This document shows positions 1 to 64,000 of a stretch of DNA of 64,000 nucleotides, in pieces. Position numbers and translations under genes: made by a program. Each line of letters opens with the position of its first letter. The first letter of the stretch is position 1. The DNA is from Fervidobacterium pennivorans DSM 9078 (GTDB lineage: Bacteria > Thermotogota > Thermotogae > Thermotogales > Fervidobacteriaceae): assembly GCF_000235405.2 (NCBI RefSeq), contig NC_017095.1, positions 1,761,501-1,825,500 of the forward strand. Reading direction: 5' to 3'. The notes beneath the pieces were generated by a model. It was not told the origin of the DNA, did not search any database, and was given only the letters and a program-made list of their open reading frames with translations.

Positions 1-357
1 ACGCAAGAGAAATTCTCCACTCTTGAAAAATACAGCATAAATATTAACAAACTCAAAGACAGAAAGGCGGATTTCATACTGTTAAAGCCCAGAGGAGATG
101 GCTCATATGGAGTCGTAAACATCGAGGTTAATTTTTACAACGTTTCAGGTTCGAAACCGCAGGAGATTATAGACTCATACATTGAAAGACAAAAGGAACT
201 GAAAGAATACGGCTATGAGTTCTTACTCATAACAGATGGTCCTGCTTGGAAAGAGCAAAAAAGCCAGCTGACCAAAGCTTTGGAGAACTTAGACTTTGTT
301 TTGAATACTTATTTAGTTCGTCTTGGGATTTTGGAGGAAGTTATATGCATGATTTAA
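1..357 (+). CDS. DpnII-like type II restriction endonuclease, C-terminal part
   Basis: This is an open frame running in from before the window and ending at TAA 355-357; 118 C-terminal residues are visible. The pattern RKADF, then NIEVNFYN about 25 residues later, then LLITDGPAW matches the C-terminal half of DpnII/MboI-type restriction enzymes, where the Asp and the Glu of a PD-(D/E)XK-like centre hold the metal. It overlaps by 13 nt the methyltransferase that follows, which is usual for a type II restriction-modification pair. The specificity cannot be read from this fragment; DpnII relatives often cut GATC, but that is only family knowledge. The N-terminus lies outside the window. Confidence 0.7.
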   Translation, partial: TQEKFSTLEKYSININKLKDRKADFILLKPRGDGSYGVVNIEVNFYNVSGSKPQEIIDSYIERQKELKEYGYEFLLITDGPAWKEQKSQLTKALENLDFVLNTYLVRLGILEEVICMI

Positions 358-1181
358 ACGTAGAGTTCGATTTCAAACCGGAAATAACAACCGTATGGTC
401 TTTTCCTGAACGTGGAAAATGGAGCACACATAAAGGTACATACAGAGGTAACTTTGCACCTCAAGTTGCTAGAAATCTTCTACTAAGATATACAAAAGAA
501 GGAGATGTTATTTTGGACCCTATGATGGGTAGCGGCACAACATTAATTGAAGCAAAATTGCTGAAGAGGAGAGCAATAGGTATAGACATAAATCCCACCA
601 GTGTAGAACTTACAAAACGTAATCTTTCATTCAACTGTCCCAATTCTTATGAACCTGAAGTTTTTATCGGTGATGCTCGGGATTTAAGTTTTATCGAAGA
701 TGAAACCGTTGATTTTGTTTTGTTACATCCGCCATATTTGAATATTATCAAGTACTCAGAAGGAAATATCAATGGTGATCTATCCAATATATCCGATGTT
801 AAAAGATTCTGTACAGAGTTAGAAAAAGTTATTATTGAGCTTTTCAGAGTGTTAAAGCCTGGGAAGTTTTGTTCTGTTCTCATCGGTGATACAAGAAAAA
901 ATGGGCATTATGTACCACTTTCTTACTACGTTTTAACTTTATTTTTAAAAAACGGTTTTGTCTTGAAGGAAGAAATAATAAAGATACAACATAACTGTAC
1001 CTCTACTCCTTATTGGCGAAAGAAAGTTTCCGAAAATAACTTTTATTTGATAATGCACGAACATTTGTTTGTTTTCAAAAAACCTGAGCTCGGTGAAAAC
1101 GTTTCGAAGATCAAATATAGTGCAGGGGGTTTTGTTGATCTTCTTTTGAAATACCGGTACACAAAGAATAATAACGGATAA
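345..1181 (+). CDS. Site-specific DNA methyltransferase (HPPY type)
   Basis: A 278-residue S-adenosylmethionine-dependent DNA methyltransferase. The SAM-binding motif DPMMGSGTT lies at about residues 58-66 and the catalytic motif HPPY at 128-131, so the order is SAM site first. HPPY in place of (D/S)PPY is known in a subset of N4/N6 amino-methyltransferases. I chose ATG 345 because GGAGG at 333-337 sits 7 nt upstream. A longer in-frame reading from 246 exists, but its first 33 codons overlap the endonuclease and lack a ribosome site. It is probably the protective partner of the endonuclease it overlaps. Methylated base and site are unknown. Confidence 0.85.
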   Translation: MHDLNVEFDFKPEITTVWSFPERGKWSTHKGTYRGNFAPQVARNLLLRYTKEGDVILDPMMGSGTTLIEAKLLKRRAIGIDINPTSVELTKRNLSFNCPNSYEPEVFIGDARDLSFIEDETVDFVLLHPPYLNIIKYSEGNINGDLSNISDVKRFCTELEKVIIELFRVLKPGKFCSVLIGDTRKNGHYVPLSYYVLTLFLKNGFVLKEEIIKIQHNCTSTPYWRKKVSENNFYLIMHEHLFVFKKPELGENVSKIKYSAGGFVDLLLKYRYTKNNNG

Positions 1182-1257
1182 CCTACAGTAGGTGGCTTTC
1201 GAGGGATAATACTTCAAAAGTTTAACCGTTTCTCCTAGCTCAAAGGAGCTGATTTGT

Positions 1258-4200
1258 ATGGATAACTCTGATGAGGAATTAAAAAAAGCTATCCACACCG
1301 TCCAAATAATAGCATACGAAAAGGGTGGAGAAAAATCATTTGGTATTTTCAGCAAGCCTACGTTAGATTATTTTAAAATCGCAAGGGATTTACTAAAAAC
1401 TTACGGTGACTTAAAAGTTGTTGGACAAGAGTCAAGTCAGTTTGATGCCAGAATAATCATACAAGCTGAAGAAAAAAATAACAGAATCGATGGGACAGTG
1501 ACATTCGAAAAAGAAGAGAACAGCTGGAGTTCAAAATTCACAATAGACCTTTCAGCTAAGTCAAAAGGGCAACTACCTACGTTTGAGTTTGAGACAATTG
1601 TTCTGGAAATATTATCCTACATAAAAGGAAGCGATATACTTTTTGCAGTTTTAAAAGAAAAGGATCTCAACAGAAAGAAAGCAGCGATAAAAGCCATCGG
1701 AAATTTGAGTGCCCCAAAATTTATCCCTGCCTTGGTTGAAATCCTCCAAAACTCTCCCTCGGATTTGAAAAAGCTAATCATAGAAACGCTCGGAAAAATG
1801 AAGGACCCAAAGGTGGTCCCTCCGATAGCTCTATCTTTGAGAGATGGTGACCCTGTTGTGCGTGCATCTGCCAAAGTTGCGCTTTTTAACGCACTTCGTT
1901 CAGGGCTTCCTATTGATGAAACTGTGCTGTTTTTGTTAGAAGATAAGGATGCGGGAATTCGGTCTGCGATTGTTGATATTCTTGCAAATGTAAGCAACGA
2001 AACTGTTTTTGAAGCTTTGCTCAAAGCGTTAAACGATGAAAATCCTAATATTCGACTGCGCTCTGTTCAAGCGTTGGAGAAAATAAAAGACCAACGAGCT
2101 ATCGGACCTCTTTCAAAACTGTTGCTGGACAAAGATGTTGGAATTAGACTTGCTGTGGTTCAGGCGATAGGAAGTATTGGGCATGAAAAAGCAGTTGAAT
2201 ACCTTTCGATAGCTCTGAAAGACAGTGAGTGGAAAGTGAGAAAAGCACTTGCCACAGCTCTTGCAAACACAAATAATCCCTCTGCCACACCATACCTTGT
2301 CGAGTTGCTCAAGGACGAAGCATCAGAAGTGAGAAAAGCTGCGGTTGAGGCTTTGCAGATTGTTGGTGATGAAACTTCTATTCCTGCACTTATTGAAGTG
2401 CTCAGAGATGGAGATTCGTGGGTGAGAATGACAGCTGCAGAGACGCTTGGACGGTTGGGAAGTTTGGAATCTGTTGAAAAACTTATTGAATTACTTCAGG
2501 ACCAATCTGCAAACGTCAGGAAGACAGCGCTAGAAGCTCTCGGAAAAATAGGTGATTACCGAACTGTAGAACCTGTTTTACAAAGGCTCAAAGATGATGT
2601 TGCAAGCGTTCGAGAAGCTGCCGCAGAGGCTCTCGGGAAACTGCGCGATAGCCGGGCTTTAGAACCGCTCATTGAAATTTTAGAAAATCTAACAGAAGAG
2701 AACTCAGTTAAAGAAGCAGCGATAAGAGCTCTTGGGAATATAAGGGATTTTGAGTCAGTTGATGCGATTGTAAGTATGATGAACGATGAAAACCCAAACA
2801 TCCGCAAAGCAGCTGTTGAAGCTCTTGGAAAAATTGGTGATATTAGGACTTTGAATTTGTTGATTAATACAGCTATTGATTATGAAGAAGAACATTCGGT
2901 AAGAAAAGCTGCAGTACTTGCATTGGGTCAATTGGGTGATGAACGTTCAGTTGAAACTCTTATCAAACTTTTAGATGACAGCGATCCAGAACTAAGGAAA
3001 TCGGCGGCTTTTGCACTCGGAGAGATTGGAAGTTCCCAGGCTGTTGATTCCCTTGTTAAAAAATTCGAAGACGAAAACATTGCTGTGAAATTAGCAGCTA
3101 TCGAAGCAACGGGAAAAATAAAAGACAAAAAATGTATAGATAATCTTGTCGCTACACTGAAAAGTAATCAGCCAGAAGTGAGAAAAGCTGCAATCCAAGC
3201 ACTTGGGCAGATAGGTGATGAGGTTGCAATCACGTTCATTATCGAGGCATTGAATGACCCATTCGTTGACGTTAGGAAAACTGCAGCCGAGGCTCTAGGA
3301 TTAATGAGAAGTAAAAAAGCTGTAGGTTCACTCTTGGAAGCGCTGAAAGACAAAGATAAAGGTGTGAGGATGGCCGTTGTCGATGCTCTAAGCAAAATTG
3401 GAGACTCAAGAGTCCTTCAAGAATTACTAGTCTTAACAATTGAAGGCAAAGATGACGGCGCAGGATACAAAAAAGGTGAAGCCCGGCAGGAAGGAGTGAC
3501 AAGCGTTGAAGGACTCATGAGTGCTTTCTCGTCAGTCTTTGGACCGGAAGCAACAAAAATGCAGGCAGAGCCTTCCAAGAATGAAGGAGCGTTTAAGGAA
3601 GAAGACGCAGAAATCTTAATACGAATGGCTAGTGATAATAGATTAGATGAAGACTTACGTCAGCGAGCTATTTTTGTGCTTGGTGAGATGAAAACACCTA
3701 AAGCAATAGAAACATTAACGGAGCTACTGAAAGAAAAAAATCAATCTCTAAGAGAGTTAGCAGCCCAAGCCTTAGGAAAGATAAAAGCGCAAACTGCTTT
3801 AAAGCACCTGGGGGCTATGTTAAATGATAAAGCACCTGAAGTAAAAAAAGCAGCAATTTGGGCAATAGGAGAAATCGGAGGTATGAACGCAATAGAACAC
3901 TTAAGGCGTGCTTTGAAAGATAGCGATTTTGTTGTACGTGAAGCTGCCGTTAAAGCACTTGGGGTTGTTGGAAAAGCGAACATTCATGAAGCTTACGAAC
4001 TACTTGCCGAAGCCCTGAAAGATGAAGATTACCGCGTAAGAAATAGTGCAAAGATAGAGCTTCAGCTTGCTACAAAATCAGGGCTTCCTGTAACCAATGT
4101 GTTGATTCAACTTTTAAAAGACAAAAACCTTTTCGTAAGGCTTGCGGCTACGGAAATTCTTAGTTTTTCACAAGATTCTCAGGTAGTTGATGCTCTTATC

Positions 4201-5943
4201 GAAGCTCTAAAAAGTGAGGATGTTGCAGTTCGTAAGACGGCGGTAGAATCACTTGGCAGAATTGCACATCCAAAAGCGGTTGAGAAATTGGCAAAGCTGG
4301 TAAAGGATAAAGACCTAAGCGTGCGTTTGGCGTTAGTTAAAACTTTAGAAAATATCCATGACGAAAGCACAATTGACCCTCTCATACAAATACTCGATGA
4401 CCAAAGTGACGAAATCAAATTGTTGGCACTACAAGCTCTTGGAAAATACCAAAACGAACAATTAATAAGTGCTGTCGGGGATTTATTGAAAGAGGAAAAT
4501 AAAGAAATACGCTTAGCAGTTGTACAAGTACTTGATACTATAGGAAAGAGAGAAGCTTTGCGATTTTTGCTTACAGCCATAAACGACGAAGATTGGAGAG
4601 TCCGAAAAGCCGGTATTGAGGCTGTAAAAAATATATCAGAAAAAGAGAAAATAGAAGACTCAGGAATAGTAACTGAAATCATTAAGCTACTCAAAGATCA
4701 GAACTCGGCAGTTAGAAAAGCTGCTGCTGAAGCACTTTACACAATAGGCAAGTCTCAAACCCCCGGACTTTTGGAAGCATTACTCGAAACTTTGAATGAT
4801 GAAGATTCGTGGGTGAGGTTGGCGAGTGTTCAAGCACTTGGAAAATTTGGCGGATGGTCAATCGTTGACCAGTTAATAAAAGTGTTGAGAGATCCTGCTC
4901 CCTACGTAAGAAGAGCTGCTGCCGAAGTGCTAGGAAAGATAGGTGATTCAAGCACAGCAAATGCATTGATAGAAGTTCTAAAAGATAAGGATTGGAAAGT
5001 TCGTAAAACAGTTGTAGAAGCACTTGGAATGGTAGGTGACGAGACCGTAGTCGATGCCCTTGTGGATATGCTCAATGATGAAAGCTCGGAAGTTAAAATA
5101 GCAGTATTGGAAGTGCTTGGAAAACTAGCTGATGCTAGTGTTCTTGATATATTGGAAGTAGCAATTAATGACAAAGATGTTGAGGTAAGAAAAAAAGCAG
5201 TTGAGGTAATTTGGAAAATAGACACTCCAAGGTCGGTTGAGCTAATAATAAGGGCTTTAAAAGATGAAGACTTGGAAGTTAGATTCAAAGCTCAAGAAGG
5301 ACTGCTCCGTGTTTGTGATTTCAGTGTGCTTGAAAAAATAGAAAAACTTCTCAAAGATGAGGATCCAAACGTAAGGTGGTTGGCGGTGCAAGCGCTAAAG
5401 AAAATTGGTGGGGGATCTGTGCTCAAACCATTGATGGAAGCAGTAAACGACAATGTTTTCAGCGTCAGGTGGTTCGCAATTGAAGCACTTGGAGAAATTG
5501 GAAACCAAAAAGCAATACCGGTTCTGTCAAAATTCTTGGCGGACAGAGACTACACAATACGCCGGTCAGCGGCAGAAGCAATAGGAAGAATTGGTGGTCA
5601 AGAGGCATACAATGTCTTAAGTGAATCATTAAGCGACAAAAATCCAGAAATAAGGGAAGCAGCTGTTTGGGGAATATCAAAGTTGACAACGCACGAGCCA
5701 GAAAAAGCCATAGAACTTCTCATCAGAATGATTGACGACACAAGCCCGAATGTTAAAAGAGCAGCTGCACAAGTTCTTGCAGGTTTTAGAAACAGAAAAG
5801 CTTTGGAGGTTGTTATTGAAAAACTTAGAACTGAAGACCAAAATACAAAAAAGATAATATCCGAAGTGCTTGAAGAAACCACAGGAAAGAAATTCGGCCT
5901 GGAATATGAAATATGGAAAAAGTGGTTAGAGGAAAACCTATGA
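1258..5943 (+). CDS. Giant HEAT-repeat (PBS-lyase-type) protein
   Basis: This 1561-residue protein is made almost wholly of 31-residue HEAT-like repeats with the recurring pattern VRKAAVEALGKIGD; I estimate more than 40 units between about residue 120 and the end. The first ~115 residues are a non-repeat domain. A charged, glycine-containing insert at about 715-785 splits the solenoid in two. It ends with TGKKFG...WKKWLEENL, a cap seen in many HEAT proteins. There is no signal peptide or membrane segment, so it is presumably a cytosolic scaffold. ATG follows AAAGGAG. The partner is unknown. Its place between a restriction-modification pair and a CRISPR array is suggestive only. The length is unusual for a bacterial HEAT protein. 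Confidence 0.9.
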   Translation: MDNSDEELKKAIHTVQIIAYEKGGEKSFGIFSKPTLDYFKIARDLLKTYGDLKVVGQESSQFDARIIIQAEEKNNRIDGTVTFEKEENSWSSKFTIDLSAKSKGQLPTFEFETIVLEILSYIKGSDILFAVLKEKDLNRKKAAIKAIGNLSAPKFIPALVEILQNSPSDLKKLIIETLGKMKDPKVVPPIALSLRDGDPVVRASAKVALFNALRSGLPIDETVLFLLEDKDAGIRSAIVDILANVSNETVFEALLKALNDENPNIRLRSVQALEKIKDQRAIGPLSKLLLDKDVGIRLAVVQAIGSIGHEKAVEYLSIALKDSEWKVRKALATALANTNNPSATPYLVELLKDEASEVRKAAVEALQIVGDETSIPALIEVLRDGDSWVRMTAAETLGRLGSLESVEKLIELLQDQSANVRKTALEALGKIGDYRTVEPVLQRLKDDVASVREAAAEALGKLRDSRALEPLIEILENLTEENSVKEAAIRALGNIRDFESVDAIVSMMNDENPNIRKAAVEALGKIGDIRTLNLLINTAIDYEEEHSVRKAAVLALGQLGDERSVETLIKLLDDSDPELRKSAAFALGEIGSSQAVDSLVKKFEDENIAVKLAAIEATGKIKDKKCIDNLVATLKSNQPEVRKAAIQALGQIGDEVAITFIIEALNDPFVDVRKTAAEALGLMRSKKAVGSLLEALKDKDKGVRMAVVDALSKIGDSRVLQELLVLTIEGKDDGAGYKKGEARQEGVTSVEGLMSAFSSVFGPEATKMQAEPSKNEGAFKEEDAEILIRMASDNRLDEDLRQRAIFVLGEMKTPKAIETLTELLKEKNQSLRELAAQALGKIKAQTALKHLGAMLNDKAPEVKKAAIWAIGEIGGMNAIEHLRRALKDSDFVVREAAVKALGVVGKANIHEAYELLAEALKDEDYRVRNSAKIELQLATKSGLPVTNVLIQLLKDKNLFVRLAATEILSFSQDSQVVDALIEALKSEDVAVRKTAVESLGRIAHPKAVEKLAKLVKDKDLSVRLALVKTLENIHDESTIDPLIQILDDQSDEIKLLALQALGKYQNEQLISAVGDLLKEENKEIRLAVVQVLDTIGKREALRFLLTAINDEDWRVRKAGIEAVKNISEKEKIEDSGIVTEIIKLLKDQNSAVRKAAAEALYTIGKSQTPGLLEALLETLNDEDSWVRLASVQALGKFGGWSIVDQLIKVLRDPAPYVRRAAAEVLGKIGDSSTANALIEVLKDKDWKVRKTVVEALGMVGDETVVDALVDMLNDESSEVKIAVLEVLGKLADASVLDILEVAINDKDVEVRKKAVEVIWKIDTPRSVELIIRALKDEDLEVRFKAQEGLLRVCDFSVLEKIEKLLKDEDPNVRWLAVQALKKIGGGSVLKPLMEAVNDNVFSVRWFAIEALGEIGNQKAIPVLSKFLADRDYTIRRSAAEAIGRIGGQEAYNVLSESLSDKNPEIREAAVWGISKLTTHEPEKAIELLIRMIDDTSPNVKRAAAQVLAGFRNRKALEVVIEKLRTEDQNTKKIISEVLEETTGKKFGLEYEIWKKWLEENL

Positions 5944-6416
5944 AACCAAAGTCGTTTTAAATAAATTGTGAGCTGTTGAAACCTAAGATTACTTATACCA
6001 ATAGTAATATTTAGTTTTATTTTATGTAACACAAAACAGTCAATCTCAAGTGTAATATCTTGTATCAAAAATATTGATTGCAAATTCTATTTGATGCGAC
6101 AAATTCGGAACTTGCTTAATTATAAAGAAATATAACAACAATATAAATGCATAATAAAATAAACACAAAAAACCACAAATCTGGCATATTATCGTCATAA
6201 ACTATTAAATCCATTCCTGTAGGCTCTTGAAATCAAGGTTTTTCAAAACCACTATGTAACGCTTATGTAAACTCGCAAAATTCACCCAATTTTTGCCCCC
6301 TTATCCAAAATAAATTTTTTCCAAAAAGCTCATGTATAAATCACTTTTGATTTTTACAAATGTAACTGTCAAATTTAACAAAAATAATGGTATAATATCT
6401 ATGAGGGTTTTACGGG
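5944..6416 (+). promoter_or_regulatory. Non-coding stretch with CRISPR array 1 leader
   Basis: These 473 bases hold no convincing gene. The part from about 6200 is very AT-rich, with A and T runs, and directly precedes the first repeat, as a CRISPR leader does. A TATAAT box at 6391-6396 is 20 bp upstream of the first repeat and is the likely -10 element for array transcription on the plus strand; no good -35 box stands out. I saw no clear terminator for the HEAT gene. Leader identity is inferred from position and from the perfect repeats at this end. Confidence 0.55.
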
Positions 6417-7216
6417 GCTTTAGAAGTGACTATGAGGGATGGAAACTTATTGAATATTCCGGCATATACACTGTGCCAATAGCAAAAGCTTTAGAAGTGA
6501 CTATGAGGGATGGAAACGTCTTAACCTCAACGACGGCATCCTCTTCAGGAATGTAGGCTTTAGAAGTGACTATGAGGGATGGAAACGGCATTCCTCTACG
6601 AGTAGTACCTATCTCATAATGCTTTAGAAGTGACTATGAGGGATGGAAACCAGTCCTTTGAGTTTGATTCCTTCTACCTCTAAAATCGCTTTAGAAGTGA
6701 CTATGAGGGATGGAAACCAAGCCTCCCTTTTCTTTCTTGCCCGTTGACCCTTACCACGGCTTTAGAAGTGACTATGAGGGATGGAAACAGAAAATTTCAT
6801 TTCGATACACCTCCTTTTTTCTTGAGCTTTAGAAGTGACTATGAGGGATGGAAACGCATAGGGTATCGATAGAGCATCAACAAATTCGGTAAATTGTTTA
6901 TGCTTTAGAAGTGACTATGAGGGATGGAAACTTTGTGGAATTTCGTGAATACTCAACATACTCCCATCTCCCTTGCTTTAGAAGTGACTATGAGGGATGG
7001 AAACTCTTTTGCAAGATTTCTGATTTCATATAGGCTCTTTTCCAGCTTTAGAAGTGACTATGAGGGATGGAAACTCTTTGAAATATTTTTTTGCTTTTGT
7101 TGGTATTAACATTTGCTTTAGAAGTGACTATGAGGGATGGAAACCTGAAAACCCTATAAACACCGTTTTTACCTTCTACAATATAAGCTTTAGAAGTGAC
7201 TATGAGGGATGGAAAC
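6417..7216 (+). CRISPR. CRISPR array 1: 12 identical repeats, 11 spacers
   Basis: Twelve 30-base repeats begin GCTTTAGAAG and end GGATGGAAAC, at 6417, 6488, 6557, 6621, 6688, 6759, 6826, 6902, 6975, 7045, 7115 and 7187. All copies look identical. Spacers are 34-46 bases and unrelated to one another by eye. The 3' end ATGGAAAC would be the 8-nt crRNA handle and resembles the Thermotoga maritima repeat end, a family associated with type I-B and III systems. The AT-rich leader is on the left, so the newest spacers should be there. No cas genes are present in the 64 kb. The array stops 30 bp before an IS1182-type element. Confidence 0.97.
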
Positions 7217-7245
7217 AAAAAAAGAAGACGCTTTAAGCGTCTTCT
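7217..7245 (-). terminator. Minus-strand rho-independent terminator
   Basis: A perfect stem (GAAGACGCTT paired across the centre) is followed on the minus strand by seven T residues (A-run 7217-7223). It faces the minus-strand sugar operon, whose last gene ends at 8863. The IS1182-type element now separates the two, so this is probably the operon's displaced terminator. Confidence 0.75.
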
Positions 7246-7291
7246 CAGACTGTTGACAAAGTATAACTTGTTCAAGTATAATCTCTTCAAA

Positions 7292-7326
7292 AGAGGATCC
7301 TTTCCAAACAGGATCCTCTTTTTTTT
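7292..7326 (+). terminator. Hairpin upstream of transposase
   Basis: AGAGGATCCT pairs with AGGATCCTCT across an 8-nt loop, followed by eight T. It lies inside the IS, 25 nt before the transposase start, and should stop transcription entering from the CRISPR array side. Confidence 0.8.
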
Positions 7327-7350
7327 ACACAAATAGTAGGAGGAATATAC

Positions 7351-8835
7351 ATGCTGACCATCAACAAAGATAAATCACGCAGAGAACAAATCGAATCCGT
7401 CTCCATCGAGCAACTCGTCCCTCATGACCACCTCGTCAGAAAAATCGAATCCGCCATCAATTTCGATTTCATCTACGACCTTGTCAAAGACAAGTACTGC
7501 CTCAATAATGGCAGACCTAGTATTGACCCCGTTGTGTTAATTAAAATTACCATTATCCAATATATGTTCGGCATAAAATCCATGCGTCAAACCATAAAGG
7601 AAATACAAACAAACGTCGCATACAGATGGTTTCTCGGATTCGGGTTTTCTGATACCATCCCTCATTTCAGCACGTTCAGTAAAAACTACGAACGTAGGTT
7701 CAAAGGAACCGATTTGTTTGAGCAAATCTTCAACAAAATACTGCAGCAAGCAATCGAGCATGGCTTGGTAAATATGGATGCCGTGTTCATGGATTCAACA
7801 CACATCAAAGCAAGTGCGAACAAGAAAAAGTACGAGAAGGTATTTGTAGAGGAGCAAACCAAGACATACAAACAAGCTTTAGAAGAAGAAATAAACAAAG
7901 ATAGGCAAAAACACGGATTGAAGCCTTTGGATTTCACACATGAGAAAGTAAAACTGAAGGAAATAAAAATAAGCACGACAGACCCAGATAGCGGGATGAT
8001 AAACAAAAATGAAAAAGAACACCAGTTCGGATATTCTGCACACATAGCATGCGATAAGAACGGGATAATACTAAGCTGTATAACAACACCAGCAAATGTC
8101 CACGACAGCATGGTGTTTGAGAACTTATTCAATAAAACAAAAAAGAACGCTGGCAAATCGAAAAGGGCAGCTTTGGATGCAGGATACAAGACTCCACCGA
8201 TATGTAAGCTATTGATGGACGAAGGTATAGTCCCGTGCATGCCATACACACGTGCACAACACAAAGAAGGGTATTTCAAAAAAAGACAATTCGTATACGA
8301 TGAATATTACGATTGCTACATATGTCCACAAGGGCAGATATTAGAATACTCAACAACAAACAGAAAAGGGTACAAAGAATACAAATCGGATCCGAAGGTA
8401 TGTGAGAAATGTGAAGATTTAGGTAGATGTACAAGCAGTAAGAATCACACGAAGATAATCACCCGACATGTATGGGAAGAATACATGGAAGAAGTAGAGT
8501 ATTTAAGGCACACGAAAGAATGTAAAGAGTTGTACAAAGAAAGAAGCAAGACGATAGAGAGGGTATTTGCGGACTTGAAGGAGAAGCACGGTATGAGGGT
8601 GACGATGCTGAGGGGGATAGAAAAGGTGCACATGCAAGTGTTATTGACTTGCACATGTTTTAACATGAAAAAATTAGCGAATTGGATATGGAAAAAGGGG
8701 AAGGGAGGTCCAGGGAAGGGCAAAAATTTGGAAGTTTTATTAGAATTTTTCTCAAAAGTTGTATTGGCGATAATAAAACCCCACCTTTCGTTTATCGAAA
8801 AGTGGGGGTTTGTCAACAATCTGATGCGGGCATAG
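7351..8835 (+). CDS. IS1182-family DDE transposase
   Basis: A 494-residue transposase. The N-terminal half (LVPHDHLVRKIE, GRPSIDPVVLIKI, then FGIKSMRQ) is the DUF772-type domain typical of IS1182/IS5-like enzymes. The RNase H-fold acidic residues are probably Asp ~148 (VFMDSTHIKAS), Asp ~276 (ALDAGYKTPP) and Glu ~403 (TIERVFADLKEKHG), with a Cys-rich insert before the Glu (CPQG, CEKCEDLGRC). ATG follows AGGAGGAATATAC. The frame is full length, so it may be active. The C-terminus reads through the right inverted repeat and its last codons lie outside the IS. Confidence 0.93.
   Translation: MLTINKDKSRREQIESVSIEQLVPHDHLVRKIESAINFDFIYDLVKDKYCLNNGRPSIDPVVLIKITIIQYMFGIKSMRQTIKEIQTNVAYRWFLGFGFSDTIPHFSTFSKNYERRFKGTDLFEQIFNKILQQAIEHGLVNMDAVFMDSTHIKASANKKKYEKVFVEEQTKTYKQALEEEINKDRQKHGLKPLDFTHEKVKLKEIKISTTDPDSGMINKNEKEHQFGYSAHIACDKNGIILSCITTPANVHDSMVFENLFNKTKKNAGKSKRAALDAGYKTPPICKLLMDEGIVPCMPYTRAQHKEGYFKKRQFVYDEYYDCYICPQGQILEYSTTNRKGYKEYKSDPKVCEKCEDLGRCTSSKNHTKIITRHVWEEYMEEVEYLRHTKECKELYKERSKTIERVFADLKEKHGMRVTMLRGIEKVHMQVLLTCTCFNMKKLANWIWKKGKGGPGKGKNLEVLLEFFSKVVLAIIKPHLSFIEKWGFVNNLMRA
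8776..8811 (+). terminator. Bidirectional hairpin at IS right end
   Basis: AAACCCCAC-CTTTCG pairs with CGAAAAG-TGGGGGTTT just inside the right inverted repeat, within the last transposase codons. T residues flank it on both strands, so it can block transcription in either direction. Confidence 0.65.
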
Positions 8836-8856
8836 AAATGCCCGCATTTGTTTTTT
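8824..8856 (+). terminator. Plus-strand terminator outside the IS
   Basis: ATGCGGGCA pairs with TGCCCGCAT and is followed by TTGTTTTTT. It is 2 bp beyond the IS right end and faces transcripts coming from the array 1 side. It overlaps the region just after the stop of the minus-strand GH4 gene. Confidence 0.8.
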
Positions 8857-8862
8857 GCAAAT

Positions 8863-10281
8863 TTAATTTTCGATTATCTTTTTCATTTCTGCAATTACAA
8901 ACGGATAAAGTTCATCGATTAATTTCTTAACTTGCTCACTACTTTTTGTTCTCCAGTCCCGTTCAATTATATCCGCGACGAGTTTTGTATCTTTTTTCAA
9001 AAACGCCTCAAGCGCTTGTTTAGCTAATAAAACCCTTGGTTTTATATACCAGTTGATAACTCTTTCTGGCAGGTGTGTTTCTTCAAATTCGATATTTTCA
9101 CCACTCACCCATGCGCATATTTCAACAGCAACATCATCGTCTATACCTTTTATCTTACCTTTGTTTATCATATTAACGACGAATCGCCTTTTTGTACCAT
9201 TCACAACGCTATCAATAAATGGAACATGCTGTTCGCCACTTAGTTTTTCACTATCAAGTAATTCATTAACCATGTTTTTCCAATCATCTTCTAGCCAAGG
9301 CATTAAGTTCATGGAATCTTTTACTTTTTCCAACGTAAGACCATTTTCGATAGCTGTTGCAAATTGGTTGATGATTTCGACAACTTTGTATAATTGTTCT
9401 ACATACCATTTCCAACCTAATTCCGAATCGGCACCACCCCATGGTTCACCATACCATCTTTTCTTTGTTTCTAAATCCCTGTGGTATTTCCATGTCGAAT
9501 TTCTCACAGTATCGCCTATTGGGAATAGTCCATAAAAATCGTACATATCCCATGCAACAGGTGACAATTGGTCGTCAAATGGATTTGATGGCTTGTGTTG
9601 AATTTTACCTTTGTATTTATCGATTTCCGGGTAAAGATCTTTCCCATCTTTTGTTGTAAATTTTGTTAGCCAAATACCGTGGTTGACACCACCCACTTGC
9701 CAATCATATTCTTTCACCCCAATTAAATTGGCCAAACTCTCAACTGCATAGTGCCCGTGACAAAAGCCTACCATTTTTATTGATGTTTGCGTCGAAACCA
9801 GGGTTGTACCTTCAAACACTGGATTTGCAGCTTGCAAATACCAGGCGTTAGGTGCAAATTTTTCAATCATCTTAGCTATTTTCAAAAAAAGTGAAAATTG
9901 ATTCCAATTTGTGAGGTTAAGATAGTCAGAAACGAAGTTATAATTTTGCGCATCGATACCTCTGTAGTATCCGTGCTTTTCCCCAATTTCTCTGACTTTG
10001 TCAAGGTAACTATGCCCACCAGCCATAGCTGTGTTAATTACGAAATCTGCGCCATCTATTACTTTTGTCATATCCGTTGTAGTTTCTATCTTCAAATTTG
10101 CACCGAAAACTCTTGATAATTCGTTGGCGAGTATACCAGTGTTTCTTAGCCTTGCTTCGTCGATATCCATCAGTACAACGTGTGAGCCGCTGAGTTTTGG
10201 CATTTTACAAAGGTCCGAGATAATTCTCATCGAAAAAACGGCGCTACCAGCTCCTATGATACCTATCTTCAGGTTGTTCAT
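8863..10281 (-). CDS. Family 4 glycoside hydrolase (AglA-like alpha-glycosidase)
   Basis: A 472-residue cytosolic enzyme very close in pattern to Thermotoga maritima AglA. GIIGAGSAVFS at residues 7-17 is the NAD-binding loop; FCHGHY places the metal ligand at Cys174, and GGVNHG gives His201; IGDTVRNS is also conserved. GH4 enzymes use NAD+ and usually Mn2+ to cleave glycosides by a redox elimination-addition route. Start ATG 10281 follows AAAGGGGGG. It is the last gene of the LacI-led operon. AglA acts on alpha-glucosides, but the GH130 neighbour suggests that the true substrate could be a mannose-containing disaccharide; the sequence alone does not settle this. Confidence 0.9.
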   Translation of the reverse strand: MNNLKIGIIGAGSAVFSMRIISDLCKMPKLSGSHVVLMDIDEARLRNTGILANELSRVFGANLKIETTTDMTKVIDGADFVINTAMAGGHSYLDKVREIGEKHGYYRGIDAQNYNFVSDYLNLTNWNQFSLFLKIAKMIEKFAPNAWYLQAANPVFEGTTLVSTQTSIKMVGFCHGHYAVESLANLIGVKEYDWQVGGVNHGIWLTKFTTKDGKDLYPEIDKYKGKIQHKPSNPFDDQLSPVAWDMYDFYGLFPIGDTVRNSTWKYHRDLETKKRWYGEPWGGADSELGWKWYVEQLYKVVEIINQFATAIENGLTLEKVKDSMNLMPWLEDDWKNMVNELLDSEKLSGEQHVPFIDSVVNGTKRRFVVNMINKGKIKGIDDDVAVEICAWVSGENIEFEETHLPERVINWYIKPRVLLAKQALEAFLKKDTKLVADIIERDWRTKSSEQVKKLIDELYPFVIAEMKKIIEN

Positions 10282-10344
10282 CGTGTTCCCCCCTTTTTGC
10301 TTCGGATAGTTTGGATAGTTTATTAGATTATACCACTTTATTTG

Positions 10345-11232
10345 TTATGATTTGCACCATTCAAATACTTCATCGACACTTATCGTTGCAAGTGCGATGT
10401 AATTATCGGCAGCACCGTAATAAACGTAATACTGACCGTTGTATTCAACCATCGCATCACTAAATACCACATTCGGTACTCCACCAAATATCTCCCAATC
10501 TTCTTCAGGTTCAAGTATTGGTTTTTCGCTTCTTTTCAATACTTTCGTTGGATCGTTCAAATCAAGAAGCATAAATCCGAGTCTGTATATCGGTCTTGGT
10601 GCATCTTCAACGCCATGATAGAGTAATAACCATCCATACGGAGTTTTTATCGGTGGAGCACCCGCACCAACTTTGAGATTATCCCAGTAACCTTCCCTTG
10701 GACCTGCTACTTTAACGTAATTACCCCAATTGATAAGGTCATCGGAATATGCGAACCATATATCAGGGGGGAACCTATGAATCATTATGTATTTACCATT
10801 AATTTTCTCTGGAAACAAAGCTGCATCTTTGTTGTCAATTTCATCTTTTATCACAATGCCATATCTTTCCCAAGTGATGAAATTCTTTGTTGAAGCCATT
10901 GCAACTCTTGGACCTTTCGGGGAATACGCAGTATAGAGCATATAATATTTATCTCCTAACTTCGTGATTCTTGGATCCTCCACACCGTAAAGTTCATCTT
11001 GGCAAGCCGGTGAGAAGACGGGTTTTTCCAACCTGTTGAAATGTACACCATCTGTACTAACTGCGTAACCTATCCTTGAAACCATATCCTGTCCTTGCGC
11101 TCTGTAAAGAAGATGGAACAATTCACCATCGTAAACTACTGCGCAGTTGAATACGAACTTATCTTCCCATATATGACCTGGGACTGGTGCTAATAAAGGG
11201 CTAAGCGGGTGTCTTTTCAGTTTTAAATCCAT
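10345..11232 (-). CDS. Family 130 glycoside phosphorylase (beta-mannoside type)
   Basis: A five-bladed propeller enzyme of GH130, 295 residues from the chosen start. Conserved stretches include FNCAVVYDGE, LYRAQG, GVEDPRI (around the proton-donor Asp region), HRFPPDIWFAYS and YGAADNYIA. GH130 enzymes reversibly phosphorolyse beta-1,4- or 1,2-linked mannosides to mannose 1-phosphate. ATG 11232 is preferred because AAAGGAGG lies about 9 nt upstream; ATG 11238 is too close to it and TTG 11256 lies upstream of it. The gene starts 30 nt after the upstream permease gene ends. Exact substrate is unknown. Confidence 0.88.
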   Translation of the reverse strand: MDLKLKRHPLSPLLAPVPGHIWEDKFVFNCAVVYDGELFHLLYRAQGQDMVSRIGYAVSTDGVHFNRLEKPVFSPACQDELYGVEDPRITKLGDKYYMLYTAYSPKGPRVAMASTKNFITWERYGIVIKDEIDNKDAALFPEKINGKYIMIHRFPPDIWFAYSDDLINWGNYVKVAGPREGYWDNLKVGAGAPPIKTPYGWLLLYHGVEDAPRPIYRLGFMLLDLNDPTKVLKRSEKPILEPEEDWEIFGGVPNVVFSDAMVEYNGQYYVYYGAADNYIALATISVDEVFEWCKS

Positions 11233-11261
11233 CAACATGCTCCTCCTTTCACTCAACGAGT

Positions 11262-12086
11262 TTATCTTAACGACATTGATATACCTTGCAAGAAGTATTG
11301 CCTTAACACAAGGAAAATTAATACCATTGGAATAGTCTGGATAACTGCACCTGCAAGTACAGGACCTATGTAACTTGCGTATTCATGATTGAAAGATGCA
11401 AGCAAAACTGAAAGTGGCATCCTGTTGTAATCTTTCATCACCATAAGTGGCCACAGGAAGTTATCCCACGTACCTATGAATGTGAACATTCCAACTATCG
11501 AAGCGGTAGACTTTGCCAGTGGTAACATAATTCTAAAAACAATCCAAAAGTTATTTGCACCATCTATCTTTGCGGCATCTATGTAATCTTTTGGGATAGT
11601 CTTGAAAGATTGTGCAAACATGAACACGCCCCATGAACTTGTCAAAGATGGTACAATAAGCGCTTGATAAGTATTAAGCCATCCAAGGTTTCTTATCAAA
11701 ATGAACATAGGTATCATGAACATAAATCCCGGAAAGAGCATCTGGTATATCAGGAAATTGAAAACGTACTTACCAATTTTGAACTCTATCTTTGATACAA
11801 CGTACCCTATAATTGCTGATGTGATCAAAACAGAAAACGTAACAGTCGTGGTTATGAAAAGACTATTCAAAAAAGCTCTTACAAAAGGTCTTTGGAACTT
11901 GTTGGCCATTAGGAATATAAACTTGTAATGCTCAAGGGTGAGCCTTTTTGGTAAAAATGTCGTGTATATATCCTCTGCTGGTTTAAACGAAGACATTACA
12001 AGCCATACATACGGGTAAATCCACAAGAACGCAAGTGCCAGAAGCACGACAGTGATAACCCATGAAACGATGCGTTCTCTTTTCAT
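11262..12086 (-). CDS. ABC sugar transporter permease, MalG-type
   Basis: A 274-residue inner-membrane protein with six predicted membrane segments. The loop EAA-type motif is YIDAAKIDGANNFWIVFRIMLPLAK at about residues 167-191, which docks onto the ATPase. It is the second permease of a carbohydrate-uptake (CUT1) importer and overlaps its partner by 4 nt (ATGA). No ATPase gene is in the operon, so a shared MsmK/MalK-type ATPase encoded elsewhere is likely. Confidence 0.93.
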   Translation of the reverse strand: MKRERIVSWVITVVLLALAFLWIYPYVWLVMSSFKPAEDIYTTFLPKRLTLEHYKFIFLMANKFQRPFVRAFLNSLFITTTVTFSVLITSAIIGYVVSKIEFKIGKYVFNFLIYQMLFPGFMFMIPMFILIRNLGWLNTYQALIVPSLTSSWGVFMFAQSFKTIPKDYIDAAKIDGANNFWIVFRIMLPLAKSTASIVGMFTFIGTWDNFLWPLMVMKDYNRMPLSVLLASFNHEYASYIGPVLAGAVIQTIPMVLIFLVLRQYFLQGISMSLR

Positions 12087-12967
12087 ACGAACACCACTTC
12101 TTTCTCAAAGAACTTTCGTATAAGCATTACAAGTGCATAACTAACTAAAGCTGTTACTATTGCCACTGTAGTTGCGTACGATGGATCTATTCTCTTAAAA
12201 GCAGTGTCGTACATGTAAATCAAGAACGTAGTCGTTCTTTGCATGGGTCCGCCACCTGTAATCATGTACGGTTCGGTGAAGATACCAAACGTTAGTGTGA
12301 TTGCAAGCACCGTCACGGTGATAAGCGATGGATTGAGTAACGGAAGAGTGATTTTCCAAAATATCGTCTTTTTATCGGCACCGTCAAGCTCTGCGGCTTC
12401 GTAAATCGATTGGGGTATCGAGAGCAACCCTGCGTATATTATCAACCCATAGTAACCTATGAATTTCCACGTGATGATCAGACAAATCGAAAAAACTGCC
12501 AATTGCGGATTACTGAACCAAGGGATTGTGAATCCAAATAAACTATCTACAAGTCTGTTTATTGGTCCGTTGATAGAAAATAGATTCGAAAACAAAAGCG
12601 AATAAGCAACACCTGATGAAACATTCGCAACCAAAAAGCTGAGCATGATGAAAGTCTTACCAAATTTCACCTTTGTCAATGCCATTGCAAAAAGGAGTGA
12701 AGCAAATAACACCATTGGTATCAAATAAGCAAGAAAATTCAAAGTATTAAGGGCTATCCGAATGACCAAACTATCGGTGAATATTCTAAGAAAGTTGTTC
12801 AAGAATACAAACTGTGGTTTTGAAAAATAATTCCATTTTGTGAAAGCCAAGACAACCATCCAAATGAACGGATAGCCCCAAAAAACCGCCGTGTAAGCTA
12901 AGTAAGGAAATATAACCGAATAACCAAATGCTCTTTCCTTCTTACCAAGTTTCGAGCAATTTGACAT
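12083..12967 (-). CDS. ABC sugar transporter permease, MalF-type
   Basis: A permease of about 294 residues with six predicted membrane segments and the docking motif YEAAELDGADKKTIFWKITLP. It pairs with the MalG-type protein. ATG 12967 is the first ATG in frame; a TTG at 13012 would add 15 residues, but neither start has a strong ribosome site, so the N-terminus is uncertain. It lies between the binding-protein gene and the second permease, the usual order of CUT1 sugar importers. Confidence 0.92.
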   Translation of the reverse strand: MSNCSKLGKKERAFGYSVIFPYLAYTAVFWGYPFIWMVVLAFTKWNYFSKPQFVFLNNFLRIFTDSLVIRIALNTLNFLAYLIPMVLFASLLFAMALTKVKFGKTFIMLSFLVANVSSGVAYSLLFSNLFSINGPINRLVDSLFGFTIPWFSNPQLAVFSICLIITWKFIGYYGLIIYAGLLSIPQSIYEAAELDGADKKTIFWKITLPLLNPSLITVTVLAITLTFGIFTEPYMITGGGPMQRTTTFLIYMYDTAFKRIDPSYATTVAIVTALVSYALVMLIRKFFEKEVVFV

Positions 12968-13030
12968 AATTTCACATCCAATCTTTTCCTCTCTTTTCCT
13001 CCAAGAATTCAAGAAATAAAATTAAAACAC

Positions 13031-14281
13031 TCAGAATAATAATTTGTTGATTTCCTTCACAGCCTTATCAAGGATATCGAGTGGTTTACCTTTAAGATAC
13101 ATCAAAGGTTCTATAAGTTGTGTGGTCATAGCTTGTTGAATATCGATAGTCTTATCGATAAGTGCGGGTGGTACGGCGTATGGAACAAACTCACAGTACG
13201 CTTTGAAGAACTTGTCATCCATGTACTTTGCAAAGAGCGGATTTGTCGTTAAATCTTCCCTTGCAGGTGGCATCTTAGTCTTTTCTATCCACAGAGCATC
13301 GTTTTGTGCATTTGAAAAAACCCAAGAGATGAATTCAAAAGCTTCCTTTTTGTACTTTGATGTCGAGTAAATAACTAATCCTTTTGAATCAGCAAATGTA
13401 TAAATGGGTTTATCTTTCGGATAATTATCTGGAACAGGTGGTGCTGAGAACCAGATTTCTGGAACAACTTTCGGGAATGTTTCCTTTGCCCAGTTAACTT
13501 CCCACGGACCTGTGATCTTACCAAGTATTACACCTTTATAGAATGGATTATCACCGAGCTCAACTGCTGTGTATTTCTTTTCAAACATCGTGTAAATAAA
13601 TTGAACTATCTGCTTTCCAGTATCATCACCGAAGTTTACTTTTCTTTTTGCAACATCTATGTACGGTTTACCACCAGACGCTGCGTAATAATAAGTTATA
13701 AAATCGAACCATCTATCCCACCAGTTTCTTCCCACGACAACTTGCATTGTGAATTTCGTCTTTCCATCTGCAAACTTTTTACTGACTTCGTAAATATCGT
13801 TGTACGTCCTTGGTGGGTTGTTGTAACCAAGTTTCTTAAGTAAATCGCCTCTCCACCAGAACAACATCGGGTTTGAATAAATTGGGAAAACGTAATACTT
13901 GCCTTTAATCTTCCAACCTTCGATGATGTTTTTCATCTTCCTTGTTTCTATAAGCTTTTGAAAATCAGCACCAAAGGTATCCAATGGATAAATCGCACCG
14001 ATATCGGCAAGTTGAGCAGCAAAGCCGCTGAAGATGTTTTCAGAAAAATCTGGTGCGTTTCCTGCGGCAATTGCTGTAAGTATCGCCTCTTCCGAACTTC
14101 CGGCTGCGGGTATAGTTTGAACTTTAATTTGTATATCTGGTCTTGCTTTATTCCATTGAGCTACGATGGTTTTCCAAAACTCTTCTTGCAAAGGATTTGG
14201 TGCAGTCCAAAAGACAAGTTCAACTGCCCACGTCAACGTAACAATCAGACCCAGTATCAAACCGATCAAAACTTTCCTCAT
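13031..14281 (-). CDS. ABC sugar transporter substrate-binding protein
   Basis: A 416-residue extracellular binding protein (family 1). The first ~19 residues (MRKVLIGLILGLIVTLTWA) are a signal peptide; the mature protein opens with VELVFWTAPNPLQEEFW, typical of maltose-type binding proteins. ATG follows GAGGAGGGG. It should capture an oligosaccharide for the two permeases downstream. It follows lacI by 56 bp, with an AT-only tandem repeat in between. The ligand is unknown. Confidence 0.93.
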   Translation of the reverse strand: MRKVLIGLILGLIVTLTWAVELVFWTAPNPLQEEFWKTIVAQWNKARPDIQIKVQTIPAAGSSEEAILTAIAAGNAPDFSENIFSGFAAQLADIGAIYPLDTFGADFQKLIETRKMKNIIEGWKIKGKYYVFPIYSNPMLFWWRGDLLKKLGYNNPPRTYNDIYEVSKKFADGKTKFTMQVVVGRNWWDRWFDFITYYYAASGGKPYIDVAKRKVNFGDDTGKQIVQFIYTMFEKKYTAVELGDNPFYKGVILGKITGPWEVNWAKETFPKVVPEIWFSAPPVPDNYPKDKPIYTFADSKGLVIYSTSKYKKEAFEFISWVFSNAQNDALWIEKTKMPPAREDLTTNPLFAKYMDDKFFKAYCEFVPYAVPPALIDKTIDIQQAMTTQLIEPLMYLKGKPLDILDKAVKEINKLLF

Positions 14282-14315
14282 ACTGACCCCTCCTCGAGAA
14301 AGTGTGGAAACGTGT

Positions 14316-14345
14316 TAAATATTTAATATTTAAATATTTAATATT
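14316..14345. repeat. Exact 15-bp tandem repeat between lacI and binding-protein gene
   Basis: TAAATATTTAATATT occurs twice head to tail and covers the lacI stop codon (14338-14340) and the start of the short intergenic gap. Each unit is nearly self-complementary, so the transcript could fold weakly here. It may affect the ratio of regulator to binding-protein mRNA, which is inference only. Confidence 0.7.
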
Positions 14346-15306
14346 TAGAAGAATTTCTTTTAACAAATAACGTATACAAACACTGTTTGTATGGATGCAA
14401 ACTCTGACCTGTCAATAATTCGTAAATCCTCTTTACTGCGTTTAAACCAAGTTCTGATTTCTGAACTCTCAGTGTCGATAACCCTTCTCTTTCCGCTGCT
14501 GGTATATCATCGAACCCTATAACACTGATATCTTCTGGAATCTTGTATCCCAATTCTCTGAGTTTTGAAAGCGTTCGAAGAGCTATCACATCGTTTGAAC
14601 AGATTATTGCTTCAGGAACCCAATCTCTCAGCATTTTTTTTAGAACATTGTCAACATCTTCGTGCAAATCATCGTACTCGTACGTGATAGGCAATTTTCC
14701 ATACCTTGTCATCGCACTTACATATCCGTTGTACCTATCTCTAAACCCGTAATACTTCAACGGGCCGTGTAAATGCACGATACGATTCAAACCCTTACTT
14801 ATAATTTCCTTTGTGACAAAGAACACACCATCGTAACCATCACTCACAATGCTATTCACTCGCAATCCGTCTATATAGTGATCAACAAGCACAACTTTTG
14901 CTTTAGAGCTAAGCTTAAGTATCTGTTCTTCCGTTGCATCACTACCAACCAATATATAACCATCATGATTTGTTTTAAAATCCCAATCATCTAAACAAAT
15001 CGTTTCAGTGGAGATCTTGTACATAGCCGATGCACTTTCAATAGCTTCCAAAATAATCTTGTAAAAGACCCCTATTTCCGTTGAAAGTATCTCTTGAATT
15101 CTCCTACTTACTACTATCCCAACCTCAAAATTCTTCCTTCTGGCAAGTGCTTGTGCAGAAAAATGTGGTCTATATCCAAGTTCTTTTATAGCTTTAAGCA
15201 CCTTCAATTCAGTTTCTTCAGAAACATATCCAGTTCCATTGAGTACCCTCGAAACTGTGGCAATCGAAACACCTGCTTTCAACGCAACATCTTCTATCGA
15301 AACCAT
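14338..15306 (-). CDS. LacI-family transcriptional regulator
   Basis: A 322-residue repressor-type protein. Residues 1-22 (MVSIEDVALKAGVSIATVSRVL) are the LacI helix-turn-helix, followed by a hinge and a periplasmic-binding-protein-like sugar sensor ending with SVIGFDDIPAAEREGLSTLR. ATG 15306 is chosen because AAGGAG is 10 nt upstream and the helix-turn-helix starts at residue 2; a longer reading to 15336 adds 10 residues without support. It heads the minus-strand sugar operon and probably represses both itself and the divergent gene at 15616 through matched operators. Confidence 0.93.
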   Translation of the reverse strand: MVSIEDVALKAGVSIATVSRVLNGTGYVSEETELKVLKAIKELGYRPHFSAQALARRKNFEVGIVVSRRIQEILSTEIGVFYKIILEAIESASAMYKISTETICLDDWDFKTNHDGYILVGSDATEEQILKLSSKAKVVLVDHYIDGLRVNSIVSDGYDGVFFVTKEIISKGLNRIVHLHGPLKYYGFRDRYNGYVSAMTRYGKLPITYEYDDLHEDVDNVLKKMLRDWVPEAIICSNDVIALRTLSKLRELGYKIPEDISVIGFDDIPAAEREGLSTLRVQKSELGLNAVKRIYELLTGQSLHPYKQCLYTLFVKRNSSKY

Positions 15307-15365
15307 TGTCTTATCACTCCTTTCACTTAAAAACATAAGAACATCACTTTTAATGTTGATAAGCT

Positions 15366-15417
15366 GTAAGCGTTTACATACTGTCTATATTATACATTTC
15401 CGTTTTTGGAATACCAA
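15366..15417 (-). promoter_or_regulatory. lacI-operon promoter with LacI operator
   Basis: On the minus strand, TTGGTA (15412-15417) and TATAAT (15389-15394) are 17 bp apart. Six bp downstream of the -10 lies GTAAGCGTTTACATACT (plus-strand 15366-15382), whose core GTAAGCGTTTAC is a LacI-type palindrome. The same 17 bases occur inverted in front of the divergent gene. Confidence 0.8.
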
Positions 15418-15522
15418 ATATTGAAAAAAGAAGAGAATTATAAAAAATATAAGTAATGTGATGATTAAACTCATTAAACACGTATAATAAACATTTTGAG
15501 TAAAATGTTCCACATATTAGAA

Positions 15523-15575
15523 TTGAGATAATTTAAACCAAAACATTATAATATCGTTAGTATGTAAACGCTTAC
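15523..15575 (+). promoter_or_regulatory. Divergent promoter with matching LacI operator
   Basis: TTGAGA (15523-15528) and TATAAT (15547-15552) are 18 bp apart. AGTATGTAAACGCTTAC (15559-15575), the exact reverse complement of the site in front of lacI, begins 6 bp after the -10, so a bound repressor would cover the transcription start. Confidence 0.8.
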
Positions 15576-15615
15576 CTATTTTTCCATTTCCACCACATTA
15601 GAGGGAGGTGTAGGT

Positions 15616-16941
15616 ATGAAGAGGGTACTTGGGATTTTAGTATTGTTAAGCGGTTTGGTTGTTCTTGGTGCTACCGTTACCATACCAGTTGTTGCTGGAA
15701 ACGTAGAAGTCCCTGTTGTATTGCAGATGGGAAAATTAGTTGATATTCTTCCTGAAGATTTCGAACCTGACTGGACAAGCTTAAAGGTCATTGTTGACAA
15801 CAAGGAAGTTCCTTATCAAATTGACGATGTTGATGGTAACAAGCGTGTATCTGCACCAGATTATTTGGTGTTTGTAGCAAAAGGTAACGGTAAGATACAA
15901 GTATCGGATCAAGCTGCAAAAGCACCAAGTTATACAAAAGCATTCACTGTTACAAAATCAGACAAGGGTTGGACAATTAAAACAACGGATAACACACTGG
16001 AGGTGTTTGTTAACGGAATTGCCAGGATCAACCAGTTTGGAAACATCAAAGCGAATTTGGTCGACGAAATAGGAATTGCGAGGATAGCAGGCTGGTCAAG
16101 GTCAACATATTTTGTTAATGGAGACATTGGTAATCAACACGATGAAGAAACATCACAAGGCTTAAGAGCAGTTGACGTGAAAGTTTTTGAACCCGGTCCG
16201 GTTGCAGTTGGAATAAAGGCGCTTTTACAATCCGATAAGTTCTTTGGACTCTTCCAAGATTTACTCATCTATGTCTTCAAAAATGGTGATATTTACGTTG
16301 ACAACAATTTCCTCTTCTACAACTATGCTGATATCATGAAACTTCAGACGATGATTACAAAGCCTATCATTCCTGCATTTGACGATACAGTCCATATACT
16401 CCCCGTCTTCAGAAGATTGGCATGGGCAGACCAACTTGGCATTACTCCATACGAATACTGGCTTGAAAGGAATGCCGTTACTTGGATAAACAAGATACCG
16501 TACATCGTATTCCCAGCAGGACAGAGTATGAAACCACTCTTCTGGGGTGCAACTTACATATTTGCTTCAGCGGAAAGATGGAGAAGCAACTATTCACCAA
16601 AGGGAAAAGTTGGTATCGCAGAGATATTCCCAACAGTGCCAATGGTCAAAGCGGACTATGCAAAGTGGCTTGAGGGAGACACGTGGGTGTATGAAAGTCT
16701 TGAGTTCAGAACCGGTATATTCAAATGGGTTGCCGATGAATTCAATGCATATCCAGCCACTGAAAATGTCTATCCTGTATGGGGTACAAAGAAAGAAGCT
16801 ATGCCAAATAGATACAAAGCGGGAGATAAAGTTGAACATACGATGCTTTACACACTTTACAGCGCAAACTCTGTCGAAGATGCTGTGAAACTCATTGAAG
16901 AAAAGAGTAAATCATTCAGGTCGCTTAAAATAGGCGAGTAA
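15616..16941 (+). CDS. Exported protein of unknown function in sugar locus
   Basis: A 441-residue protein with a signal peptide (residues 1-19, MKRVLGILVLLSGLVVLGA). The opening section (VPVVLQMG..., then VPYQIDDVDG at about 70-80) recalls the N-terminal part of DUF4861-like carbohydrate-active proteins, but I do not recognise the family securely. It is rich in Trp, Tyr and Phe, fitting a beta-rich, carbohydrate-facing protein. ATG follows GAGGGAGGTG. It is transcribed away from lacI behind the same operator, so it is probably induced together with the importer. A terminator follows at 16954. Confidence 0.85.
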   Translation: MKRVLGILVLLSGLVVLGATVTIPVVAGNVEVPVVLQMGKLVDILPEDFEPDWTSLKVIVDNKEVPYQIDDVDGNKRVSAPDYLVFVAKGNGKIQVSDQAAKAPSYTKAFTVTKSDKGWTIKTTDNTLEVFVNGIARINQFGNIKANLVDEIGIARIAGWSRSTYFVNGDIGNQHDEETSQGLRAVDVKVFEPGPVAVGIKALLQSDKFFGLFQDLLIYVFKNGDIYVDNNFLFYNYADIMKLQTMITKPIIPAFDDTVHILPVFRRLAWADQLGITPYEYWLERNAVTWINKIPYIVFPAGQSMKPLFWGATYIFASAERWRSNYSPKGKVGIAEIFPTVPMVKADYAKWLEGDTWVYESLEFRTGIFKWVADEFNAYPATENVYPVWGTKKEAMPNRYKAGDKVEHTMLYTLYSANSVEDAVKLIEEKSKSFRSLKIGE

Positions 16942-16953
16942 GAATTCACCTCT

Positions 16954-16979
16954 AAGGTCAGGCGAAAGCCTGACCTTTT
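16954..16979 (+). terminator. Rho-independent terminator
   Basis: AAGGTCAGGC and GCCTGACCTT form a perfect 10-bp stem with a GAAA tetraloop and a short T run. It is 13 nt after the 15616-16941 gene. Confidence 0.9.
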
Positions 16980-17007
16980 GTGTTTATCATTCTAAACGGG
17001 GTTGGTG

Positions 17008-19158
17008 ATGCAGATGAGAATGTACAGAGCGCTTGTGGTGATGGGAATGTTATTAGCTATCGTGGGATTTTCCAATTTGAACTTCAATATTACACATCTT
17101 GAAAGACTATCTGAGTGGTTCGCTCTTGATGGTGAGATGGTCAAGGGATACTGGGTTTACGCAGAAAACAAAGGTAATGCATTTATACCCGTTAGTGCAC
17201 TAAACGAGGGAGATTTTTGTGTTGATGATGTGGCAAGAGTGGTATTGCTTTATTCCGAGGCGTATGAATTAACGAAAGATAGTAAATATCTGAATTTAGC
17301 TTTAGATGCAGCGAAGTTCGTTGTAAAGATGCAAGCAAGTGATGGAGAGTTTTACAACTTTGCATACAAAGATGGCACAATCAATAAGTACGGTATCACG
17401 AGTCAGAAATCCGCAGGTTGGTGGGCTCTGAGAGCGTTTTGGGGGTTGTCAAAGCTTGCAAAATTCACCGATGATAGTAAGATCCATGAAGCAGTCAAGA
17501 AAACGTACAACGCACTCAAAAGAAAACCACCAACTTCAGCTGATCAATTAGCACTTTACATCCTTGGGCTTTGCAATTATTACGAAGTTTACCAATCATC
17601 AGAAGTTCTCAAAGAGATAAATAAATACGCCACAGATTTACTGGATTATGAAATAAAAAACTTCGATAGTTTGAAAGGCTTTTTTACCGTTTACAAAGAC
17701 AGATTGTTATGGAACGGATGGGGAAACCATTACATAGAAGCACTGCTACGTGCTTACAAAATCACAGGTAACGAGAAATTTCTTTCGGTTGCAGAAAAAT
17801 CACTCATTTCACAAGCTTCTATTATGATTTCAACAGGTTTGATCTATTCAATCCAAAATTATTTCAAGTTGTACCCAGAATTAGCTTACGCACTTGAATG
17901 TACGGCAGTTCCTCTTGTTCTGTTGTACGATATCGAGAAAGATGAAAAGTACGCCTTGCTTTCCTCTTTAGCCATTTCTTGGTTGTTTGGCGGAAATAGA
18001 CTTGGTGTTAGAATGTTTGGTGAAAATGGAGAAGGTTACGATGGTATGGAATATATGCATTACAACAGAAATGCCGGTGCGGAATCAACAATTTGCAGTC
18101 TCAGAACGATTCTTCATGGTATGAAATTACCAGAAACTTACCAAACATTAGCAATGAATCCAGAGTTAATTGGTCGTTCTGGTGTAATTGTACTTGAAGC
18201 AGAAGCTTTTGACATTGGCATATCTTCCGCCAAGATGGTAACAGGAGATTACGGTTCAGGTGCGAGCTTACAAATGGACGGAAAAGGGCGAATACGAAAA
18301 CAAAATATTGAAAATGGAACGTATTATATTCTCTTATCTGGTAATTTTTCTAATACAACGATAACTGTATCTTCCAAAACGAGTGTTAAAAAAGACTTAA
18401 CTGGTAAGGGACTCTTTGAAATTGGTATCGTTGAGATAGAAGGTAATTTATCTGTTTCAAATTCAAACAGTTGCAACATCGACCAGATAATATTGATTCC
18501 ACAACAATTGGGAATCTCATTCGATAAGAAAAATCCTAAGACTGTTCTTTACGATATACCATCTCAAACATTGAAGATTAAAAATAGACAAATTTTCACA
18601 TCGAAGAGCAAAGAATTTTCTTTCGAATCAATAGCTAAACTTGAATACTCCGGAACCTTTGGTTTAGTGGATCTGTCTGATTTTTACAACAACGACGGCA
18701 TTGGAACACCTCAAAATCCTGCAAACTTCGATAACTTAGGTGGTGTTGTTGGAGCGTATTTACCACAAAACGAAATCGATGAAGGTATTATATACCTCAA
18801 CAACGTACCATTTTACTTGAAAACAATTGGAATGGATAACATAAGATGTGATGGACAGGTTATAGTTCTTCCGGAAAAACTTTACGTGAAAAAAATATAC
18901 ATCCTTGCTGCCGCCAATCATGGGGATTACAATGTCAAATTCACTATAGATAACTCTGATTATGAACTAAATATACATGACTGGTGTAACTCACCAAAAG
19001 ATATAGTATTTGATTACAGATATATATCTTCAGGGGAGAAGCAATACATAAAATGCGGTATAGATACGTACGTGTTAGAAATTAACGACTTTGTGAGTAA
19101 GATAATCTTACCTCAGCAAATCAATGTACACATCTTTGCATTGACGATTGAAAGATAA
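17008..19158 (+). CDS. Secreted multidomain glycan-active protein (toroid plus CBM35-like)
   Basis: A protein of about 716 residues with a hydrophobic export signal (to about residue 23). Residues ~30-380 form a helical repeat region (DDVARVVLLYSEAYE, GWWALRAFWGLSKLA, WNGWGNHYIEALL) like the alpha/alpha toroid of several glycosidase and lyase families. From about 395, GVIVLEAEAFD begins a CBM35/6-like beta module, and the last ~170 residues (DLSDFYNNDGIGTP..., GDYNVKFTIDNSDYEL) are another beta-sandwich. The catalytic family cannot be named. ATG 17008 is taken because GGGG precedes it by about 7 nt; ATG 17014 or 17020 are alternatives. It presumably handles the polysaccharide whose fragments the importer takes up. 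Confidence 0.85.
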   Translation: MQMRMYRALVVMGMLLAIVGFSNLNFNITHLERLSEWFALDGEMVKGYWVYAENKGNAFIPVSALNEGDFCVDDVARVVLLYSEAYELTKDSKYLNLALDAAKFVVKMQASDGEFYNFAYKDGTINKYGITSQKSAGWWALRAFWGLSKLAKFTDDSKIHEAVKKTYNALKRKPPTSADQLALYILGLCNYYEVYQSSEVLKEINKYATDLLDYEIKNFDSLKGFFTVYKDRLLWNGWGNHYIEALLRAYKITGNEKFLSVAEKSLISQASIMISTGLIYSIQNYFKLYPELAYALECTAVPLVLLYDIEKDEKYALLSSLAISWLFGGNRLGVRMFGENGEGYDGMEYMHYNRNAGAESTICSLRTILHGMKLPETYQTLAMNPELIGRSGVIVLEAEAFDIGISSAKMVTGDYGSGASLQMDGKGRIRKQNIENGTYYILLSGNFSNTTITVSSKTSVKKDLTGKGLFEIGIVEIEGNLSVSNSNSCNIDQIILIPQQLGISFDKKNPKTVLYDIPSQTLKIKNRQIFTSKSKEFSFESIAKLEYSGTFGLVDLSDFYNNDGIGTPQNPANFDNLGGVVGAYLPQNEIDEGIIYLNNVPFYLKTIGMDNIRCDGQVIVLPEKLYVKKIYILAAANHGDYNVKFTIDNSDYELNIHDWCNSPKDIVFDYRYISSGEKQYIKCGIDTYVLEINDFVSKIILPQQINVHIFALTIER

Positions 19159-19176
19159 AATATAGCTACAATTCTT

Positions 19177-19206
19177 AAACCACCGGTTTGTACCGGTGGT
19201 TTTTTA
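19177..19206 (+). terminator. Rho-independent terminator
   Basis: AAACCACCGGT pairs with ACCGGTGGTTT and is followed by a T run, 19 nt after the preceding gene. Confidence 0.92.
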
Positions 19207-19294
19207 CATGAAAAAATTCCAAATGCATTGCACAAAATTCGCGAAATGTGAGAAAATATATTTAGTCTACCATTCTTAAAAAGGGGGTAAGTGT

Positions 19295-21286
19295 ATGAAA
19301 GCGTTAAGAGGTATTTTGATAATTTTCCTTGTTTTGTCCATTTTCTCTTTTGCGGCGTTAAAGATTGATGGTAACAAGGTTGTATTCACATTCAGCTATC
19401 CACAGGCAAGTACAGTGCATTTGGCAGGTACATTTAACAATTGGTCGACAAACGCTAATCCGATGAGAAGAGAAGGCGATTTGTGGATAACAGAACTTGA
19501 ACTTAAACCGGGTACTTACCAGTATAAGTTCGTTATCGATGGTGGTAAAGTTTGGAAAGAAGACCCAGATGCTCCAGGATACACAGATGACGGATTTGGT
19601 GGTAAAAATGGTGTGTTTACTCTTGCACAAAAAGATGGAAAACTTGTTATCGTTGCACCAGCAGCTGAAATAAAAGAAAAAGTTGAAATTAACACAGAAA
19701 GAAAGGAAAACTTTTCCATCGAAGATAATGCATATGTGGTTATAAAATTCTACAAACCAGAAGCTAAATACGTTTTCATAGCGGGGTCTTTCAACAACTG
19801 GAGTATGAGCGATACTGAATGTTACAGCTCTGGCGACGGATGGTGGGAAGCCGTTCTTGAACTTTCAGCGGGTGTTTACCAATACAAATTCGTTGTCGAT
19901 GGTAAAGATTGGGTGGCTGATCCAAACGCTCCAGCCTACGTTGATGATGGTTTTGGTGGTAAGAACGGTATCTTCGAAGTGTGGAAAGAAGATGGAAAAC
20001 TAAGAGTTGGTGCTCCAAAGGTTCAGAAAGAAGAAGAACAAACCAAAGTTGAATTACCTAAGGAAAATATTATCAAGTCAGTTCAATACGAAATCGATGG
20101 AAAATTATCTGATGTTGAAAAATCAACGGCGATGTACAGCGGAACAGTTATAAAACAAGCTTACGTTGCAAGAACATCAACAGCTGCGTACGTGAGCATC
20201 GTACTTGACAAACCAGCAAGAGATTACGTTGGACAAAATGTTCTCTTTGAAGTTTACACCGACGCACCAAAAATGACAGCGTCGAACAGAAAAACATCCG
20301 GTGGTACAATACTCAGTAAACCAGTTGGTTTCAGATTCTCACTCAACATGAGAACATGGCAAACAAGGAAACGTGGTACATTCTTCGCAGCTGCAGGAGA
20401 CGATTCTTGGATACTCCAAGCAAATGTCTTCAAATCAGCAGTTGATGATGTTGTCGAGATTGAAATACCATACGATATACTCGGAATCAAAAGTGGGGAA
20501 AATTTCAACATTTACATCGTATGTTCTGTTGATGGAAAAGATGAAGTACTGCCGCAAGAAGGCATAGCTATAAAGACACCTACGATGCTTTCTGGAAATG
20601 TGATAGCAAAATTCGCCGATAAAATTGGCGATGATTACGGCTTTGGTACGTACGTTTATCCAAAAGATCCAGCTTTTGCGCCTTACAAAGGACTTTGGGA
20701 CATAACAGAAGTTACCGTACTTGAAAATGACGAAGCGTACGTTTTCAGCATCAAATTTGCTGAAATGACCAACCCATGGGCGTCACCAAAAGGCTTTTCA
20801 CACCAACTTGTGAACATTTACCTTGACACAAAGGCTGGTGGAAAGACGTCAACATACAAAGAAGGGGCAAGGGTACAATTCAAAGAACCTTGGGATTACT
20901 TCATAAAGGTTGCAGGATGGCCAGATGATAGAATAGTCTTTGCCACAGCCGATGGTAAAGAAATACCAGAAGCTATAATATACGAAGCCGATCCAGCAGA
21001 TAAAGTGATACATATAATCGTATTCAAGAAATACCTTGAAGTGAAAACTGGTATAAAAGCATACATCTTATCACTTAGCCAAGACGGATATGGTACTGAT
21101 CACATCAGACCTGTTTCAAAAGACCCAACACAATGGACACTCGGTGGATACCCCGTTGATTCAAAAGACTTTGCACCATACGTACTTGATACAATAGTTC
21201 CAGAAGGTCAAAAACAAGAAGACATACTTAAATCATATGTTCCAGGACAATCGTACGCAACATTGATACCAATCGTGGTAAAATGA
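19295..21286 (+). CDS. Secreted twin-CBM48 protein with glucodextranase C-like domain
   Basis: A 663-residue exported protein with a signal peptide to about residue 20. Two glycogen-binding (CBM48/AMPK-beta-like) domains follow, at about 24-120 and 145-240; each has the pattern GTFNNWS or GSFNNWS, then YQYKFV, then DGFGGKNG. After a linker, ~270-430 is a DOMON/CBM9-like segment. The last ~230 residues (IGDDYGFGTYVYP, WDITEVTVL, VNIYLDTKAGG, YGTDHIRPV) match the binding module found at the C-terminus of glucodextranases and some Thermotogae pullulanases. There is no catalytic domain, so it probably binds starch-like or related glucan at the cell surface. ATG follows AAGGGGGT. Confidence 0.88.
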   Translation: MKALRGILIIFLVLSIFSFAALKIDGNKVVFTFSYPQASTVHLAGTFNNWSTNANPMRREGDLWITELELKPGTYQYKFVIDGGKVWKEDPDAPGYTDDGFGGKNGVFTLAQKDGKLVIVAPAAEIKEKVEINTERKENFSIEDNAYVVIKFYKPEAKYVFIAGSFNNWSMSDTECYSSGDGWWEAVLELSAGVYQYKFVVDGKDWVADPNAPAYVDDGFGGKNGIFEVWKEDGKLRVGAPKVQKEEEQTKVELPKENIIKSVQYEIDGKLSDVEKSTAMYSGTVIKQAYVARTSTAAYVSIVLDKPARDYVGQNVLFEVYTDAPKMTASNRKTSGGTILSKPVGFRFSLNMRTWQTRKRGTFFAAAGDDSWILQANVFKSAVDDVVEIEIPYDILGIKSGENFNIYIVCSVDGKDEVLPQEGIAIKTPTMLSGNVIAKFADKIGDDYGFGTYVYPKDPAFAPYKGLWDITEVTVLENDEAYVFSIKFAEMTNPWASPKGFSHQLVNIYLDTKAGGKTSTYKEGARVQFKEPWDYFIKVAGWPDDRIVFATADGKEIPEAIIYEADPADKVIHIIVFKKYLEVKTGIKAYILSLSQDGYGTDHIRPVSKDPTQWTLGGYPVDSKDFAPYVLDTIVPEGQKQEDILKSYVPGQSYATLIPIVVK

Positions 21287-21306
21287 CATAAGCAAACATA
21301 ATTTGA

Positions 21307-21347
21307 AAACCTCGCTGGTGTAAAACCAGCGAGGTTTTTGTTTTTTT
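21307..21347 (+). terminator. Rho-independent terminator
   Basis: AAACCTCGCTGGT pairs with ACCAGCGAGGTTT, followed by TTGTTTTTTT. It ends the secreted-protein unit. Confidence 0.93.
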
Positions 21348-21415
21348 GATGAATTAGAAGAGATAGTGATATAATATTTTCGAGATTTAAACTTCAAAAC
21401 AAAGAGGTGAGAATA

Positions 21416-23017
21416 ATGAAAGAACTGCCGATAGGTGTAATAGATTTCAAAGATTTAATAAATGGAAATTTTACATACGTGGATAAGACAAAGTACATAT
21501 ACGAACTGGTGAAAAGAGCAAAAGGATACTATTTTCTTTCCCGACCAAGGAGATTTGGGAAGAGTTTGACAGTGAGTGTACTTGAGTATTTATTCAAAGG
21601 AGAGAAAAAACTATTCGAAGGCACATGGATATACGACAAATGGAATTGGGAAAGCTTTCCTGTTGTTAGGCTGGATATGAACGAAATAGATACAACTTCA
21701 CCGGAAGATACGTACAATTCTCTTTTCTTAAGATTAAAACGTATAGCCAAAGATTACGATGTTTCATGTGTTGACGGCACTATTTCCGATGTATTCTATT
21801 ATCTTGTGCAGGATATAGGTCGGAAATACAACAAACCCGTTGTCTTACTCATCGATGAATACGAAAAGCCGATATTAGATCATATTTCAGACAAACAAAA
21901 GGCACACGAAATGAGAGAAATACTCAGACAACTGTACACAAAAATCAAAAGTCTTGATCAATATCTTCGCTTTGTCTTTCTCACTGGTATTACCAAATAC
22001 ACCAAGGCTGGTGTGTTCTCCACTTTGAACAACCTTGTTGATATATCTTTCCATGAAGATTTTTCTCAAATGCTTGGATATACACAAGAGGAAATCATTC
22101 AATATTTTCCTGAGTACATTGATATGGCTTGTCAAAAGTTAAATATGAGCAAGGATTACTTACTTGAGCAACTTGAGAAATACTATGGCGGTTTTTCTTT
22201 CGATGGAAAACACTTTGTGTTCAATCCATTTGCGGTACTTTTGTTTTTCTTTCACAAAAGCTTTCTTGTATACTGGAACGATTCAGGAGCACCGAAGTTT
22301 TTACATGATTATCTACGTGCAAGGAAAGTCAAGCTTGAAGATATCCTCAAAAAAGATTTACTCATCTCATATATCGAATTGACAAGTAGAGAAATAGAAG
22401 AGAGCGTTGCTAAATCTTTCCTTGTTCAAGCAGGATATCTGACATTTTACAAGGAAATAGACAGCGGACTGTACGGGTTAAAAATACCAAACATAGACGC
22501 TGGGCAATCATTGTCTCAGATGTTACTTGAATTGAATTACGAATTGGATATAGATGATTTAAACAGAATAGGAGTAAAGATAAAGGATGCTGTGAAAAAA
22601 GAAAACGTTGATGGGTTGATAGGTGGATTAAAAGAGATACTTGGTAAGATGAGCTATCGGTTGAGTGAGAAGATAAAACAAGTAACGAAGAATGAAGAAC
22701 AAGAAGACAAATTAAGGACGATAGAATCGCACTATGAGATGGTGATAAGCGGGATATTATTTGGAAGTGGAGTGTACCATGAGATAGAAAAAGAAGTATC
22801 CGGAGGGATAATAGACATTCTGATAGAAAACAACGGGGTTGCGTATATAATTGAGCTGAAGGTTGACAAAAGTGCAAAAGAAGCGCTTGAACAGATAAAG
22901 GAAAGAAGATATTATGAAGGATTCACAAGCAAGAAATGTTATCTTATAGGTGTGAGTATAGATAGTCGGTTAAAAAACATAAAGGAATGGACCTACGAAG
23001 TTATCGAGGCAAAGTAA
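21416..23017 (+). CDS. AAA-ATPase-like / PD-(D/E)XK nuclease fusion (DUF1703 type)
   Basis: A 533-residue protein of a family common in anaerobes. It starts with LPIGVIDFKDLI and has a P-loop-like RPRRFGKSL at about residues 43-51, a Walker B-like VVLLIDEYEKP near 140-150, and a C-terminal PD-(D/E)XK nuclease-like domain with GIIDILIENN...YIIELKVDKS near 460-485. ATG 21416 follows AAAGAGGTGA; a GTG at 21407 overlaps that site. The function of the family is not established; it is often multicopy and horizontally spread, which has led to suggestions of a defence or mobile role. It sits beside a mobile-element zone. Confidence 0.9.
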   Translation: MKELPIGVIDFKDLINGNFTYVDKTKYIYELVKRAKGYYFLSRPRRFGKSLTVSVLEYLFKGEKKLFEGTWIYDKWNWESFPVVRLDMNEIDTTSPEDTYNSLFLRLKRIAKDYDVSCVDGTISDVFYYLVQDIGRKYNKPVVLLIDEYEKPILDHISDKQKAHEMREILRQLYTKIKSLDQYLRFVFLTGITKYTKAGVFSTLNNLVDISFHEDFSQMLGYTQEEIIQYFPEYIDMACQKLNMSKDYLLEQLEKYYGGFSFDGKHFVFNPFAVLLFFFHKSFLVYWNDSGAPKFLHDYLRARKVKLEDILKKDLLISYIELTSREIEESVAKSFLVQAGYLTFYKEIDSGLYGLKIPNIDAGQSLSQMLLELNYELDIDDLNRIGVKIKDAVKKENVDGLIGGLKEILGKMSYRLSEKIKQVTKNEEQEDKLRTIESHYEMVISGILFGSGVYHEIEKEVSGGIIDILIENNGVAYIIELKVDKSAKEALEQIKERRYYEGFTSKKCYLIGVSIDSRLKNIKEWTYEVIEAK

Positions 23018-23035
23018 AAAGCGAGGTTGATAACG

Positions 23036-23506
23036 ATGGAGAAATTTCCACCTATGCGTAGAAAAGATAGAGAATTACCAGAACAACAAACGTTTGAAAT
23101 ACTCAAATCCGGTGATTATGGTGTCTTAGCAACATTTAACGGCGAATATCCATATGGGATACCAGTAAACTATGCATTTGATGGAGAGTATATCTATATT
23201 CACTGTGCTAAAGAAGGTCATAAGATAGAAAACATAAAAAAATTTTCAAACGTATGCTTTACTATTGTCAAAAGCTACGAAATTTTGCCTGATGAACTAT
23301 CAACTGCATATGAAAGCGTAATTGCCTTTGGAAAAGCTTCAATAGTTGAAAATGAAGACGAAAAGCGCGGAGCACTTGAACTGATAGGAAAGAAATATTC
23401 AAATAACTTAGAGAAAATAAAAGGCGAAATCGCAGATTCAATACAGAGAGTGAGCATTATAAAAATAGAAATCGAACACATATCTGGTAAATCAAGAAAA
23501 AGATAG
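23036..23506 (+). CDS. Pyridoxamine 5'-phosphate oxidase-like flavoprotein
   Basis: A 156-residue split-barrel protein of the PPOX/NimA-like group. It opens with MRRKDRELPEQQTFEIL, followed by YGVLATFN, YPYGIPVNYAF and YIHCAKEGHKIENI, the usual FMN-binding pattern of this group. These proteins bind FMN and reduce diverse compounds, but the substrate is unknown. ATG 23036 follows GAGGTTGATAACG. It starts 18 nt after the DUF1703-type gene and may share its transcript. Confidence 0.9.
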   Translation: MEKFPPMRRKDRELPEQQTFEILKSGDYGVLATFNGEYPYGIPVNYAFDGEYIYIHCAKEGHKIENIKKFSNVCFTIVKSYEILPDELSTAYESVIAFGKASIVENEDEKRGALELIGKKYSNNLEKIKGEIADSIQRVSIIKIEIEHISGKSRKR

Positions 23507-23549
23507 TATATCGCAAAATGCGATATCGCATTTTGCGATATATTTTTTT
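23507..23549 (+). terminator. Perfect palindromic terminator
   Basis: A 36-bp perfect palindrome (23507-23542, centre GATATC) begins just after the flavoprotein stop codon and runs into a T tract. It can act as a terminator; its uninterrupted symmetry also forms a cruciform-capable sequence. Confidence 0.85.
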
Positions 23550-23608
23550 CATTTGTCAGAAATTTCCATCCTGGGTGTCTATATATATGAAAAGGAAAAA
23601 ATCCCAAT

Positions 23609-24931
23609 AGACTGTTCGGTGATATGAAAAAGTAGGGCAAAAAAGTAAAATTCTTGTTCTTCATCAAGATTTGTTTCTGAAAACCTTTGTCGTTTTTCTT
23701 CGTCGGTTTTTGAAATTGGTAATTTTCGTTCTTTGATAGTCAATTTCTAAGCTTTTTTCACTAAAAAATATCTTCACTGTCTCCACATTGCTTTTTTACT
23801 TGGATTTGATTTTTCTTTACTTGTTTGTTTTACTGTAGTGCAAATAGTTCTTGATGGTGTTCAAACAAGTAATTCAGTAACGGTTTTTGTATCTTTGTCC
23901 AGTTTTTTGCTTGATGTTTTATTCTTAGTTCTCTTTTGATATTGTGCATTACCACAAACGCTTTGATGTAATAAAACACATTCGATAATTTTTTGAATCC
24001 TCTTCTAACTTGAGTAAACATTGCAAGAAGACTATTTCTTGATTCAGCTGGTTGATTTTTCTTTGAATCGATGATTTTGTGCTTGATATTGAGTTTTTCG
24101 CAAGCTACAGCATAGGAAGGTAGACCGTCAGAGTAAACAAGTTTAGGTTTACATGGAAAGATTAGTTGCAAAGCTTCAAAAGTATCACGATTAGTGGAAA
24201 CAACAAAGTTAACGATTCTGTACTTACTCACGGCAAAGAAAATGTACAAATTACGTCTTTCATCACCGATTTTGATTTTCTCAAACTTCTCATCGACGTT
24301 GATAATATCAGACAGGATAGGAGAAAATACGATAGCTTTAGAAAGATTGATGATCCACTGATAAATAGTAGATACACTTGGAGAGTAACCTTGAGAAATT
24401 AAAACATTTCTAATTTGTCTGATAGACAAATTAGAATAGAAAAGCTCAAAGGCATGCAAGCAGACAGAAATAGGATACTTAGGCGAAAAACGGATAGAAG
24501 AGAAATACTCAACCAAAGAAAGAGTAAAAAGGTCAACGTTAGTTTTGAAATCACAAGTGCGACAACGGAAACGGACGTAAGAATGACGGACTTTGGAGAT
24601 TTTCATGGGGCGATCACAATGAGGGCAGCGAGGATAAGGGAAATCGAAGCGTTTCTTACGCTGAGCTTTAGGGAAAGAGAAAGTGCGTTTACATTCAGAA
24701 CAGATGAAACTGGTAACTTGAACCAAAGAACCATCGGGAGCACGACGATGATAGTGAGCGTTGATGTAGACTTTAGTTGGATGATCGCAGTAAGGACAGC
24801 GAGGACGATTGGAGAAGTCGGATTTACGTGGCATAGGGTAATCTACTTTCGTGAGGATGGAGGGGGGTGTACCCCTCTTTAAGAATTATACAACGAATTC
24901 GGATGGTTATCATAATTTTATCGAACAGTCT
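23609..24931 (-). mobile_element. Insertion sequence with IS6/IS240-like transposase
   Basis: AGACTGTTCG at 23609 and its inverted copy ending at 24931 (CGAACAGTCT) are the probable ends of a 1.3-kb element around the transposase. A second imperfect copy of the end, GAACAGTCT, follows at 24933. No target duplication is visible, and the flanks are unrelated: a truncated glgP on one side and non-coding DNA on the other. This fits an insertion followed by deletion. About 220 bases inside the left end (23610-23829) hold no gene. The exact right boundary is uncertain by about 10 bp. Confidence 0.65.
23830..24834 (-). CDS. DDE transposase with zinc-ribbon N-terminus
   Basis: A 334-residue transposase. 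Two CxxC pairs at about residues 13-48 (CPYC, CSEC) and another pair of CxxC (CPHC, CRTC) at about 70-95 suggest zinc-ribbon DNA binding. The catalytic triad appears as Asp in INVDEKF, Asp in VYSDGLPSY and Glu in QPAESRNS, the spacing of the IS6/IS240-like DDE core. The frame is intact. Only about 25-30% similar by eye to the one at 28694, so the two are different elements of related families. The start ATG lacks a strong ribosome site. Confidence 0.85.
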   Translation of the reverse strand: MPRKSDFSNRPRCPYCDHPTKVYINAHYHRRAPDGSLVQVTSFICSECKRTFSFPKAQRKKRFDFPYPRCPHCDRPMKISKVRHSYVRFRCRTCDFKTNVDLFTLSLVEYFSSIRFSPKYPISVCLHAFELFYSNLSIRQIRNVLISQGYSPSVSTIYQWIINLSKAIVFSPILSDIINVDEKFEKIKIGDERRNLYIFFAVSKYRIVNFVVSTNRDTFEALQLIFPCKPKLVYSDGLPSYAVACEKLNIKHKIIDSKKNQPAESRNSLLAMFTQVRRGFKKLSNVFYYIKAFVVMHNIKRELRIKHQAKNWTKIQKPLLNYLFEHHQELFALQ

Positions 24932-25552
24932 AGAACAGTCTCTAAATTTCAAATTACCCTTTTCATCTGTATAAGGTTCACTTCTGCCAAAAAATCTAAC
25001 CTTTACCGCTTCTTCCGGCTTTGGAAATTCCCATGGATATCCATTCTTTAGCCAATCATCTGGGAGTTCCTTTTGAAATCCATTTTCGATAGCTTGTTTA
25101 AACAGGCCGTATTGATACCTAATCGTGTATCCGTAAGAAAGGCAACCGAGGGTGGCTAAGGAATCGAGAAAACAGGCGGCAAGTCTTCCAAGTCCACCGT
25201 TACCAAGCGCTGCATCTTCTTCCAAAAGCGCAATTTCATCGAGAGATACGTTGTATTTACTCAAAAGTTCTTTAACTTCATCTTCCGCTTTCAAGTTCAA
25301 GATATTGTTGTACAACAACCTACCTATCAAAAATTCCATCGATAGATAATTGACTATTTTCAGATCTTTCTTTTTGTAGATTATCTCTTCTGTGTTGAGC
25401 CATTTTTCGGCAATCAGGTCTCTAACAGAGTAGGAAAGTGCAAAGAATTTCTGTAGCAACGTGGAATACTCCGTTTTTTCCGCCAAGGAATGATGCATGT
25501 GGTACTTAAATTGCGTCGATAAGTCTAGTTTTTTGCTATTTCTTGCCACCAT
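24932..25552 (-). pseudogene. glgP: Glycogen phosphorylase, N-terminal fragment
   Basis: About 205 residues of the N-terminal part of an alpha-glucan phosphorylase, including the family patterns VNYLSMEFLIGRLL and EDAALGNGGLGRLAACFLDS, then YGYTIRYQYGLF. Full enzymes are around 800 residues or more; here the reading enters the IS at 24931 and ends at 24824 after foreign codons. The missing C-terminal part with the PLP lysine is not found on the other side of the IS, so it was deleted rather than just interrupted. ATG 25552 follows AAAGGGGTG. Function must be lost unless another copy exists. Confidence 0.9.
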
Positions 25553-25558
25553 CCGCAC

Positions 25559-25702
25559 CCCTTTTCTAAAACTTCAGAACCGTTTCCAACAAAAATCCAT
25601 CTTAAAATTTACACTAAATTCGAAAAATGTCAAATACACAAGGAAAAACGAACATACTCTTGAATTCTCAAATTTTAGACGATTAAATGTTGTTTTGTGA
25701 TG
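25559..25702. other. Upstream region of the glgP remnant
   Basis: AT-rich sequence between two gene remnants. I see no ORF, RNA or clear promoter beyond the ribosome site of the glgP fragment. Confidence 0.4.
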
Positions 25703-25893
25703 CTAATGCCTCCTAATCAGTTCATTTACAAATTCACTCCATTCAATATCCTTCGCCGACAACAGTAACGTGAGGTGGTACTTCAAATCGGCTAATTTGT
25801 ATATCAAATGCTCTCTATCTTCTCCCATGGCTGCCAATACAACTTCGATACTTTCTTCACCGAATTTTTTGAATCGTATTATAACAAGAACCT
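25703..25893 (-). pseudogene. HisE-like phosphoribosyl-ATP pyrophosphatase remnant
   Basis: On the minus strand, about 63 codons without a start read ...RFKKFGEESIEVVLAA, then MGEDREHLIYKLADL, then LLLSAKDIEW and end ELIRRH at TAG (25703-25705). This matches the conserved KxGEEaxEvxxAA...DLxYHLxVLL tail of HisE/HisIE, which hydrolyses phosphoribosyl-ATP in histidine synthesis. The frame is closed upstream by TAG, and the N-terminal part is gone. It lies just upstream of the glgP fragment. A MazG-like pyrophosphohydrolase fragment is a less likely alternative. No other his gene is in the window. Confidence 0.65.
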
Positions 25894-26077
25894 TCTACAA
25901 GCCAAAATAATAAATAATCATAAGATTAGAAAATATATTGAGCATTAATTAATTAGATTTCTTTTTTTTTTACAATTACTCGCGATTGTCATCAAAAGAA
26001 GTTGTACTATAATAAAATTAGTCAGAACATCAAACCGGTTTGATGGATATAAATCAATATTACGGGGAGGAAGTATT
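25894..26077 (+). promoter_or_regulatory. Promoter region of the exported-peptide/CPBP pair
   Basis: TTGTCA at 25986-25991 and TATAAT at 26008-26013 are 16 bp apart, followed by a ~60-nt leader with an imperfect AACCGG/TTTGATGG segment and GGGGAGG before ATG 26078. The rest of the stretch is AT-rich and shows nothing else. Confidence 0.65.
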
Positions 26078-26488
26078 ATGAAGATTCAAGAAAGAAGTAG
26101 ATTTCTTTTGATAATGGTAACATTATTTTTTTTGTTCATTAATGGCTCTGTCCTAAAAGCGGAAACTCTGAGATTGCAAAATAATTCGTTCAATAATTCG
26201 TTCTCTGATTATCAATTAAATTCACCTTGGCAAGGATTTATAGTGGTAGCAAAGTATGTGTATAAATTTTTTAATATCGTAGGTGTAGTAGAAACTGGAA
26301 TCAAGACTGTCAGAGCAATTGGGCAAACTACAGAAGAAGCTATATGGAAGCTTTACAATGCAATTCAAGAGGAAGAGATGATGGAGTATAACAAAAAGGT
26401 TATTTCAAGTACATTGACTATAGAACAAATATATCCAATCTCTTACTTCACAATGAATAACTTTGAAAAAACCGAAAATGGAGAGTGA
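26078..26488 (+). CDS. Small exported protein of unknown function
   Basis: A 136-residue protein. The first ~28 residues (basic start, then MVTLFFLFINGSVLKA) form a signal peptide with a likely cut after VLKA. The mature part is about 108 residues, Asn/Ser-rich at first, with an amphipathic or weakly hydrophobic middle (WQGFIVVAKYVYKFFNIVGVVETGI) and a charged end. I know no family for it. It has its own promoter and ends 1 bp before the CPBP protease gene, so the two are translated together. Proteins in this position can be substrates of CPBP proteases, which is a guess. Confidence 0.8.
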   Translation: MKIQERSRFLLIMVTLFFLFINGSVLKAETLRLQNNSFNNSFSDYQLNSPWQGFIVVAKYVYKFFNIVGVVETGIKTVRAIGQTTEEAIWKLYNAIQEEEMMEYNKKVISSTLTIEQIYPISYFTMNNFEKTENGE

Positions 26489-26489
26489 A

Positions 26490-27734
26490 ATGAAACAGTC
26501 AAAGGATAGTTTTTTAAACCGATTTTTGAGCCATCGTGGTAGAATTTTTGAATATGTAATTTTCGTAACCTTATTTGTAATATTCTTTTCTTTAATAAAC
26601 GGAGCACAAGAAAGCTTTGTCCCCACATATGGTGGGGTATTTTATATGTTTGTTATTGCATTTTTTGAAGAGCTTATATTCAGGAAATTTTTGTATGGTT
26701 TTTTAAGAAAAAGGAAAAATTCCATAATCGCCGCTATATTTTCGTCAGTTATCTTTTCAATTGCGCACACACAATATTATTCTTCACCTCTTTTGTTATT
26801 TAACATTTTCATTTTGGGGTTAAAGTATTGTGTAATATTTGACTATACGAATTCCGTTCTTTTTACTTCCTTAATGCACTTTTTGGAAAATGTATTTAGG
26901 CAAAAAATTCCAAAACAATTTTTCCCTATTATATCAGTTTCCTATTCAGATTCTGCAGTTATATCTTTTGTTTCGTTCTTTTTAGTTTTGTACTTTTATT
27001 ATAAGAAAAATTCAACTTTACCTATTCAAAAAGAAGAAAGAAAAAAGCTCAATTTTATGGATTTTTTGCAATGGTGTTATCTTCAATCTCAGCATTTTCT
27101 CATTATTTTGTCAATTCCGTTTTTGTACGGGTATGATTTAAAAAAAGAAGAGATATTTATTGATCCTAAGTATAACAATATTCAAACGTACGTGAGCGTT
27201 CTTTTTGTTTTAACATCAGTATCGATCTTTATTTTCTACTTCTCTGAAAAATTCAAAAATTTCTTTTCGGTGTTTATGGCATACACTTACACAACATTTT
27301 GGTACATATTTTTAAACCTCTTTCTGAATGTAAAAGAAGGAAAAAACATTATAAACTTTTCTATTTTATACATATTTCTTTATGTTCACCTAAGAAAACA
27401 AAAGATTATACATAAGCTTGAATACATTCTTATTCCAAGCCTAAGCACTGTATTAATAGTAATCGAAATTGTTTTGAAAATGAAACTTAGTGTAATACTT
27501 CTATCAGTAGCAATTTTAGTAGCAATTCTCGTACGTGAAAACGGTTTGTTGTATAATTTTTTAGCTTTTACAATTTCATCACTTATTTCAAGGTTCAGTG
27601 GGGATGAATTTCAAATTTTTTACGCTTACTTTTGGGTAATTTATTCTTCAATACTGGTTTTTATTTTTTCATTGAAGTATTTAAAACTTGCATCAAATTC
27701 TTCAAAAGTTACTGTCTCCCAGGATGCCTGCTAA
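26490..27734 (+). CDS. CPBP-family intramembrane metalloprotease
   Basis: A 414-residue polytopic membrane protein. The CPBP (Abi, CAAX-type) motifs are EELIFR at about residues 60-65 (EExxxR), FSIAH near 89-93 and LMHFLEN near 127-133. The family includes prenyl-protein proteases and bacteriocin-maturation or self-immunity proteins. Eight to ten hydrophobic segments follow; the long C-terminal membrane part (from about 190) is beyond the usual ~250-residue core. ATG 26490 follows GGAGAGTGA. Its last codons touch an IS481-like remnant, so the C-terminus may be altered by that insertion. Confidence 0.85.
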   Translation: MKQSKDSFLNRFLSHRGRIFEYVIFVTLFVIFFSLINGAQESFVPTYGGVFYMFVIAFFEELIFRKFLYGFLRKRKNSIIAAIFSSVIFSIAHTQYYSSPLLLFNIFILGLKYCVIFDYTNSVLFTSLMHFLENVFRQKIPKQFFPIISVSYSDSAVISFVSFFLVLYFYYKKNSTLPIQKEERKKLNFMDFLQWCYLQSQHFLIILSIPFLYGYDLKKEEIFIDPKYNNIQTYVSVLFVLTSVSIFIFYFSEKFKNFFSVFMAYTYTTFWYIFLNLFLNVKEGKNIINFSILYIFLYVHLRKQKIIHKLEYILIPSLSTVLIVIEIVLKMKLSVILLSVAILVAILVRENGLLYNFLAFTISSLISRFSGDEFQIFYAYFWVIYSSILVFIFSLKYLKLASNSSKVTVSQDAC

Positions 27735-28575
27735 TTAACTGGTGGTGGTGAAGACATATTTACCAGTTAATTTATTGAAAAGATGATACAAACTCCCCAC
27801 TTTTCTGAATACCTCCTCAAGTAATACCACAGGATATTCGTATACATGTCCTGATACCATTATTTTGCTTTCTGTAAATTTTTCATATGGCGTCATCCCT
27901 TTCATCCCTTTTCCGTTGCTTGGTCTGGCTTTGTTCCACGTGTCTTGCCATCTTTGTGCCTTGTCTAAAAATTCAACCTTATTCTTGCATCTTTCAGCAT
28001 GGTTCATCAAAAAGTATTCATCATCCGCTCTATGGCTGTTCTCTATTACTCCCATCAAGTGTTTTGCTCTCGGTGGTATTGGACTTAACTGTAAATCTAA
28101 CTTTTCAAATATCTCGTTCCATTCGTTCAATTTCCTTTCGCTTCCTGCGCAAAACTCCATTCCGTTATCCATCCGTATTTTCATTCTCCATCTTACATTG
28201 TGCACTCTTAACCATAACGCTACTATCGAAATGAACATAAATCCAAACGTTGAATTTAATTCATATGAGTATGCTGTAAATCTTGTCCTGGTTGCTACGT
28301 CTATCATATTCCATTCGTATCTTGGCAATCTGTAATTTTTCATGTGCTGATATACTTCTTTGGGTAAGCTTTCTTTGTCTAATGGGAGTTTTTCGGTCTT
28401 CTTGACTTATCTTCCAAACAATCGTATACAGCTCTTCTTACTGTTGCTCTTGCAATACCTAATATCTTTGCTGTCTTTGATACATTCTGGTTGTTAGCTT
28501 CAAAAACTTTACGAACAACTTCTCTTGCTTTTTGAGGGGACAGTTTTCTTAGTTCATGATATGATTATTCATAGG
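27735..28575 (-). pseudogene. IS481-like transposase, frameshifted remnant
   Basis: The minus strand encodes an rve-type integrase core (residues from EWNMIDVATRTRF through MDNGMEFC to GVIENSHRADDEYF, giving Asp/Asp/Glu) preceded, in another frame, by a helix-turn-helix segment (LRKLSPQKAREVV..., AKILGIARATVRRAVYDC). A frameshift near 28385 separates the two: the first frame stops at 28379-28381 while the downstream frame continues with LDKESLPKEVY. The N-terminus also lacks an in-frame start. The family resemblance is to IS481. It is dead as a gene. It lies between the CPBP gene and another IS. Confidence 0.8.
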
Positions 28576-28595
28576 CTGACCTCCCATCCTGGAAG

Positions 28596-29654
28596 GGATA
28601 ATGTTAACTAAAAGTATTGAAACTTTCCAAAAACCGCATTATCCTTATAAATAGGGGACACCCCCAACCAACTCTTGACAAAGCAGGTTCCCCATGATGA
28701 ACAACTCAACGCTCTCTTGTCCAAAATGCGGTTCCACCAGCTTATACAAAAACGGTCATGACAAATACGGTAACCAACAATTCCTTTGCAAACTCTGCCA
28801 TCATTCTTTCAAACTCTCCCATTCTCACAAACGCAAAAACTTCTCTTTCCCTTATCCCAAATGCACTTCTTGTGGTAAATCTATGCAAATTTACAAAGTC
28901 CGTCGCTCTTTCGTTGTCTTCCGTTGTAGAGCTTGTCGTACCAAAGATAGAGTACCTTTTAACCTCCCCGAACCAGTCACCCTTATTCCTGAGAAATTTA
29001 AATATTTCCGCTTCCCTATCTTTTTCGTCTTAAAGGCTTTTGTTTTGTATATGAAACACAATATGTCTTATCGCTCTCTTGCTCATTCTCTTAATATCAA
29101 AGTATCTCATGTCACCATATACAAATGGGTTATTAAATTGTGTACTTTATTCTCTGTACTTTTTCCAACATTTACCATCGAAAATGTTTTCTCAGTTCAT
29201 GCTGATGAAACTGTTCTTGTGTTCAAAGAACAAAAGTACTATGTTTGGCTATTAGTTGATCACGAAACTAACTTAATTCTTTGTTGGCATGTCTCAAAGT
29301 ATCGTGATATGGGACAAGTCAAAGTATTGCTCGAGAAGTTCTTTGGTAATTCAAAACCTAGAAACATTGAACTTATTACTGATGGACTTGGTGCATATGA
29401 AAGTGCAGTAAAGCTGTTGTTCAGAAATATCAATCACGTAGTGGTACCGCTCGGTAAAAACAATCAATGTGAATCTAAGTTTTCATTGTTGAAAGACTTT
29501 TTCCGACTCAAGCGAGGGCTGAAGAATACGAAGAACTTAGCGAAATATATTCAAGGATTTTGTGTAGTGAAGAATCTTTGGAAAACGCACAATGGCAATA
29601 TCAATCGCATTCTTTCACAATTACACTCTTTCATCACTACAAGTTAACACTATC
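28596..29654 (+). mobile_element. Insertion sequence abutting CRISPR array 2
   Basis: Ends GGATAATGTTAACT (28596-28609) and AGTTAACACTATCC (29641-29654) are inverted repeats matching at 13 of 14 positions. The element is 1059 bp with one intact transposase. The right end is followed without a gap by the first repeat of array 2 at 29655. The left flank is an IS481-like remnant with no repeat or leader sequence, and I see no target duplication. Confidence 0.8.
28694..29647 (+). CDS. DDE transposase with zinc-ribbon N-terminus
   Basis: A 317-residue transposase with CxxC pairs at about residues 9-12 and 32-35 (CPKC, CKLC) and again at 56-59 and 76-79 (CTSC, CRAC), followed by an IS6/IS240-like catalytic core: Asp in VHADETV, Asp in ITDGLGAYES and Glu in NQCESKFSL. 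The frame is complete and ends inside the right inverted repeat. ATG 28694 and ATG 28697 are adjacent. It differs clearly in sequence from the element at 23609-24931. Confidence 0.87.
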   Translation: MMNNSTLSCPKCGSTSLYKNGHDKYGNQQFLCKLCHHSFKLSHSHKRKNFSFPYPKCTSCGKSMQIYKVRRSFVVFRCRACRTKDRVPFNLPEPVTLIPEKFKYFRFPIFFVLKAFVLYMKHNMSYRSLAHSLNIKVSHVTIYKWVIKLCTLFSVLFPTFTIENVFSVHADETVLVFKEQKYYVWLLVDHETNLILCWHVSKYRDMGQVKVLLEKFFGNSKPRNIELITDGLGAYESAVKLLFRNINHVVVPLGKNNQCESKFSLLKDFFRLKRGLKNTKNLAKYIQGFCVVKNLWKTHNGNINRILSQLHSFITTS

Positions 29655-31529
29655 CGTTTTAGAAGTGACTATGAGGGATGGAAACGAAACGAATCTGTCA
29701 GGATCGTGCAACAGCTCCTTGGTCAAAAGTTTTAGAAGTGACTATGAGGGATGGAAACTTTTTCTGTCTCCTCATACCCATCGTTTCTCAGCAGAAACGT
29801 TTTAGAAGTGACTATGAGGGATGGAAACAGTTAACCATTATATATGTACCTGGCAGTAACTTGTACACGTTTTAGAAGTGACTATGAGGGATGGAAACTG
29901 TCTCCAACTCGTTTTTCAGCCACTCACCAACTCTGTTTTAGAAGTGACTATGAGGGATGGAAACCCGCGTGGGGTTCCACCTCCTTTTTTAGTTTTTGTT
30001 TTTGCCAGGGTTTTAGAAGTGACTATGAGGGATGGAAACTACCTCGGCCCGTTTTTCGGGCCGGATACCTAATCTCAACTGTTTTAGAAGTGACTATGAG
30101 GGATGGAAACTTTCTCATCCATTCAGACAATTTTATGAACCTAAAGAAACCCTTCGTTTTAGAAGTGACTATGAGGGATGGAAACCAAGGCGGCATTCGT
30201 CTTTGGACCAATCGAAACCGAAGGAAATACCCGTTTTAGAAGTGACTATGAGGGATGGAAACTATCCGTTGCATAATTAATAAATAACCTCTTTGCCATA
30301 GTTTGTTTTAGAAGTGACTATGAGGGATGGAAACCCTCTTGATTTTCTAAATACTCCAACACACGCATATAGAAGTTTTAGAAGTGACTATGAGGGATGG
30401 AAACTCAGACTACCCCAAAAATCGTACTTCACATGATACAATACAAGTTTTAGAAGTGACTATGAGGGATGGAAACCAACACTGCCTCTTTTCTGAAGCC
30501 GCGGTATTCTCTCTCGACGTTTTAGAAGTGACTATGAGGGATGGAAACTCCAACTGATACAACCCCCTTCCGATTTGCTTACATAAAGTTTTAGAAGTGA
30601 CTATGAGGGATGGAAACTTCACGTCTACTGATGAGAAATTTTCAAGCCCAAGTTTAATTGGTTTTAGAAGTGACTATGAGGGATGGAAACAAAGGAATGC
30701 CTTCCACGGTTCTATCAAATTTATGTCTACGTTTTAGAAGTGACTATGAGGGATGGAAACCTTAGTAGCGCTTTCATCATACTTTTTTCTTGCTAAACCT
30801 CTTTAGAAGTGACTATGAGGGATGGAAACTTTTTAACGAAAAATCTCACTTTCAACCAAACCATACTTTTAACCTTTAGAAGTGACTATGAGGGATGGAA
30901 ACCTTCTGGATAAGCTGGCATTCTTGAAGCTTTGATTATTCTGTCGCTTTAGAAGTGACTATGAGGGATGGAAACAAATATATAGCAATACTTACTTCGA
31001 TTGGTCTAAAGTCATCAGGCTTTAGAAGTGACTATGAGGGATGGAAACGCAACGAACCATTTGGCTTTGATTTTACCATCAATGTCACGGCTTTAGAAGT
31101 GACTATGAGGGAGGGAAACAGATCGTTTTGCTGTAATGCTTCCAACGTAGTGTAAATTTTGGTGTTTTAGAAGTGTGTATAATTGATGGAAACTTTTGAA
31201 ATCAAGCGTTTCAAGCCCATTTTGAATTTTTCTTATGTTTTAGCAGTGAGTATGAAGGTTTGAAACAGCATGGGTTCCTGTGTTATAATAAAAGCGGAAA
31301 GCGAAGTTTTAGAAGTTGACTATAAGGGATGGGAACGAAGAGGCAAGAGAAGAAGATGATGAGTATAGAAAATGGTGTTTTAGAAGTGACTATGAGGGAT
31401 GAAAACAATCCAATATCACTTTGCCGGTTGTTTGTCTGTGATCATTTGTTTTGGAAAAGACTGTGAGAGATGAGAAATCTGAAATGGTTAGGAGATTTTG
31501 TTTTAGAAGGGACTAAGAGAAAAGTAGCA
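29655..31529 (+). CRISPR. CRISPR array 2: about 27 repeat units, decaying at 3' end
   Basis: Thirty-base repeats start at 29655, 29729, 29799, 29869, 29935, 30010, 30081, 30156, 30233, 30305, 30375, 30447, 30519, 30588, 30661, 30731, 30800, 30873, 30946, 31019 and 31090, with degenerate units at 31164, 31237, 31306, 31377, 31448 and 31500. Units 1-16 begin GTTTTAGAAG; units 17-21 have a C at the second position, as in array 1. Spacers are 36-47 bases where repeats are intact. Unit 21 has GAGGGAGGG for GAGGGATGG, and later units carry several changes, as expected at the leader-distal end. So the leader should be on the left, but an IS is there instead. There are no cas genes nearby. Confidence 0.96.
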
Positions 31530-31548
31530 TGTGAGAATTGATAATACC

Positions 31549-31582
31549 AAAAAATAAATGCCCTGGTGTTTTTCACCAGGGC
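31549..31582 (-). terminator. Minus-strand terminator after aldo/keto reductase
   Basis: GCCCTGGTG and CACCAGGGC form a 9-bp stem with a T5 loop (plus-strand view), followed on the minus strand by ATTTATTTTTT. It ends the aldo/keto reductase unit and separates it from the array. Confidence 0.88.
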
Positions 31583-31599
31583 GATTTGGTTTATTTTGG

Positions 31600-32526
31600 T
31601 TACGGAATCATATTCCCGGCTGCGATGTAAAGGCTGTACCACTCTTCTCTTGTAAGATCAACATTTTGTGCTTGTGCAATCTTTTTTAATCTTTCTGGAT
31701 TTGTTGTTCCAACGATTGGTTGAATCTTTGCTGGATGCCTCAAAATCCAAGCAATGGCGATTGCTTCTTTTGAAACGCTATATTTGTTTGCCAAATATTC
31801 TAATTTAGCGTTTAAATCAGGGAATAATGGGTTGTCTATAAATACCCCCTGTATGTTTCCGTATTCGTTGCCGTATTGGAATGGAGACCATGCTTGAATT
31901 GTTATTCCTTTCAGCCTGCAGTATTCAAGGATACTCCCGTCTCTATTAATTGCTTGATGGAATTTTGTGTTTGCAAATATACCAGAGTCAATCATTCCTG
32001 TATTCGTCAAGCTTAGTTGAAGTTGGTTGGTTAGTAATTTGTAGTTCACTGCACTGCTTAGCAATTCAATTTGCATGGAATTGAAATTGCTAACTCCAAA
32101 ATATCTCACGTAGCCTTTTGAATGAACGTAACTGAAAGCTTCGGCAATTTCTTCAGGTTCCATTAGTGTATCTGGTCTGTGTAAAAGCAATACATCGATG
32201 TAATCTGTATCCAATCTTTTAAGAGCTTTTTCAACAGATGTGATGATGTGTTCTTTTGAAAGGTCATAGAACCCGCTTCTGATGCCACACTTTGTTTGGA
32301 TTATTACTTTATCCCTTGATATTTGGAGGTTTTTCAGTGCTTGAGCAAATACTTCTTCAGATTTCCCTCCACCGTAGATATCTGCGTGGTCGAAGAAGTT
32401 GATACCAAGCTCAAGAGATGTAGCAATTAGCCTTTCTACCTCTGAGATTGGCTTATCCCAAATTCTCATACAGCCAAGCCCGATAACTGGAACATCGAGT
32501 TCGTTACCGAGTTTCATTCGCTTCAT
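31600..32526 (-). CDS. Aldo/keto reductase
   Basis: A 308-residue NAD(P)H-dependent (beta/alpha)8 oxidoreductase, closest in pattern to the YdhF subgroup. The catalytic set is Asp and Tyr in FFDHADIYGG, Lys in IIQTKCGIRSG and His in LLLHRPD; the C-terminal PIVGTTNPERL is the cofactor phosphate region. ATG 32526 is preferred over TTG 32532, because AGAGGTGA lies 9 nt upstream. The substrate is unknown. It is a single-gene unit. Confidence 0.92.
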   Translation of the reverse strand: MKRMKLGNELDVPVIGLGCMRIWDKPISEVERLIATSLELGINFFDHADIYGGGKSEEVFAQALKNLQISRDKVIIQTKCGIRSGFYDLSKEHIITSVEKALKRLDTDYIDVLLLHRPDTLMEPEEIAEAFSYVHSKGYVRYFGVSNFNSMQIELLSSAVNYKLLTNQLQLSLTNTGMIDSGIFANTKFHQAINRDGSILEYCRLKGITIQAWSPFQYGNEYGNIQGVFIDNPLFPDLNAKLEYLANKYSVSKEAIAIAWILRHPAKIQPIVGTTNPERLKKIAQAQNVDLTREEWYSLYIAAGNMIP

Positions 32527-32803
32527 ACCCAATCACCTCTCTACATTTTGTAGGCATTTTAATTATACTACCTGAAACAATTACAAGTTCTTTCCTAAAA
32601 AAGTTTGCTTTTTACATTTGATAACGCTTAAACGCTGTTTTTTTCTTAAAAAGCCTGTCTTGTATATCTTATTTTTGAATTCTAAATTTTCTTATTTGCA
32701 CACCAAGAACTGGTAGTATAATAATGTATACTGATTGATGAGCCCTCTAATATTTTTATGTGTGTTAAAATATTTCTGTAAACAACGCGAGGGGTGAGGT
32801 TAA

Positions 32804-35800
32804 ATGGAAAACTCAGGACTTAATTTAGGTGCCGAACAAAAGGTCACAGTTGCTGAGAAGGTAAGGAAGGAACCGAATAAGAATTATTTTATTTCGGCGT
32901 CTGCTGGCACAGGAAAGACATATACGCTTACGAATTATTACATAGGTATCCTTGAGCAGCATGAAAAAACAGGAGAAAGTGATATCGTTGACCGTATTGT
33001 AGCAGTTACGTTTACAAACAAGGCAGCGAATGAGATGAAGGATAGAATTGTCAAAGAGATACAAAAAAAGCTTGAAAGTTTGAGCGAGAATGATAGAGCC
33101 TATAAATACTGGAAAGATGTCTATAAAAACATGTCCAGGGCAATTATTTCTACTATTGATAGCTTTTGTAGAAGGATACTCATTGAGCAGAACATAGAAG
33201 CAGGTGTTGATCCGAATTTTAAGATAATAAACGAACTGAAGCAGAAAAAATTAATCGACAAGGCAACGCAAAGGGCGATTCAGCTCGCATTTGACGTGTA
33301 TGATGCCATTGAAAGCGGGGAAAATTACACTGAGAAAGTCACAAATTATTTGTATGGTTTGACAACGGAAAGGAATAAGCGTATACGAGAACTTTCAGAT
33401 GAACTTGCAAAAAGTAAGGAAGATATTTTTAGGCTGTTTGAAGTTTTTGGAGATATATCTGACGTTGCGGAGAAAATTAAATCTGTTGTTACAAATTGGC
33501 GTTTGGAGTTGAATGAATCAAAGGTTAGTGAAAGGCTCTTAGAGGTTTTCGAAGAAGCCGGCGGTGCGTTGCGGGCATTCAGAAATATTTCATTGATTGC
33601 AGCTGAGTTTTATGAGTCTGAAACGCTCGATAATTTTGAGTATGATTTCAAAGGTGTGCTTGAAAAGACGCTAAGGGTTCTCGAGAATAGTGCGACAAGG
33701 GAGTATTACCAAAAAAGATTCAAATACATCATTGTTGACGAATTTCAGGATACAAACGAGTTACAGAAAAAGATTTTCGATTTAATTCACACAGACAATA
33801 ACTATATTTTCTATGTTGGTGATAGAAAGCAATCGATATATAGATTCCGTGGCGGAGATGTTTCAGTGTTTATTAAAACGATGAACGAGTTTGAGGAAAA
33901 GATAAAAAGTGGAAGAACAGACTATGAAATGCTCTCGCTTAATGTAAACTATAGGTCCCACCCCGAGCTTATAGATTATTTCAATTACATATCCGAAAAC
34001 ACGATTTTCAACAACCATGTATATGAGGCGCTCTCTGAAAGTCCAGAAAAATCGAAGACTACCAACAATAAATCAAAGTCGAAAAAGAAAGACAAGGATA
34101 AGTCACAGGCTAATGCGGAGGATATGGGCTTAAATGACGTATCACAAAACATTGGTGAAATACTTTCAACAGAGAGAGATGAAAATATCTACATTCATGA
34201 GGTCTTTAGATTGCGCTACCCGGAACTTTACCAAAAACTTTGGTTTATTCGAAAAGACGATGAGTCAAATGCTGCATTTTTCCCAGATTCACATGAGTTT
34301 TTACCGGGGGATTTAAGGAGGGTAAATTACGTAACTATCTCTAAAGCATCTTTTTTTGGGAATACCCAAGAAAATGATGGGAACACCGAAGAAGTTGGAT
34401 TAGATGAAGATGACCAAGGTCCTGGAAAAATGAAAAAGTTGAAAGAGATGGACGAGAGAGAACTTGAAGCCTTTTATGTGGCTAAGGTTATAAAATCCCT
34501 TGTTGGTAAAGAAATGACGTTCTATGAAAAACAAGACGGAAAGTTCGTTCCCACTTCAAGAAAGATAACGTTTAAGGACTTTGCTATCCTTTCCTACAAG
34601 CTAGAAGGGATTGAGGATGTCTACAGAGAAGTTTTTGCAAAAGAAGGCATTCCTCTTTATATAGTCAAGGGTAGGGGGTTTTACCGAAGACCTGAAATAA
34701 AGGCGGTTATATCTGCATTGTATGTTATTCAAAACCCAAATAGTAACTACTACTTCACGCAGTTTTTCTTTACACCTTTCACAGATAATGTAGAACAAAA
34801 TCCAGAAGTCGGAGTTCAGAATGGTAAGGTTAAGATTTTCCACAAGATAGTGACGAGATACAGAGAGTCAAAACAGCAAGGACTGAAAAAATCACTTTTC
34901 CAATGTGCGAAAGAACTTGCCGAAGAAAATGAGTTGCCTGGGAATGTTACTAAGATGATTAAGCTTGTTGCAAAATACGACGAGCTCAAATATTACCTAA
35001 GACCAGCAGAAACTTTAAAGTTGTTCGTTAAGGAGAGTGGATATTTAAGAAAAATAGCACATTATCCGAATTCTAGTCAAAGGTTGAGGAATGTTCGGAA
35101 GTTGCTTGAACAGGCTACAGAATTCGACGACCAAGCACCAACTTTCTTCGAACTGACAAGGCTCCTTGAACGTATCTCAGAAGTTCAGGAAGTTGAAGCC
35201 TCTGAGATTTCTGAAGAAGAAGATGTTGTAAGAATGATGACAGTTCATGCCTCAAAAGGTTTGGAGTTTAATATTGTCTTTCTTGTGAATAACGATGGTG
35301 TCGACAGAACCGAAGAAAAGACATTCTTTCCGGAAAGTGAAGATGGAAACGGAAGGTATGTCTATATAAGTCAGTTCCTGGACAAAGCGCTCAAAAAGTT
35401 TGAAACATCCAAAGTGACAAAGGAGTTGGAAAAAGAACTCAAAAAACTTCTAGAAGCGGAGGTCATATACGATAAAACTGAAATCTTGAGAAAAGTATAT
35501 GTCGCCATTACAAGAGCGAAGGAAATGCTTTTTGTTGTGGACTTGCAAAGAAAAAACAGCAAAGGAACTCCTGCTATAAAATATCTAAACCCTAAGGGAT
35601 TTGAGGAAAAAATTAAGATAATTTCAAGTCTTGAGGAGATTGATAAGCTGGCTGGTGATAATCTTGAATTTGTATCAGAAAAGGAAGAGTTTTCTAAACA
35701 AAAAAATATCCAATCTCTTCGAGATTTAGAAAACGTGGTGGATACAAGCCTTATTTTCTCAGATTTCACACCGAAAGCTTACAAACGTTATATTTCACCA

Positions 35801-36472
35801 ACCCTGCTCTATGGTATTAAAGACGAAAAAAGTAGTCTTGAATCTGTTGATGAATCAAGTGAGGATTTTGAAAGTTCAGAGACAATTTCAATCACATCAA
35901 CAAGCAATTTCGAAGCATCGAAAGCCAAAGCAAGGTTGAAGGCGTTAAATTCGCTCTTGGAGAAAGCTTCTGAAATTGCACGTGGTAAACAAATCCATTC
36001 AATGCTTGCGAGTGTAACAAAGTACGAACAGTTGAAGTTACTTGTTGAGCAGAACGTTCTTCCAGAGAATATACTCAATGTGCGTATTCTTGAATCGCTC
36101 TTCAATGAAAGTGAAAAGATATTCTCGGAATGGAGATTGGCAAAGAGCATGGAGATATACGATGAGAAGTTAAAAGAAAGAAAAAATTACATCCTCTTCG
36201 GTGTTCCAGACAAGGTCTTTTTGAAAGATGGAGAATTTTACGTTGTGGATTTCAAGAGTGCAGACTTATACGGAGAAGCAGAAGAAATCGAACGATACAT
36301 GTTCCAAGTGAAATTCTATATGACGCTTCTTTCGGACCTTGGAAAAGTTCATTGTGGCTACCTCGTTAGTGTTCCAAGGGGACAGGCGTTGAGAATAGAC
36401 CCACCAGGTGAAGATTTCCTCGATGAGATAATTGACAGAATTAAGCAATTCGAGGAGTTGATGAGTATATGA
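32804..36472 (+). CDS. addA: AddA-type helicase-nuclease subunit
   Basis: A 1222-residue UvrD/Rep-superfamily helicase with a nuclease domain. The Walker A motif SASAGTGKT is at about residues 31-39, AVTFTNKAA near 68-76, the Walker B-like IIVDEFQDTNELQ near 309-321, GDRKQSIYRFRGG near 340, and MMTVHASKGLEF near 810. The C-terminal PD-(D/E)XK nuclease shows GVPDKVF then YVVDFKSAD near 1130-1155. With AddB it processes double-strand DNA ends for RecA-dependent repair and degrades foreign linear DNA. The addB start overlaps its stop by 4 nt. A low-complexity charged insert near 420-440 is unusual. Confidence 0.93.
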   Translation: MENSGLNLGAEQKVTVAEKVRKEPNKNYFISASAGTGKTYTLTNYYIGILEQHEKTGESDIVDRIVAVTFTNKAANEMKDRIVKEIQKKLESLSENDRAYKYWKDVYKNMSRAIISTIDSFCRRILIEQNIEAGVDPNFKIINELKQKKLIDKATQRAIQLAFDVYDAIESGENYTEKVTNYLYGLTTERNKRIRELSDELAKSKEDIFRLFEVFGDISDVAEKIKSVVTNWRLELNESKVSERLLEVFEEAGGALRAFRNISLIAAEFYESETLDNFEYDFKGVLEKTLRVLENSATREYYQKRFKYIIVDEFQDTNELQKKIFDLIHTDNNYIFYVGDRKQSIYRFRGGDVSVFIKTMNEFEEKIKSGRTDYEMLSLNVNYRSHPELIDYFNYISENTIFNNHVYEALSESPEKSKTTNNKSKSKKKDKDKSQANAEDMGLNDVSQNIGEILSTERDENIYIHEVFRLRYPELYQKLWFIRKDDESNAAFFPDSHEFLPGDLRRVNYVTISKASFFGNTQENDGNTEEVGLDEDDQGPGKMKKLKEMDERELEAFYVAKVIKSLVGKEMTFYEKQDGKFVPTSRKITFKDFAILSYKLEGIEDVYREVFAKEGIPLYIVKGRGFYRRPEIKAVISALYVIQNPNSNYYFTQFFFTPFTDNVEQNPEVGVQNGKVKIFHKIVTRYRESKQQGLKKSLFQCAKELAEENELPGNVTKMIKLVAKYDELKYYLRPAETLKLFVKESGYLRKIAHYPNSSQRLRNVRKLLEQATEFDDQAPTFFELTRLLERISEVQEVEASEISEEEDVVRMMTVHASKGLEFNIVFLVNNDGVDRTEEKTFFPESEDGNGRYVYISQFLDKALKKFETSKVTKELEKELKKLLEAEVIYDKTEILRKVYVAITRAKEMLFVVDLQRKNSKGTPAIKYLNPKGFEEKIKIISSLEEIDKLAGDNLEFVSEKEEFSKQKNIQSLRDLENVVDTSLIFSDFTPKAYKRYISPTLLYGIKDEKSSLESVDESSEDFESSETISITSTSNFEASKAKARLKALNSLLEKASEIARGKQIHSMLASVTKYEQLKLLVEQNVLPENILNVRILESLFNESEKIFSEWRLAKSMEIYDEKLKERKNYILFGVPDKVFLKDGEFYVVDFKSADLYGEAEEIERYMFQVKFYMTLLSDLGKVHCGYLVSVPRGQALRIDPPGEDFLDEIIDRIKQFEELMSI

Positions 36473-39400
36473 GCAATAAGAAAAATGGTAGGATAGCTTA
36501 CGTTGTTCCTATTGACAGGAATCATTTTGAGTTCGTTGCAAATCAAATTGCAGGAATTTACGAAGAGGACCCTTTAAACTTTCTTTTCATCGGTCCTTCT
36601 GGATTTTATGTTAGACAGATTGCAGATAATGTTGCAAGGCAAATCAATAAAACCATCAACAGGGATGCGTTTAGAGTTATCAACCAATACGTTACTGAAG
36701 TACTCAGGTTGAACAATTACGATGCGGAAGTTTTTGATAGAGATTTCTACACGGTATACGTTACGGATGTTATTGATAAAATTCAAAGTGATGCGAAGTT
36801 CGCTGGTGACAGCCAAAAGCAGATTATTCTGAGGACACTTTCCAAGTCACCAACGGTAATTGAATACATTGTAGACCTTTTCGAAAAAATCTGGGAGTTG
36901 AACCTTTATGGAGAAACTGGGAAAACTGAAGCGGAACTGACAGGCACGTATGCGCTAATTCGGGATATAATGCAAAATCCAACGACGCCATTTGCTGAAA
37001 TACTCAACGAAATTATCCGCAAAATGGAGCAATCTGCAGAAAAACTTAAAGGCAAGAAGATATATGACCCTATAAGTGTTTACAGATGGTATGTAGACCA
37101 GGCGGAATACGTAGAACCAAGTAGGAAATACCTTGTTCTGAGCGGATTCCTCGATATCTCCCCGCTTATTCGAAAGGCATTAATGAAAATGATGGAAAAA
37201 GCGGAGAATGTATTCTTCTTTGCTTGGCAAAAACCTGCAGATTTTTCTTTCGACCAGCTCGACGAAGTCTACAGCTTCCTTGAGTCTGCTGGATTCGAAA
37301 TAAAAACAGATTTCTGTAAGCAAAAGATAATATCATTAAGAGAGTTAATTGATAATGTACGACGGATAAAAATTCCGGTTGAAAACGAACTTTACCAATA
37401 CAATTATGTAGCTGCTCAGGTGAAAAAGTTACTCTTACAAGGTGAACGCCCCGATGATATAGCGATTGTTACGCCATCAGGTTCTGTAGCCAAAAGGCTT
37501 ATGGAAGAGTTCAATGAAGCGAAAATCCCCTACAGATATAGTGGAAAGATACCTATTACTCAAAGCAAAGTCGTCCAAATCCTCACACAGCCTTTGGAAA
37601 CGTATTTCAACGAATTTAAAACGGAAAACTTGCTTGCGATAATTGAATCTCCGTTGATACCTGAACGAAAGCTCACAATGGATGAAGTAGAAGACCTTTT
37701 CAGGCAATTCGGATATTACTCGGTAAACTTAACACTCAACATCCTGAGAGACCACGAGAAAAGATATGAGATATTCTTTAGAAGCCTGGATAACGAAATA
37801 GAAGAAATAGAACGGCAGAAAGAAAAGGGAGAAATAGAAGAAGATGTGTATTTTGAAACTGTAAAGCGCTTGGAACAACTCAAAGAATTCAGGAGCATCA
37901 TCGAGAAACTCTTTATTATACTCGACGAAATAGATCAAAACAACGGTAAAACAAATTTCTTCGAATGGTATCGAATGTTTATATTGCGATATTCGAAGAA
38001 CTTTGAAAAAGCTTTCGAAGAGTCAGAAAACGAAGAATCTTTCGAGCACAGAGCGGAAAGGGCTGAAGTTTCCCGCAGTCTTGGGAACGAAGTAAACGCA
38101 TTTTCGAAATTTGTAGAGACGATAAACAAACTAGAAGATTACGTTGCAAAGATTGTTGAACTTGGTGAAAGAACAAAGATAGAAGGATGGAAAAAAATAT
38201 ACAGGCTTCTCACAGTGATGCTTAATTCTTCGGGCTACAGAGAAACTTTCAAATCTGCGAATGTTGTTGATATTGTTGACCTGTCAAATGCAAGGTTTTT
38301 GAGTAAAAAATACAAATTCTTCCTTGAGTTTACAGATGATTATTATCCGTCTATTGAAAAGATAAATCCACTACTTTTCAAAACAAACAGCGAGCGGTCA
38401 AAGATCTACGAAATGATAGAGGAGCGGGAACGTAGGTCACTTATACTTTCAGTCATGTTCAGTAATGAATCGCAGTTTGTTGTCCCTCTTGCTACGAACA
38501 CTGGTGATATGCTTGTTCCTTCGAAATATCTCAGTGAATTTGTGGATTTGGCAAACGAGCGGGAAAAATTTGTTCCTGCTTTTTCGGACATATATTCCGA
38601 AATTGATTACGAAATTGAAAAGTTGAAACTCGAAAAATTAGAAAATTCATTGAATTTTGGTTTATCCGAGGCTGACTTCATACTCGGTGGAGTGGAGGTT
38701 AACGAGTTTAGCTACAACAAGATAAACACGTATATGAAATGTCCTCTACAGTTTTACTTCCAGCAGGTAGTAGATATTTACAAACCAGGAGCGGCTATTG
38801 AAAATAAAAAATCTATTAACGATGGTTTGATTGTCCACCGCGTGATGAACAAATTTTTTGGAGAGTTCTTGAAAAAGACGATTTTTGAGGTGGATGAAAA
38901 GCAAGTAATTAGCTGGATAGATGAAGAATACAGAAAACTTTATTCTGAAGGTATTTATGCACATTCCATCCCAAGACAGATGAAGGTTGAAGAAATCTCA
39001 AAAAATCTTTTGCCACTTTTAAAAGCATTTGTGCGAGATAAAAAGGTTATAAACTTAAAACAAAGAAGTATTAGTGTTTCTGAGGGGTATCTGGAAGGAG
39101 AACCGGAGAAATCAACAACTGGAAGCAAGGAAGAGCTTATTTCAGAAAAAATCCTGAGTCTTGAGAAGGAATTTACAGCACAGTATGGGAAATATTCTTT
39201 TGTCGCGAGAGTAGACCGAATTGATGAAGTTTCCGTGTTGGCAAATAAAAGTTCTGAAACTAACGGAAAGACTAATGATTTTTTAGATGATGGAAGTGAT
39301 GAGGGAGAAGGATACGCAATTCTTGATTACAAATATGCAGATGTTAGAAATTCCGCTATTGAACAGCTGATGTTTTACGATTGGATTTTGCAAAAATCAA

Positions 39401-39852
39401 ACGACAGTGCACTCAATAGTAGTGACAGAGTTTATTTCATACTTTTCTCCCTCAAACCAGACGACAAAGGAAAGTACACCTACGAGTATGAATATGCAAA
39501 ACGCCAAAACGATAATGATTTACCAAAAATATTCCTACCAATTGGTAAGAAAGGAAAAATATCTGGGTATATTACTTTCGGTTATCAGGTGTTTGAAAAC
39601 TGGCTTATGGAATTAATTAGTATGATAACAGAGGAAGGTAGATTTACTCCTGTTTTCTTGGAGAGTGATATGAAATCATTTGTTAAACTTGCCATGCGGT
39701 TAGTTAACGAAAAAGGACAAGAACTAATCGTTCCAAAAGGTTCAAAGGAAACGAGAAATTGCAGGAGTGCTATAAGTCGTGCCTACAACTGTCCGTATGA
39801 GCCTATATGCTCAATGTTCGAAATCTACGGAGTAAAACTGAAGAAGGGGTGA
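36469..39852 (+). CDS. addB: AddB-type helicase-nuclease subunit
   Basis: A 1127-residue partner of AddA. The N-terminal loop FIGPSGFYVRQ (about 40-50) is the degenerate P-loop. The C-terminal nuclease carries the iron-sulfur Cys pattern: one Cys in TYMKCPLQFYF (about 758) and three in NCRSAISRAYNCPYEPIC (about 1098-1114), with the PD-(D/E)XK core between (AILDYKYAD). The order addA-addB, with 4-nt overlap, is the reverse of Bacillus addB-addA but is found in other lineages. It is translationally coupled to addA. I did not look for a Chi recognition site. Confidence 0.9.
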   Translation: MSNKKNGRIAYVVPIDRNHFEFVANQIAGIYEEDPLNFLFIGPSGFYVRQIADNVARQINKTINRDAFRVINQYVTEVLRLNNYDAEVFDRDFYTVYVTDVIDKIQSDAKFAGDSQKQIILRTLSKSPTVIEYIVDLFEKIWELNLYGETGKTEAELTGTYALIRDIMQNPTTPFAEILNEIIRKMEQSAEKLKGKKIYDPISVYRWYVDQAEYVEPSRKYLVLSGFLDISPLIRKALMKMMEKAENVFFFAWQKPADFSFDQLDEVYSFLESAGFEIKTDFCKQKIISLRELIDNVRRIKIPVENELYQYNYVAAQVKKLLLQGERPDDIAIVTPSGSVAKRLMEEFNEAKIPYRYSGKIPITQSKVVQILTQPLETYFNEFKTENLLAIIESPLIPERKLTMDEVEDLFRQFGYYSVNLTLNILRDHEKRYEIFFRSLDNEIEEIERQKEKGEIEEDVYFETVKRLEQLKEFRSIIEKLFIILDEIDQNNGKTNFFEWYRMFILRYSKNFEKAFEESENEESFEHRAERAEVSRSLGNEVNAFSKFVETINKLEDYVAKIVELGERTKIEGWKKIYRLLTVMLNSSGYRETFKSANVVDIVDLSNARFLSKKYKFFLEFTDDYYPSIEKINPLLFKTNSERSKIYEMIEERERRSLILSVMFSNESQFVVPLATNTGDMLVPSKYLSEFVDLANEREKFVPAFSDIYSEIDYEIEKLKLEKLENSLNFGLSEADFILGGVEVNEFSYNKINTYMKCPLQFYFQQVVDIYKPGAAIENKKSINDGLIVHRVMNKFFGEFLKKTIFEVDEKQVISWIDEEYRKLYSEGIYAHSIPRQMKVEEISKNLLPLLKAFVRDKKVINLKQRSISVSEGYLEGEPEKSTTGSKEELISEKILSLEKEFTAQYGKYSFVARVDRIDEVSVLANKSSETNGKTNDFLDDGSDEGEGYAILDYKYADVRNSAIEQLMFYDWILQKSNDSALNSSDRVYFILFSLKPDDKGKYTYEYEYAKRQNDNDLPKIFLPIGKKGKISGYITFGYQVFENWLMELISMITEEGRFTPVFLESDMKSFVKLAMRLVNEKGQELIVPKGSKETRNCRSAISRAYNCPYEPICSMFEIYGVKLKKG

Positions 39853-39894
39853 TAAAATAGTATCAGCCATTATCTATTTGAGGGGGTGGTCGCT

Positions 39895-40674
39895 GTGAGA
39901 ATATACTTCGACAAGGCGTTCCAATTACAAGAGCTTATGCAGTACGCGGCACCGAGTATTATCCAAATAGGTAACGAACTGAAGATCGATTTACATTCGA
40001 CAAATGTATTGAACTTCATGATGCTTGAGCCTATCGGTGAATCTGTTGAAGAACTCATGGGTGTTGAGTTAAACTGCATAGAATATGACCCAACAGCAAG
40101 TGTCGAATTACTAGAATTTAGGAACTTAATCGAACTTGATGAGAAAAACTTTGAAAAATTCAAGGTGGCAAATGTTGTAGCTCGATACGTGAAAAATCAA
40201 AAATCTTCGAACGAGCCAAGGTTTTTGAAGGTTGAGAATTCTTTGTATGGTGTTGAAGTTGTCTTAAGTGTCGAGCAAAAGTTTTTGCTTAGCCATGCAG
40301 AGTTCTTTGCTCACAAAGGGTTTACCTTTTTACTCGATTGCATGATAGCCTCGATGCTTGGTCAACTCATGAAAAATGAACCAGTAAAAATTTCAAGCGC
40401 GGAGCCTTTGATGTATCGCTTAAATTTGGAAAATATTACTGGGGAGAAAGCTGAGGAACTTGGTCGAAGATTTTCCGAAGTTAATGCTAAGATGGTTGAT
40501 ACAATAGATGGTATGTTCGTTTTATTGAGAGGTATTTCCGAGAAGTTTAAAGATAGCGTTTTGGAAAAGCATCGAGAAAGTATAATCCCCATTTTGACTG
40601 AAGGTGTTGATTTAGATAAGTATATAAGTGAACTTCAAATGCTTGATGGAGTATTGAAGAGATTGAAAATGTAA
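39895..40674 (+). CDS. Unknown protein downstream of addAB
   Basis: A protein of about 259 residues with no family I recognise. It is acidic and predicted mostly helical in the second half, and lacks a signal peptide or membrane segment. GTG 39895 is chosen because AGGGGG is 8 nt upstream; GTG 39886 overlaps that site. It starts 42 nt after addB in the same direction and precedes a Nudix gene by 27 nt, so it probably belongs to the same transcript. A link to DNA-end processing would be an inference from position only. Confidence 0.75.
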   Translation: MRIYFDKAFQLQELMQYAAPSIIQIGNELKIDLHSTNVLNFMMLEPIGESVEELMGVELNCIEYDPTASVELLEFRNLIELDEKNFEKFKVANVVARYVKNQKSSNEPRFLKVENSLYGVEVVLSVEQKFLLSHAEFFAHKGFTFLLDCMIASMLGQLMKNEPVKISSAEPLMYRLNLENITGEKAEELGRRFSEVNAKMVDTIDGMFVLLRGISEKFKDSVLEKHRESIIPILTEGVDLDKYISELQMLDGVLKRLKM

Positions 40675-40701
40675 CTTCTAAAGAAGGGGATTGGATTTGA
40701 A

Positions 40702-41226
40702 ATGTTGCAATATGAAAAGTTAATTACGTCTTTAAAAAAGAATGAAAAACAAAAAGTTGCGACGATTTGCTATGCAGAAAATGATGGGAAAATATTGTTT
40801 CTACTTAGGAAAAAAGAACCTTTTTCTGGGTATTTGGTGCCTCCGGGAGGACATGTAGAAAAAGGGGAAGATGTTGAATCGGCAACGAAGAGAGAATTTT
40901 TGGAGGAAACAGGACTTGAGCCTGAAAATTTGAAGTTGAAAATGGTGACTTCTGAGATAGGACCGGAGCATTATAATTGGATACTTTTTATATTTGTTGG
41001 AAAGACAAAAGGAACCGAATTTGTTGAAAGCGAAGAAGGTGAGTTAGTTTGGATAGACAAGGATAGAATACTAAACGAAAACCTTTCTCCAATAGACAAA
41101 CTCCTTGTTCCGTATATACTTGATGGAACGGACATTGTGTGGAAAGCAGAGATTGAATACAATGGCGAGAAAGAAGTATTTCGGTGGCATGTAATAGAAT
41201 TACAAAATTTAAATACCAAAAGATAA
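40702..41226 (+). CDS. Nudix hydrolase (MutT-like)
   Basis: A 174-residue protein with a full Nudix box at residues 50-73 ([12 protein letters not shown], then [10 protein letters not shown]), giving the metal-binding REXXEE helix. The family cleaves nucleoside diphosphates linked to another group, for instance oxidised dNTPs such as 8-oxo-dGTP. An extra 30 residues follow the usual end. ATG 40702 has AAGGGGA 11 nt upstream, rather distant. It follows the addAB cluster. Confidence 0.9.
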
Positions 41227-41254
41227 CATTACATATAGAGAGGTGACTCGAAAC

Positions 41255-42238
41255 GTGGAAATACAACTTTGGACTAAAGGAGAAGAAGCGGAATTCTTCA
41301 GAACCTATTTAAAGAGAGTCAAACCAGAAAAACTGTTTTATTATCTTAAAGAAGAGGATCTCTATTATGCATATTATCCTAAGAGTTACAAAGGTAAAAA
41401 AACAACACTTCAAAGCAGAAATACACTTATCGGAGAATACACTGAAGAATGGGTTTGGAAGCTTCTAAGTAAGGTTATTGAAGATGGTTCTAAAGATCCA
41501 CAATTTAAAGAATTATTTAAGGACCGAAATCTGAGCGTTATTAAGCATCTTGTATGTGAAGAACTTGGACTGGGTAGTGAATCTCCTGCCGATATAGCTA
41601 TTATTAGATCAGATAAAGTAGATAAAAATAAGATGAACTCCGAAGATATACTCTTGATTTTTGAAGTCAAAATGTCGATTGTTTGGAATTGGAGCTATTC
41701 ATCAAAAACAAATGAGTTAGAATGCAAAGGAGATTTCACTGAACACCAAGGTAATCCTTCGTTGTTAAGATCAGACAGCATGTTGAAAGCAATTGGAAAA
41801 TCTTTAAGCATTAGATTAAAAACTGCTGAGAAATCGCCAATACCCATAATTGTTTTGGGTAATACACCGATAACAGAGCATTATGCAGAAATGGTTGATA
41901 AATTTAAAGAGAAGGGAATTATTCAAGGATTCTACTCTTTGAATCCTTCAGTGGTTAAGGGTTTACAATCAGCTAATGATGTCGCACACAGTAAAGGTAG
42001 AAAAGAGGGCTATATTATAAAAACAGAACATGAGGGGTTCTTAACAGTGGAAAGTTACGAGGATTTTAAAAACAGAGTATTAACTCTTATGAAAGACTTT
42101 GTCGAAAACAAATCTGTATTCCTTTCATGCTTGATTGACAAAGTGGTTCTTGGTAGAATAATAGAAAAGGCAAGCAAAGAGGAGAACTATGAAAAAATGG
42201 CAGAAGTCTTTGTTGAGCTTCTGCAGGATGGTGAGTAG
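41255..42238 (+). CDS. Probable type II restriction endonuclease
   Basis: A protein of about 327 residues ending 1 bp before a DNA methyltransferase. It has a likely PD-(D/E)XK centre: SPADIAII with Asp113, then ILLIFEVKMS with Glu137 and Lys139. Other parts are not recognised. GTG 41255 follows AGAGAGGTGA; GTG 41243 overlaps that signal. Position and the nuclease-like motif make it the restriction partner of the next gene. Its recognition site is unknown. Confidence 0.75.
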   Translation: MEIQLWTKGEEAEFFRTYLKRVKPEKLFYYLKEEDLYYAYYPKSYKGKKTTLQSRNTLIGEYTEEWVWKLLSKVIEDGSKDPQFKELFKDRNLSVIKHLVCEELGLGSESPADIAIIRSDKVDKNKMNSEDILLIFEVKMSIVWNWSYSSKTNELECKGDFTEHQGNPSLLRSDSMLKAIGKSLSIRLKTAEKSPIPIIVLGNTPITEHYAEMVDKFKEKGIIQGFYSLNPSVVKGLQSANDVAHSKGRKEGYIIKTEHEGFLTVESYEDFKNRVLTLMKDFVENKSVFLSCLIDKVVLGRIIEKASKEENYEKMAEVFVELLQDGE

Positions 42239-42239
42239 A

Positions 42240-43169
42240 ATGCCTAAGAAAAATGGTACTATCACAAGCCCGTTTGGTGTTTCTGGAAGAAGCAACCACG
42301 ATTCTACACCTTTCTATAACAGCAATTTGTATAGTGGACTACAAAAAGAAAAAAACGTAGAGTATGTCGAGAATCCATTAAACAAAGATGTTCTAAATAA
42401 AATTTTCCCTAAGAGTAGTGAAAATATGGATGAACTACCAGATAACAGTGTACATCTCATGGTCACTTCCCCACCTTACAATGTTGGCAAAGAATATGAT
42501 AAGAACCTAACTTTTACCGAATACAGGGAATTTTTAAAAAGAGTTTGGAAAGAAGTATATCGTGTGCTTGTTCCTGGAGGGCGGGCATGCATAAACATAG
42601 CGAATTTGGGGCGTAAGCCATACATTCCATTGCATGCATATATTATAGAAGATATGCTTGAAATAGGATTTCTAATGCGCGGAGAAGTCATTTGGAATAA
42701 AGGTGCAACAGCTAGTTCATCTACAGCATGGGGGAGTTGGATGTCAGCAGCGAATCCAACATTAAGAGATGTGCATGAATACATTTTGATTTTTTCTAAG
42801 GAGAAGTTTTCTAGGAAAAATCCAAGTGGTAGGAAGAGTACAATAACAAAAGAGGAATTTTTGGAATTCACAAAGAGCGTATGGACGTTTTCTGCAGTAT
42901 CTGCAAAAAAGATAGGACATCCAGCGCCTTTTCCAATAGAACTTCCATATCGTTGCATTCAGTTATACACGTTCGAAAGTGAAGTAGTCCTTGACCCATT
43001 TATGGGAAGTGGTCAAACAGCAATAGCTGCACTCATGACTAACAGATTCTATATAGGTTATGAAATTAATGAAGAGTACGTAAAACTTGCTAATAAGAGA
43101 ATTGAAGAGATTCGTATGAAACTGGAAAATAATTTTCCACTTTTTGAATGGGCGAGGGAAAATAAGTAA
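42240..43169 (+). CDS. DNA methyltransferase, probably N4-cytosine
   Basis: A 309-residue beta-class DNA methyltransferase. The catalytic motif TSPPYN is at about residues 76-81 and comes before the SAM motif LDPFMGSGQT near 252-261. TSPPYN is most often seen in N4-cytosine enzymes. ATG 42240 follows GGTGAG and starts directly after the endonuclease stop; a longer reading from 42189 overlaps that gene. The pair forms a second restriction-modification system in the window, separate from the one at 1-1181. Confidence 0.9.
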   Translation: MPKKNGTITSPFGVSGRSNHDSTPFYNSNLYSGLQKEKNVEYVENPLNKDVLNKIFPKSSENMDELPDNSVHLMVTSPPYNVGKEYDKNLTFTEYREFLKRVWKEVYRVLVPGGRACINIANLGRKPYIPLHAYIIEDMLEIGFLMRGEVIWNKGATASSSTAWGSWMSAANPTLRDVHEYILIFSKEKFSRKNPSGRKSTITKEEFLEFTKSVWTFSAVSAKKIGHPAPFPIELPYRCIQLYTFESEVVLDPFMGSGQTAIAALMTNRFYIGYEINEEYVKLANKRIEEIRMKLENNFPLFEWARENK

Positions 43170-43170
43170 T

Positions 43171-43198
43171 AAGGCGAGTGTGCAAACTCGCCTTTTTG
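43171..43198 (+). terminator. Rho-independent terminator
   Basis: AGGCGAGT pairs with ACTCGCCT, followed by TTTTG. It ends the plus-strand restriction-modification unit and faces the convergent gene ending at 43206. Confidence 0.88.
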
Positions 43199-43205
43199 TT
43201 GATAT

Positions 43206-43856
43206 TTATATCCCAACTATCAAATACTCGTTTTTCTCAGTCGAGTAATTCCCAACAATCTTTATCCTAATCGGCTTTTTAAAAATGGGTCCGTCGTAAA
43301 CTACTGTATGATATTCGCCATTTTCACCTGAAAGGTCGATATTGAGTTTTTCGATAAGCTTTAATGTTTCACTTTCTTGTAGGTCTTTTCCAAGCAGTTC
43401 TTTGTATTCCTTTTTGGTTGCTATAATCTTTGCTTTAAAGCCTTCTTTCAAAAATTCTTCCAGCAATTTCTCCCTTGGCTCGAGCCATAAGGGTTCTAAC
43501 GCTGTTACGTTATACGTTTTGCATACACGTTCAACCCAATCTCTGTGTTCTTGTAAGTCGATGTCTCCGAATATGCCTATGCCATTTTGTGTATGCTCTT
43601 TTAGAAATTCAAGAAACTCTTGTTCGTAAGTTTCCCAAGCGGCACATCTTATTATGGAACGTGCTCCTATACTTTCAGCCTGCGCTGTGATGATTTCTCT
43701 TGGCAAACCGTGTGCACGGGTATGAATGCAAGTTTCATCAAACATGGTGAAGAGAATGTCTACTTTTTTCAGTTCTTTTAAAGCTCTGTTCAGTGCTAAG
43801 GCGGAATCTTTTCCGCCACTCCATGAAGAGAAGATAACTTTGTCTTGTGTAAGCAA
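43206..43856 (-). CDS. Dph6-like PP-loop ATP-binding protein (DUF71)
   Basis: A protein of about 216 residues with the PP-loop SGGKDSALAL near its start and GLPREII...ESIGA, GIFGDIDLQEHRDWVERVC and LEPLWL further on, the pattern of the diphthine-ammonia ligase/MJ0570 family. Members activate a carboxyl group by adenylation; the bacterial role is unknown, since bacteria lack diphthamide. TTG 43856 is the preferred start because GGAGGT is 7 nt upstream. It follows nadC by 39 nt and may belong to the NAD operon transcript. Confidence 0.85.
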   Translation of the reverse strand: MLTQDKVIFSSWSGGKDSALALNRALKELKKVDILFTMFDETCIHTRAHGLPREIITAQAESIGARSIIRCAAWETYEQEFLEFLKEHTQNGIGIFGDIDLQEHRDWVERVCKTYNVTALEPLWLEPREKLLEEFLKEGFKAKIIATKKEYKELLGKDLQESETLKLIEKLNIDLSGENGEYHTVVYDGPIFKKPIRIKIVGNYSTEKNEYLIVGI

Positions 43857-43895
43857 TCGCGATACCTCCAAATCTTTATTCTTTACTTAAAAGTC

Positions 43896-44717
43896 TTATT
43901 CCATCTCTAAACTGAAATCAATGTATTTTACCTCGCTTGTGAGCCTTCCAATAGAGATTACGTCTATATATTCGCAGAGGTATTCTTCTATTTTATCAGG
44001 ATTCACCCCTCCAGAAAGTTCGATTATCACATTTGGGTATTTTTCCTTTAATGCCTTTGCCACTCGACAAGCTTCTTGTGGGGAAAAATTATCAAGCATT
44101 ACTATATCTGCACCTGCCTCACATGCCTCGAAAGCCATCTGCTCAGTTTCCGCTTCTACCTCTATCTTTTTACTGAACGAAAGTATTTTTTTCACTTGCT
44201 TAACGGCTTCAGAAATCGAACCATAAAGCTTTATGTGGTTGTCTTTTATCATTGCACAATCGGATAAGTTCAATCGGTGAGTATCCCCTCCACCGTGGAT
44301 AACAGCAAGCTTTTGCAGTTCACCAACGAATGGAATAGTCTTTCTTGTTGCTGCAATTTTGACCTTTCCATTTGTTTTTTCAACGATATTTCTTACTTTT
44401 GTTGCCACACCGCTCATGAATGAGAGAATATTCAAAATTGTGCGCTCACATATGAGGAGGTTATAAGCATCTCCGGAAATTTTAGCGACTGAGCCTTTTT
44501 TCACAACATCTCCATCTTTACATGAAAATTGTATAGTCAAGTTAAACCGTTTGCATACATCTTGAACAATCTCCACACCTGATACGACGGCTGACGGTTC
44601 TTTGAGTAATATCTCACCTGATACATTTTTTCCTCTGAGAGGATATGATGCGAAGTCTATGAAATGCTCATCTTTTCTTATCAATTCAACAATGGCATCA
44701 ACTATCTTTTCATGCAC
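43896..44717 (-). CDS. nadC: Nicotinate-nucleotide pyrophosphorylase (carboxylating)
   Basis: A 273-residue quinolinate phosphoribosyltransferase that makes nicotinate mononucleotide from quinolinate and PRPP. Family patterns: ERTILNILSFMSGVAT, AATRKTIP, GGGDTHRLNLSD, MIKDNHI and GADIVMLDNFSP. The start is a GTG, with AAGGTGAT upstream, overlapping nadA by 8 nt. It is the third step of the nadX-nadA-nadC operon. Confidence 0.96.
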   Translation of the reverse strand: MHEKIVDAIVELIRKDEHFIDFASYPLRGKNVSGEILLKEPSAVVSGVEIVQDVCKRFNLTIQFSCKDGDVVKKGSVAKISGDAYNLLICERTILNILSFMSGVATKVRNIVEKTNGKVKIAATRKTIPFVGELQKLAVIHGGGDTHRLNLSDCAMIKDNHIKLYGSISEAVKQVKKILSFSKKIEVEAETEQMAFEACEAGADIVMLDNFSPQEACRVAKALKEKYPNVIIELSGGVNPDKIEEYLCEYIDVISIGRLTSEVKYIDFSLEME

Positions 44718-45663
44718 TTTTCATCACCTTCGCATCTTTTGATTCGGTTATTTCAAGCATTCTTTCGATAGCTTTTCTTGCTTTTTTGGCGATTTCTTCA
44801 TCTACATGCACTTCAATTTTTTCTTCCAAAAGAGCGACGTAGGTATTTTTAAGATTGTTCTTTTTCATATTGTAACAAACCATACTGGGGACAGGAATGA
44901 ATATTTTATCTGGATAGAGTTTTTGGAGTTTTGCAATCATTCCAACTTCGGTAACTACGATTAATTTCTTTGCGTTTGTGGTTGCTGGATATTTCTCCAT
45001 TTGAGATGTACTACCGACAAAGTGTGCTAAGTCTCTAATGCCTTTTGGAACTTCAGGATGTGCCATTATTTCTGCATCCGGATGGAAGTTTATAAGTTGT
45101 TTCAGTTGGTCTTCTTTAACATAGTTATGGACATAGCAATAGCCTGTTTCGCCTGGAATTGGGATAATGTTTTTGCCTGTTTTTTCCGCAACATATGATG
45201 CAAGGTTTTTGTCAGGACCAAAGAGCACGGTATCCGAATCAATGGCTTTAACAATGTCAACAGCATTTGCGGAGGTGCAAACAATATCTGCGTAAGCTTT
45301 AACTTCTGTTCGGCTATTGACGTAGACAACAAACGGAGCATTGTATTTTTCTTTGAATTTGATAACATCTTCCACTGACAATGAATTTGCCATCGGGCAT
45401 GTTGAGTGCCTGACTGGAACGATAATTTTTTTCTCGGGATTTAGAACTTTCATGACCTCTGCCATGAAGTCGACTCCAAGGAAAAGTATTTTCTTTGCAT
45501 CTATTTTTGTGACCATCCGTGCCAGTTGGAGTGAGTCACCAAGATAATCAGCAATTTCCTGTAACTCAGGAATTTGGTAATTGTGTGCTACAATCACATA
45601 CCCTTTCTCATCTGCAAGCTTTCTTATGTCCTCAGGTCTTACGCTCACTGCACTCATCAACAT
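44710..45663 (-). CDS. nadA: Quinolinate synthase
   Basis: A protein of about 317 residues that condenses iminoaspartate with dihydroxyacetone phosphate to quinolinate. The iron-sulfur Cys residues are in HSTCPMAN, DIVCTSANA and SMVCYNMKKN, a three-Cys ligand set for one 4Fe-4S cluster. VAHNYQIPELQEIAD and FVGSTSQM are also conserved. ATG 45663 follows GGGGGTTGA at 8 nt; a TTG at 45672 overlaps nadX. It sits between nadX and nadC. Confidence 0.96.
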   Translation of the reverse strand: MLMSAVSVRPEDIRKLADEKGYVIVAHNYQIPELQEIADYLGDSLQLARMVTKIDAKKILFLGVDFMAEVMKVLNPEKKIIVPVRHSTCPMANSLSVEDVIKFKEKYNAPFVVYVNSRTEVKAYADIVCTSANAVDIVKAIDSDTVLFGPDKNLASYVAEKTGKNIIPIPGETGYCYVHNYVKEDQLKQLINFHPDAEIMAHPEVPKGIRDLAHFVGSTSQMEKYPATTNAKKLIVVTEVGMIAKLQKLYPDKIFIPVPSMVCYNMKKNNLKNTYVALLEEKIEVHVDEEIAKKARKAIERMLEITESKDAKVMKSA

Positions 45664-45668
45664 AGTTA

Positions 45669-46403
45669 TCAACCCCCGATTCTGAATTTTTCCGTTCTCT
45701 TTTTCAATGCAGCGGCAAGTGACAATGGAGCGAGATAGCTTGTTTTTGGGTTTGGCGATGGTTTGTTCTTATGGATGATTTTGTATTCCCCGACAGATGA
45801 GTAGATATTAATCTCGTGTATATTTCGGTCAACGTTTGGATCAGCAACTATACGTACATTGACTTTGTTGAAATCACCAACAGCGAGTGAAAGTGTAACG
45901 GAGACGTTTGTGTTTTGAGGAAACTTAGCTATGGCTTCGCGTGCGTTACCTGTGAAGATAGTTTGTTCTTGGACTGTGTCTTCAAGTCCGAATGCTTTTG
46001 TAGGTTTGCGCGTAATTATTTCAACTCTTTCTATGAAATTGCGAATGGAGTATATTATATCCAAACCTCCAATTGCTCCCGATGGAATATAAACTGTAGA
46101 ATCCGAATTTTTCAACTCTGCCATAAATCTGTCAAAAAAGTCTTCGTCAGAAAAAGCTCCAGAACTAATGATGTAAAAATCTTTTCCACTCTTTAGGATA
46201 TCTAGACCATATTGCTTCACAGCTTCTACACTGGCACATTCAACAACAACATCTGCTTCATTCGGAACGGTAAAATTATTTATTCTTTCACATGGAAGGT
46301 TTGTTTGGACTACATCGTAATACCAGCATTTTTCAATATGGTCTTCGAGCTCGCTGTACACAATGTTCGCTATATTACCACCACCGATGAATAGTATTTT
46401 CAT
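45669..46403 (-). CDS. nadX: L-aspartate dehydrogenase
   Basis: A 244-residue NAD(P)-dependent enzyme like Thermotoga maritima TM1643, which oxidises L-aspartate to iminoaspartate for NAD synthesis without oxygen (replacing NadB). The nucleotide-binding loop is ILFIGGGNIANIVY at residues 3-16. SGAFSDEDFF and PSGAIGGLDI are also typical. ATG follows AAAGGAGCG. First gene of the NAD operon, behind a consensus promoter. Confidence 0.93.
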   Translation of the reverse strand: MKILFIGGGNIANIVYSELEDHIEKCWYYDVVQTNLPCERINNFTVPNEADVVVECASVEAVKQYGLDILKSGKDFYIISSGAFSDEDFFDRFMAELKNSDSTVYIPSGAIGGLDIIYSIRNFIERVEIITRKPTKAFGLEDTVQEQTIFTGNAREAIAKFPQNTNVSVTLSLAVGDFNKVNVRIVADPNVDRNIHEINIYSSVGEYKIIHKNKPSPNPKTSYLAPLSLAAALKKRTEKFRIGG

Positions 46404-46445
46404 TTTTGAACGCTCCTTTCAGTCTTAAGTATAGTATCTTTACGA

Positions 46446-46486
46446 TGTTCTAACACAATTATACCTATAATAATACCTGCTGTCAA
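46446..46486 (-). promoter_or_regulatory. nadX promoter with operator-like TGTT-AACA
   Basis: On the minus strand, TTGACA (46481-46486) and TATAAT (46458-46463) are 17 bp apart, a consensus sigma-A promoter. Just downstream, at 46446-46455, lies TGTTAGAACA (minus strand), a small inverted repeat covering the likely start point. A NAD-responsive repressor such as NiaR could bind here; that part is inference. Confidence 0.75.
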
Positions 46487-46657
46487 ATTCTGTAAAGTGG
46501 CTAATAAACGAAATAGATTTTTTAACTAAAACGGAACTAATTTTGCGAAATGGTTGTAGAATAGTACTATGATCTAATTTCAAAATACATTTTTTGAAGG
46601 TTAAATAGCACTATTCTCTCAATTTTTTAAGTTTCGATTACGTTAGGAGGCGATTCT

Positions 46658-48187
46658 ATGAAAAAAGAGGAGGACATAGAATTGAGGAAAATTGAGTTAA
46701 GAAGGAGAAAAGCGCTTTCTGCTATCTTTAATATTTTAATTAGTTACGGTCTGGTTTGCGGCAGTATATTTTCGGCTTCGAACTCTCTGAAGGGCTTTCT
46801 GCTATTTTTGGCTCTTATTTTTCTTGTCGTTTCCGTTGTCAAATTTCTTTTTGTGAGAGCTTATAGAATCTTTGCACTGATTTACTTGTTTGGATTCTTG
46901 TTACTAGCAATTTATAGTTTCAAGGTTATGTTTCCTACACTTATGCTCTATTACCTTCTCATGGCTCTTGCTCACATGTTGTATTTCAAGAAAACGAAGA
47001 AAAAAATGTTCTCCATTCTTTCATCGTTATCTTTTGTTTTTTCAGTAGTTGATGCATTGTTAAATCTTCTAGGTCTGCATTTTGCTAGTTTTCTCCTACT
47101 TTTAACCCACCAATTTCTCCTTGCGTATGCCTTTTCAAATGCATGGTACATAGATGCATTCTACTTTATACCAAGGCGAAAAGAATACATAGATGAGAAT
47201 ATTTTGTTAAATCGCGAAATCAATTTGCCATTTGAATTGAAACAACCAGCTCGGCTATTTAAAACGTTCGGAGAGATATATTCTTCCCCGTTTGTTGATA
47301 CTGAAGAAACAGTTTATATCGTGTCTGCTGATGCAACGTTTTACAAGTATGCTTTCGATGGAACGTTAGTATGGGGCATTGAGCTTGGTTCGGAGAGTTT
47401 TTCAGGACCCTTTGCTGACAAAAATGGGAATTTGTACATTGTGGATAGCGGTGGTGAAGTTAGAAAGTATACAATTAATGGAGAAAGACTCTGGAGCTCT
47501 AAGATAGGGAAGACTCTAACTTTTTCAGCAGCACTGTTTGATGATAAGGTTTATGTGATGACTTTTGATGGAAAGTTATACGAAGTAGATTCGAACGGGA
47601 AAAAAGTGGTATTAATAGATTTGTCGGAACCAGTTGAAATTACCCCGATTGTGACAGAAGATGGAATATATGTGGTAACATATGAAGGTAAACTTTACAG
47701 ATTTTCAGGAGATGGAAAGAAGATCTGGAAATTCAATGTGGGAAGTGTAATGTCTGCACCGGTAACGAATGGCAAAGGTAGTGTGTATGTATGTGGTTGC
47801 GATGGATATTTGTATTCACTTAATTCAGAAAATGGAAGTATAAATTGGGTATTTAAAACAAAAGAAATGATTAAACTCTCGCCTACTTTGGATGATATGG
47901 GTAACTTGTATGTTGGTTCTGGAAAGGAAGTGTTTTGCATAAATTCAAAAGGTGAGTTAACTTGGAAGGTTAAATTAGATTGTGAAATTTCCGTTTCTCC
48001 TACCGTTCTTTCAGATGGACATATATATGTCGGTTGCAAAGGTGGAGATTACTTTGCTTGGAGAAATGATGGGAGAGTTAAATGGTATTGGAAAATGATG
48101 ACGGGAGTATACGCAAAACCTGTTATGTCCAAATCTGGAAGGTTATATGTAGCATGTACGGATGGAAATGTCTATTTGTTTGAGTGA
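46658..48187 (+). CDS. Membrane-anchored PQQ-like beta-propeller protein
   Basis: A 509-residue protein. The first ~170 residues hold about five hydrophobic membrane segments; from ~205 on, repeated blades of about 40 residues (SSPFVDTEETVYIVS, SGPFADKNGNLYIVD, SAPVTNGKGSVYVCG, LSPTLDDMGNLYVGS, VSPTVLSDGHIYVGC, AKPVMSKSGRLYVAC) form a PQQ/BamB-like propeller. It is likely a binding or scaffold domain on one face of the membrane. No catalytic residues are seen. ATG follows TAGGAGG. The following two genes also encode membrane proteins in the same direction. Confidence 0.85.
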   Translation: MKKEEDIELRKIELRRRKALSAIFNILISYGLVCGSIFSASNSLKGFLLFLALIFLVVSVVKFLFVRAYRIFALIYLFGFLLLAIYSFKVMFPTLMLYYLLMALAHMLYFKKTKKKMFSILSSLSFVFSVVDALLNLLGLHFASFLLLLTHQFLLAYAFSNAWYIDAFYFIPRRKEYIDENILLNREINLPFELKQPARLFKTFGEIYSSPFVDTEETVYIVSADATFYKYAFDGTLVWGIELGSESFSGPFADKNGNLYIVDSGGEVRKYTINGERLWSSKIGKTLTFSAALFDDKVYVMTFDGKLYEVDSNGKKVVLIDLSEPVEITPIVTEDGIYVVTYEGKLYRFSGDGKKIWKFNVGSVMSAPVTNGKGSVYVCGCDGYLYSLNSENGSINWVFKTKEMIKLSPTLDDMGNLYVGSGKEVFCINSKGELTWKVKLDCEISVSPTVLSDGHIYVGCKGGDYFAWRNDGRVKWYWKMMTGVYAKPVMSKSGRLYVACTDGNVYLFE

Positions 48188-48223
48188 ACTTGAATAAGTT
48201 TACCTAGTTGGGAGGTGATATTA

Positions 48224-48523
48224 TTGGATAGGACGGATATATTTAGGATCGGTAGTTGGAAATGGATAATAGTCAGTTTTGGTTTCACTATTTTCTTTGG
48301 TTGGTTCATTTTCGGATCGTACAGTACAAACGCTTATATTTCGATCGGGGAAAGAGGTATTGATTCCAAGTTCTTTTTGTCTTCAGAATATATTTCACGC
48401 TATGTAGATAAAGTTAGAGAAGCTCAACCAGAAAATTTTGTTTATTTGCATGTTCTTGATTCATTTTTTGCTTTGAGTTACTTTTTTTTTCTTATGATCA
48501 TCATCTGTCAGAATTTTTCTTAG
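48224..48523 (+). CDS. Membrane protein, N-terminal part of a probable split gene
   Basis: About 99 residues with two hydrophobic segments (IIVSFGFTIFFGWFIFG and FFALSYFFFLMIII). TTG 48224 follows GGAGGTGAT. No family is recognised. The end is probably artificial: in the next frame, codons just before its stop continue in phase with the next ORF, so this and 48534-48758 look like one gene broken by a +1 frameshift near 48500. Confidence 0.6.
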   Translation: MDRTDIFRIGSWKWIIVSFGFTIFFGWFIFGSYSTNAYISIGERGIDSKFFLSSEYISRYVDKVREAQPENFVYLHVLDSFFALSYFFFLMIIICQNFS

Positions 48524-48533
48524 GCATATAGGA

Positions 48534-48758
48534 ATGGAGAACGAATTTTTGACATTGTTGTCACTATTTGGTGGAATGTTTGACTTGATTGAGAACATAT
48601 TGCTGATTTGTGTTGTGTTTTTCAAAGAGAAAGTCCTAGTCTACCTTAGTAGGCTTTTGATTTTTGTAACGCCCTCAAAGTTTGTGGCTTTATCCATTTC
48701 GGTTGTTGTTTTAGTGATAGGTATTTTTGTAAGTTTTTTTCAAGAAAGGAGAAACTAG
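48534..48758 (+). CDS. Membrane protein, C-terminal part of a probable split gene
   Basis: A 74-residue frame with two hydrophobic segments (LLSLFGGMFDLIENILLICVVFF and FVALSISVVVLVIGIFVSF). There is no good ribosome site in front of ATG 48534, and the frame is open back to 48498 (SSSVRIFLRHIGMEN). That fits a continuation of the preceding ORF after a frameshift. The whole would be a four-segment membrane protein of about 178 residues. Confidence 0.55.
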   Translation: MENEFLTLLSLFGGMFDLIENILLICVVFFKEKVLVYLSRLLIFVTPSKFVALSISVVVLVIGIFVSFFQERRN

Positions 48759-48759
48759 A

Positions 48760-49617
48760 ATGGAAACATTACGGATTCTGACGCTGAACTTACATACGTA
48801 CCAGGAAGTGGTTTTCGAAAAAGGCGATACTTTAGAGATGTTTTTGGGAAAGTATAAACCTATACAGCAAAAGATTGCGAATTTCATTGTTGAGAATGAT
48901 ATTGATTTTGCATTTTTTCAAGAAGCTGGGCAATACATTGACGATTTATCAGACAAAGAAGTGTTTGGAATAAAAATTAAGAAGAGCAATTACGTGAGGA
49001 TTTTATCTGAACTGATTGCTGGGAAAGAGTATTACTTTGCTTGGGACATTTCACACTATGGTTTTGGTGTGTGGGAAGAAGGGCTCGGGATTATTTCCAG
49101 CAAGCTATTTGTGGAGTTCGAAAGTAGGTATGTTTCTAAAGAGAAAGATTTGAGAAGTTTTTATTCAAGGAAAATTGTTAGGGCAAGAGTTAGAGATGGT
49201 GATGACTTGATAGATCTTTATTGTGTTCATCTAAATTGGAAAGAAGTGGGATTTGTGGAAGAATTTTTAAATTTGGTAAACTGGATTGAGGAAATTGGAA
49301 ACGATAGATTTGTGATTGCGGGGGATTTCAACATTCCGTATGGTTCTGAAGAATATCAGTTTGTGATTAACACTAAAATTTTTGGAAAAAGATTAATCGA
49401 TACCTGGGCTATTGCCAATCCTGAAAAACCTGCTCAACCAACTTTTCGGGGAGACATACTTTCAAAAGCAAGTGAACGGATAGACTATATCTTTATTCCG
49501 GAAGGATGGGAAGTGAAGATGTCAGAGATTGTGTTTGATAAAGAAAAAGTATCTGACCATATGGGAATATTTTGCGAAGTTTTTAATAAATGCAATAGCA
49601 AAAACAAAGGGGCTTAA
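48760..49617 (+). CDS. Endonuclease/exonuclease/phosphatase-family protein
   Basis: A 285-residue metal-dependent phosphoesterase. Motifs: ILTLNLHTYQ at the start, DFAFFQEAG (catalytic Glu), CVHLNWKEVG, VIAGDFNIPYGS (Asp and Asn of the active site) and KVSDHMGIFCEV (C-terminal Asp-His). The family ranges from DNA repair nucleases to sphingomyelinases and inositol phosphatases, so the substrate is open. ATG follows AAAGGAG. It starts 1 bp after the membrane gene and is probably co-transcribed with it. Confidence 0.9.
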   Translation: METLRILTLNLHTYQEVVFEKGDTLEMFLGKYKPIQQKIANFIVENDIDFAFFQEAGQYIDDLSDKEVFGIKIKKSNYVRILSELIAGKEYYFAWDISHYGFGVWEEGLGIISSKLFVEFESRYVSKEKDLRSFYSRKIVRARVRDGDDLIDLYCVHLNWKEVGFVEEFLNLVNWIEEIGNDRFVIAGDFNIPYGSEEYQFVINTKIFGKRLIDTWAIANPEKPAQPTFRGDILSKASERIDYIFIPEGWEVKMSEIVFDKEKVSDHMGIFCEVFNKCNSKNKGA

Positions 49618-49635
49618 CGCCCCTTTGCATTTTTA
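49601..49635. terminator. Bidirectional terminator
   Basis: AAAGGGGC pairs with GCCCCTTT; T-rich sequence follows on both strands (GCATTTTT on plus, GTTTT on minus). It serves the phosphoesterase gene, whose stop codon is in the loop, and the convergent XRE gene. Confidence 0.85.
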
Positions 49636-50160
49636 GATTGTCTGAATCCACAAAATCTTTGCTTTCTGTTTTCCAGGGTTTCTCATGTAATGGATGCAAT
49701 CACCTGAGTAATAGAAACAGTCTCCTTCATTGGCGCGGTATCTTTTTCCATCGATGTAGATATCAACGGAACCTTCGATAACGTAACCGAATTCATCACC
49801 ATCGTGGTAACCTTCTTGTTCGGTTTGCGCTCCAGGTTCTAATTCAACAATCTTGGCATCGAGTTCCTTATCTTCTACAGCATCCATGAGGATTTCGATA
49901 TTCACACCCTTTGGTAGGTCGTACACAGGCACACGTTCATCCTTTTTAAATATTATCTTTTTCTGTTCATCGGAGAAGAAATGCTTCAAATCTGTTCCCA
50001 GAACGCGTAATATCCTTTCCAGTGTTTCAACCGAAGGAGAGACTTTGTCGCTTTCAAGTTGGGAGATGAAACTTCTTGATAAGTCACATCGGTCAGCCAA
50101 TTCTTCTTGGGTATAGCCTCTTGCTAAACGGAGTCTTTTCAATTTACTTCCCAATTTCAT
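49633..50160 (-). CDS. XRE-family regulator with cupin sensor domain
   Basis: A 175-residue regulator: helix-turn-helix at about residues 6-60 (LGSKLKRLRLARGYTQEELADRCDLSRSFISQLE), then a cupin barrel (YHDGDEFGYVIEGSVDIYIDGKRY...DCFYYSGDCIHYMRN). ATG 50160 follows AGGGGTG; a longer reading is unsupported. Regulators of this design often control polyamine or amino-acid use (PuuR type). Lying directly downstream of speD-speE, it may regulate those genes, though a terminator separates them. Confidence 0.9.
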   Translation of the reverse strand: MKLGSKLKRLRLARGYTQEELADRCDLSRSFISQLESDKVSPSVETLERILRVLGTDLKHFFSDEQKKIIFKKDERVPVYDLPKGVNIEILMDAVEDKELDAKIVELEPGAQTEQEGYHDGDEFGYVIEGSVDIYIDGKRYRANEGDCFYYSGDCIHYMRNPGKQKAKILWIQTI

Positions 50161-50242
50161 CGTTTCACCCCTAATTGATTGTACGTTTCTCGTAGTATTC
50201 AAAACCATTATACAACAATCCCCAAGAAATTCAGCAAGGACG

Positions 50243-50268
50243 AAAAAACGGCAGGAGTACTCCTGCCG
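50243..50268 (-). terminator. Minus-strand terminator after speE
   Basis: CGGCAGGAGTACTCCTGCCG is a perfect palindrome followed on the minus strand by TTTTTT. It ends the speD-speE transcript. Confidence 0.9.
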
Positions 50269-50289
50269 CAGGGGGTGTGAACATGTCCT

Positions 50290-51174
50290 TTACTCTTCTT
50301 CGATGTATTTCTTAACAAAATTTGGAAGTGCGAATGCTGCTTTGTGGATTTCTTCGTTGTAATATCTCAATGGTTCTTTGAAGTTTCTTACTTTTTCTGG
50401 GTTGTAGTCTTTTATCGGGTCCCAACCGGCCTTTGATGCATATGTATAGCTCCAAATTCCGCCTGGATATGTTGGCATAAAGCCAAGATACATCTTAACC
50501 AGCGGGAAGTTGGCTTTGATTCTCTTGTAGGCTGTCGAACCCCATTCCCAGTCGTAAGCCATACCTTCCGTTTGTGCGCAGAGAATACCATCCTCTTTAA
50601 GTGCTTCGTTACAAGCTTTGTAGAATTCAAGTGTAAAGAGGTGTCCTCCCTGTCCTGCTGTTGGGTCTGTAGAGTCGATGATAATAACATCAAATTCGTT
50701 TTTGAATTGTCTTACGAATTTTGAACCATCTTCAAAGACCAACTCCACTCTTGGGTCGTTGAGCTTGGATGCTGTGTACGGAAGGTATTCCATGGCTGCC
50801 CTAACAACCATTTCATCGATTTCGCACATGACAACTTTTTCTACACTTGGGTGTTTCAATACTTCTCTAACACTTCCTCCATCTCCGCCACCGATGACGA
50901 GTACTTTCTTTGGATTTGGGTGCATGAACATCGGTACGTGGACAAGCATTTCGTGATACATAAATTCGTCAATTTCCGTTGTCATCGTGATACCATCAAG
51001 TGCAAATACACGACCGTAGAAAGGTGATTCAAATATGTCTATCCTCTGATAAGGGCTTTGCGCAGAATAAAGCCATCTGTTTACTCTCATGAATAATCCG
51101 CCAGGGTCTCGAGAATACCATTCCATGTATAGCATATGTCTTCCTGGTTTGAGTTCCATTTCTTCCATAGGCAT
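50290..51174 (-). CDS. speE: Spermidine synthase (aminopropyltransferase)
   Basis: A 294-residue enzyme that transfers aminopropyl from decarboxylated SAM to putrescine or a related amine. Motifs: GRVFALDGITMTTEIDEFMYHEML, VLVIGGGDGGSVREVLKHP (dcSAM binding), VVMCEIDEMVV and DVIIIDSTDPTAGQGGHLFT (catalytic Asp loop). The N-terminal ~40-residue beta-domain is present. ATG follows a GGAGGG-type site. It is downstream of speD. Thermotoga homologs can accept longer amines; the sequence does not show this. Confidence 0.95.
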   Translation of the reverse strand: MPMEEMELKPGRHMLYMEWYSRDPGGLFMRVNRWLYSAQSPYQRIDIFESPFYGRVFALDGITMTTEIDEFMYHEMLVHVPMFMHPNPKKVLVIGGGDGGSVREVLKHPSVEKVVMCEIDEMVVRAAMEYLPYTASKLNDPRVELVFEDGSKFVRQFKNEFDVIIIDSTDPTAGQGGHLFTLEFYKACNEALKEDGILCAQTEGMAYDWEWGSTAYKRIKANFPLVKMYLGFMPTYPGGIWSYTYASKAGWDPIKDYNPEKVRNFKEPLRYYNEEIHKAAFALPNFVKKYIEEE

Positions 51175-51234
51175 TCCCTCCTTTTCCTTATATTTTATTT
51201 AGCTTTCTCGTGTCAGATAATTCACATGCATCAA

Positions 51235-51657
51235 TTAAAGACTGACAACTACCTGTTCATTTTCGTTAACAACAGCCTTATGAGATGCAGTCTCAGGAAT
51301 GCCTATTTCGTCGTATCTGCCTCTTAGGTGTTCAACAACATGCACTCTCTGAGATTTGAAAACTTTCTTGAGATATGTGAAAGCCTTCCACGGATCTACA
51401 TGGTCACCACATGTAAATAGGTCAACGGCTGCATAGCCGTATTCTGGCCATGTGTGAATTGTCAAGTGCGACTCACTTACAACAACTACACCGCTCACTC
51501 CATAGGGGAGGAACCGGTGGAAAGATGAGTTGACGATGGTTGCTCCGGTCTCGTAAGCTGCCTGTTTCATGTGAAACTCGATAGCATCGATGTTATCAAG
51601 TATTTCTTTGTCACAGTCGTAGAATTCCGCAATGATGTGTCTGCCCAAGCTTTTCAT
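51235..51657 (-). CDS. speD: S-adenosylmethionine decarboxylase proenzyme
   Basis: A 140-residue class 1B (prokaryotic small) SAM decarboxylase. It self-cleaves before Ser63 in [10 protein letters not shown] (residues 61-70) to create the pyruvoyl group; His68 and Cys83 (LFTCG) take part, at the same numbers as in Thermotoga maritima. It supplies decarboxylated SAM to SpeE. ATG 51657 follows GGGGAGGGA. Its leader contains an 18-bp inverted repeat. Confidence 0.96.
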
Positions 51658-51690
51658 CGCAATCCCTCCCCGATAAAAGATTTTCTGAAT

Positions 51691-51747
51691 GTTCACTTAA
51701 GTAGACATACTTTTTCCATATACATTGGCATGTCTATTTAAATGAAC
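51691..51747 (-). promoter_or_regulatory. Inverted repeat in speD leader
   Basis: GTTCACTTAAGTAGACAT (51691-51708) and ATGTCTATTTAAATGAAC (51730-51747) are inverted copies with two differences. Each arm is centred on its own short palindrome (ACTTAAGT, ATTTAAAT). A TATAAT-like box for the minus strand lies at 51773-51778, so the repeat falls in the 5' untranslated region, ending 33 nt before the speD start. It could be a pair of operators or an mRNA hairpin. Confidence 0.7.
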
Positions 51748-51923
51748 ACAATGCGTCAGTATTGCGAACAATATTATATACCCTTTCTTAAGATTTTTTA
51801 GTTAAGATAATGTAACAGTTTGTGTAATTTTTGAGTGCTAAATGTGTGTTGAATAGAGAGGTAGATTATAATATTTTGCCTTGAAATTTTAAATAGAAGA
51901 ATAGTTGAAAGGAGAGGTGGAGT

Positions 51924-52514
51924 GTGGACAGGCAAGAGAGAAACGCTATGATTCTAACAACTTTATTTATCACCGGAATTGTTGTCTCAAACGTTATCGC
52001 GGCAAAAGTTATTAAACTTGGAGTGTTTCTGTTTCCAGCATCGATTGTTAGCTACACTTTTACATTTATAATCGCAAATATGATGTCAGATGTAGTTAGT
52101 AAAGAGCGTTCAAAATTTTTAGTTTTCATGGGTTTCCTCGCTCAAGTGACTGCAAGTGGTTTAATTTTGCTGGGATTGTTTTTGCCATCGGCAGATATAA
52201 ACAGAGGAGAAGCTTATCGGTTGCTTTTGGGAATTAATTGGAGGTTTACACTTGCTAGTTTGTCCGCATACGGAACTTCTCAGTTGTTGAATTACTATAT
52301 TTTTAATTCTAAATTCTTCAAGAAAGCGTCTACTGCAAATTTAATTTCTGTTCTTGTTGCTCAATTTTTTGATACATTGATATTCACACTTGTTGCATTC
52401 ATTGGTGTTTACGACGGTTTGTTCAATATGGTGTTGTCTCAGTATGTAATAAAGATTATAATAGTAGTGATAACCAATCCGATATTTTTGTTGACGAAAA
52501 AAATGAAAGGTTAA
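51924..52514 (+). CDS. VUT-family (YhhQ-like) queuosine-precursor transporter
   Basis: A 196-residue membrane protein with about six segments. The family patterns are ITGIVVSNVIAAKV near residue 18, the FPASIVSYTFTFIIANMMSDVVSKE block (residues 37-61) and LSAYGTSQLLNYYIF, then FDTLIFTLVAF. YhhQ-type proteins import queuine-pathway precursors such as preQ0/preQ1. GTG start follows GGAGAGGTGGAG. No preQ1 riboswitch was recognised in its leader. Confidence 0.87.
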   Translation: MDRQERNAMILTTLFITGIVVSNVIAAKVIKLGVFLFPASIVSYTFTFIIANMMSDVVSKERSKFLVFMGFLAQVTASGLILLGLFLPSADINRGEAYRLLLGINWRFTLASLSAYGTSQLLNYYIFNSKFFKKASTANLISVLVAQFFDTLIFTLVAFIGVYDGLFNMVLSQYVIKIIIVVITNPIFLLTKKMKG

Positions 52515-52555
52515 GACTAAAGTAATAGGAAAAAGGTTCCAAAGGAGTTGATAAG

Positions 52556-53317
52556 TTGTACATTTTTGAAACATATGGGTTAAAGGGTTCAAGGAATATG
52601 GCAATTGATGTTGCGCTTGGCCAATTAGCAGTCGAGTTAAACGATGTGATTCTTAGGTTCTATACATGGGAACATCCGACGCTCTCTCTTGGCAAGCATC
52701 AGAAGGCAAGCGATGTGGATTTTGATTACCTTGAAGAAAACGGATTTGATATTGTTCGAAGACCATCCGGTGGACGTGCAGTCCTACACTGGGACGAAGT
52801 GACTTATTCGATAATTATTCCTCGAGGTCATGAGCTTTTCAAACTTGGAGTACTTGAATTGTATAACCTGATTTCTAAAATCATCGTAGCTGGATTGAAT
52901 AAACTGGGATATCCTGTAGAATTAACAACGGGAAAAAACAAGCCGTCCAGTCACATTTGTTTTCAAGTGCCTTCTGCCTATGAAATTACTTTGAATGGTA
53001 CAAAAGTAGTCGGAAGTGCCCAAACCAGAACGCAAGATTACATACTCCAGCATGGTTCGATAGTATTAATCCCACACGAGGAAATCAAACATTGTTTTAA
53101 AAGCACAAAGAACCTTGATATACCTTTAATAGGGCTCTATGACCATGCATACAACGAATTTTCGCAGATAGTGGGAAGTTTGAAAAGAGCGTTTGAGAAC
53201 TATTTTGGTAAAGGAACAGAATTTGACGAAAATTTGCAAACGAAGGTTTTGGAAATCAGCACGGGATTTGAGAAAAATTTCGTTGTTATGAAAGATGAAA
53301 TTTTGGCAAAGGAATAG
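52556..53317 (+). CDS. Lipoate-protein ligase A-like (BPL/LplA family)
   Basis: A 253-residue cofactor ligase or acyltransferase. Family patterns: GSRNMAIDVAL, TLSLGKHQ, VRRPSGGRAVLHWDEVTYSII (the conserved RR-SGG-AV-H block) and GTKVVGSAQTRTQDYILQHGSIVL with the Lys-containing KVVGSAQ motif. It may attach lipoate or octanoate to carrier proteins, or biotin-like cofactors; it lacks the accessory C-terminal domain of E. coli LplA. TTG 52556 follows AAAGGAGTTGA. Confidence 0.9.
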   Translation: MYIFETYGLKGSRNMAIDVALGQLAVELNDVILRFYTWEHPTLSLGKHQKASDVDFDYLEENGFDIVRRPSGGRAVLHWDEVTYSIIIPRGHELFKLGVLELYNLISKIIVAGLNKLGYPVELTTGKNKPSSHICFQVPSAYEITLNGTKVVGSAQTRTQDYILQHGSIVLIPHEEIKHCFKSTKNLDIPLIGLYDHAYNEFSQIVGSLKRAFENYFGKGTEFDENLQTKVLEISTGFEKNFVVMKDEILAKE

Positions 53318-53361
53318 AGGGAAGTGGGATTATAGTCAAGGATGGGAAAAACGAAAACATC

Positions 53362-54099
53362 TTGATTGGTAATGAAACTCTTGGCATATTGTATGTTGTT
53401 GGAACACCGATAGGTAATCTCAAAGATATTACTCTTAGGGCTCTTGAAACTCTAAAAAGTGTAGATTTAATACTTGCGGAAGATACCCGAAGAACTTCTC
53501 ATCTGCTCTCTTATTACGGTATCTCCAAACCTATGGAATCGTTTAACGAGCGAAATTCTTTCAAAAAGATGGACAACATAATTGGGCGTTTGAAATCGGG
53601 GATGAAGATTGCCCAAGTTTCTGATGCGGGAATGCCGGTGATTTCTGACCCAGGTTGGAATCTTGTTAGAAGATGTCATGAAGAGGGAATAAAAGTGGAG
53701 GTAATACCAGGACCAAGTGCTTTGACAAGTGCGGTAGCTATAAGTGGCTTTCGCGGAACTTATTTTTATTTTATTGGCTTTATGCCAAAAGATAAGAACA
53801 GAAGAAGGCTTCTGAGAAAAATCAAGGATAACGAATTGATTGAACGCTTTGCTTTTTTCGAAAGTCCAGAGAGGTTGAAAAAAACGCTGGAAGATGTATA
53901 CAATATCCTTGGAGATTGCAAAATCTTTATCGCAAGAGAACTCACAAAACTACACGAACAGCACTTTTATGGAACGGTTTCTCAGGCATTGAAGCATTTT
54001 GATAAAGTCAAAGGTGAGATAACGGTTGTTGTAGAAAAGTTAGAAGCCACACAAATTCCAGAAGGTGAGGAAAGCCAGAATTTAGAAACCGGTGAATAA
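53362..54099 (+). CDS. rsmI: 16S rRNA (cytidine1402-2'-O)-methyltransferase
   Basis: A 245-residue tetrapyrrole-methylase-fold enzyme. ILYVVGTPIGNLKDITLRALETL at residues 9-31, LAEDTRRTSHLLSYY and QVSDAGMPVISDPG are RsmI signatures; FFESPERLKKTL also fits. It methylates the 2'-O of C1402 in the decoding centre. TTG 53362 places the family start correctly, but there is no clear ribosome site; the N-terminal codon is uncertain. Confidence 0.93.
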   Translation: MIGNETLGILYVVGTPIGNLKDITLRALETLKSVDLILAEDTRRTSHLLSYYGISKPMESFNERNSFKKMDNIIGRLKSGMKIAQVSDAGMPVISDPGWNLVRRCHEEGIKVEVIPGPSALTSAVAISGFRGTYFYFIGFMPKDKNRRRLLRKIKDNELIERFAFFESPERLKKTLEDVYNILGDCKIFIARELTKLHEQHFYGTVSQALKHFDKVKGEITVVVEKLEATQIPEGEESQNLETGE

Positions 54100-54128
54100 A
54101 TACAATAGAACCATAGGAGAGAAATTAT

Positions 54129-54665
54129 ATGCTTAAAATTGAGACAGGGGAATTGAAAGGCAAGACGGTCGATACTGTTCCAGACCCAAGAACAAGATAT
54201 ACATCAGCGATAATTCGAAGAAGTCTGGCAAACATGGTAGATTTTGAAGGAATGACTTGTTTAGACATATGCGCAGGTAGTGGTATTGTAGGTATTGAGA
54301 TGCTAAGCAACGGGGCACAGCATGTAACTTTTGTCGATATTTCTAGTTTATCTATATCAACGATAAAAAAGAACATCAGAAAGTTAGGTTTAGAAGAAAA
54401 AGTTGATATAAAAAAAATTGATGCACGCCGGTTTTTGGAATCTTATACCGGCGTTTTTGATATTATCTATTCCGACCCACCATATGAACTGGGACTTGTT
54501 GATGAAATTACCTCGCGTGTTCACAATGTCATGGGAGAAGGTTCTCTCTTTATCCTTCAGTGTTCCAAAAGAGAAAAACCGAGTGAGAGTATAATTGAAA
54601 AACTGAGAGTTGTAAAAGAAAAAGACTATGGGGATACTTTGTTGATTTTCTTTGAAAAAGCATGA
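54129..54665 (+). CDS. RsmD-like 16S rRNA guanine-N2 methyltransferase
   Basis: A 178-residue Rossmann methyltransferase. It opens with GELKGKTVDTVPDPRTRYTSAIIRRSL (the RG-rich RsmD start), has the SAM loop CLDICAGSGIVGIEML and the catalytic SDPPYELG. Family members methylate G966 of 16S rRNA. ATG follows AGGAGA. It follows rsmI by 29 nt. Confidence 0.88.
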   Translation: MLKIETGELKGKTVDTVPDPRTRYTSAIIRRSLANMVDFEGMTCLDICAGSGIVGIEMLSNGAQHVTFVDISSLSISTIKKNIRKLGLEEKVDIKKIDARRFLESYTGVFDIIYSDPPYELGLVDEITSRVHNVMGEGSLFILQCSKREKPSESIIEKLRVVKEKDYGDTLLIFFEKA

Positions 54666-54707
54666 AATTTGGGAAAGTTGTGATATAATTAGTTAGGGGT
54701 GTTAAAT

Positions 54708-55355
54708 ATGCCACTATCGTTTGCAAAAAAAGAGAGAGAAGTGATAGAGCGCTTACTTGCTCTATCCAAAAAGACAGTGGAAGCAAGTGTTACGCTAAGA
54801 GAATTTTTTGTCTGTTATTTTGAAAAAAGGTGTGACAAAGCTCAGAGTTATTTTCTGAGTATTAAACGCATAGAACATGAAGCTGATGAGCTCAGGCGTG
54901 AAATAATTTCTGAAGTTTATAAGGGACTGTTCTTACCCGACATGCGTGAGGTTATCCACTCATTAACAGAATCTGTTGATAAGATTGTCAACAAATGTGA
55001 ATCCGTTAGCAAGATTATAGATTACCAACGCCCGAATGTTCCTGACGAACTGAAGGAAAAGATGATTAAACAGCTGGAGTGTGCTGTAAAGGCTGCAGAA
55101 TCGTTTGTAAAGGCAGTTGAGAAACTTTTTGATAATCTTGATGAAGTGAAACATTACGTAGTTGAAGTGGAAGGGTTCGAACACGATGAAGACGTGCTTG
55201 AAGAAGAATTGCTAAAATCGATATTTGGTAAAGATTTGCCACTTGCCGAAAAGATGCAGTTGAAGGAATTGGTAATAAACATAGGGGACATAGTTGATAG
55301 GACGGAAGACGCCTCTGATATATTGGAGGTATTGTTATTAAAGCTCGCGTACTGA
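54708..55355 (+). CDS. DUF47 / PhoU-like protein
   Basis: A 215-residue helical protein of the TIGR00153/DUF47 family, related to PhoU. Patterns such as IKRIEHEADELRREI, MREVIHSLTESVDKIVNK and IGDIVDRTEDASDILE (conserved E/D-rich metal-binding helices) are present. Many relatives lie next to a phosphate transporter (Pit) gene, but none is seen here. ATG 54708 follows AGGGGTG; GTG 54699 overlaps it. Confidence 0.9.
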   Translation: MPLSFAKKEREVIERLLALSKKTVEASVTLREFFVCYFEKRCDKAQSYFLSIKRIEHEADELRREIISEVYKGLFLPDMREVIHSLTESVDKIVNKCESVSKIIDYQRPNVPDELKEKMIKQLECAVKAAESFVKAVEKLFDNLDEVKHYVVEVEGFEHDEDVLEEELLKSIFGKDLPLAEKMQLKELVINIGDIVDRTEDASDILEVLLLKLAY

Positions 55356-55357
55356 AC

Positions 55358-56410
55358 ATGCGCAGTTTTTTGTTAATATTTTCTCTGACGTTTTTAATGT
55401 CTTCAACACTCACTTTTGCTCAAGGTAATGATGATTATGGAATCTACTACGTTTACTATAATACTATAGTCCCTGTTTACAAAACGCTTTATAAAATAGA
55501 TCCCTTTTTCGAGTATACCAAAGTAGTTGAATATAGATGGAAAAGATCAGAAACAAGACTTGTAGAAATTAGAAAACCAAGAAATCAAGAACCTTCGGTA
55601 ATCCTTATACACGGAATTGATCCTAACGAAATAAATGGAGAATGGACAAACTACAAAAATTACTTTGTCGATACTTGGAAGAGATGTTTACCGGAAGAAT
55701 ATGGGCTATATATTTTTGTTTATCCATCTTTAGATATCCCGTTAGAAGAAAGTGCTAAAAAACTTGTGCAAGAAATTCAAAAGTTAGCCTTAAGCACGGA
55801 GCAAAAATGTTTTAATTTCTACGCCCACAGTATGGGTGGATTGCTTTTAAGGTATGCGTTGCAAGATAGTGGTTTTAGGAACCACGTTGCAAAGGTGATT
55901 TTTGCTGGAACTCCTCATATCGGTTCGCCATTTGCAAATTTTATTGTAATGAACAAAAAAATATTAAAGCTTAGAAATGATTGGGATTATCTCAAAATGA
56001 TTTTGATTAGCGCGAACTCGGTAGGAATATTTATAGAAGCGCCAAACTATGATTATTTGCTGTATGGAAGAGAGCATCCAGGTATTCCGGAAACTGTTGA
56101 ATTTATGAATTTCGCAAGTGTAATAAAAAACAACAATGACCCCATTGTTCAGAATATCTTGAGAACAGAGCCTTTTTCAAGCGTAGTCATGATTTTTCTG
56201 AATTCGGTAAGCAGGGTAATATTTCCAGAAGGGGAATTTACAAAAAACGATGGCATGGTTCCGCTGATTAGTGCGACAGCTTTTGGTAAAAGTGAAATAT
56301 TTGAAGGTTTTGACCATGCGGATTTTATTTTGAGTGATATAATTGTAAAGAATGCAATAGAATTTTTCTATCCAATCGAGAAACCAGAAAAAGTTTCATG
56401 GAAGAATTGA
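55358..56410 (+). CDS. Exported alpha/beta-hydrolase (lipase/esterase-like)
   Basis: A 350-residue protein with a signal peptide (residues 1-21, ending TLTFA). ILIHGIDPNE holds the oxyanion-hole HG, and FYAHSMGGLLLRYAL the nucleophile Ser in AxSxG. TPHIGSPFAN and NDGMVPLISA resemble PGAP1/LipB-type lipases; the catalytic His is probably in GFDHADF. The lipase class is unsettled. ATG lies 2 nt after the DUF47 stop without a clear ribosome site, so expression is probably coupled. Confidence 0.85.
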   Translation: MRSFLLIFSLTFLMSSTLTFAQGNDDYGIYYVYYNTIVPVYKTLYKIDPFFEYTKVVEYRWKRSETRLVEIRKPRNQEPSVILIHGIDPNEINGEWTNYKNYFVDTWKRCLPEEYGLYIFVYPSLDIPLEESAKKLVQEIQKLALSTEQKCFNFYAHSMGGLLLRYALQDSGFRNHVAKVIFAGTPHIGSPFANFIVMNKKILKLRNDWDYLKMILISANSVGIFIEAPNYDYLLYGREHPGIPETVEFMNFASVIKNNNDPIVQNILRTEPFSSVVMIFLNSVSRVIFPEGEFTKNDGMVPLISATAFGKSEIFEGFDHADFILSDIIVKNAIEFFYPIEKPEKVSWKN

Positions 56411-56428
56411 AGAAGAAGGTGATGAACA

Positions 56429-56932
56429 TTGCTATCCAAAACCATTAAAAGTGTTAGCTGGACTTTTATAATTTTAGTAAGCTTGTTCCTTCTCACTTCT
56501 TGTTCAATACCATTTGTTCCCGAAGTTCCGCCTGCAAGTTATTCAGTTGAGGCGGCGATAAACGTTATCGCAAATAAATACATGTTGTTAGATTCAGGAT
56601 GGGTAAACGGATTTGGTGATATGGAACTTGGTGAAGGTAGGTATGCAACTTTTGATGGTGTAGATGGATTTTTAATGGTCTTTAAATACGAAGACCCAGA
56701 CCAGGCTAAAGCATCGTGGGACAAGATAACAAAAAGGTATGGAAACCCTCTTAGGTTGAAGTATTTGAAAATAAATATGGGGACTTACGGTGTTTTTACA
56801 ATTCGGTTAGAGAACACAGATTTGTACAGTTGGTATAAAGAGAATTGGCTCTTTGTTATCACAGGTGACAAGATTGAAAAATTCGTGATGGACGTGAACA
56901 ATATCTACAAGACCATAAGAACTGCAAGATAA
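56429..56932 (+). CDS. Predicted lipoprotein of unknown function
   Basis: A 167-residue protein with a lipobox (LFLLTSC, Cys25) after a hydrophobic signal, so it is probably lipid-anchored outside the cytoplasmic membrane. The remainder is an alpha/beta domain without a known family. TTG 56429 follows AAGGTGATG. It is 18 nt after the hydrolase gene. Confidence 0.82.
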   Translation: MLSKTIKSVSWTFIILVSLFLLTSCSIPFVPEVPPASYSVEAAINVIANKYMLLDSGWVNGFGDMELGEGRYATFDGVDGFLMVFKYEDPDQAKASWDKITKRYGNPLRLKYLKINMGTYGVFTIRLENTDLYSWYKENWLFVITGDKIEKFVMDVNNIYKTIRTAR

Positions 56933-56941
56933 AGGTGCGAT

Positions 56942-57697
56942 ATGAAATCAATGAATGAGGATAAGTCAAAAAAGATGAATGTCACAAAAGAAACGAAGCA
57001 CATTGACTATTCTATAATCGGGGTAGACGAGGCAGGACGTGGACCATTGTTTGGACCAGTTGTTGCAGCAGCGGTTTATTTCGATGAAGGGGTTTATGTA
57101 GAAGGCATTGCTGATAGTAAGGCTTTGAGTGAAAAACAGCGCGAAGAACTTTACAATGAAATTTTTGCGCGTGCAAAATTTGGGTTAGGACTTGCGACGC
57201 CAGAAGAGATAGATTTGTACAACATTTTCCACGCTACTGAGCTTGCGATGAATCGCGCACTTAAGATATTGAGCCAATTTGTGGAAATCAAAAATGTCTT
57301 TGTTGATGGAAAGAATTTGAAATTGGAATTCCCTGCTGTATGTGTTGTTAAGGGTGATTCAAAAATTTACCAAATATCTGCAGCATCTATTTTGGCGAAA
57401 GTTACACGTGATAAAATCATAGAGAAATTCCACTTTCAGTATCCAGAATATAACCTGATAAAGCATAAAGGTTATCCTACACAAGAACATTTAGAACTTC
57501 TAAAAAAGTATGGTCCAACACCTTTTCACAGGTTGAGTTTCGAACCAGTGATTAGTTTAGTTTCAAAAAGTCTTCTTGATGATTGGTTTGACAAAGGATT
57601 AATTACAGAACCCAGATACAGACATCTTCTTAACTTGTTGGAGGTGGATCTCTTTGGTAACACGAGAAGAGCTAAACGAAAAGCCAGAAGCGAATGA
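56942..57697 (+). CDS. rnhB: Ribonuclease HII
   Basis: A 251-residue enzyme that removes ribonucleotides and RNA primers from [23 protein letters not shown] at about 27-46 carries the first acidic pair; DSKALS, VDGKNLK and KVTRDKI follow. The first ~24 residues are a lysine-rich extension beyond the usual start. ATG follows AAAGGTG. The thyX start overlaps its end by 44 nt. Confidence 0.96.
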
Positions 57698-58391
57698 ACA
57701 CAATCTGTTCGAAGCAAAGGTCTTAGATAAAGGTTTTGTACGTCTCGTTGATATGATGGGCGATGATTATGCTGCAGTCAAAGCTGCCCGCGTTTCATAC
57801 GGTCAAGGTTTAAAGACCCCGGAACGTGATAAGGCCCTGATATTTTACCTAATGGAGCACGGCCATGAAACTCCATTTGAACATATTGTTTTCACTTTTC
57901 ATGTAAAGGCTCCACTTTTTGTTGCAAGACAATGGTTTAGGCACAGAATAGGCTCGTTCAACGAGATAAGTCAACGTTACACAGAGATAAAAGAAGAAGA
58001 GTTCTATATTCCCGAAAATGTTCGTGTTAATGTTCCTGAGGACAGACAAAAGGCAGTTCCTGTGGAAGATGAGGGACTGCTGGAAAAAGTTAAGGATTTA
58101 ATGGTAAAATCTTTTGAGGAAAGCTATAAGGTTTACAAAGAATTATTGAGTCTAGGTGTTGCCCGAGAACTAGCGAGAATAGTTCTCCCGTTGTCTACTT
58201 ACACGCAGTTTTATTGGACAGTCAATGCACGGAGTTTGATGAATTTTCTAAACCTTCGTGCAGATTCGCATGCACAGTGGGAAATTCAACAATATGCGAT
58301 AGCAATTGCAAGGATGTTCAAAGAAAAATGTCCGTGGACATATGAAGCCTTTACAAAATACGCTTACAGAGGTGATTTACTTGAAGCTTAA
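57654..58391 (+). CDS. thyX: Flavin-dependent thymidylate synthase
   Basis: A 245-residue FAD enzyme making dTMP from dUMP with CH2-folate. The ThyX signature [11 protein letters not shown] is at residues 96-106 (RHR-7x-S), followed by QRYTEI. TTG 57654 follows GGAGGTG at 7 nt and overlaps rnhB by 44 nt. It occurs two genes upstream of folD, which makes and uses the same folate cofactor. The C-terminal AYRGDLLEA is an extension typical of thermophiles. Confidence 0.97.
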
Positions 58392-58737
58392 AGAAGTGTT
58401 AGAGCTTGTCGAAGGTAGAGTAGTTGCACCCGAAAATGCAGATTTAGATATAGAGATTTCTAAAGTTGCGGCTTCTGACCTAATGAGTGATGTTTTAGCT
58501 CTTTCTGAGCCAGGCTCTTTGCTTGTGACAGGACTTGCAACACCGCAATGTGTGAGAACTGCAGGTGTTGTGGGAATACCAGTGGTTTTAATTGTAAGGA
58601 ATAGGGATATCATGCCAGAGACAGTAAAGGCTGCAGAACTTTCTGGTGTTGTTTTGTGTGTAACGAAAAAGGGAATGTACGAAGTTTGTGGTATACTTTA
58701 CTCCGCAGGTCTTCAACCTGCTTATAACCGAAGTTGA
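58381..58737 (+). CDS. DRTGG-domain protein
   Basis: A 118-residue stand-alone domain. [29 protein letters not shown] and [21 protein letters not shown] match the DRTGG family, which occurs beside hydrogenase or kinase genes in anaerobes; the function is not known. TTG 58381 follows AGAGGTGATT and overlaps thyX by 11 nt. A longer in-frame reading from 58306 is a shadow. Confidence 0.85.
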
Positions 58738-58769
58738 AACTTATTTATTGCTTAAGAGGTGGTAAGTTT

Positions 58770-59591
58770 ATGTTTTTGAATTTGGAACCGCTTTACTCAT
58801 CAATTGTTGAGAACATAAAGGAACGAGTTTCAAAATTACCAAAACCACCGAAGTTGGCTGCCGTTACGTGTCAGCCGGACCTTTCTACACTGAGTTATTT
58901 GAGAAGCCAGGAAAAGCAAGCAAAAAGGTTGGGAATAGAGTTCGCTGTTTACGAGGCACTGAAGGCTTCTGATTTAAAATTACTTTTACCCAAACTTTCT
59001 TCGGATGATACAGTCAATGGAATTTTTTTGACCCATCCGCTACCATCAGATATTTCAGAATTGGAAGCAGTTTCTCTGATTTCTCCTGAAAAAGACGTTG
59101 AAGGAAGGCATCCTATCAACCTTGGTAACATTATGTATGATAACCCTATTTTTCCACCATGCACCGCAGAAGCGGTTTTAAGAATAATAAAATACGTTAC
59201 GAACCCAGCTGGCAAGACGATAACGATAGTTGGTAGAAGTGTCACTGTTGGAAAACCTCTAAGTATGTTACTTTTGCAAAAAGGAGTAGATGCTACTGTT
59301 ACTGTGTGTCACTCAAGAACTAAAAACCTTGCTGAAATAACGAGAAACTCAGAAATCGTGGTTGTTGCTATAGGAAAAGCAAAAGCACTCGGCAAAGAAT
59401 ACTTTAGTCCAGGGGCACTGGTTATAGATGTAGGTATAAACGTTGAGAACAATGAAATATTTGGTGATGTGGACCCATCAGTTGCTGAGATTTGTGACCT
59501 CACACCAGTTCCTGGAGGAGTAGGTAGGATTACGACACTTGTTTTAATGGAACATACCGTTAAAGCAGCCGAAATGGCAAGAAAATATTGA
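58770..59591 (+). CDS. folD: FolD-like methylenetetrahydrofolate dehydrogenase
   Basis: A 273-residue protein of the FolD family, which oxidises methylene-THF with NADP+ and hydrolyses methenyl-THF. KDVEGRHPINLG and the NADP loop IVGRSVTVGKPLSMLLL are clear. Two canonical catalytic positions differ: the Lys after Tyr-x-x-x (E. coli Lys54) is Gln47 in YLRSQEK, and the Gln of VQLPLP (E. coli Gln98) is Thr88 in LTHPLP. The dehydrogenase site seems intact, but the cyclohydrolase may be weak or absent. ATG 58770 follows GAGGTGG. Confidence 0.9.
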   Translation: MFLNLEPLYSSIVENIKERVSKLPKPPKLAAVTCQPDLSTLSYLRSQEKQAKRLGIEFAVYEALKASDLKLLLPKLSSDDTVNGIFLTHPLPSDISELEAVSLISPEKDVEGRHPINLGNIMYDNPIFPPCTAEAVLRIIKYVTNPAGKTITIVGRSVTVGKPLSMLLLQKGVDATVTVCHSRTKNLAEITRNSEIVVVAIGKAKALGKEYFSPGALVIDVGINVENNEIFGDVDPSVAEICDLTPVPGGVGRITTLVLMEHTVKAAEMARKY

Positions 59592-59615
59592 TATATACCT
59601 TAGGAGGTGTTTATA

Positions 59616-59984
59616 GTGAGATTAGTATTCGCTGGTGCACCAGACGTAGGTGCAACGACATCGACAGGAACACAAACAAGTGCTTCAGGAGCTTTGATGC
59701 AAATGTTGATAATGCTCCTGATATTCTTCGCAATGATGTATTTCTTGGTTATTTTACCACAAAGAAGAAGGGAAAAAGAATTTAGGCAGATGATTGAGAG
59801 TTTGAAAAGGGGAGACACGGTTATTACAACTGGTGGAGTTGTTGGAAAAATAGTTGATATCAAAAAAGATGTAGTGAAAATAAAGAGCGCAAATTCTACT
59901 GAACTAGAAATTCACAAGGCTTATATAGCCAAAGTCATCAAGGAAAAGGAAGAGACAAAAGAAGAAACAGAATCCAAAGACTAA
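59616..59984 (+). CDS. yajC: Preprotein translocase subunit YajC
   Basis: A 122-residue single-pass membrane protein. The membrane segment (LMQMLIMLLIFFAMMYFLVILPQ) is at about residues 27-49, followed by RRREKEF and the cytosolic KRGDTVITTGGVVGKIVDI, both YajC signatures. A Ser/Thr-rich N-terminal stretch precedes the segment. GTG 59616 follows GGAGGTG. It assists SecDF. Confidence 0.95.
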   Translation: MRLVFAGAPDVGATTSTGTQTSASGALMQMLIMLLIFFAMMYFLVILPQRRREKEFRQMIESLKRGDTVITTGGVVGKIVDIKKDVVKIKSANSTELEIHKAYIAKVIKEKEETKEETESKD

Positions 59985-60006
59985 ACATTCGGGGGAGGGT
60001 TTACTG

Positions 60007-61431
60007 ATGCGCTCAGATCGTGTAAGACTCATAGTCTCATTAATTCTACTTGTTGCAGCGATTGTTGCTATGCTCTTGCCAGGTGGACGCCAGGCTAAAG
60101 GTCTTGCTAAGCTTTTCAGCCGTATCAAACTCGGTTTGGACCTCAGTGGTGGTGTCAGGCTTGAGTACAAAGTAGATATCGAAAAAGGAGTGGAAAATCC
60201 TGCTGCAGTTGTGGATGATGTCTGGACAGTCCTTAGAAACAGGCTCGACTCAGCAGGATACACGGAAGCAGTTGTTAAAAAGAGTTTCAGGGAGAACAAT
60301 TCATTTATTATCATAGAAATACCTGATGCAACTGATACCACAAAAGCAGAAAAGCTCGTTGGTTCAACTGGTTTGCTTTGGTTTGGCCAGGCTATCGACG
60401 AAAGAGATTACGATCCTACAGTAAATCCGGATGATGTTAATCTCGCTTTAAGAGAAGGCGCTCAGTGGTATGCAGATAAAAATGGGAAAAAGTGGTATTT
60501 GATAAAGAAGGAAATAAACAACAGAAAGGACTTGGTCCTTGTTGGTCCTAAGGTTGTCGAAGCAGTGCCGACTATAGACCAGAAAGGAGTTGCTAACTAC
60601 GTTGTTTCTTTCACCCTCGACAGGCAATTTGTTGAGCTGTTCAAGAACATTACAAAAGAACTTTACGTTCCTGAACAAGTGCTAAACGCAGGCACGACTC
60701 AATATCAACTTGCATTAAAAAAGAGACTTGCAATTGTGCTTGATGACAAGGTTCAGTTTGTTGGGTTTGTCGTTAGTCCTATCGAAGATGGAAGAGGACA
60801 GATTAGAGGTAACTTCACATTCGAAGAGGCAAAAGAGCTTGCAGCGATACTTAGAAGCGGTGCATTGCCAGCAAGGCTTGAAAAGATTTCAGCGAGCCTT
60901 ATTTCACCAACACTTGGAAAAGATGCCCTTGAACAATCACTCAGGGCAGGTATCATAGGTGGCATACTTGTTATGGCTTACATTTTGATCTTCTACGGTG
61001 TTATGGGTATAGTGGCAGTCATAGGTATTTTCTATGCCCTAGCGATTATCTTTGGGTTCCTTGCGGGAACTGGAGCAATATTGACACTCCCTGGTATAGC
61101 GGGTATCATCTTCACAATCGGTACATTGGTTGATGGTAACATAATCATTTACGAAAGAATCAAAGAAGAGATGAGAGCTGGGAAAACACCAAAAGCGGCT
61201 ATCGAAATCGCTTTCTCGAGGTCTTTCTGGACACTATTTGACGCGAACCTTACAACTATAATCGCAGCCTTGTTCCTGTATTATTTTGGAACAGGAACTA
61301 TAAAAGGATTTGCAGTAACAACCATCGTAGGTATCTTTGCAGCAATGTTCATGAACCTTGTCTTTAGTAAATTCTTACTCGATGCAATGTCCGGTGCTAT
61401 CAGAGTCAGAAAAGCAGGGGGTGCTCAATAA
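60007..61431 (+). CDS. secD: Protein translocase subunit SecD
   Basis: A 474-residue membrane protein that uses the proton (or sodium) motive force to pull exported proteins. It has an N-terminal segment, the extracytoplasmic P1 domain (LGLDLSGGVRLEY at about 39-51) and five C-terminal membrane segments (IYERIKEEM, FDANLTTIIAALFLYYFG). Terminates one base into the start of secF. Confidence 0.97.
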   Translation: MRSDRVRLIVSLILLVAAIVAMLLPGGRQAKGLAKLFSRIKLGLDLSGGVRLEYKVDIEKGVENPAAVVDDVWTVLRNRLDSAGYTEAVVKKSFRENNSFIIIEIPDATDTTKAEKLVGSTGLLWFGQAIDERDYDPTVNPDDVNLALREGAQWYADKNGKKWYLIKKEINNRKDLVLVGPKVVEAVPTIDQKGVANYVVSFTLDRQFVELFKNITKELYVPEQVLNAGTTQYQLALKKRLAIVLDDKVQFVGFVVSPIEDGRGQIRGNFTFEEAKELAAILRSGALPARLEKISASLISPTLGKDALEQSLRAGIIGGILVMAYILIFYGVMGIVAVIGIFYALAIIFGFLAGTGAILTLPGIAGIIFTIGTLVDGNIIIYERIKEEMRAGKTPKAAIEIAFSRSFWTLFDANLTTIIAALFLYYFGTGTIKGFAVTTIVGIFAAMFMNLVFSKFLLDAMSGAIRVRKAGGAQ

Positions 61432-62327
61432 TGAAGATTGATTTTGTCGGAAAGAGATATTACTTCATAGCACTTTCTCTTGTACTTATAGTCGTTTCAC
61501 TTATCAGTATATTTACAAAAGGATTCAACGTGGGCTTAGAATTCATTGGTGGCAGTGAAGTGATACTCAAAACATCAAAAGACTACACAATTGTTGATGT
61601 AAGAAACAAAATAGCTGAGCTCGGCGAAGAGTTTAAAAAAGCAAGAATAATTGAAGTTCGTGCTCTTGGTCAGGAGGAACACAGAACATTTTCGATAATT
61701 GTTTCGCCAAGAAACGAAAATGGTGCCTTGAGAACCTACAATGCAGATGAAAAAGCAGAAATTTCAAAGAAGCTAGAAGAGATTTTAGATGCAAAGGTTG
61801 TTTCTTTCAACGAAGTTAGTGGAGATGCTGCAGATGAAATTAAAAACTTGACTTGGAAAGCTGTAGTTTTCACTCTCTTGGGTATACTTGTATACGTTGC
61901 TCTCAGATTCAAATTTGCATTCGGTGTTGGGGCGGTTGTTGCTCTAATCCACGATGTAATTATTACACTTGGTTTCTTCTCTATTTTCGGTTTTGAAATG
62001 AACATAGCTGCGATAGCTGCGATTTTAACGCTTGTAGGTTACTCTGTTAACGACACCATAGTAGTCTACGACAGAGTTAGGGAGTTTGGTAGAAAGTTCA
62101 AAGGAAGAGATATGGCATCCATAGTCAACGACAGTATAAACTCGGTTATAATCAGAACAATTAACACGTCACTCACGACCTTCTTTACTGTCCTAATGCT
62201 ACTCCTCTTCTCAACAGGTAGTATTAAATCTTTTGCATTCGGTATGACAGTGGGCGTTGTAGTTGGAACATATTCATCAATATTTATAGCATCGCCTATT
62301 GTTATTAGGTGGGGAAAATCAATATAA
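61431..62327 (+). CDS. secF: Protein translocase subunit SecF
   Basis: A 298-residue partner of SecD with six membrane segments. FNVGLEFIGGSEV near 30-42 and GYSVNDTIVVYDRVREFGRK near 204-223 are family marks, as is INTSLTTFFTVL. It overlaps secD by 1 nt (TAATG), so the two are translationally coupled. A strong terminator follows. Confidence 0.97.
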   Translation: MKIDFVGKRYYFIALSLVLIVVSLISIFTKGFNVGLEFIGGSEVILKTSKDYTIVDVRNKIAELGEEFKKARIIEVRALGQEEHRTFSIIVSPRNENGALRTYNADEKAEISKKLEEILDAKVVSFNEVSGDAADEIKNLTWKAVVFTLLGILVYVALRFKFAFGVGAVVALIHDVIITLGFFSIFGFEMNIAAIAAILTLVGYSVNDTIVVYDRVREFGRKFKGRDMASIVNDSINSVIIRTINTSLTTFFTVLMLLLFSTGSIKSFAFGMTVGVVVGTYSSIFIASPIVIRWGKSI

Positions 62328-62347
62328 AACCAATCTGAGGAAAGCAC

Positions 62348-62373
62348 GGGGGCACCCACGTGCCCCCCTTTTT
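62348..62373 (+). terminator. Rho-independent terminator after secF
   Basis: GGGGGCAC pairs with GTGCCCCC, followed by a T run. It ends the yajC-secD-secF transcript. Confidence 0.92.
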
Positions 62374-62406
62374 ATAATACAAAAAATAGACCTTGGAGGT
62401 GGGATT

Positions 62407-64000
62407 TTGATACTCTTATTTTCCTCCATAATAGCTGGTGTAGTTTTGATCATCTATCTCACACTTACCGTCCTTGATAAAAGTCCAGGAAATGAGAAGA
62501 CAGAGAAAATTTCAAGAATCATTCAAAGAGGTGCCAGGTCGTTCTTATTTCAGGAATACAAGGTCTTTTTTCCCATAGTCTTTGTGCTCGCGATACTTTT
62601 TGGACTCTCCTCTGGTTGGACAAAGGCAGTTGCGTTTATAATAGGCGCTACATTCTCTGTTCTTGCAGGTTTTTTTGGAATGAGCATTGCCACAAAGTCT
62701 AACGCAAGGACAGCGTGGGGTGCGACCAAAGGTGTTGGTGAAGCACTTGATATTGCATTCTCAGGCGGAGCAGTTATGGGGCTTGCCGTTTCTGTTTTAG
62801 GTCTGCTTGGTTTGAGTGTGGTTTACCTCATATTCGGACTTGAGGCAGTCAGTTTCTACTCTCTTGGTGCTTCTTTTGTTGCATTGTTTGCTCGTGTTGG
62901 CGGTGGAATTTACACGAAGGCAGCAGACGTAGGTGCAGACATCGTTGGAAAAGTTGAGGCGAATTTGCCAGAAGATGACCCAAGAAATCCTGCAGTCATA
63001 GCTGACAACGTTGGTGATAACGTTGGTGACGTCGCTGGTATGGGAGCAGACCTTTATGAATCATATGTTGGTTCCATTTTCTCAGCAATAGCAATAGGAT
63101 ACGCATTATTTGGAGCCAAAGGTGTTTACAACACAATTTACATCATTTCCTTTGGTCTTATAGCTTCAATTTTAGCGATTATCCTTGTAAAGGTACTTTC
63201 AAAATTGAATACCGAACCTGCTTCTGCTTTGAGAATGGGGACCGTAGCTTCAAGTATTATCTTCTTAGTTTTCTCGTTTGCATACGCAATCATCGAGAAA
63301 AATTTAAACCTCTTTTGGACTGTCTTAACGGGAAATATAGTTGGTGTTTTGATAGGTCTCATTACTGAGTGGTACACTTCAGGAAAGAAAGTAGAGAAGC
63401 TAGCCCATTCTGCTGCAATGGGACCAGCGAACGTGATAATAAGCGGAACGGCACTTGGTATGGAATCTACCGCTGTTATCACCATATTAATAGCTCTTGG
63501 AACCTTGGTTTCTTACAAACTTGCAGGTCTTTACGGTATTGCGATGGCTGGTGTTGGTATGCTTTCAACTCTTGCAATGAACCTCTCTGTTGATGCGTAC
63601 GGTCCAATAGCGGATAACGCCGGTGGGGTTGCTCAAATGGCTGGACTTGATAAAAGTGTAAGGGAAATAACTGACAAACTGGATGCGTTAGGAAACACAA
63701 CTGCTGCTATGGGAAAAGGGTTTGCAATTGGTTCTGCTGCATTGACTGCGATAGCACTTTTCGCAAACTTTGGTTCTGTGGCACACGTTCAACAAATCCA
63801 ACTCCAAGACCCGAACATGTTTATTGGTGCTCTCATTGGTGCAATGTTGACATTCTTCTTTTCAGCACTTACTATGAACGCTGTGGGAGATGCTGCAAAT
63901 GACATGGTTGAAGAGATAAGAAGACAGATTCGGGAAGTGCCGGGCATCTTGTCTGGAACAGTCGACCCTGATTACGAAAGTTGTATAAAGATTGCTACGA
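62407..64000 (+). CDS. hppA: Membrane-bound ion-pumping pyrophosphatase, partial
   Basis: An open frame of 531 codons runs to the window edge. TTG 62407 follows GGAGGTGGG. It encodes a polytopic H+/Na+-translocating pyrophosphatase (family size ~700 residues): EANLPEDDPRNPAVIADN and NVGDNVGDVAGMGADLYESY hold the metal-PPi site, and VDAYGPIADNAGG is also conserved. GNTTAAMGKG has Ala at the position where K+-independent enzymes have Lys, so this is a K+-dependent type, which in Thermotoga maritima pumps Na+. The 3' end is not in the window. Confidence 0.95.
   Translation, partial: MILLFSSIIAGVVLIIYLTLTVLDKSPGNEKTEKISRIIQRGARSFLFQEYKVFFPIVFVLAILFGLSSGWTKAVAFIIGATFSVLAGFFGMSIATKSNARTAWGATKGVGEALDIAFSGGAVMGLAVSVLGLLGLSVVYLIFGLEAVSFYSLGASFVALFARVGGGIYTKAADVGADIVGKVEANLPEDDPRNPAVIADNVGDNVGDVAGMGADLYESYVGSIFSAIAIGYALFGAKGVYNTIYIISFGLIASILAIILVKVLSKLNTEPASALRMGTVASSIIFLVFSFAYAIIEKNLNLFWTVLTGNIVGVLIGLITEWYTSGKKVEKLAHSAAMGPANVIISGTALGMESTAVITILIALGTLVSYKLAGLYGIAMAGVGMLSTLAMNLSVDAYGPIADNAGGVAQMAGLDKSVREITDKLDALGNTTAAMGKGFAIGSAALTAIALFANFGSVAHVQQIQLQDPNMFIGALIGAMLTFFFSALTMNAVGDAANDMVEEIRRQIREVPGILSGTVDPDYESCIKIAT

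Follow-up and report, generated by a model that had tools for sequence, protein, structure and literature searches.

The locus studied here, which lies in a window of 64,000 nucleotides from the genome of Fervidobacterium pennivorans DSM 9078, raises the question of which glycan is used by an importer row that is accompanied by three exported proteins, and whether all three belong to it. The proteins, designated P1, P2, and P3, are each encoded by an open reading frame (ORF) whose translation has a hydrophobic N-terminus. As an earlier note had claimed, they adjoin an ABC importer with GH130 and GH4 genes; a gene for a LacI-family regulator lies there as well. On the forward strand, P1 (15616..16941, 441 aa) is followed by P2 (17002..19158, 718 aa rather than the 716 first given) and P3 (19295..21286, 663 aa). 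A terminator- or attenuator-like hairpin, also seen in some relatives, separates P1 from P2 (16954..16977, forward strand, -18.5 kcal/mol, z -5.2), and a terminator-like hairpin separates P2 from P3 (19177..19202, forward strand, -18.1 kcal/mol, z -4.3). The reverse strand carries the LacI-family regulator (14338..15336, with LacI HTH and Peripla_BP_3 domains), the solute-binding protein (13031..14281, SBP_bac_1, 112.7 bits), permease A (12083..13012, conserved in relatives), permease B (11262..12086, kept beside GH130 in relatives), the GH130 (10345..11256), and the GH4 (8863..10281), an accessory gene that ends the importer row.

The intergenic region from which the two units diverge contains a pair of palindromic operators, one of which is exact (TGTAARCGYTTACA, 15365..15378) and lies on the LacI/importer side, while the other, with one mismatch (15563..15576), lies on the P1 side at a distance of 198 bp. 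Of 20 divergent regions between LacI and P1, 18 contain at least one such site, the exceptions being L068 and L071, and paired sites occur in 14, compared with a mean of 0.125 and a maximum of 2 in shuffled controls. Genome-wide, 6 sites with at most one mismatch were counted versus 7 for a reversed-pattern control; the count does not surpass the control, and only the placement of the sites is telling. The genome contains two more operator-like sites (C1:1279683 and C1:1957676), which were set aside because the ORFs around them are unrelated. This arrangement suggests that LacI would repress both divergent units through the operator pair and that repression would be lifted by a sugar, presumably the imported one.

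The conservation of P1 and P2 was surveyed in 103 Thermotogota genomes, of which 66 contain P1, 67 contain P2, and 65 contain both. The two genes lie on one strand at most 500 bp apart in 58 of these 65 genomes. Of the 62 genomes possessing both P1 and a GH130 of at least 64% identity, 57 have the two no more than 10 kb apart, so that P1 and P2 are associated with one another and with this GH130 more than expected by chance. In all 26 loci that were retrieved on account of P1, the P2, LacI, binding protein, and GH130 genes are present, and in Thermotoga-type loci (L041, L044, and L045) P1 and P2 are located within the importer row itself, between the binding protein and permease A. Together with the shared operator region, this linkage bears out the claim that the GH130 importer has two exported, uncharacterised partners in P1 and P2. 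This GH130 is also kept without P1 and P2 in 18 of the 103 genomes, indicating that some uses do not require the exported pair. At 10 chosen places, the genes near the core are mostly unrelated, apart from a third GH130, a phosphoglucomutase/phosphomannomutase-family gene, and a GH65.

The earlier grouping of all three exported proteins into one system holds for P1 and P2 and finds no support for P3. The description of P3 itself, as a twin CBM48 protein with a glucodextranase C-like module, agrees with Pfam, which identifies two CBM48/AMPK1-CBM domains and Glucodextran_C (256 bits) and finds no catalytic domain, a GH57 domain included. A 1193-aa protein of another locus (L057) has a GH57 domain whose two flanks are matched by residues 1-263 and 259-663 of P3, and GH57 pullulanase-type proteins with CBM48 and Glucodextran_C are among the closest known counterparts, although P3 lacks the GH57 domain. 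P3 was rejected as a core part owing to its own terminator-like hairpin upstream, its full-length occurrence in only 9 of the 103 genomes, and its retention in one genome (G070) without P1, P2, and this GH130. The counter-evidence is that P3 follows P2 by at most 304 bp on the same strand in 7 of the 8 copies that have P2; P3 is also under purifying selection. P3 is probably a separate protein that binds alpha-glucan and has a common origin with pullulanase-type proteins of GH57. With P3 judged to lie outside the core system, its CBM48 domains lose their value as a pointer to the substrate.

The substrate question turns to the enzymes of the importer row. The GH130 scores 319 bits against Pfam Glyco_hydro_130 (cut-off 26), and its best solved structure is 7FIP, at 304.5 bits compared with 162.4 bits for TM1225/1VKD and 182.9 bits for Lin0857 of Listeria innocua, a beta-1,2-mannobiose phosphorylase (PMC8950772). 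Against the NCBIfam model of beta-1,2-mannobiose phosphorylases, NF052550, it reaches 358 bits, below the cut-off of 450. By sequence comparison, it is closest to beta-1,2-mannobiose phosphorylases, from which we infer a beta-1,2-mannosyl linkage in the substrate. The adjoining GH4 is assigned to the AglA type of alpha-glucosidase by NCBIfam alpha_gluc_AglA (736 bits, cut-off 650), with 1OBB as its best solved structure (565 bits).

The presence of this alpha-glucosidase permits a different account, in which the substrate is a mixed glycan of alpha-glucose and beta-mannose, and alpha-glucosidase action is a core step rather than an addition to a pure beta-1,2-mannan system. At least 12 genomes have an AglA-type GH4 no more than 8 kb from this GH130, 10 of them at a distance of 10 to 67 bp, and GH13 alpha-glucosidase genes, unrelated to GH4, adjoin GH130 in Enterobacter and Metabacillus, with a weak GH13 match in Gemmatirosa. 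Because unrelated alpha-glucosidases recur beside this GH130 type, a mixed substrate keeps some support, and the earlier idea that the substrate contains both linkages can be retained on these grounds, having lost the argument from CBM48. On the other hand, most Thermotogota P1/P2 loci have no adjoining alpha-glucosidase, none was found in the Niallia stretch, Thermotoga carries a GH38 alpha-mannosidase instead, and AglA-type GH4 is present elsewhere too in many genomes. A mixed glycan is accordingly regarded as possible but rather unlikely.

P2 consists of a toroid (residues ~25-390), an undefined middle part (~393-503), and a C-terminal domain (~545-718) that matches Azi28/AziU2 (E ~2e-7). 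The toroid noted earlier was confirmed both by profile search, with an E value of 5.5e-63 over residues 4-418 for 7TEM, and by fold search of a predicted model of modest confidence (pLDDT 53, pTM 0.60), for which 7TEM was again the best match (Z 21.6, 295 residues, rmsd 4.7). On this full-length sequence match of the toroid and the predicted fold, P2 is assigned as an (alpha/alpha)6 toroid homologous to 7TEM, the uncharacterised exported protein YPO2471. YPO2471 matches the toroid over full length and keeps D75, D76, D347, and E361 of P2 in the alignment, whereas at 427 aa it lacks the C-terminal domains; these four acids, together with E69, are invariant in 22 toroids. The middle part had been described as CBM35-like, for which the searches gave no support: CBM35 was not matched in the 20 homologues scanned at E up to 1, no CBM structure matched, and the best carbohydrate-binding match, CBM60 (E 0.089), occurred in 1 of the 20.

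The catalytic character of the toroid is less sharply indicated by its fold. Pfam matches to GH88 and GH127 are weak and below cut-off, those to GH9 and GH76 occur in some P2 homologues only, and the fold matches to other toroids, among them epimerases, GH9, and GH76, differ little in score (Z 17 to 19.4), so that the fold cannot separate a hydrolase from an epimerase. Such fold-match lists do not cover all families, and a family missing from them carries no weight. P2 may act as an epimerase or in a lyase-like manner, or it may be a toroid-fold binding protein. Its best fold matches include cellobiose 2-epimerase and AGE-type epimerases (Z about 19), and the Pfam C5-epimerase model exceeds its cut-off (36.5 vs 23.3 bits). 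However, the latter match spans only ~70 residues (243-313), a divergent toroid member matches GH9 at E 8.7e-6, just under the Pfam cut-off, and P2 has a hydrophobic N-terminus, unlike the 2-epimerases characterised so far, which are cytoplasmic. A non-hydrolytic P2 is therefore considered unlikely, and we infer a hydrolase.

P1 is, as had been observed, an unrecognised exported protein, with no Pfam family above cut-off, no NCBIfam match, and no match among solved structures or plasmids; neither P1 nor P2 was matched in viral contigs. A scan of genome contigs, which detects close relatives only, recovered P1 in one Thermotogota contig alone. DUF4861 is matched below cut-off (E 0.0018, 17.8 bits vs 22.3) and, with E up to 1, by 12 of 21 P1 homologues; in none of the 103 genomes does it exceed the cut-off. 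This assignment was rejected, since the match lies below cut-off and covers only the first ~65-75 residues. A predicted model of P1 built on two sequences (pLDDT 35) was unusable.

The toroid also occurs outside the Thermotogota. Two of 72,556 plasmid records, both from other phyla, contain it, and in both of them GH130 and importer genes adjoin it, although GH130 occurs on only 61 plasmid records. Related rows of importer and GH130 were found in Enterobacter, Sphingomonas, Metabacillus, and Gemmatirosa, and in Gemmatirosa the toroid and the importer binding protein are fused in one ORF. Gene neighbourhood thus links the toroid with GH130 importers in three phyla. The GH130 of the Sphingomonas toroid locus has Lin0857 as its closest relative. 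Other Lin0857-type GH130 genes on plasmids were set aside: those of Persicobacter and Aureibacter lie in SusC/D-type loci without such an importer, that of Alicyclobacillus matches in three pieces, and that of Ilyobacter has a glycosyltransferase context.

Two loci of the survey (L059 and L060) show LacI, binding protein, two permeases, and GH130 in the same order with 48 to 75% identity and, unlike the window locus, lack P1 and P2; L059 belongs to genome G090, which we take to be Thermotoga maritima. The same row matches the UgpR regulon (UgpEFG) of that species, which the available part of its description assigns to 'hypothetical sugar utilization' with the sugar left unnamed (PMC3750489). 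TM1851 is reported to be a GH38 alpha-mannosidase (PMC2815779), and UgpR is TM1856, numbers that fit six consecutive genes. The P1/P2-less locus of T. maritima is probably the UgpR regulon. Another relative is the Teth514_1788/1789 cluster of Thermoanaerobacter, which combines an importer with GH130 of the same branch (PMC4264767), and whose tandem GH130 pair recurs at L051, L052, and L054. As far as the available portion of that source goes, the cluster adjoins genes for GDP-mannose synthesis, for a GH5, and for ATPases of its own, neither P1 and P2 nor an outer enzyme are named, and the natural source of the GH130 substrate was not identified (PMC4264767).

Taken together, these data are best read as a LacI-controlled mannoside-use locus in which P2, with P1, cuts outside, the importer takes up, and GH130 phosphorolyses, to which a probability of about 0.5 is given. 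Gene content, conservation, family assignments, the shared operator region, and the toroid-GH130 importer link are read directly from the DNA. The exported toroid enzyme, assisted by P1 in a presumed role, would trim or cut an extracellular glycan containing beta-1,2-linked mannose; uptake of the pieces would rely on the binding protein, the two permeases, and an ATPase whose gene lies elsewhere; beta-mannosyl ends would be converted to alpha-mannose 1-phosphate through GH130 phosphorolysis; and alpha-linked residues would be removed by GH4 where present, or by GH38 in Thermotoga. The GH130 score below the NF052550 cut-off, the genomes without the exported pair, the ambiguity of the toroid fold, the two divergent regions lacking the operator, the genome-wide operator count, and the hairpin between P1 and P2 were counted against this proposal.

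The target might instead be a glycan that resembles N-glycans or yeast mannan and contains both alpha- and beta-mannose, as GH38 adjoins GH130 in one Thermotoga-type genome, an ORF of equal length and place occurs in two others, and a GH85 endohexosaminidase adjoins L041; GH38 and GH85 were not seen at most loci examined, making this quite improbable. Salvage of beta-1,2-mannosylated compatible solutes rather than a polysaccharide is very improbable: such solutes, for example mannosyl-di-myo-inositol phosphate from Thermotoga work, occur in hyperthermophiles, but to our knowledge not in the Enterobacter, Sphingomonas, Metabacillus, and Gemmatirosa that hold related rows, and no support was found in the open-licence PMC literature.

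Returning to the mannoside-use locus, a bolder and decidedly tentative extension, doubtful as it stands, is that P2 represents a new GH family of extracellular beta-1,2-mannanases, found with GH130 importers across three or more phyla, and that P1 represents a second new partner family, the two jointly forming the missing outer half of the pathway; searches of the open-licence PMC literature yielded no report on either protein or on an outer beta-1,2-mannanase. The beta-1,2-mannoside phosphorylases of GH130 are already known, and this locus adds two exported candidates for the outer step, both present in 65 of 103 Thermotogota genomes. The solved but unexplained 7TEM structure would gain a function, and the UgpR regulon gains testable content.

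The window ORFs bear out the gene row described in the earlier note: GH4, GH130 (10345-11256), the two permeases and binding protein of an importer, and a LacI regulator (14338-15336) occupy 8863-15336 on the minus strand, and three exported proteins, P1 (441 aa, 15616-16941), P2 (718 aa, 17002-19158) and P3 (663 aa, 19295-21286), lie on the plus strand; the CBM35-like module ascribed to P2 was unsupported by family or structure searches. P1 and P2 belong to this GH130 importer locus. Across 103 Thermotogota genomes, including that of F. pennivorans itself, P1 was present in 66, P2 in 67 and both in 65, with every close P1/P2 pair on the same strand and the two genes no more than 500 bp apart in 58 of these 65 genomes and no more than 10 kb apart in 63. 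GH130 of at least 64% identity was found in 81 genomes, accompanied by both P1 and P2 in 61 and by neither in 18; the Fisher value for this co-occurrence (6e-24) treats kin genomes as independent and, because the genomes are related, overstates independence.

Among 26 loci picked for containing P1 (L035-L054 and L067-L072), all 26 hold P2, GH130, LacI and the binding protein; ORF calling lost a permease or fused it to a neighbour in L042, L044 and L052, split the binding protein of L041 into two ORFs, and missed P1 in L042, where it is known from the genome-wide P1 search. Three gene orders occur: the divergent one of the window's type, P1-P2 within the importer row with the binding protein on one side and permease A on the other (L041, L044, L045), and a single co-directional row ending with P2 (L048, L049, L050). 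The F. pennivorans genome has the row a second time (L035, C1:1834000-1853000), in diverged form and without GH4; its GH130, P1 and P2 are 84%, 66% and 56% identical to the window's. Values of dN/dS against L037 are low throughout (P1 0.03, P2 0.13, P3 0.06), with dS near saturation. A GH85 endohexosaminidase adjoins the L041 locus on the opposite strand (17070-19001).

Within 72,556 plasmid records, GH130 of this kind occurs on 61 and a match to the (alpha/alpha)6 toroid of P2 on only two, from Sphingomonas and Gemmatirosa. The Sphingomonas row comprises LacI, toroid, binding protein, two permeases, a GH130 nearest to Lin0857, and DUF1861, while that of Gemmatirosa holds two GH130 genes, a single 1024-codon ORF uniting toroid and binding protein, and then two permeases. 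This ORF (L056:7386-10460) is one frame with no stop, and a true fusion is favoured because the match starts after the signal part, at residue 20 of the window's binding protein. With the Thermotogota rows added, sequence matches thus link this toroid and GH130 importers across three phyla. DUF1861 proteins adjoin GH130 (L055:15480-16424, L090:8027-8998) in Sphingomonas, Metabacillus and, by match, Niallia, and are a predicted additional partner of GH130 rows, with function unassigned.

The nearest solved relatives of the window GH130 are beta-1,2-mannobiose phosphorylase 7FIP (304.5 bits) and 1,2-beta-oligomannan phosphorylase 9FJ8 (296.3 bits), against 182.9 bits for Lin0857 and 162.4 bits for the beta-1,4 enzyme TM1225, and it falls below the NCBIfam cut-off for beta-1,2-mannobiose phosphorylase. 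GH4 is of the AglA type by NCBIfam and nearest structure; at least 12 genomes, from two families, have a GH4 no more than 8 kb away from this GH130. GH13 alpha-glucosidases stand beside related GH130 importers in Enterobacter and Metabacillus, with a weaker match in Gemmatirosa; none was found in the Niallia and Sphingomonas stretches. The CBM48-based reasoning behind the original proposal of a glycan of alpha-glucose and beta-mannose did not hold, but such a substrate is possible because GH4 and GH13 alpha-glucosidases recur beside GH130 importers. A GH4 96% identical to the window's occupies another place in G070 (C1:1455373-1456788), a genome without the locus.

For P2, a profile of 20 homologues matched 7TEM over its full length (E 5.5e-63). 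AziU2/Azi28 matched the C-terminal domain, with E 1.7e-6 and 2.3e-6 in one profile search and about 2e-7 in another. The toroid model (pLDDT 53, pTM 0.60), for which the window sequence was the sole input, likewise had 7TEM as top match by Foldseek (E 5e-9) and VIA-align (Z 21.6), followed by GH9, 2-epimerases and GH76 mannanases (Z 17 to 19.4). Five acids (E69, D75, D76, D347, E361) are invariant across 22 toroids. The catalytic pair of GH76 is an adjacent Asp pair, and GH9 carries an Asp pair near its start and a Glu near its end; the resemblance of the P2 acids to these may be taken as a lead only.

P3, with two CBM48 domains, Glucodextran_C and no catalytic domain, is probably best seen as a GH57 relative minus its catalytic domain, because a 1193-aa protein (L057) has a GH57 domain whose two flanks are matched by the two halves of P3; L065, likewise a long protein, shows the same two-part match. 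Full-length P3 occurs in 9 of the 103 genomes and lies within 304 bp behind P2 in seven of the eight copies with P2. L035, L037 and L038 share with the window a terminator-like hairpin between P2 and P3; at L040 the search for one found nothing. G070 keeps P3 at 92% without P1, P2 or this GH130. Elsewhere in the F. pennivorans genome, a 665-aa protein (L066:632-2629) bears at least three CBM48-type domains. Beyond P3, an AAA-ATPase-like plus PDDEXK_9 protein (21407-23017) is 100% identical across 416 residues in G070, and, judged by eye, 23830-25558 looks like a gene split by insertion: a 244-aa ORF resembling the N-terminal part of a glycogen or maltodextrin phosphorylase stops at a transposase-like ORF.

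In the window, LacI and P1 are separated by 279 bp, and this gap contains a LacI-kind palindrome twice, the copies 198 bp apart. Of 20 gaps, namely the window's and those of the 19 loci, out of 26, whose LacI is divergent (at L053 an alkaline phosphatase lies ahead of P1), 18 had one or more sites, with two mismatches allowed, and 14 had two sites, against shuffle means of 0.125 and 0.005 and maxima of 2 and 1 in 200 shuffles; this measures recurrence rather than an outside motif, because the pattern was derived from the same gaps. Genome-wide, four of six sites with at most one mismatch fall in the gaps of the two locus copies, and the control total of 7 was not exceeded. In either direction promoter-like boxes stand ahead of each operator, but shuffles give such boxes at about the same frequency. 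A strong hairpin (16954-16977) separates P1 from P2, recurring in L035, L037, L038, L043 and, weakly, L044 and L045, and given this hairpin the output of P1 may be larger than that of P2.

The row at L059, which we take to be that of T. maritima, consists of LacI, binding protein, permeases, GH130 and a 1010-aa ORF, with P1 and P2 absent; the L045 ORF of the same length and place is GH38. In PMC3750489, UgpR/TM1856 and UgpEFG are listed as an uncharacterised sugar pathway. The L059 row is probably that of UgpR, and TM1851, named an alpha-mannosidase in PMC2815779, fits this. We conclude that the window locus, where P1 and P2 are both present, is probably a more complete version of the UgpR locus, to which these two exported proteins, unassigned in function, are added.
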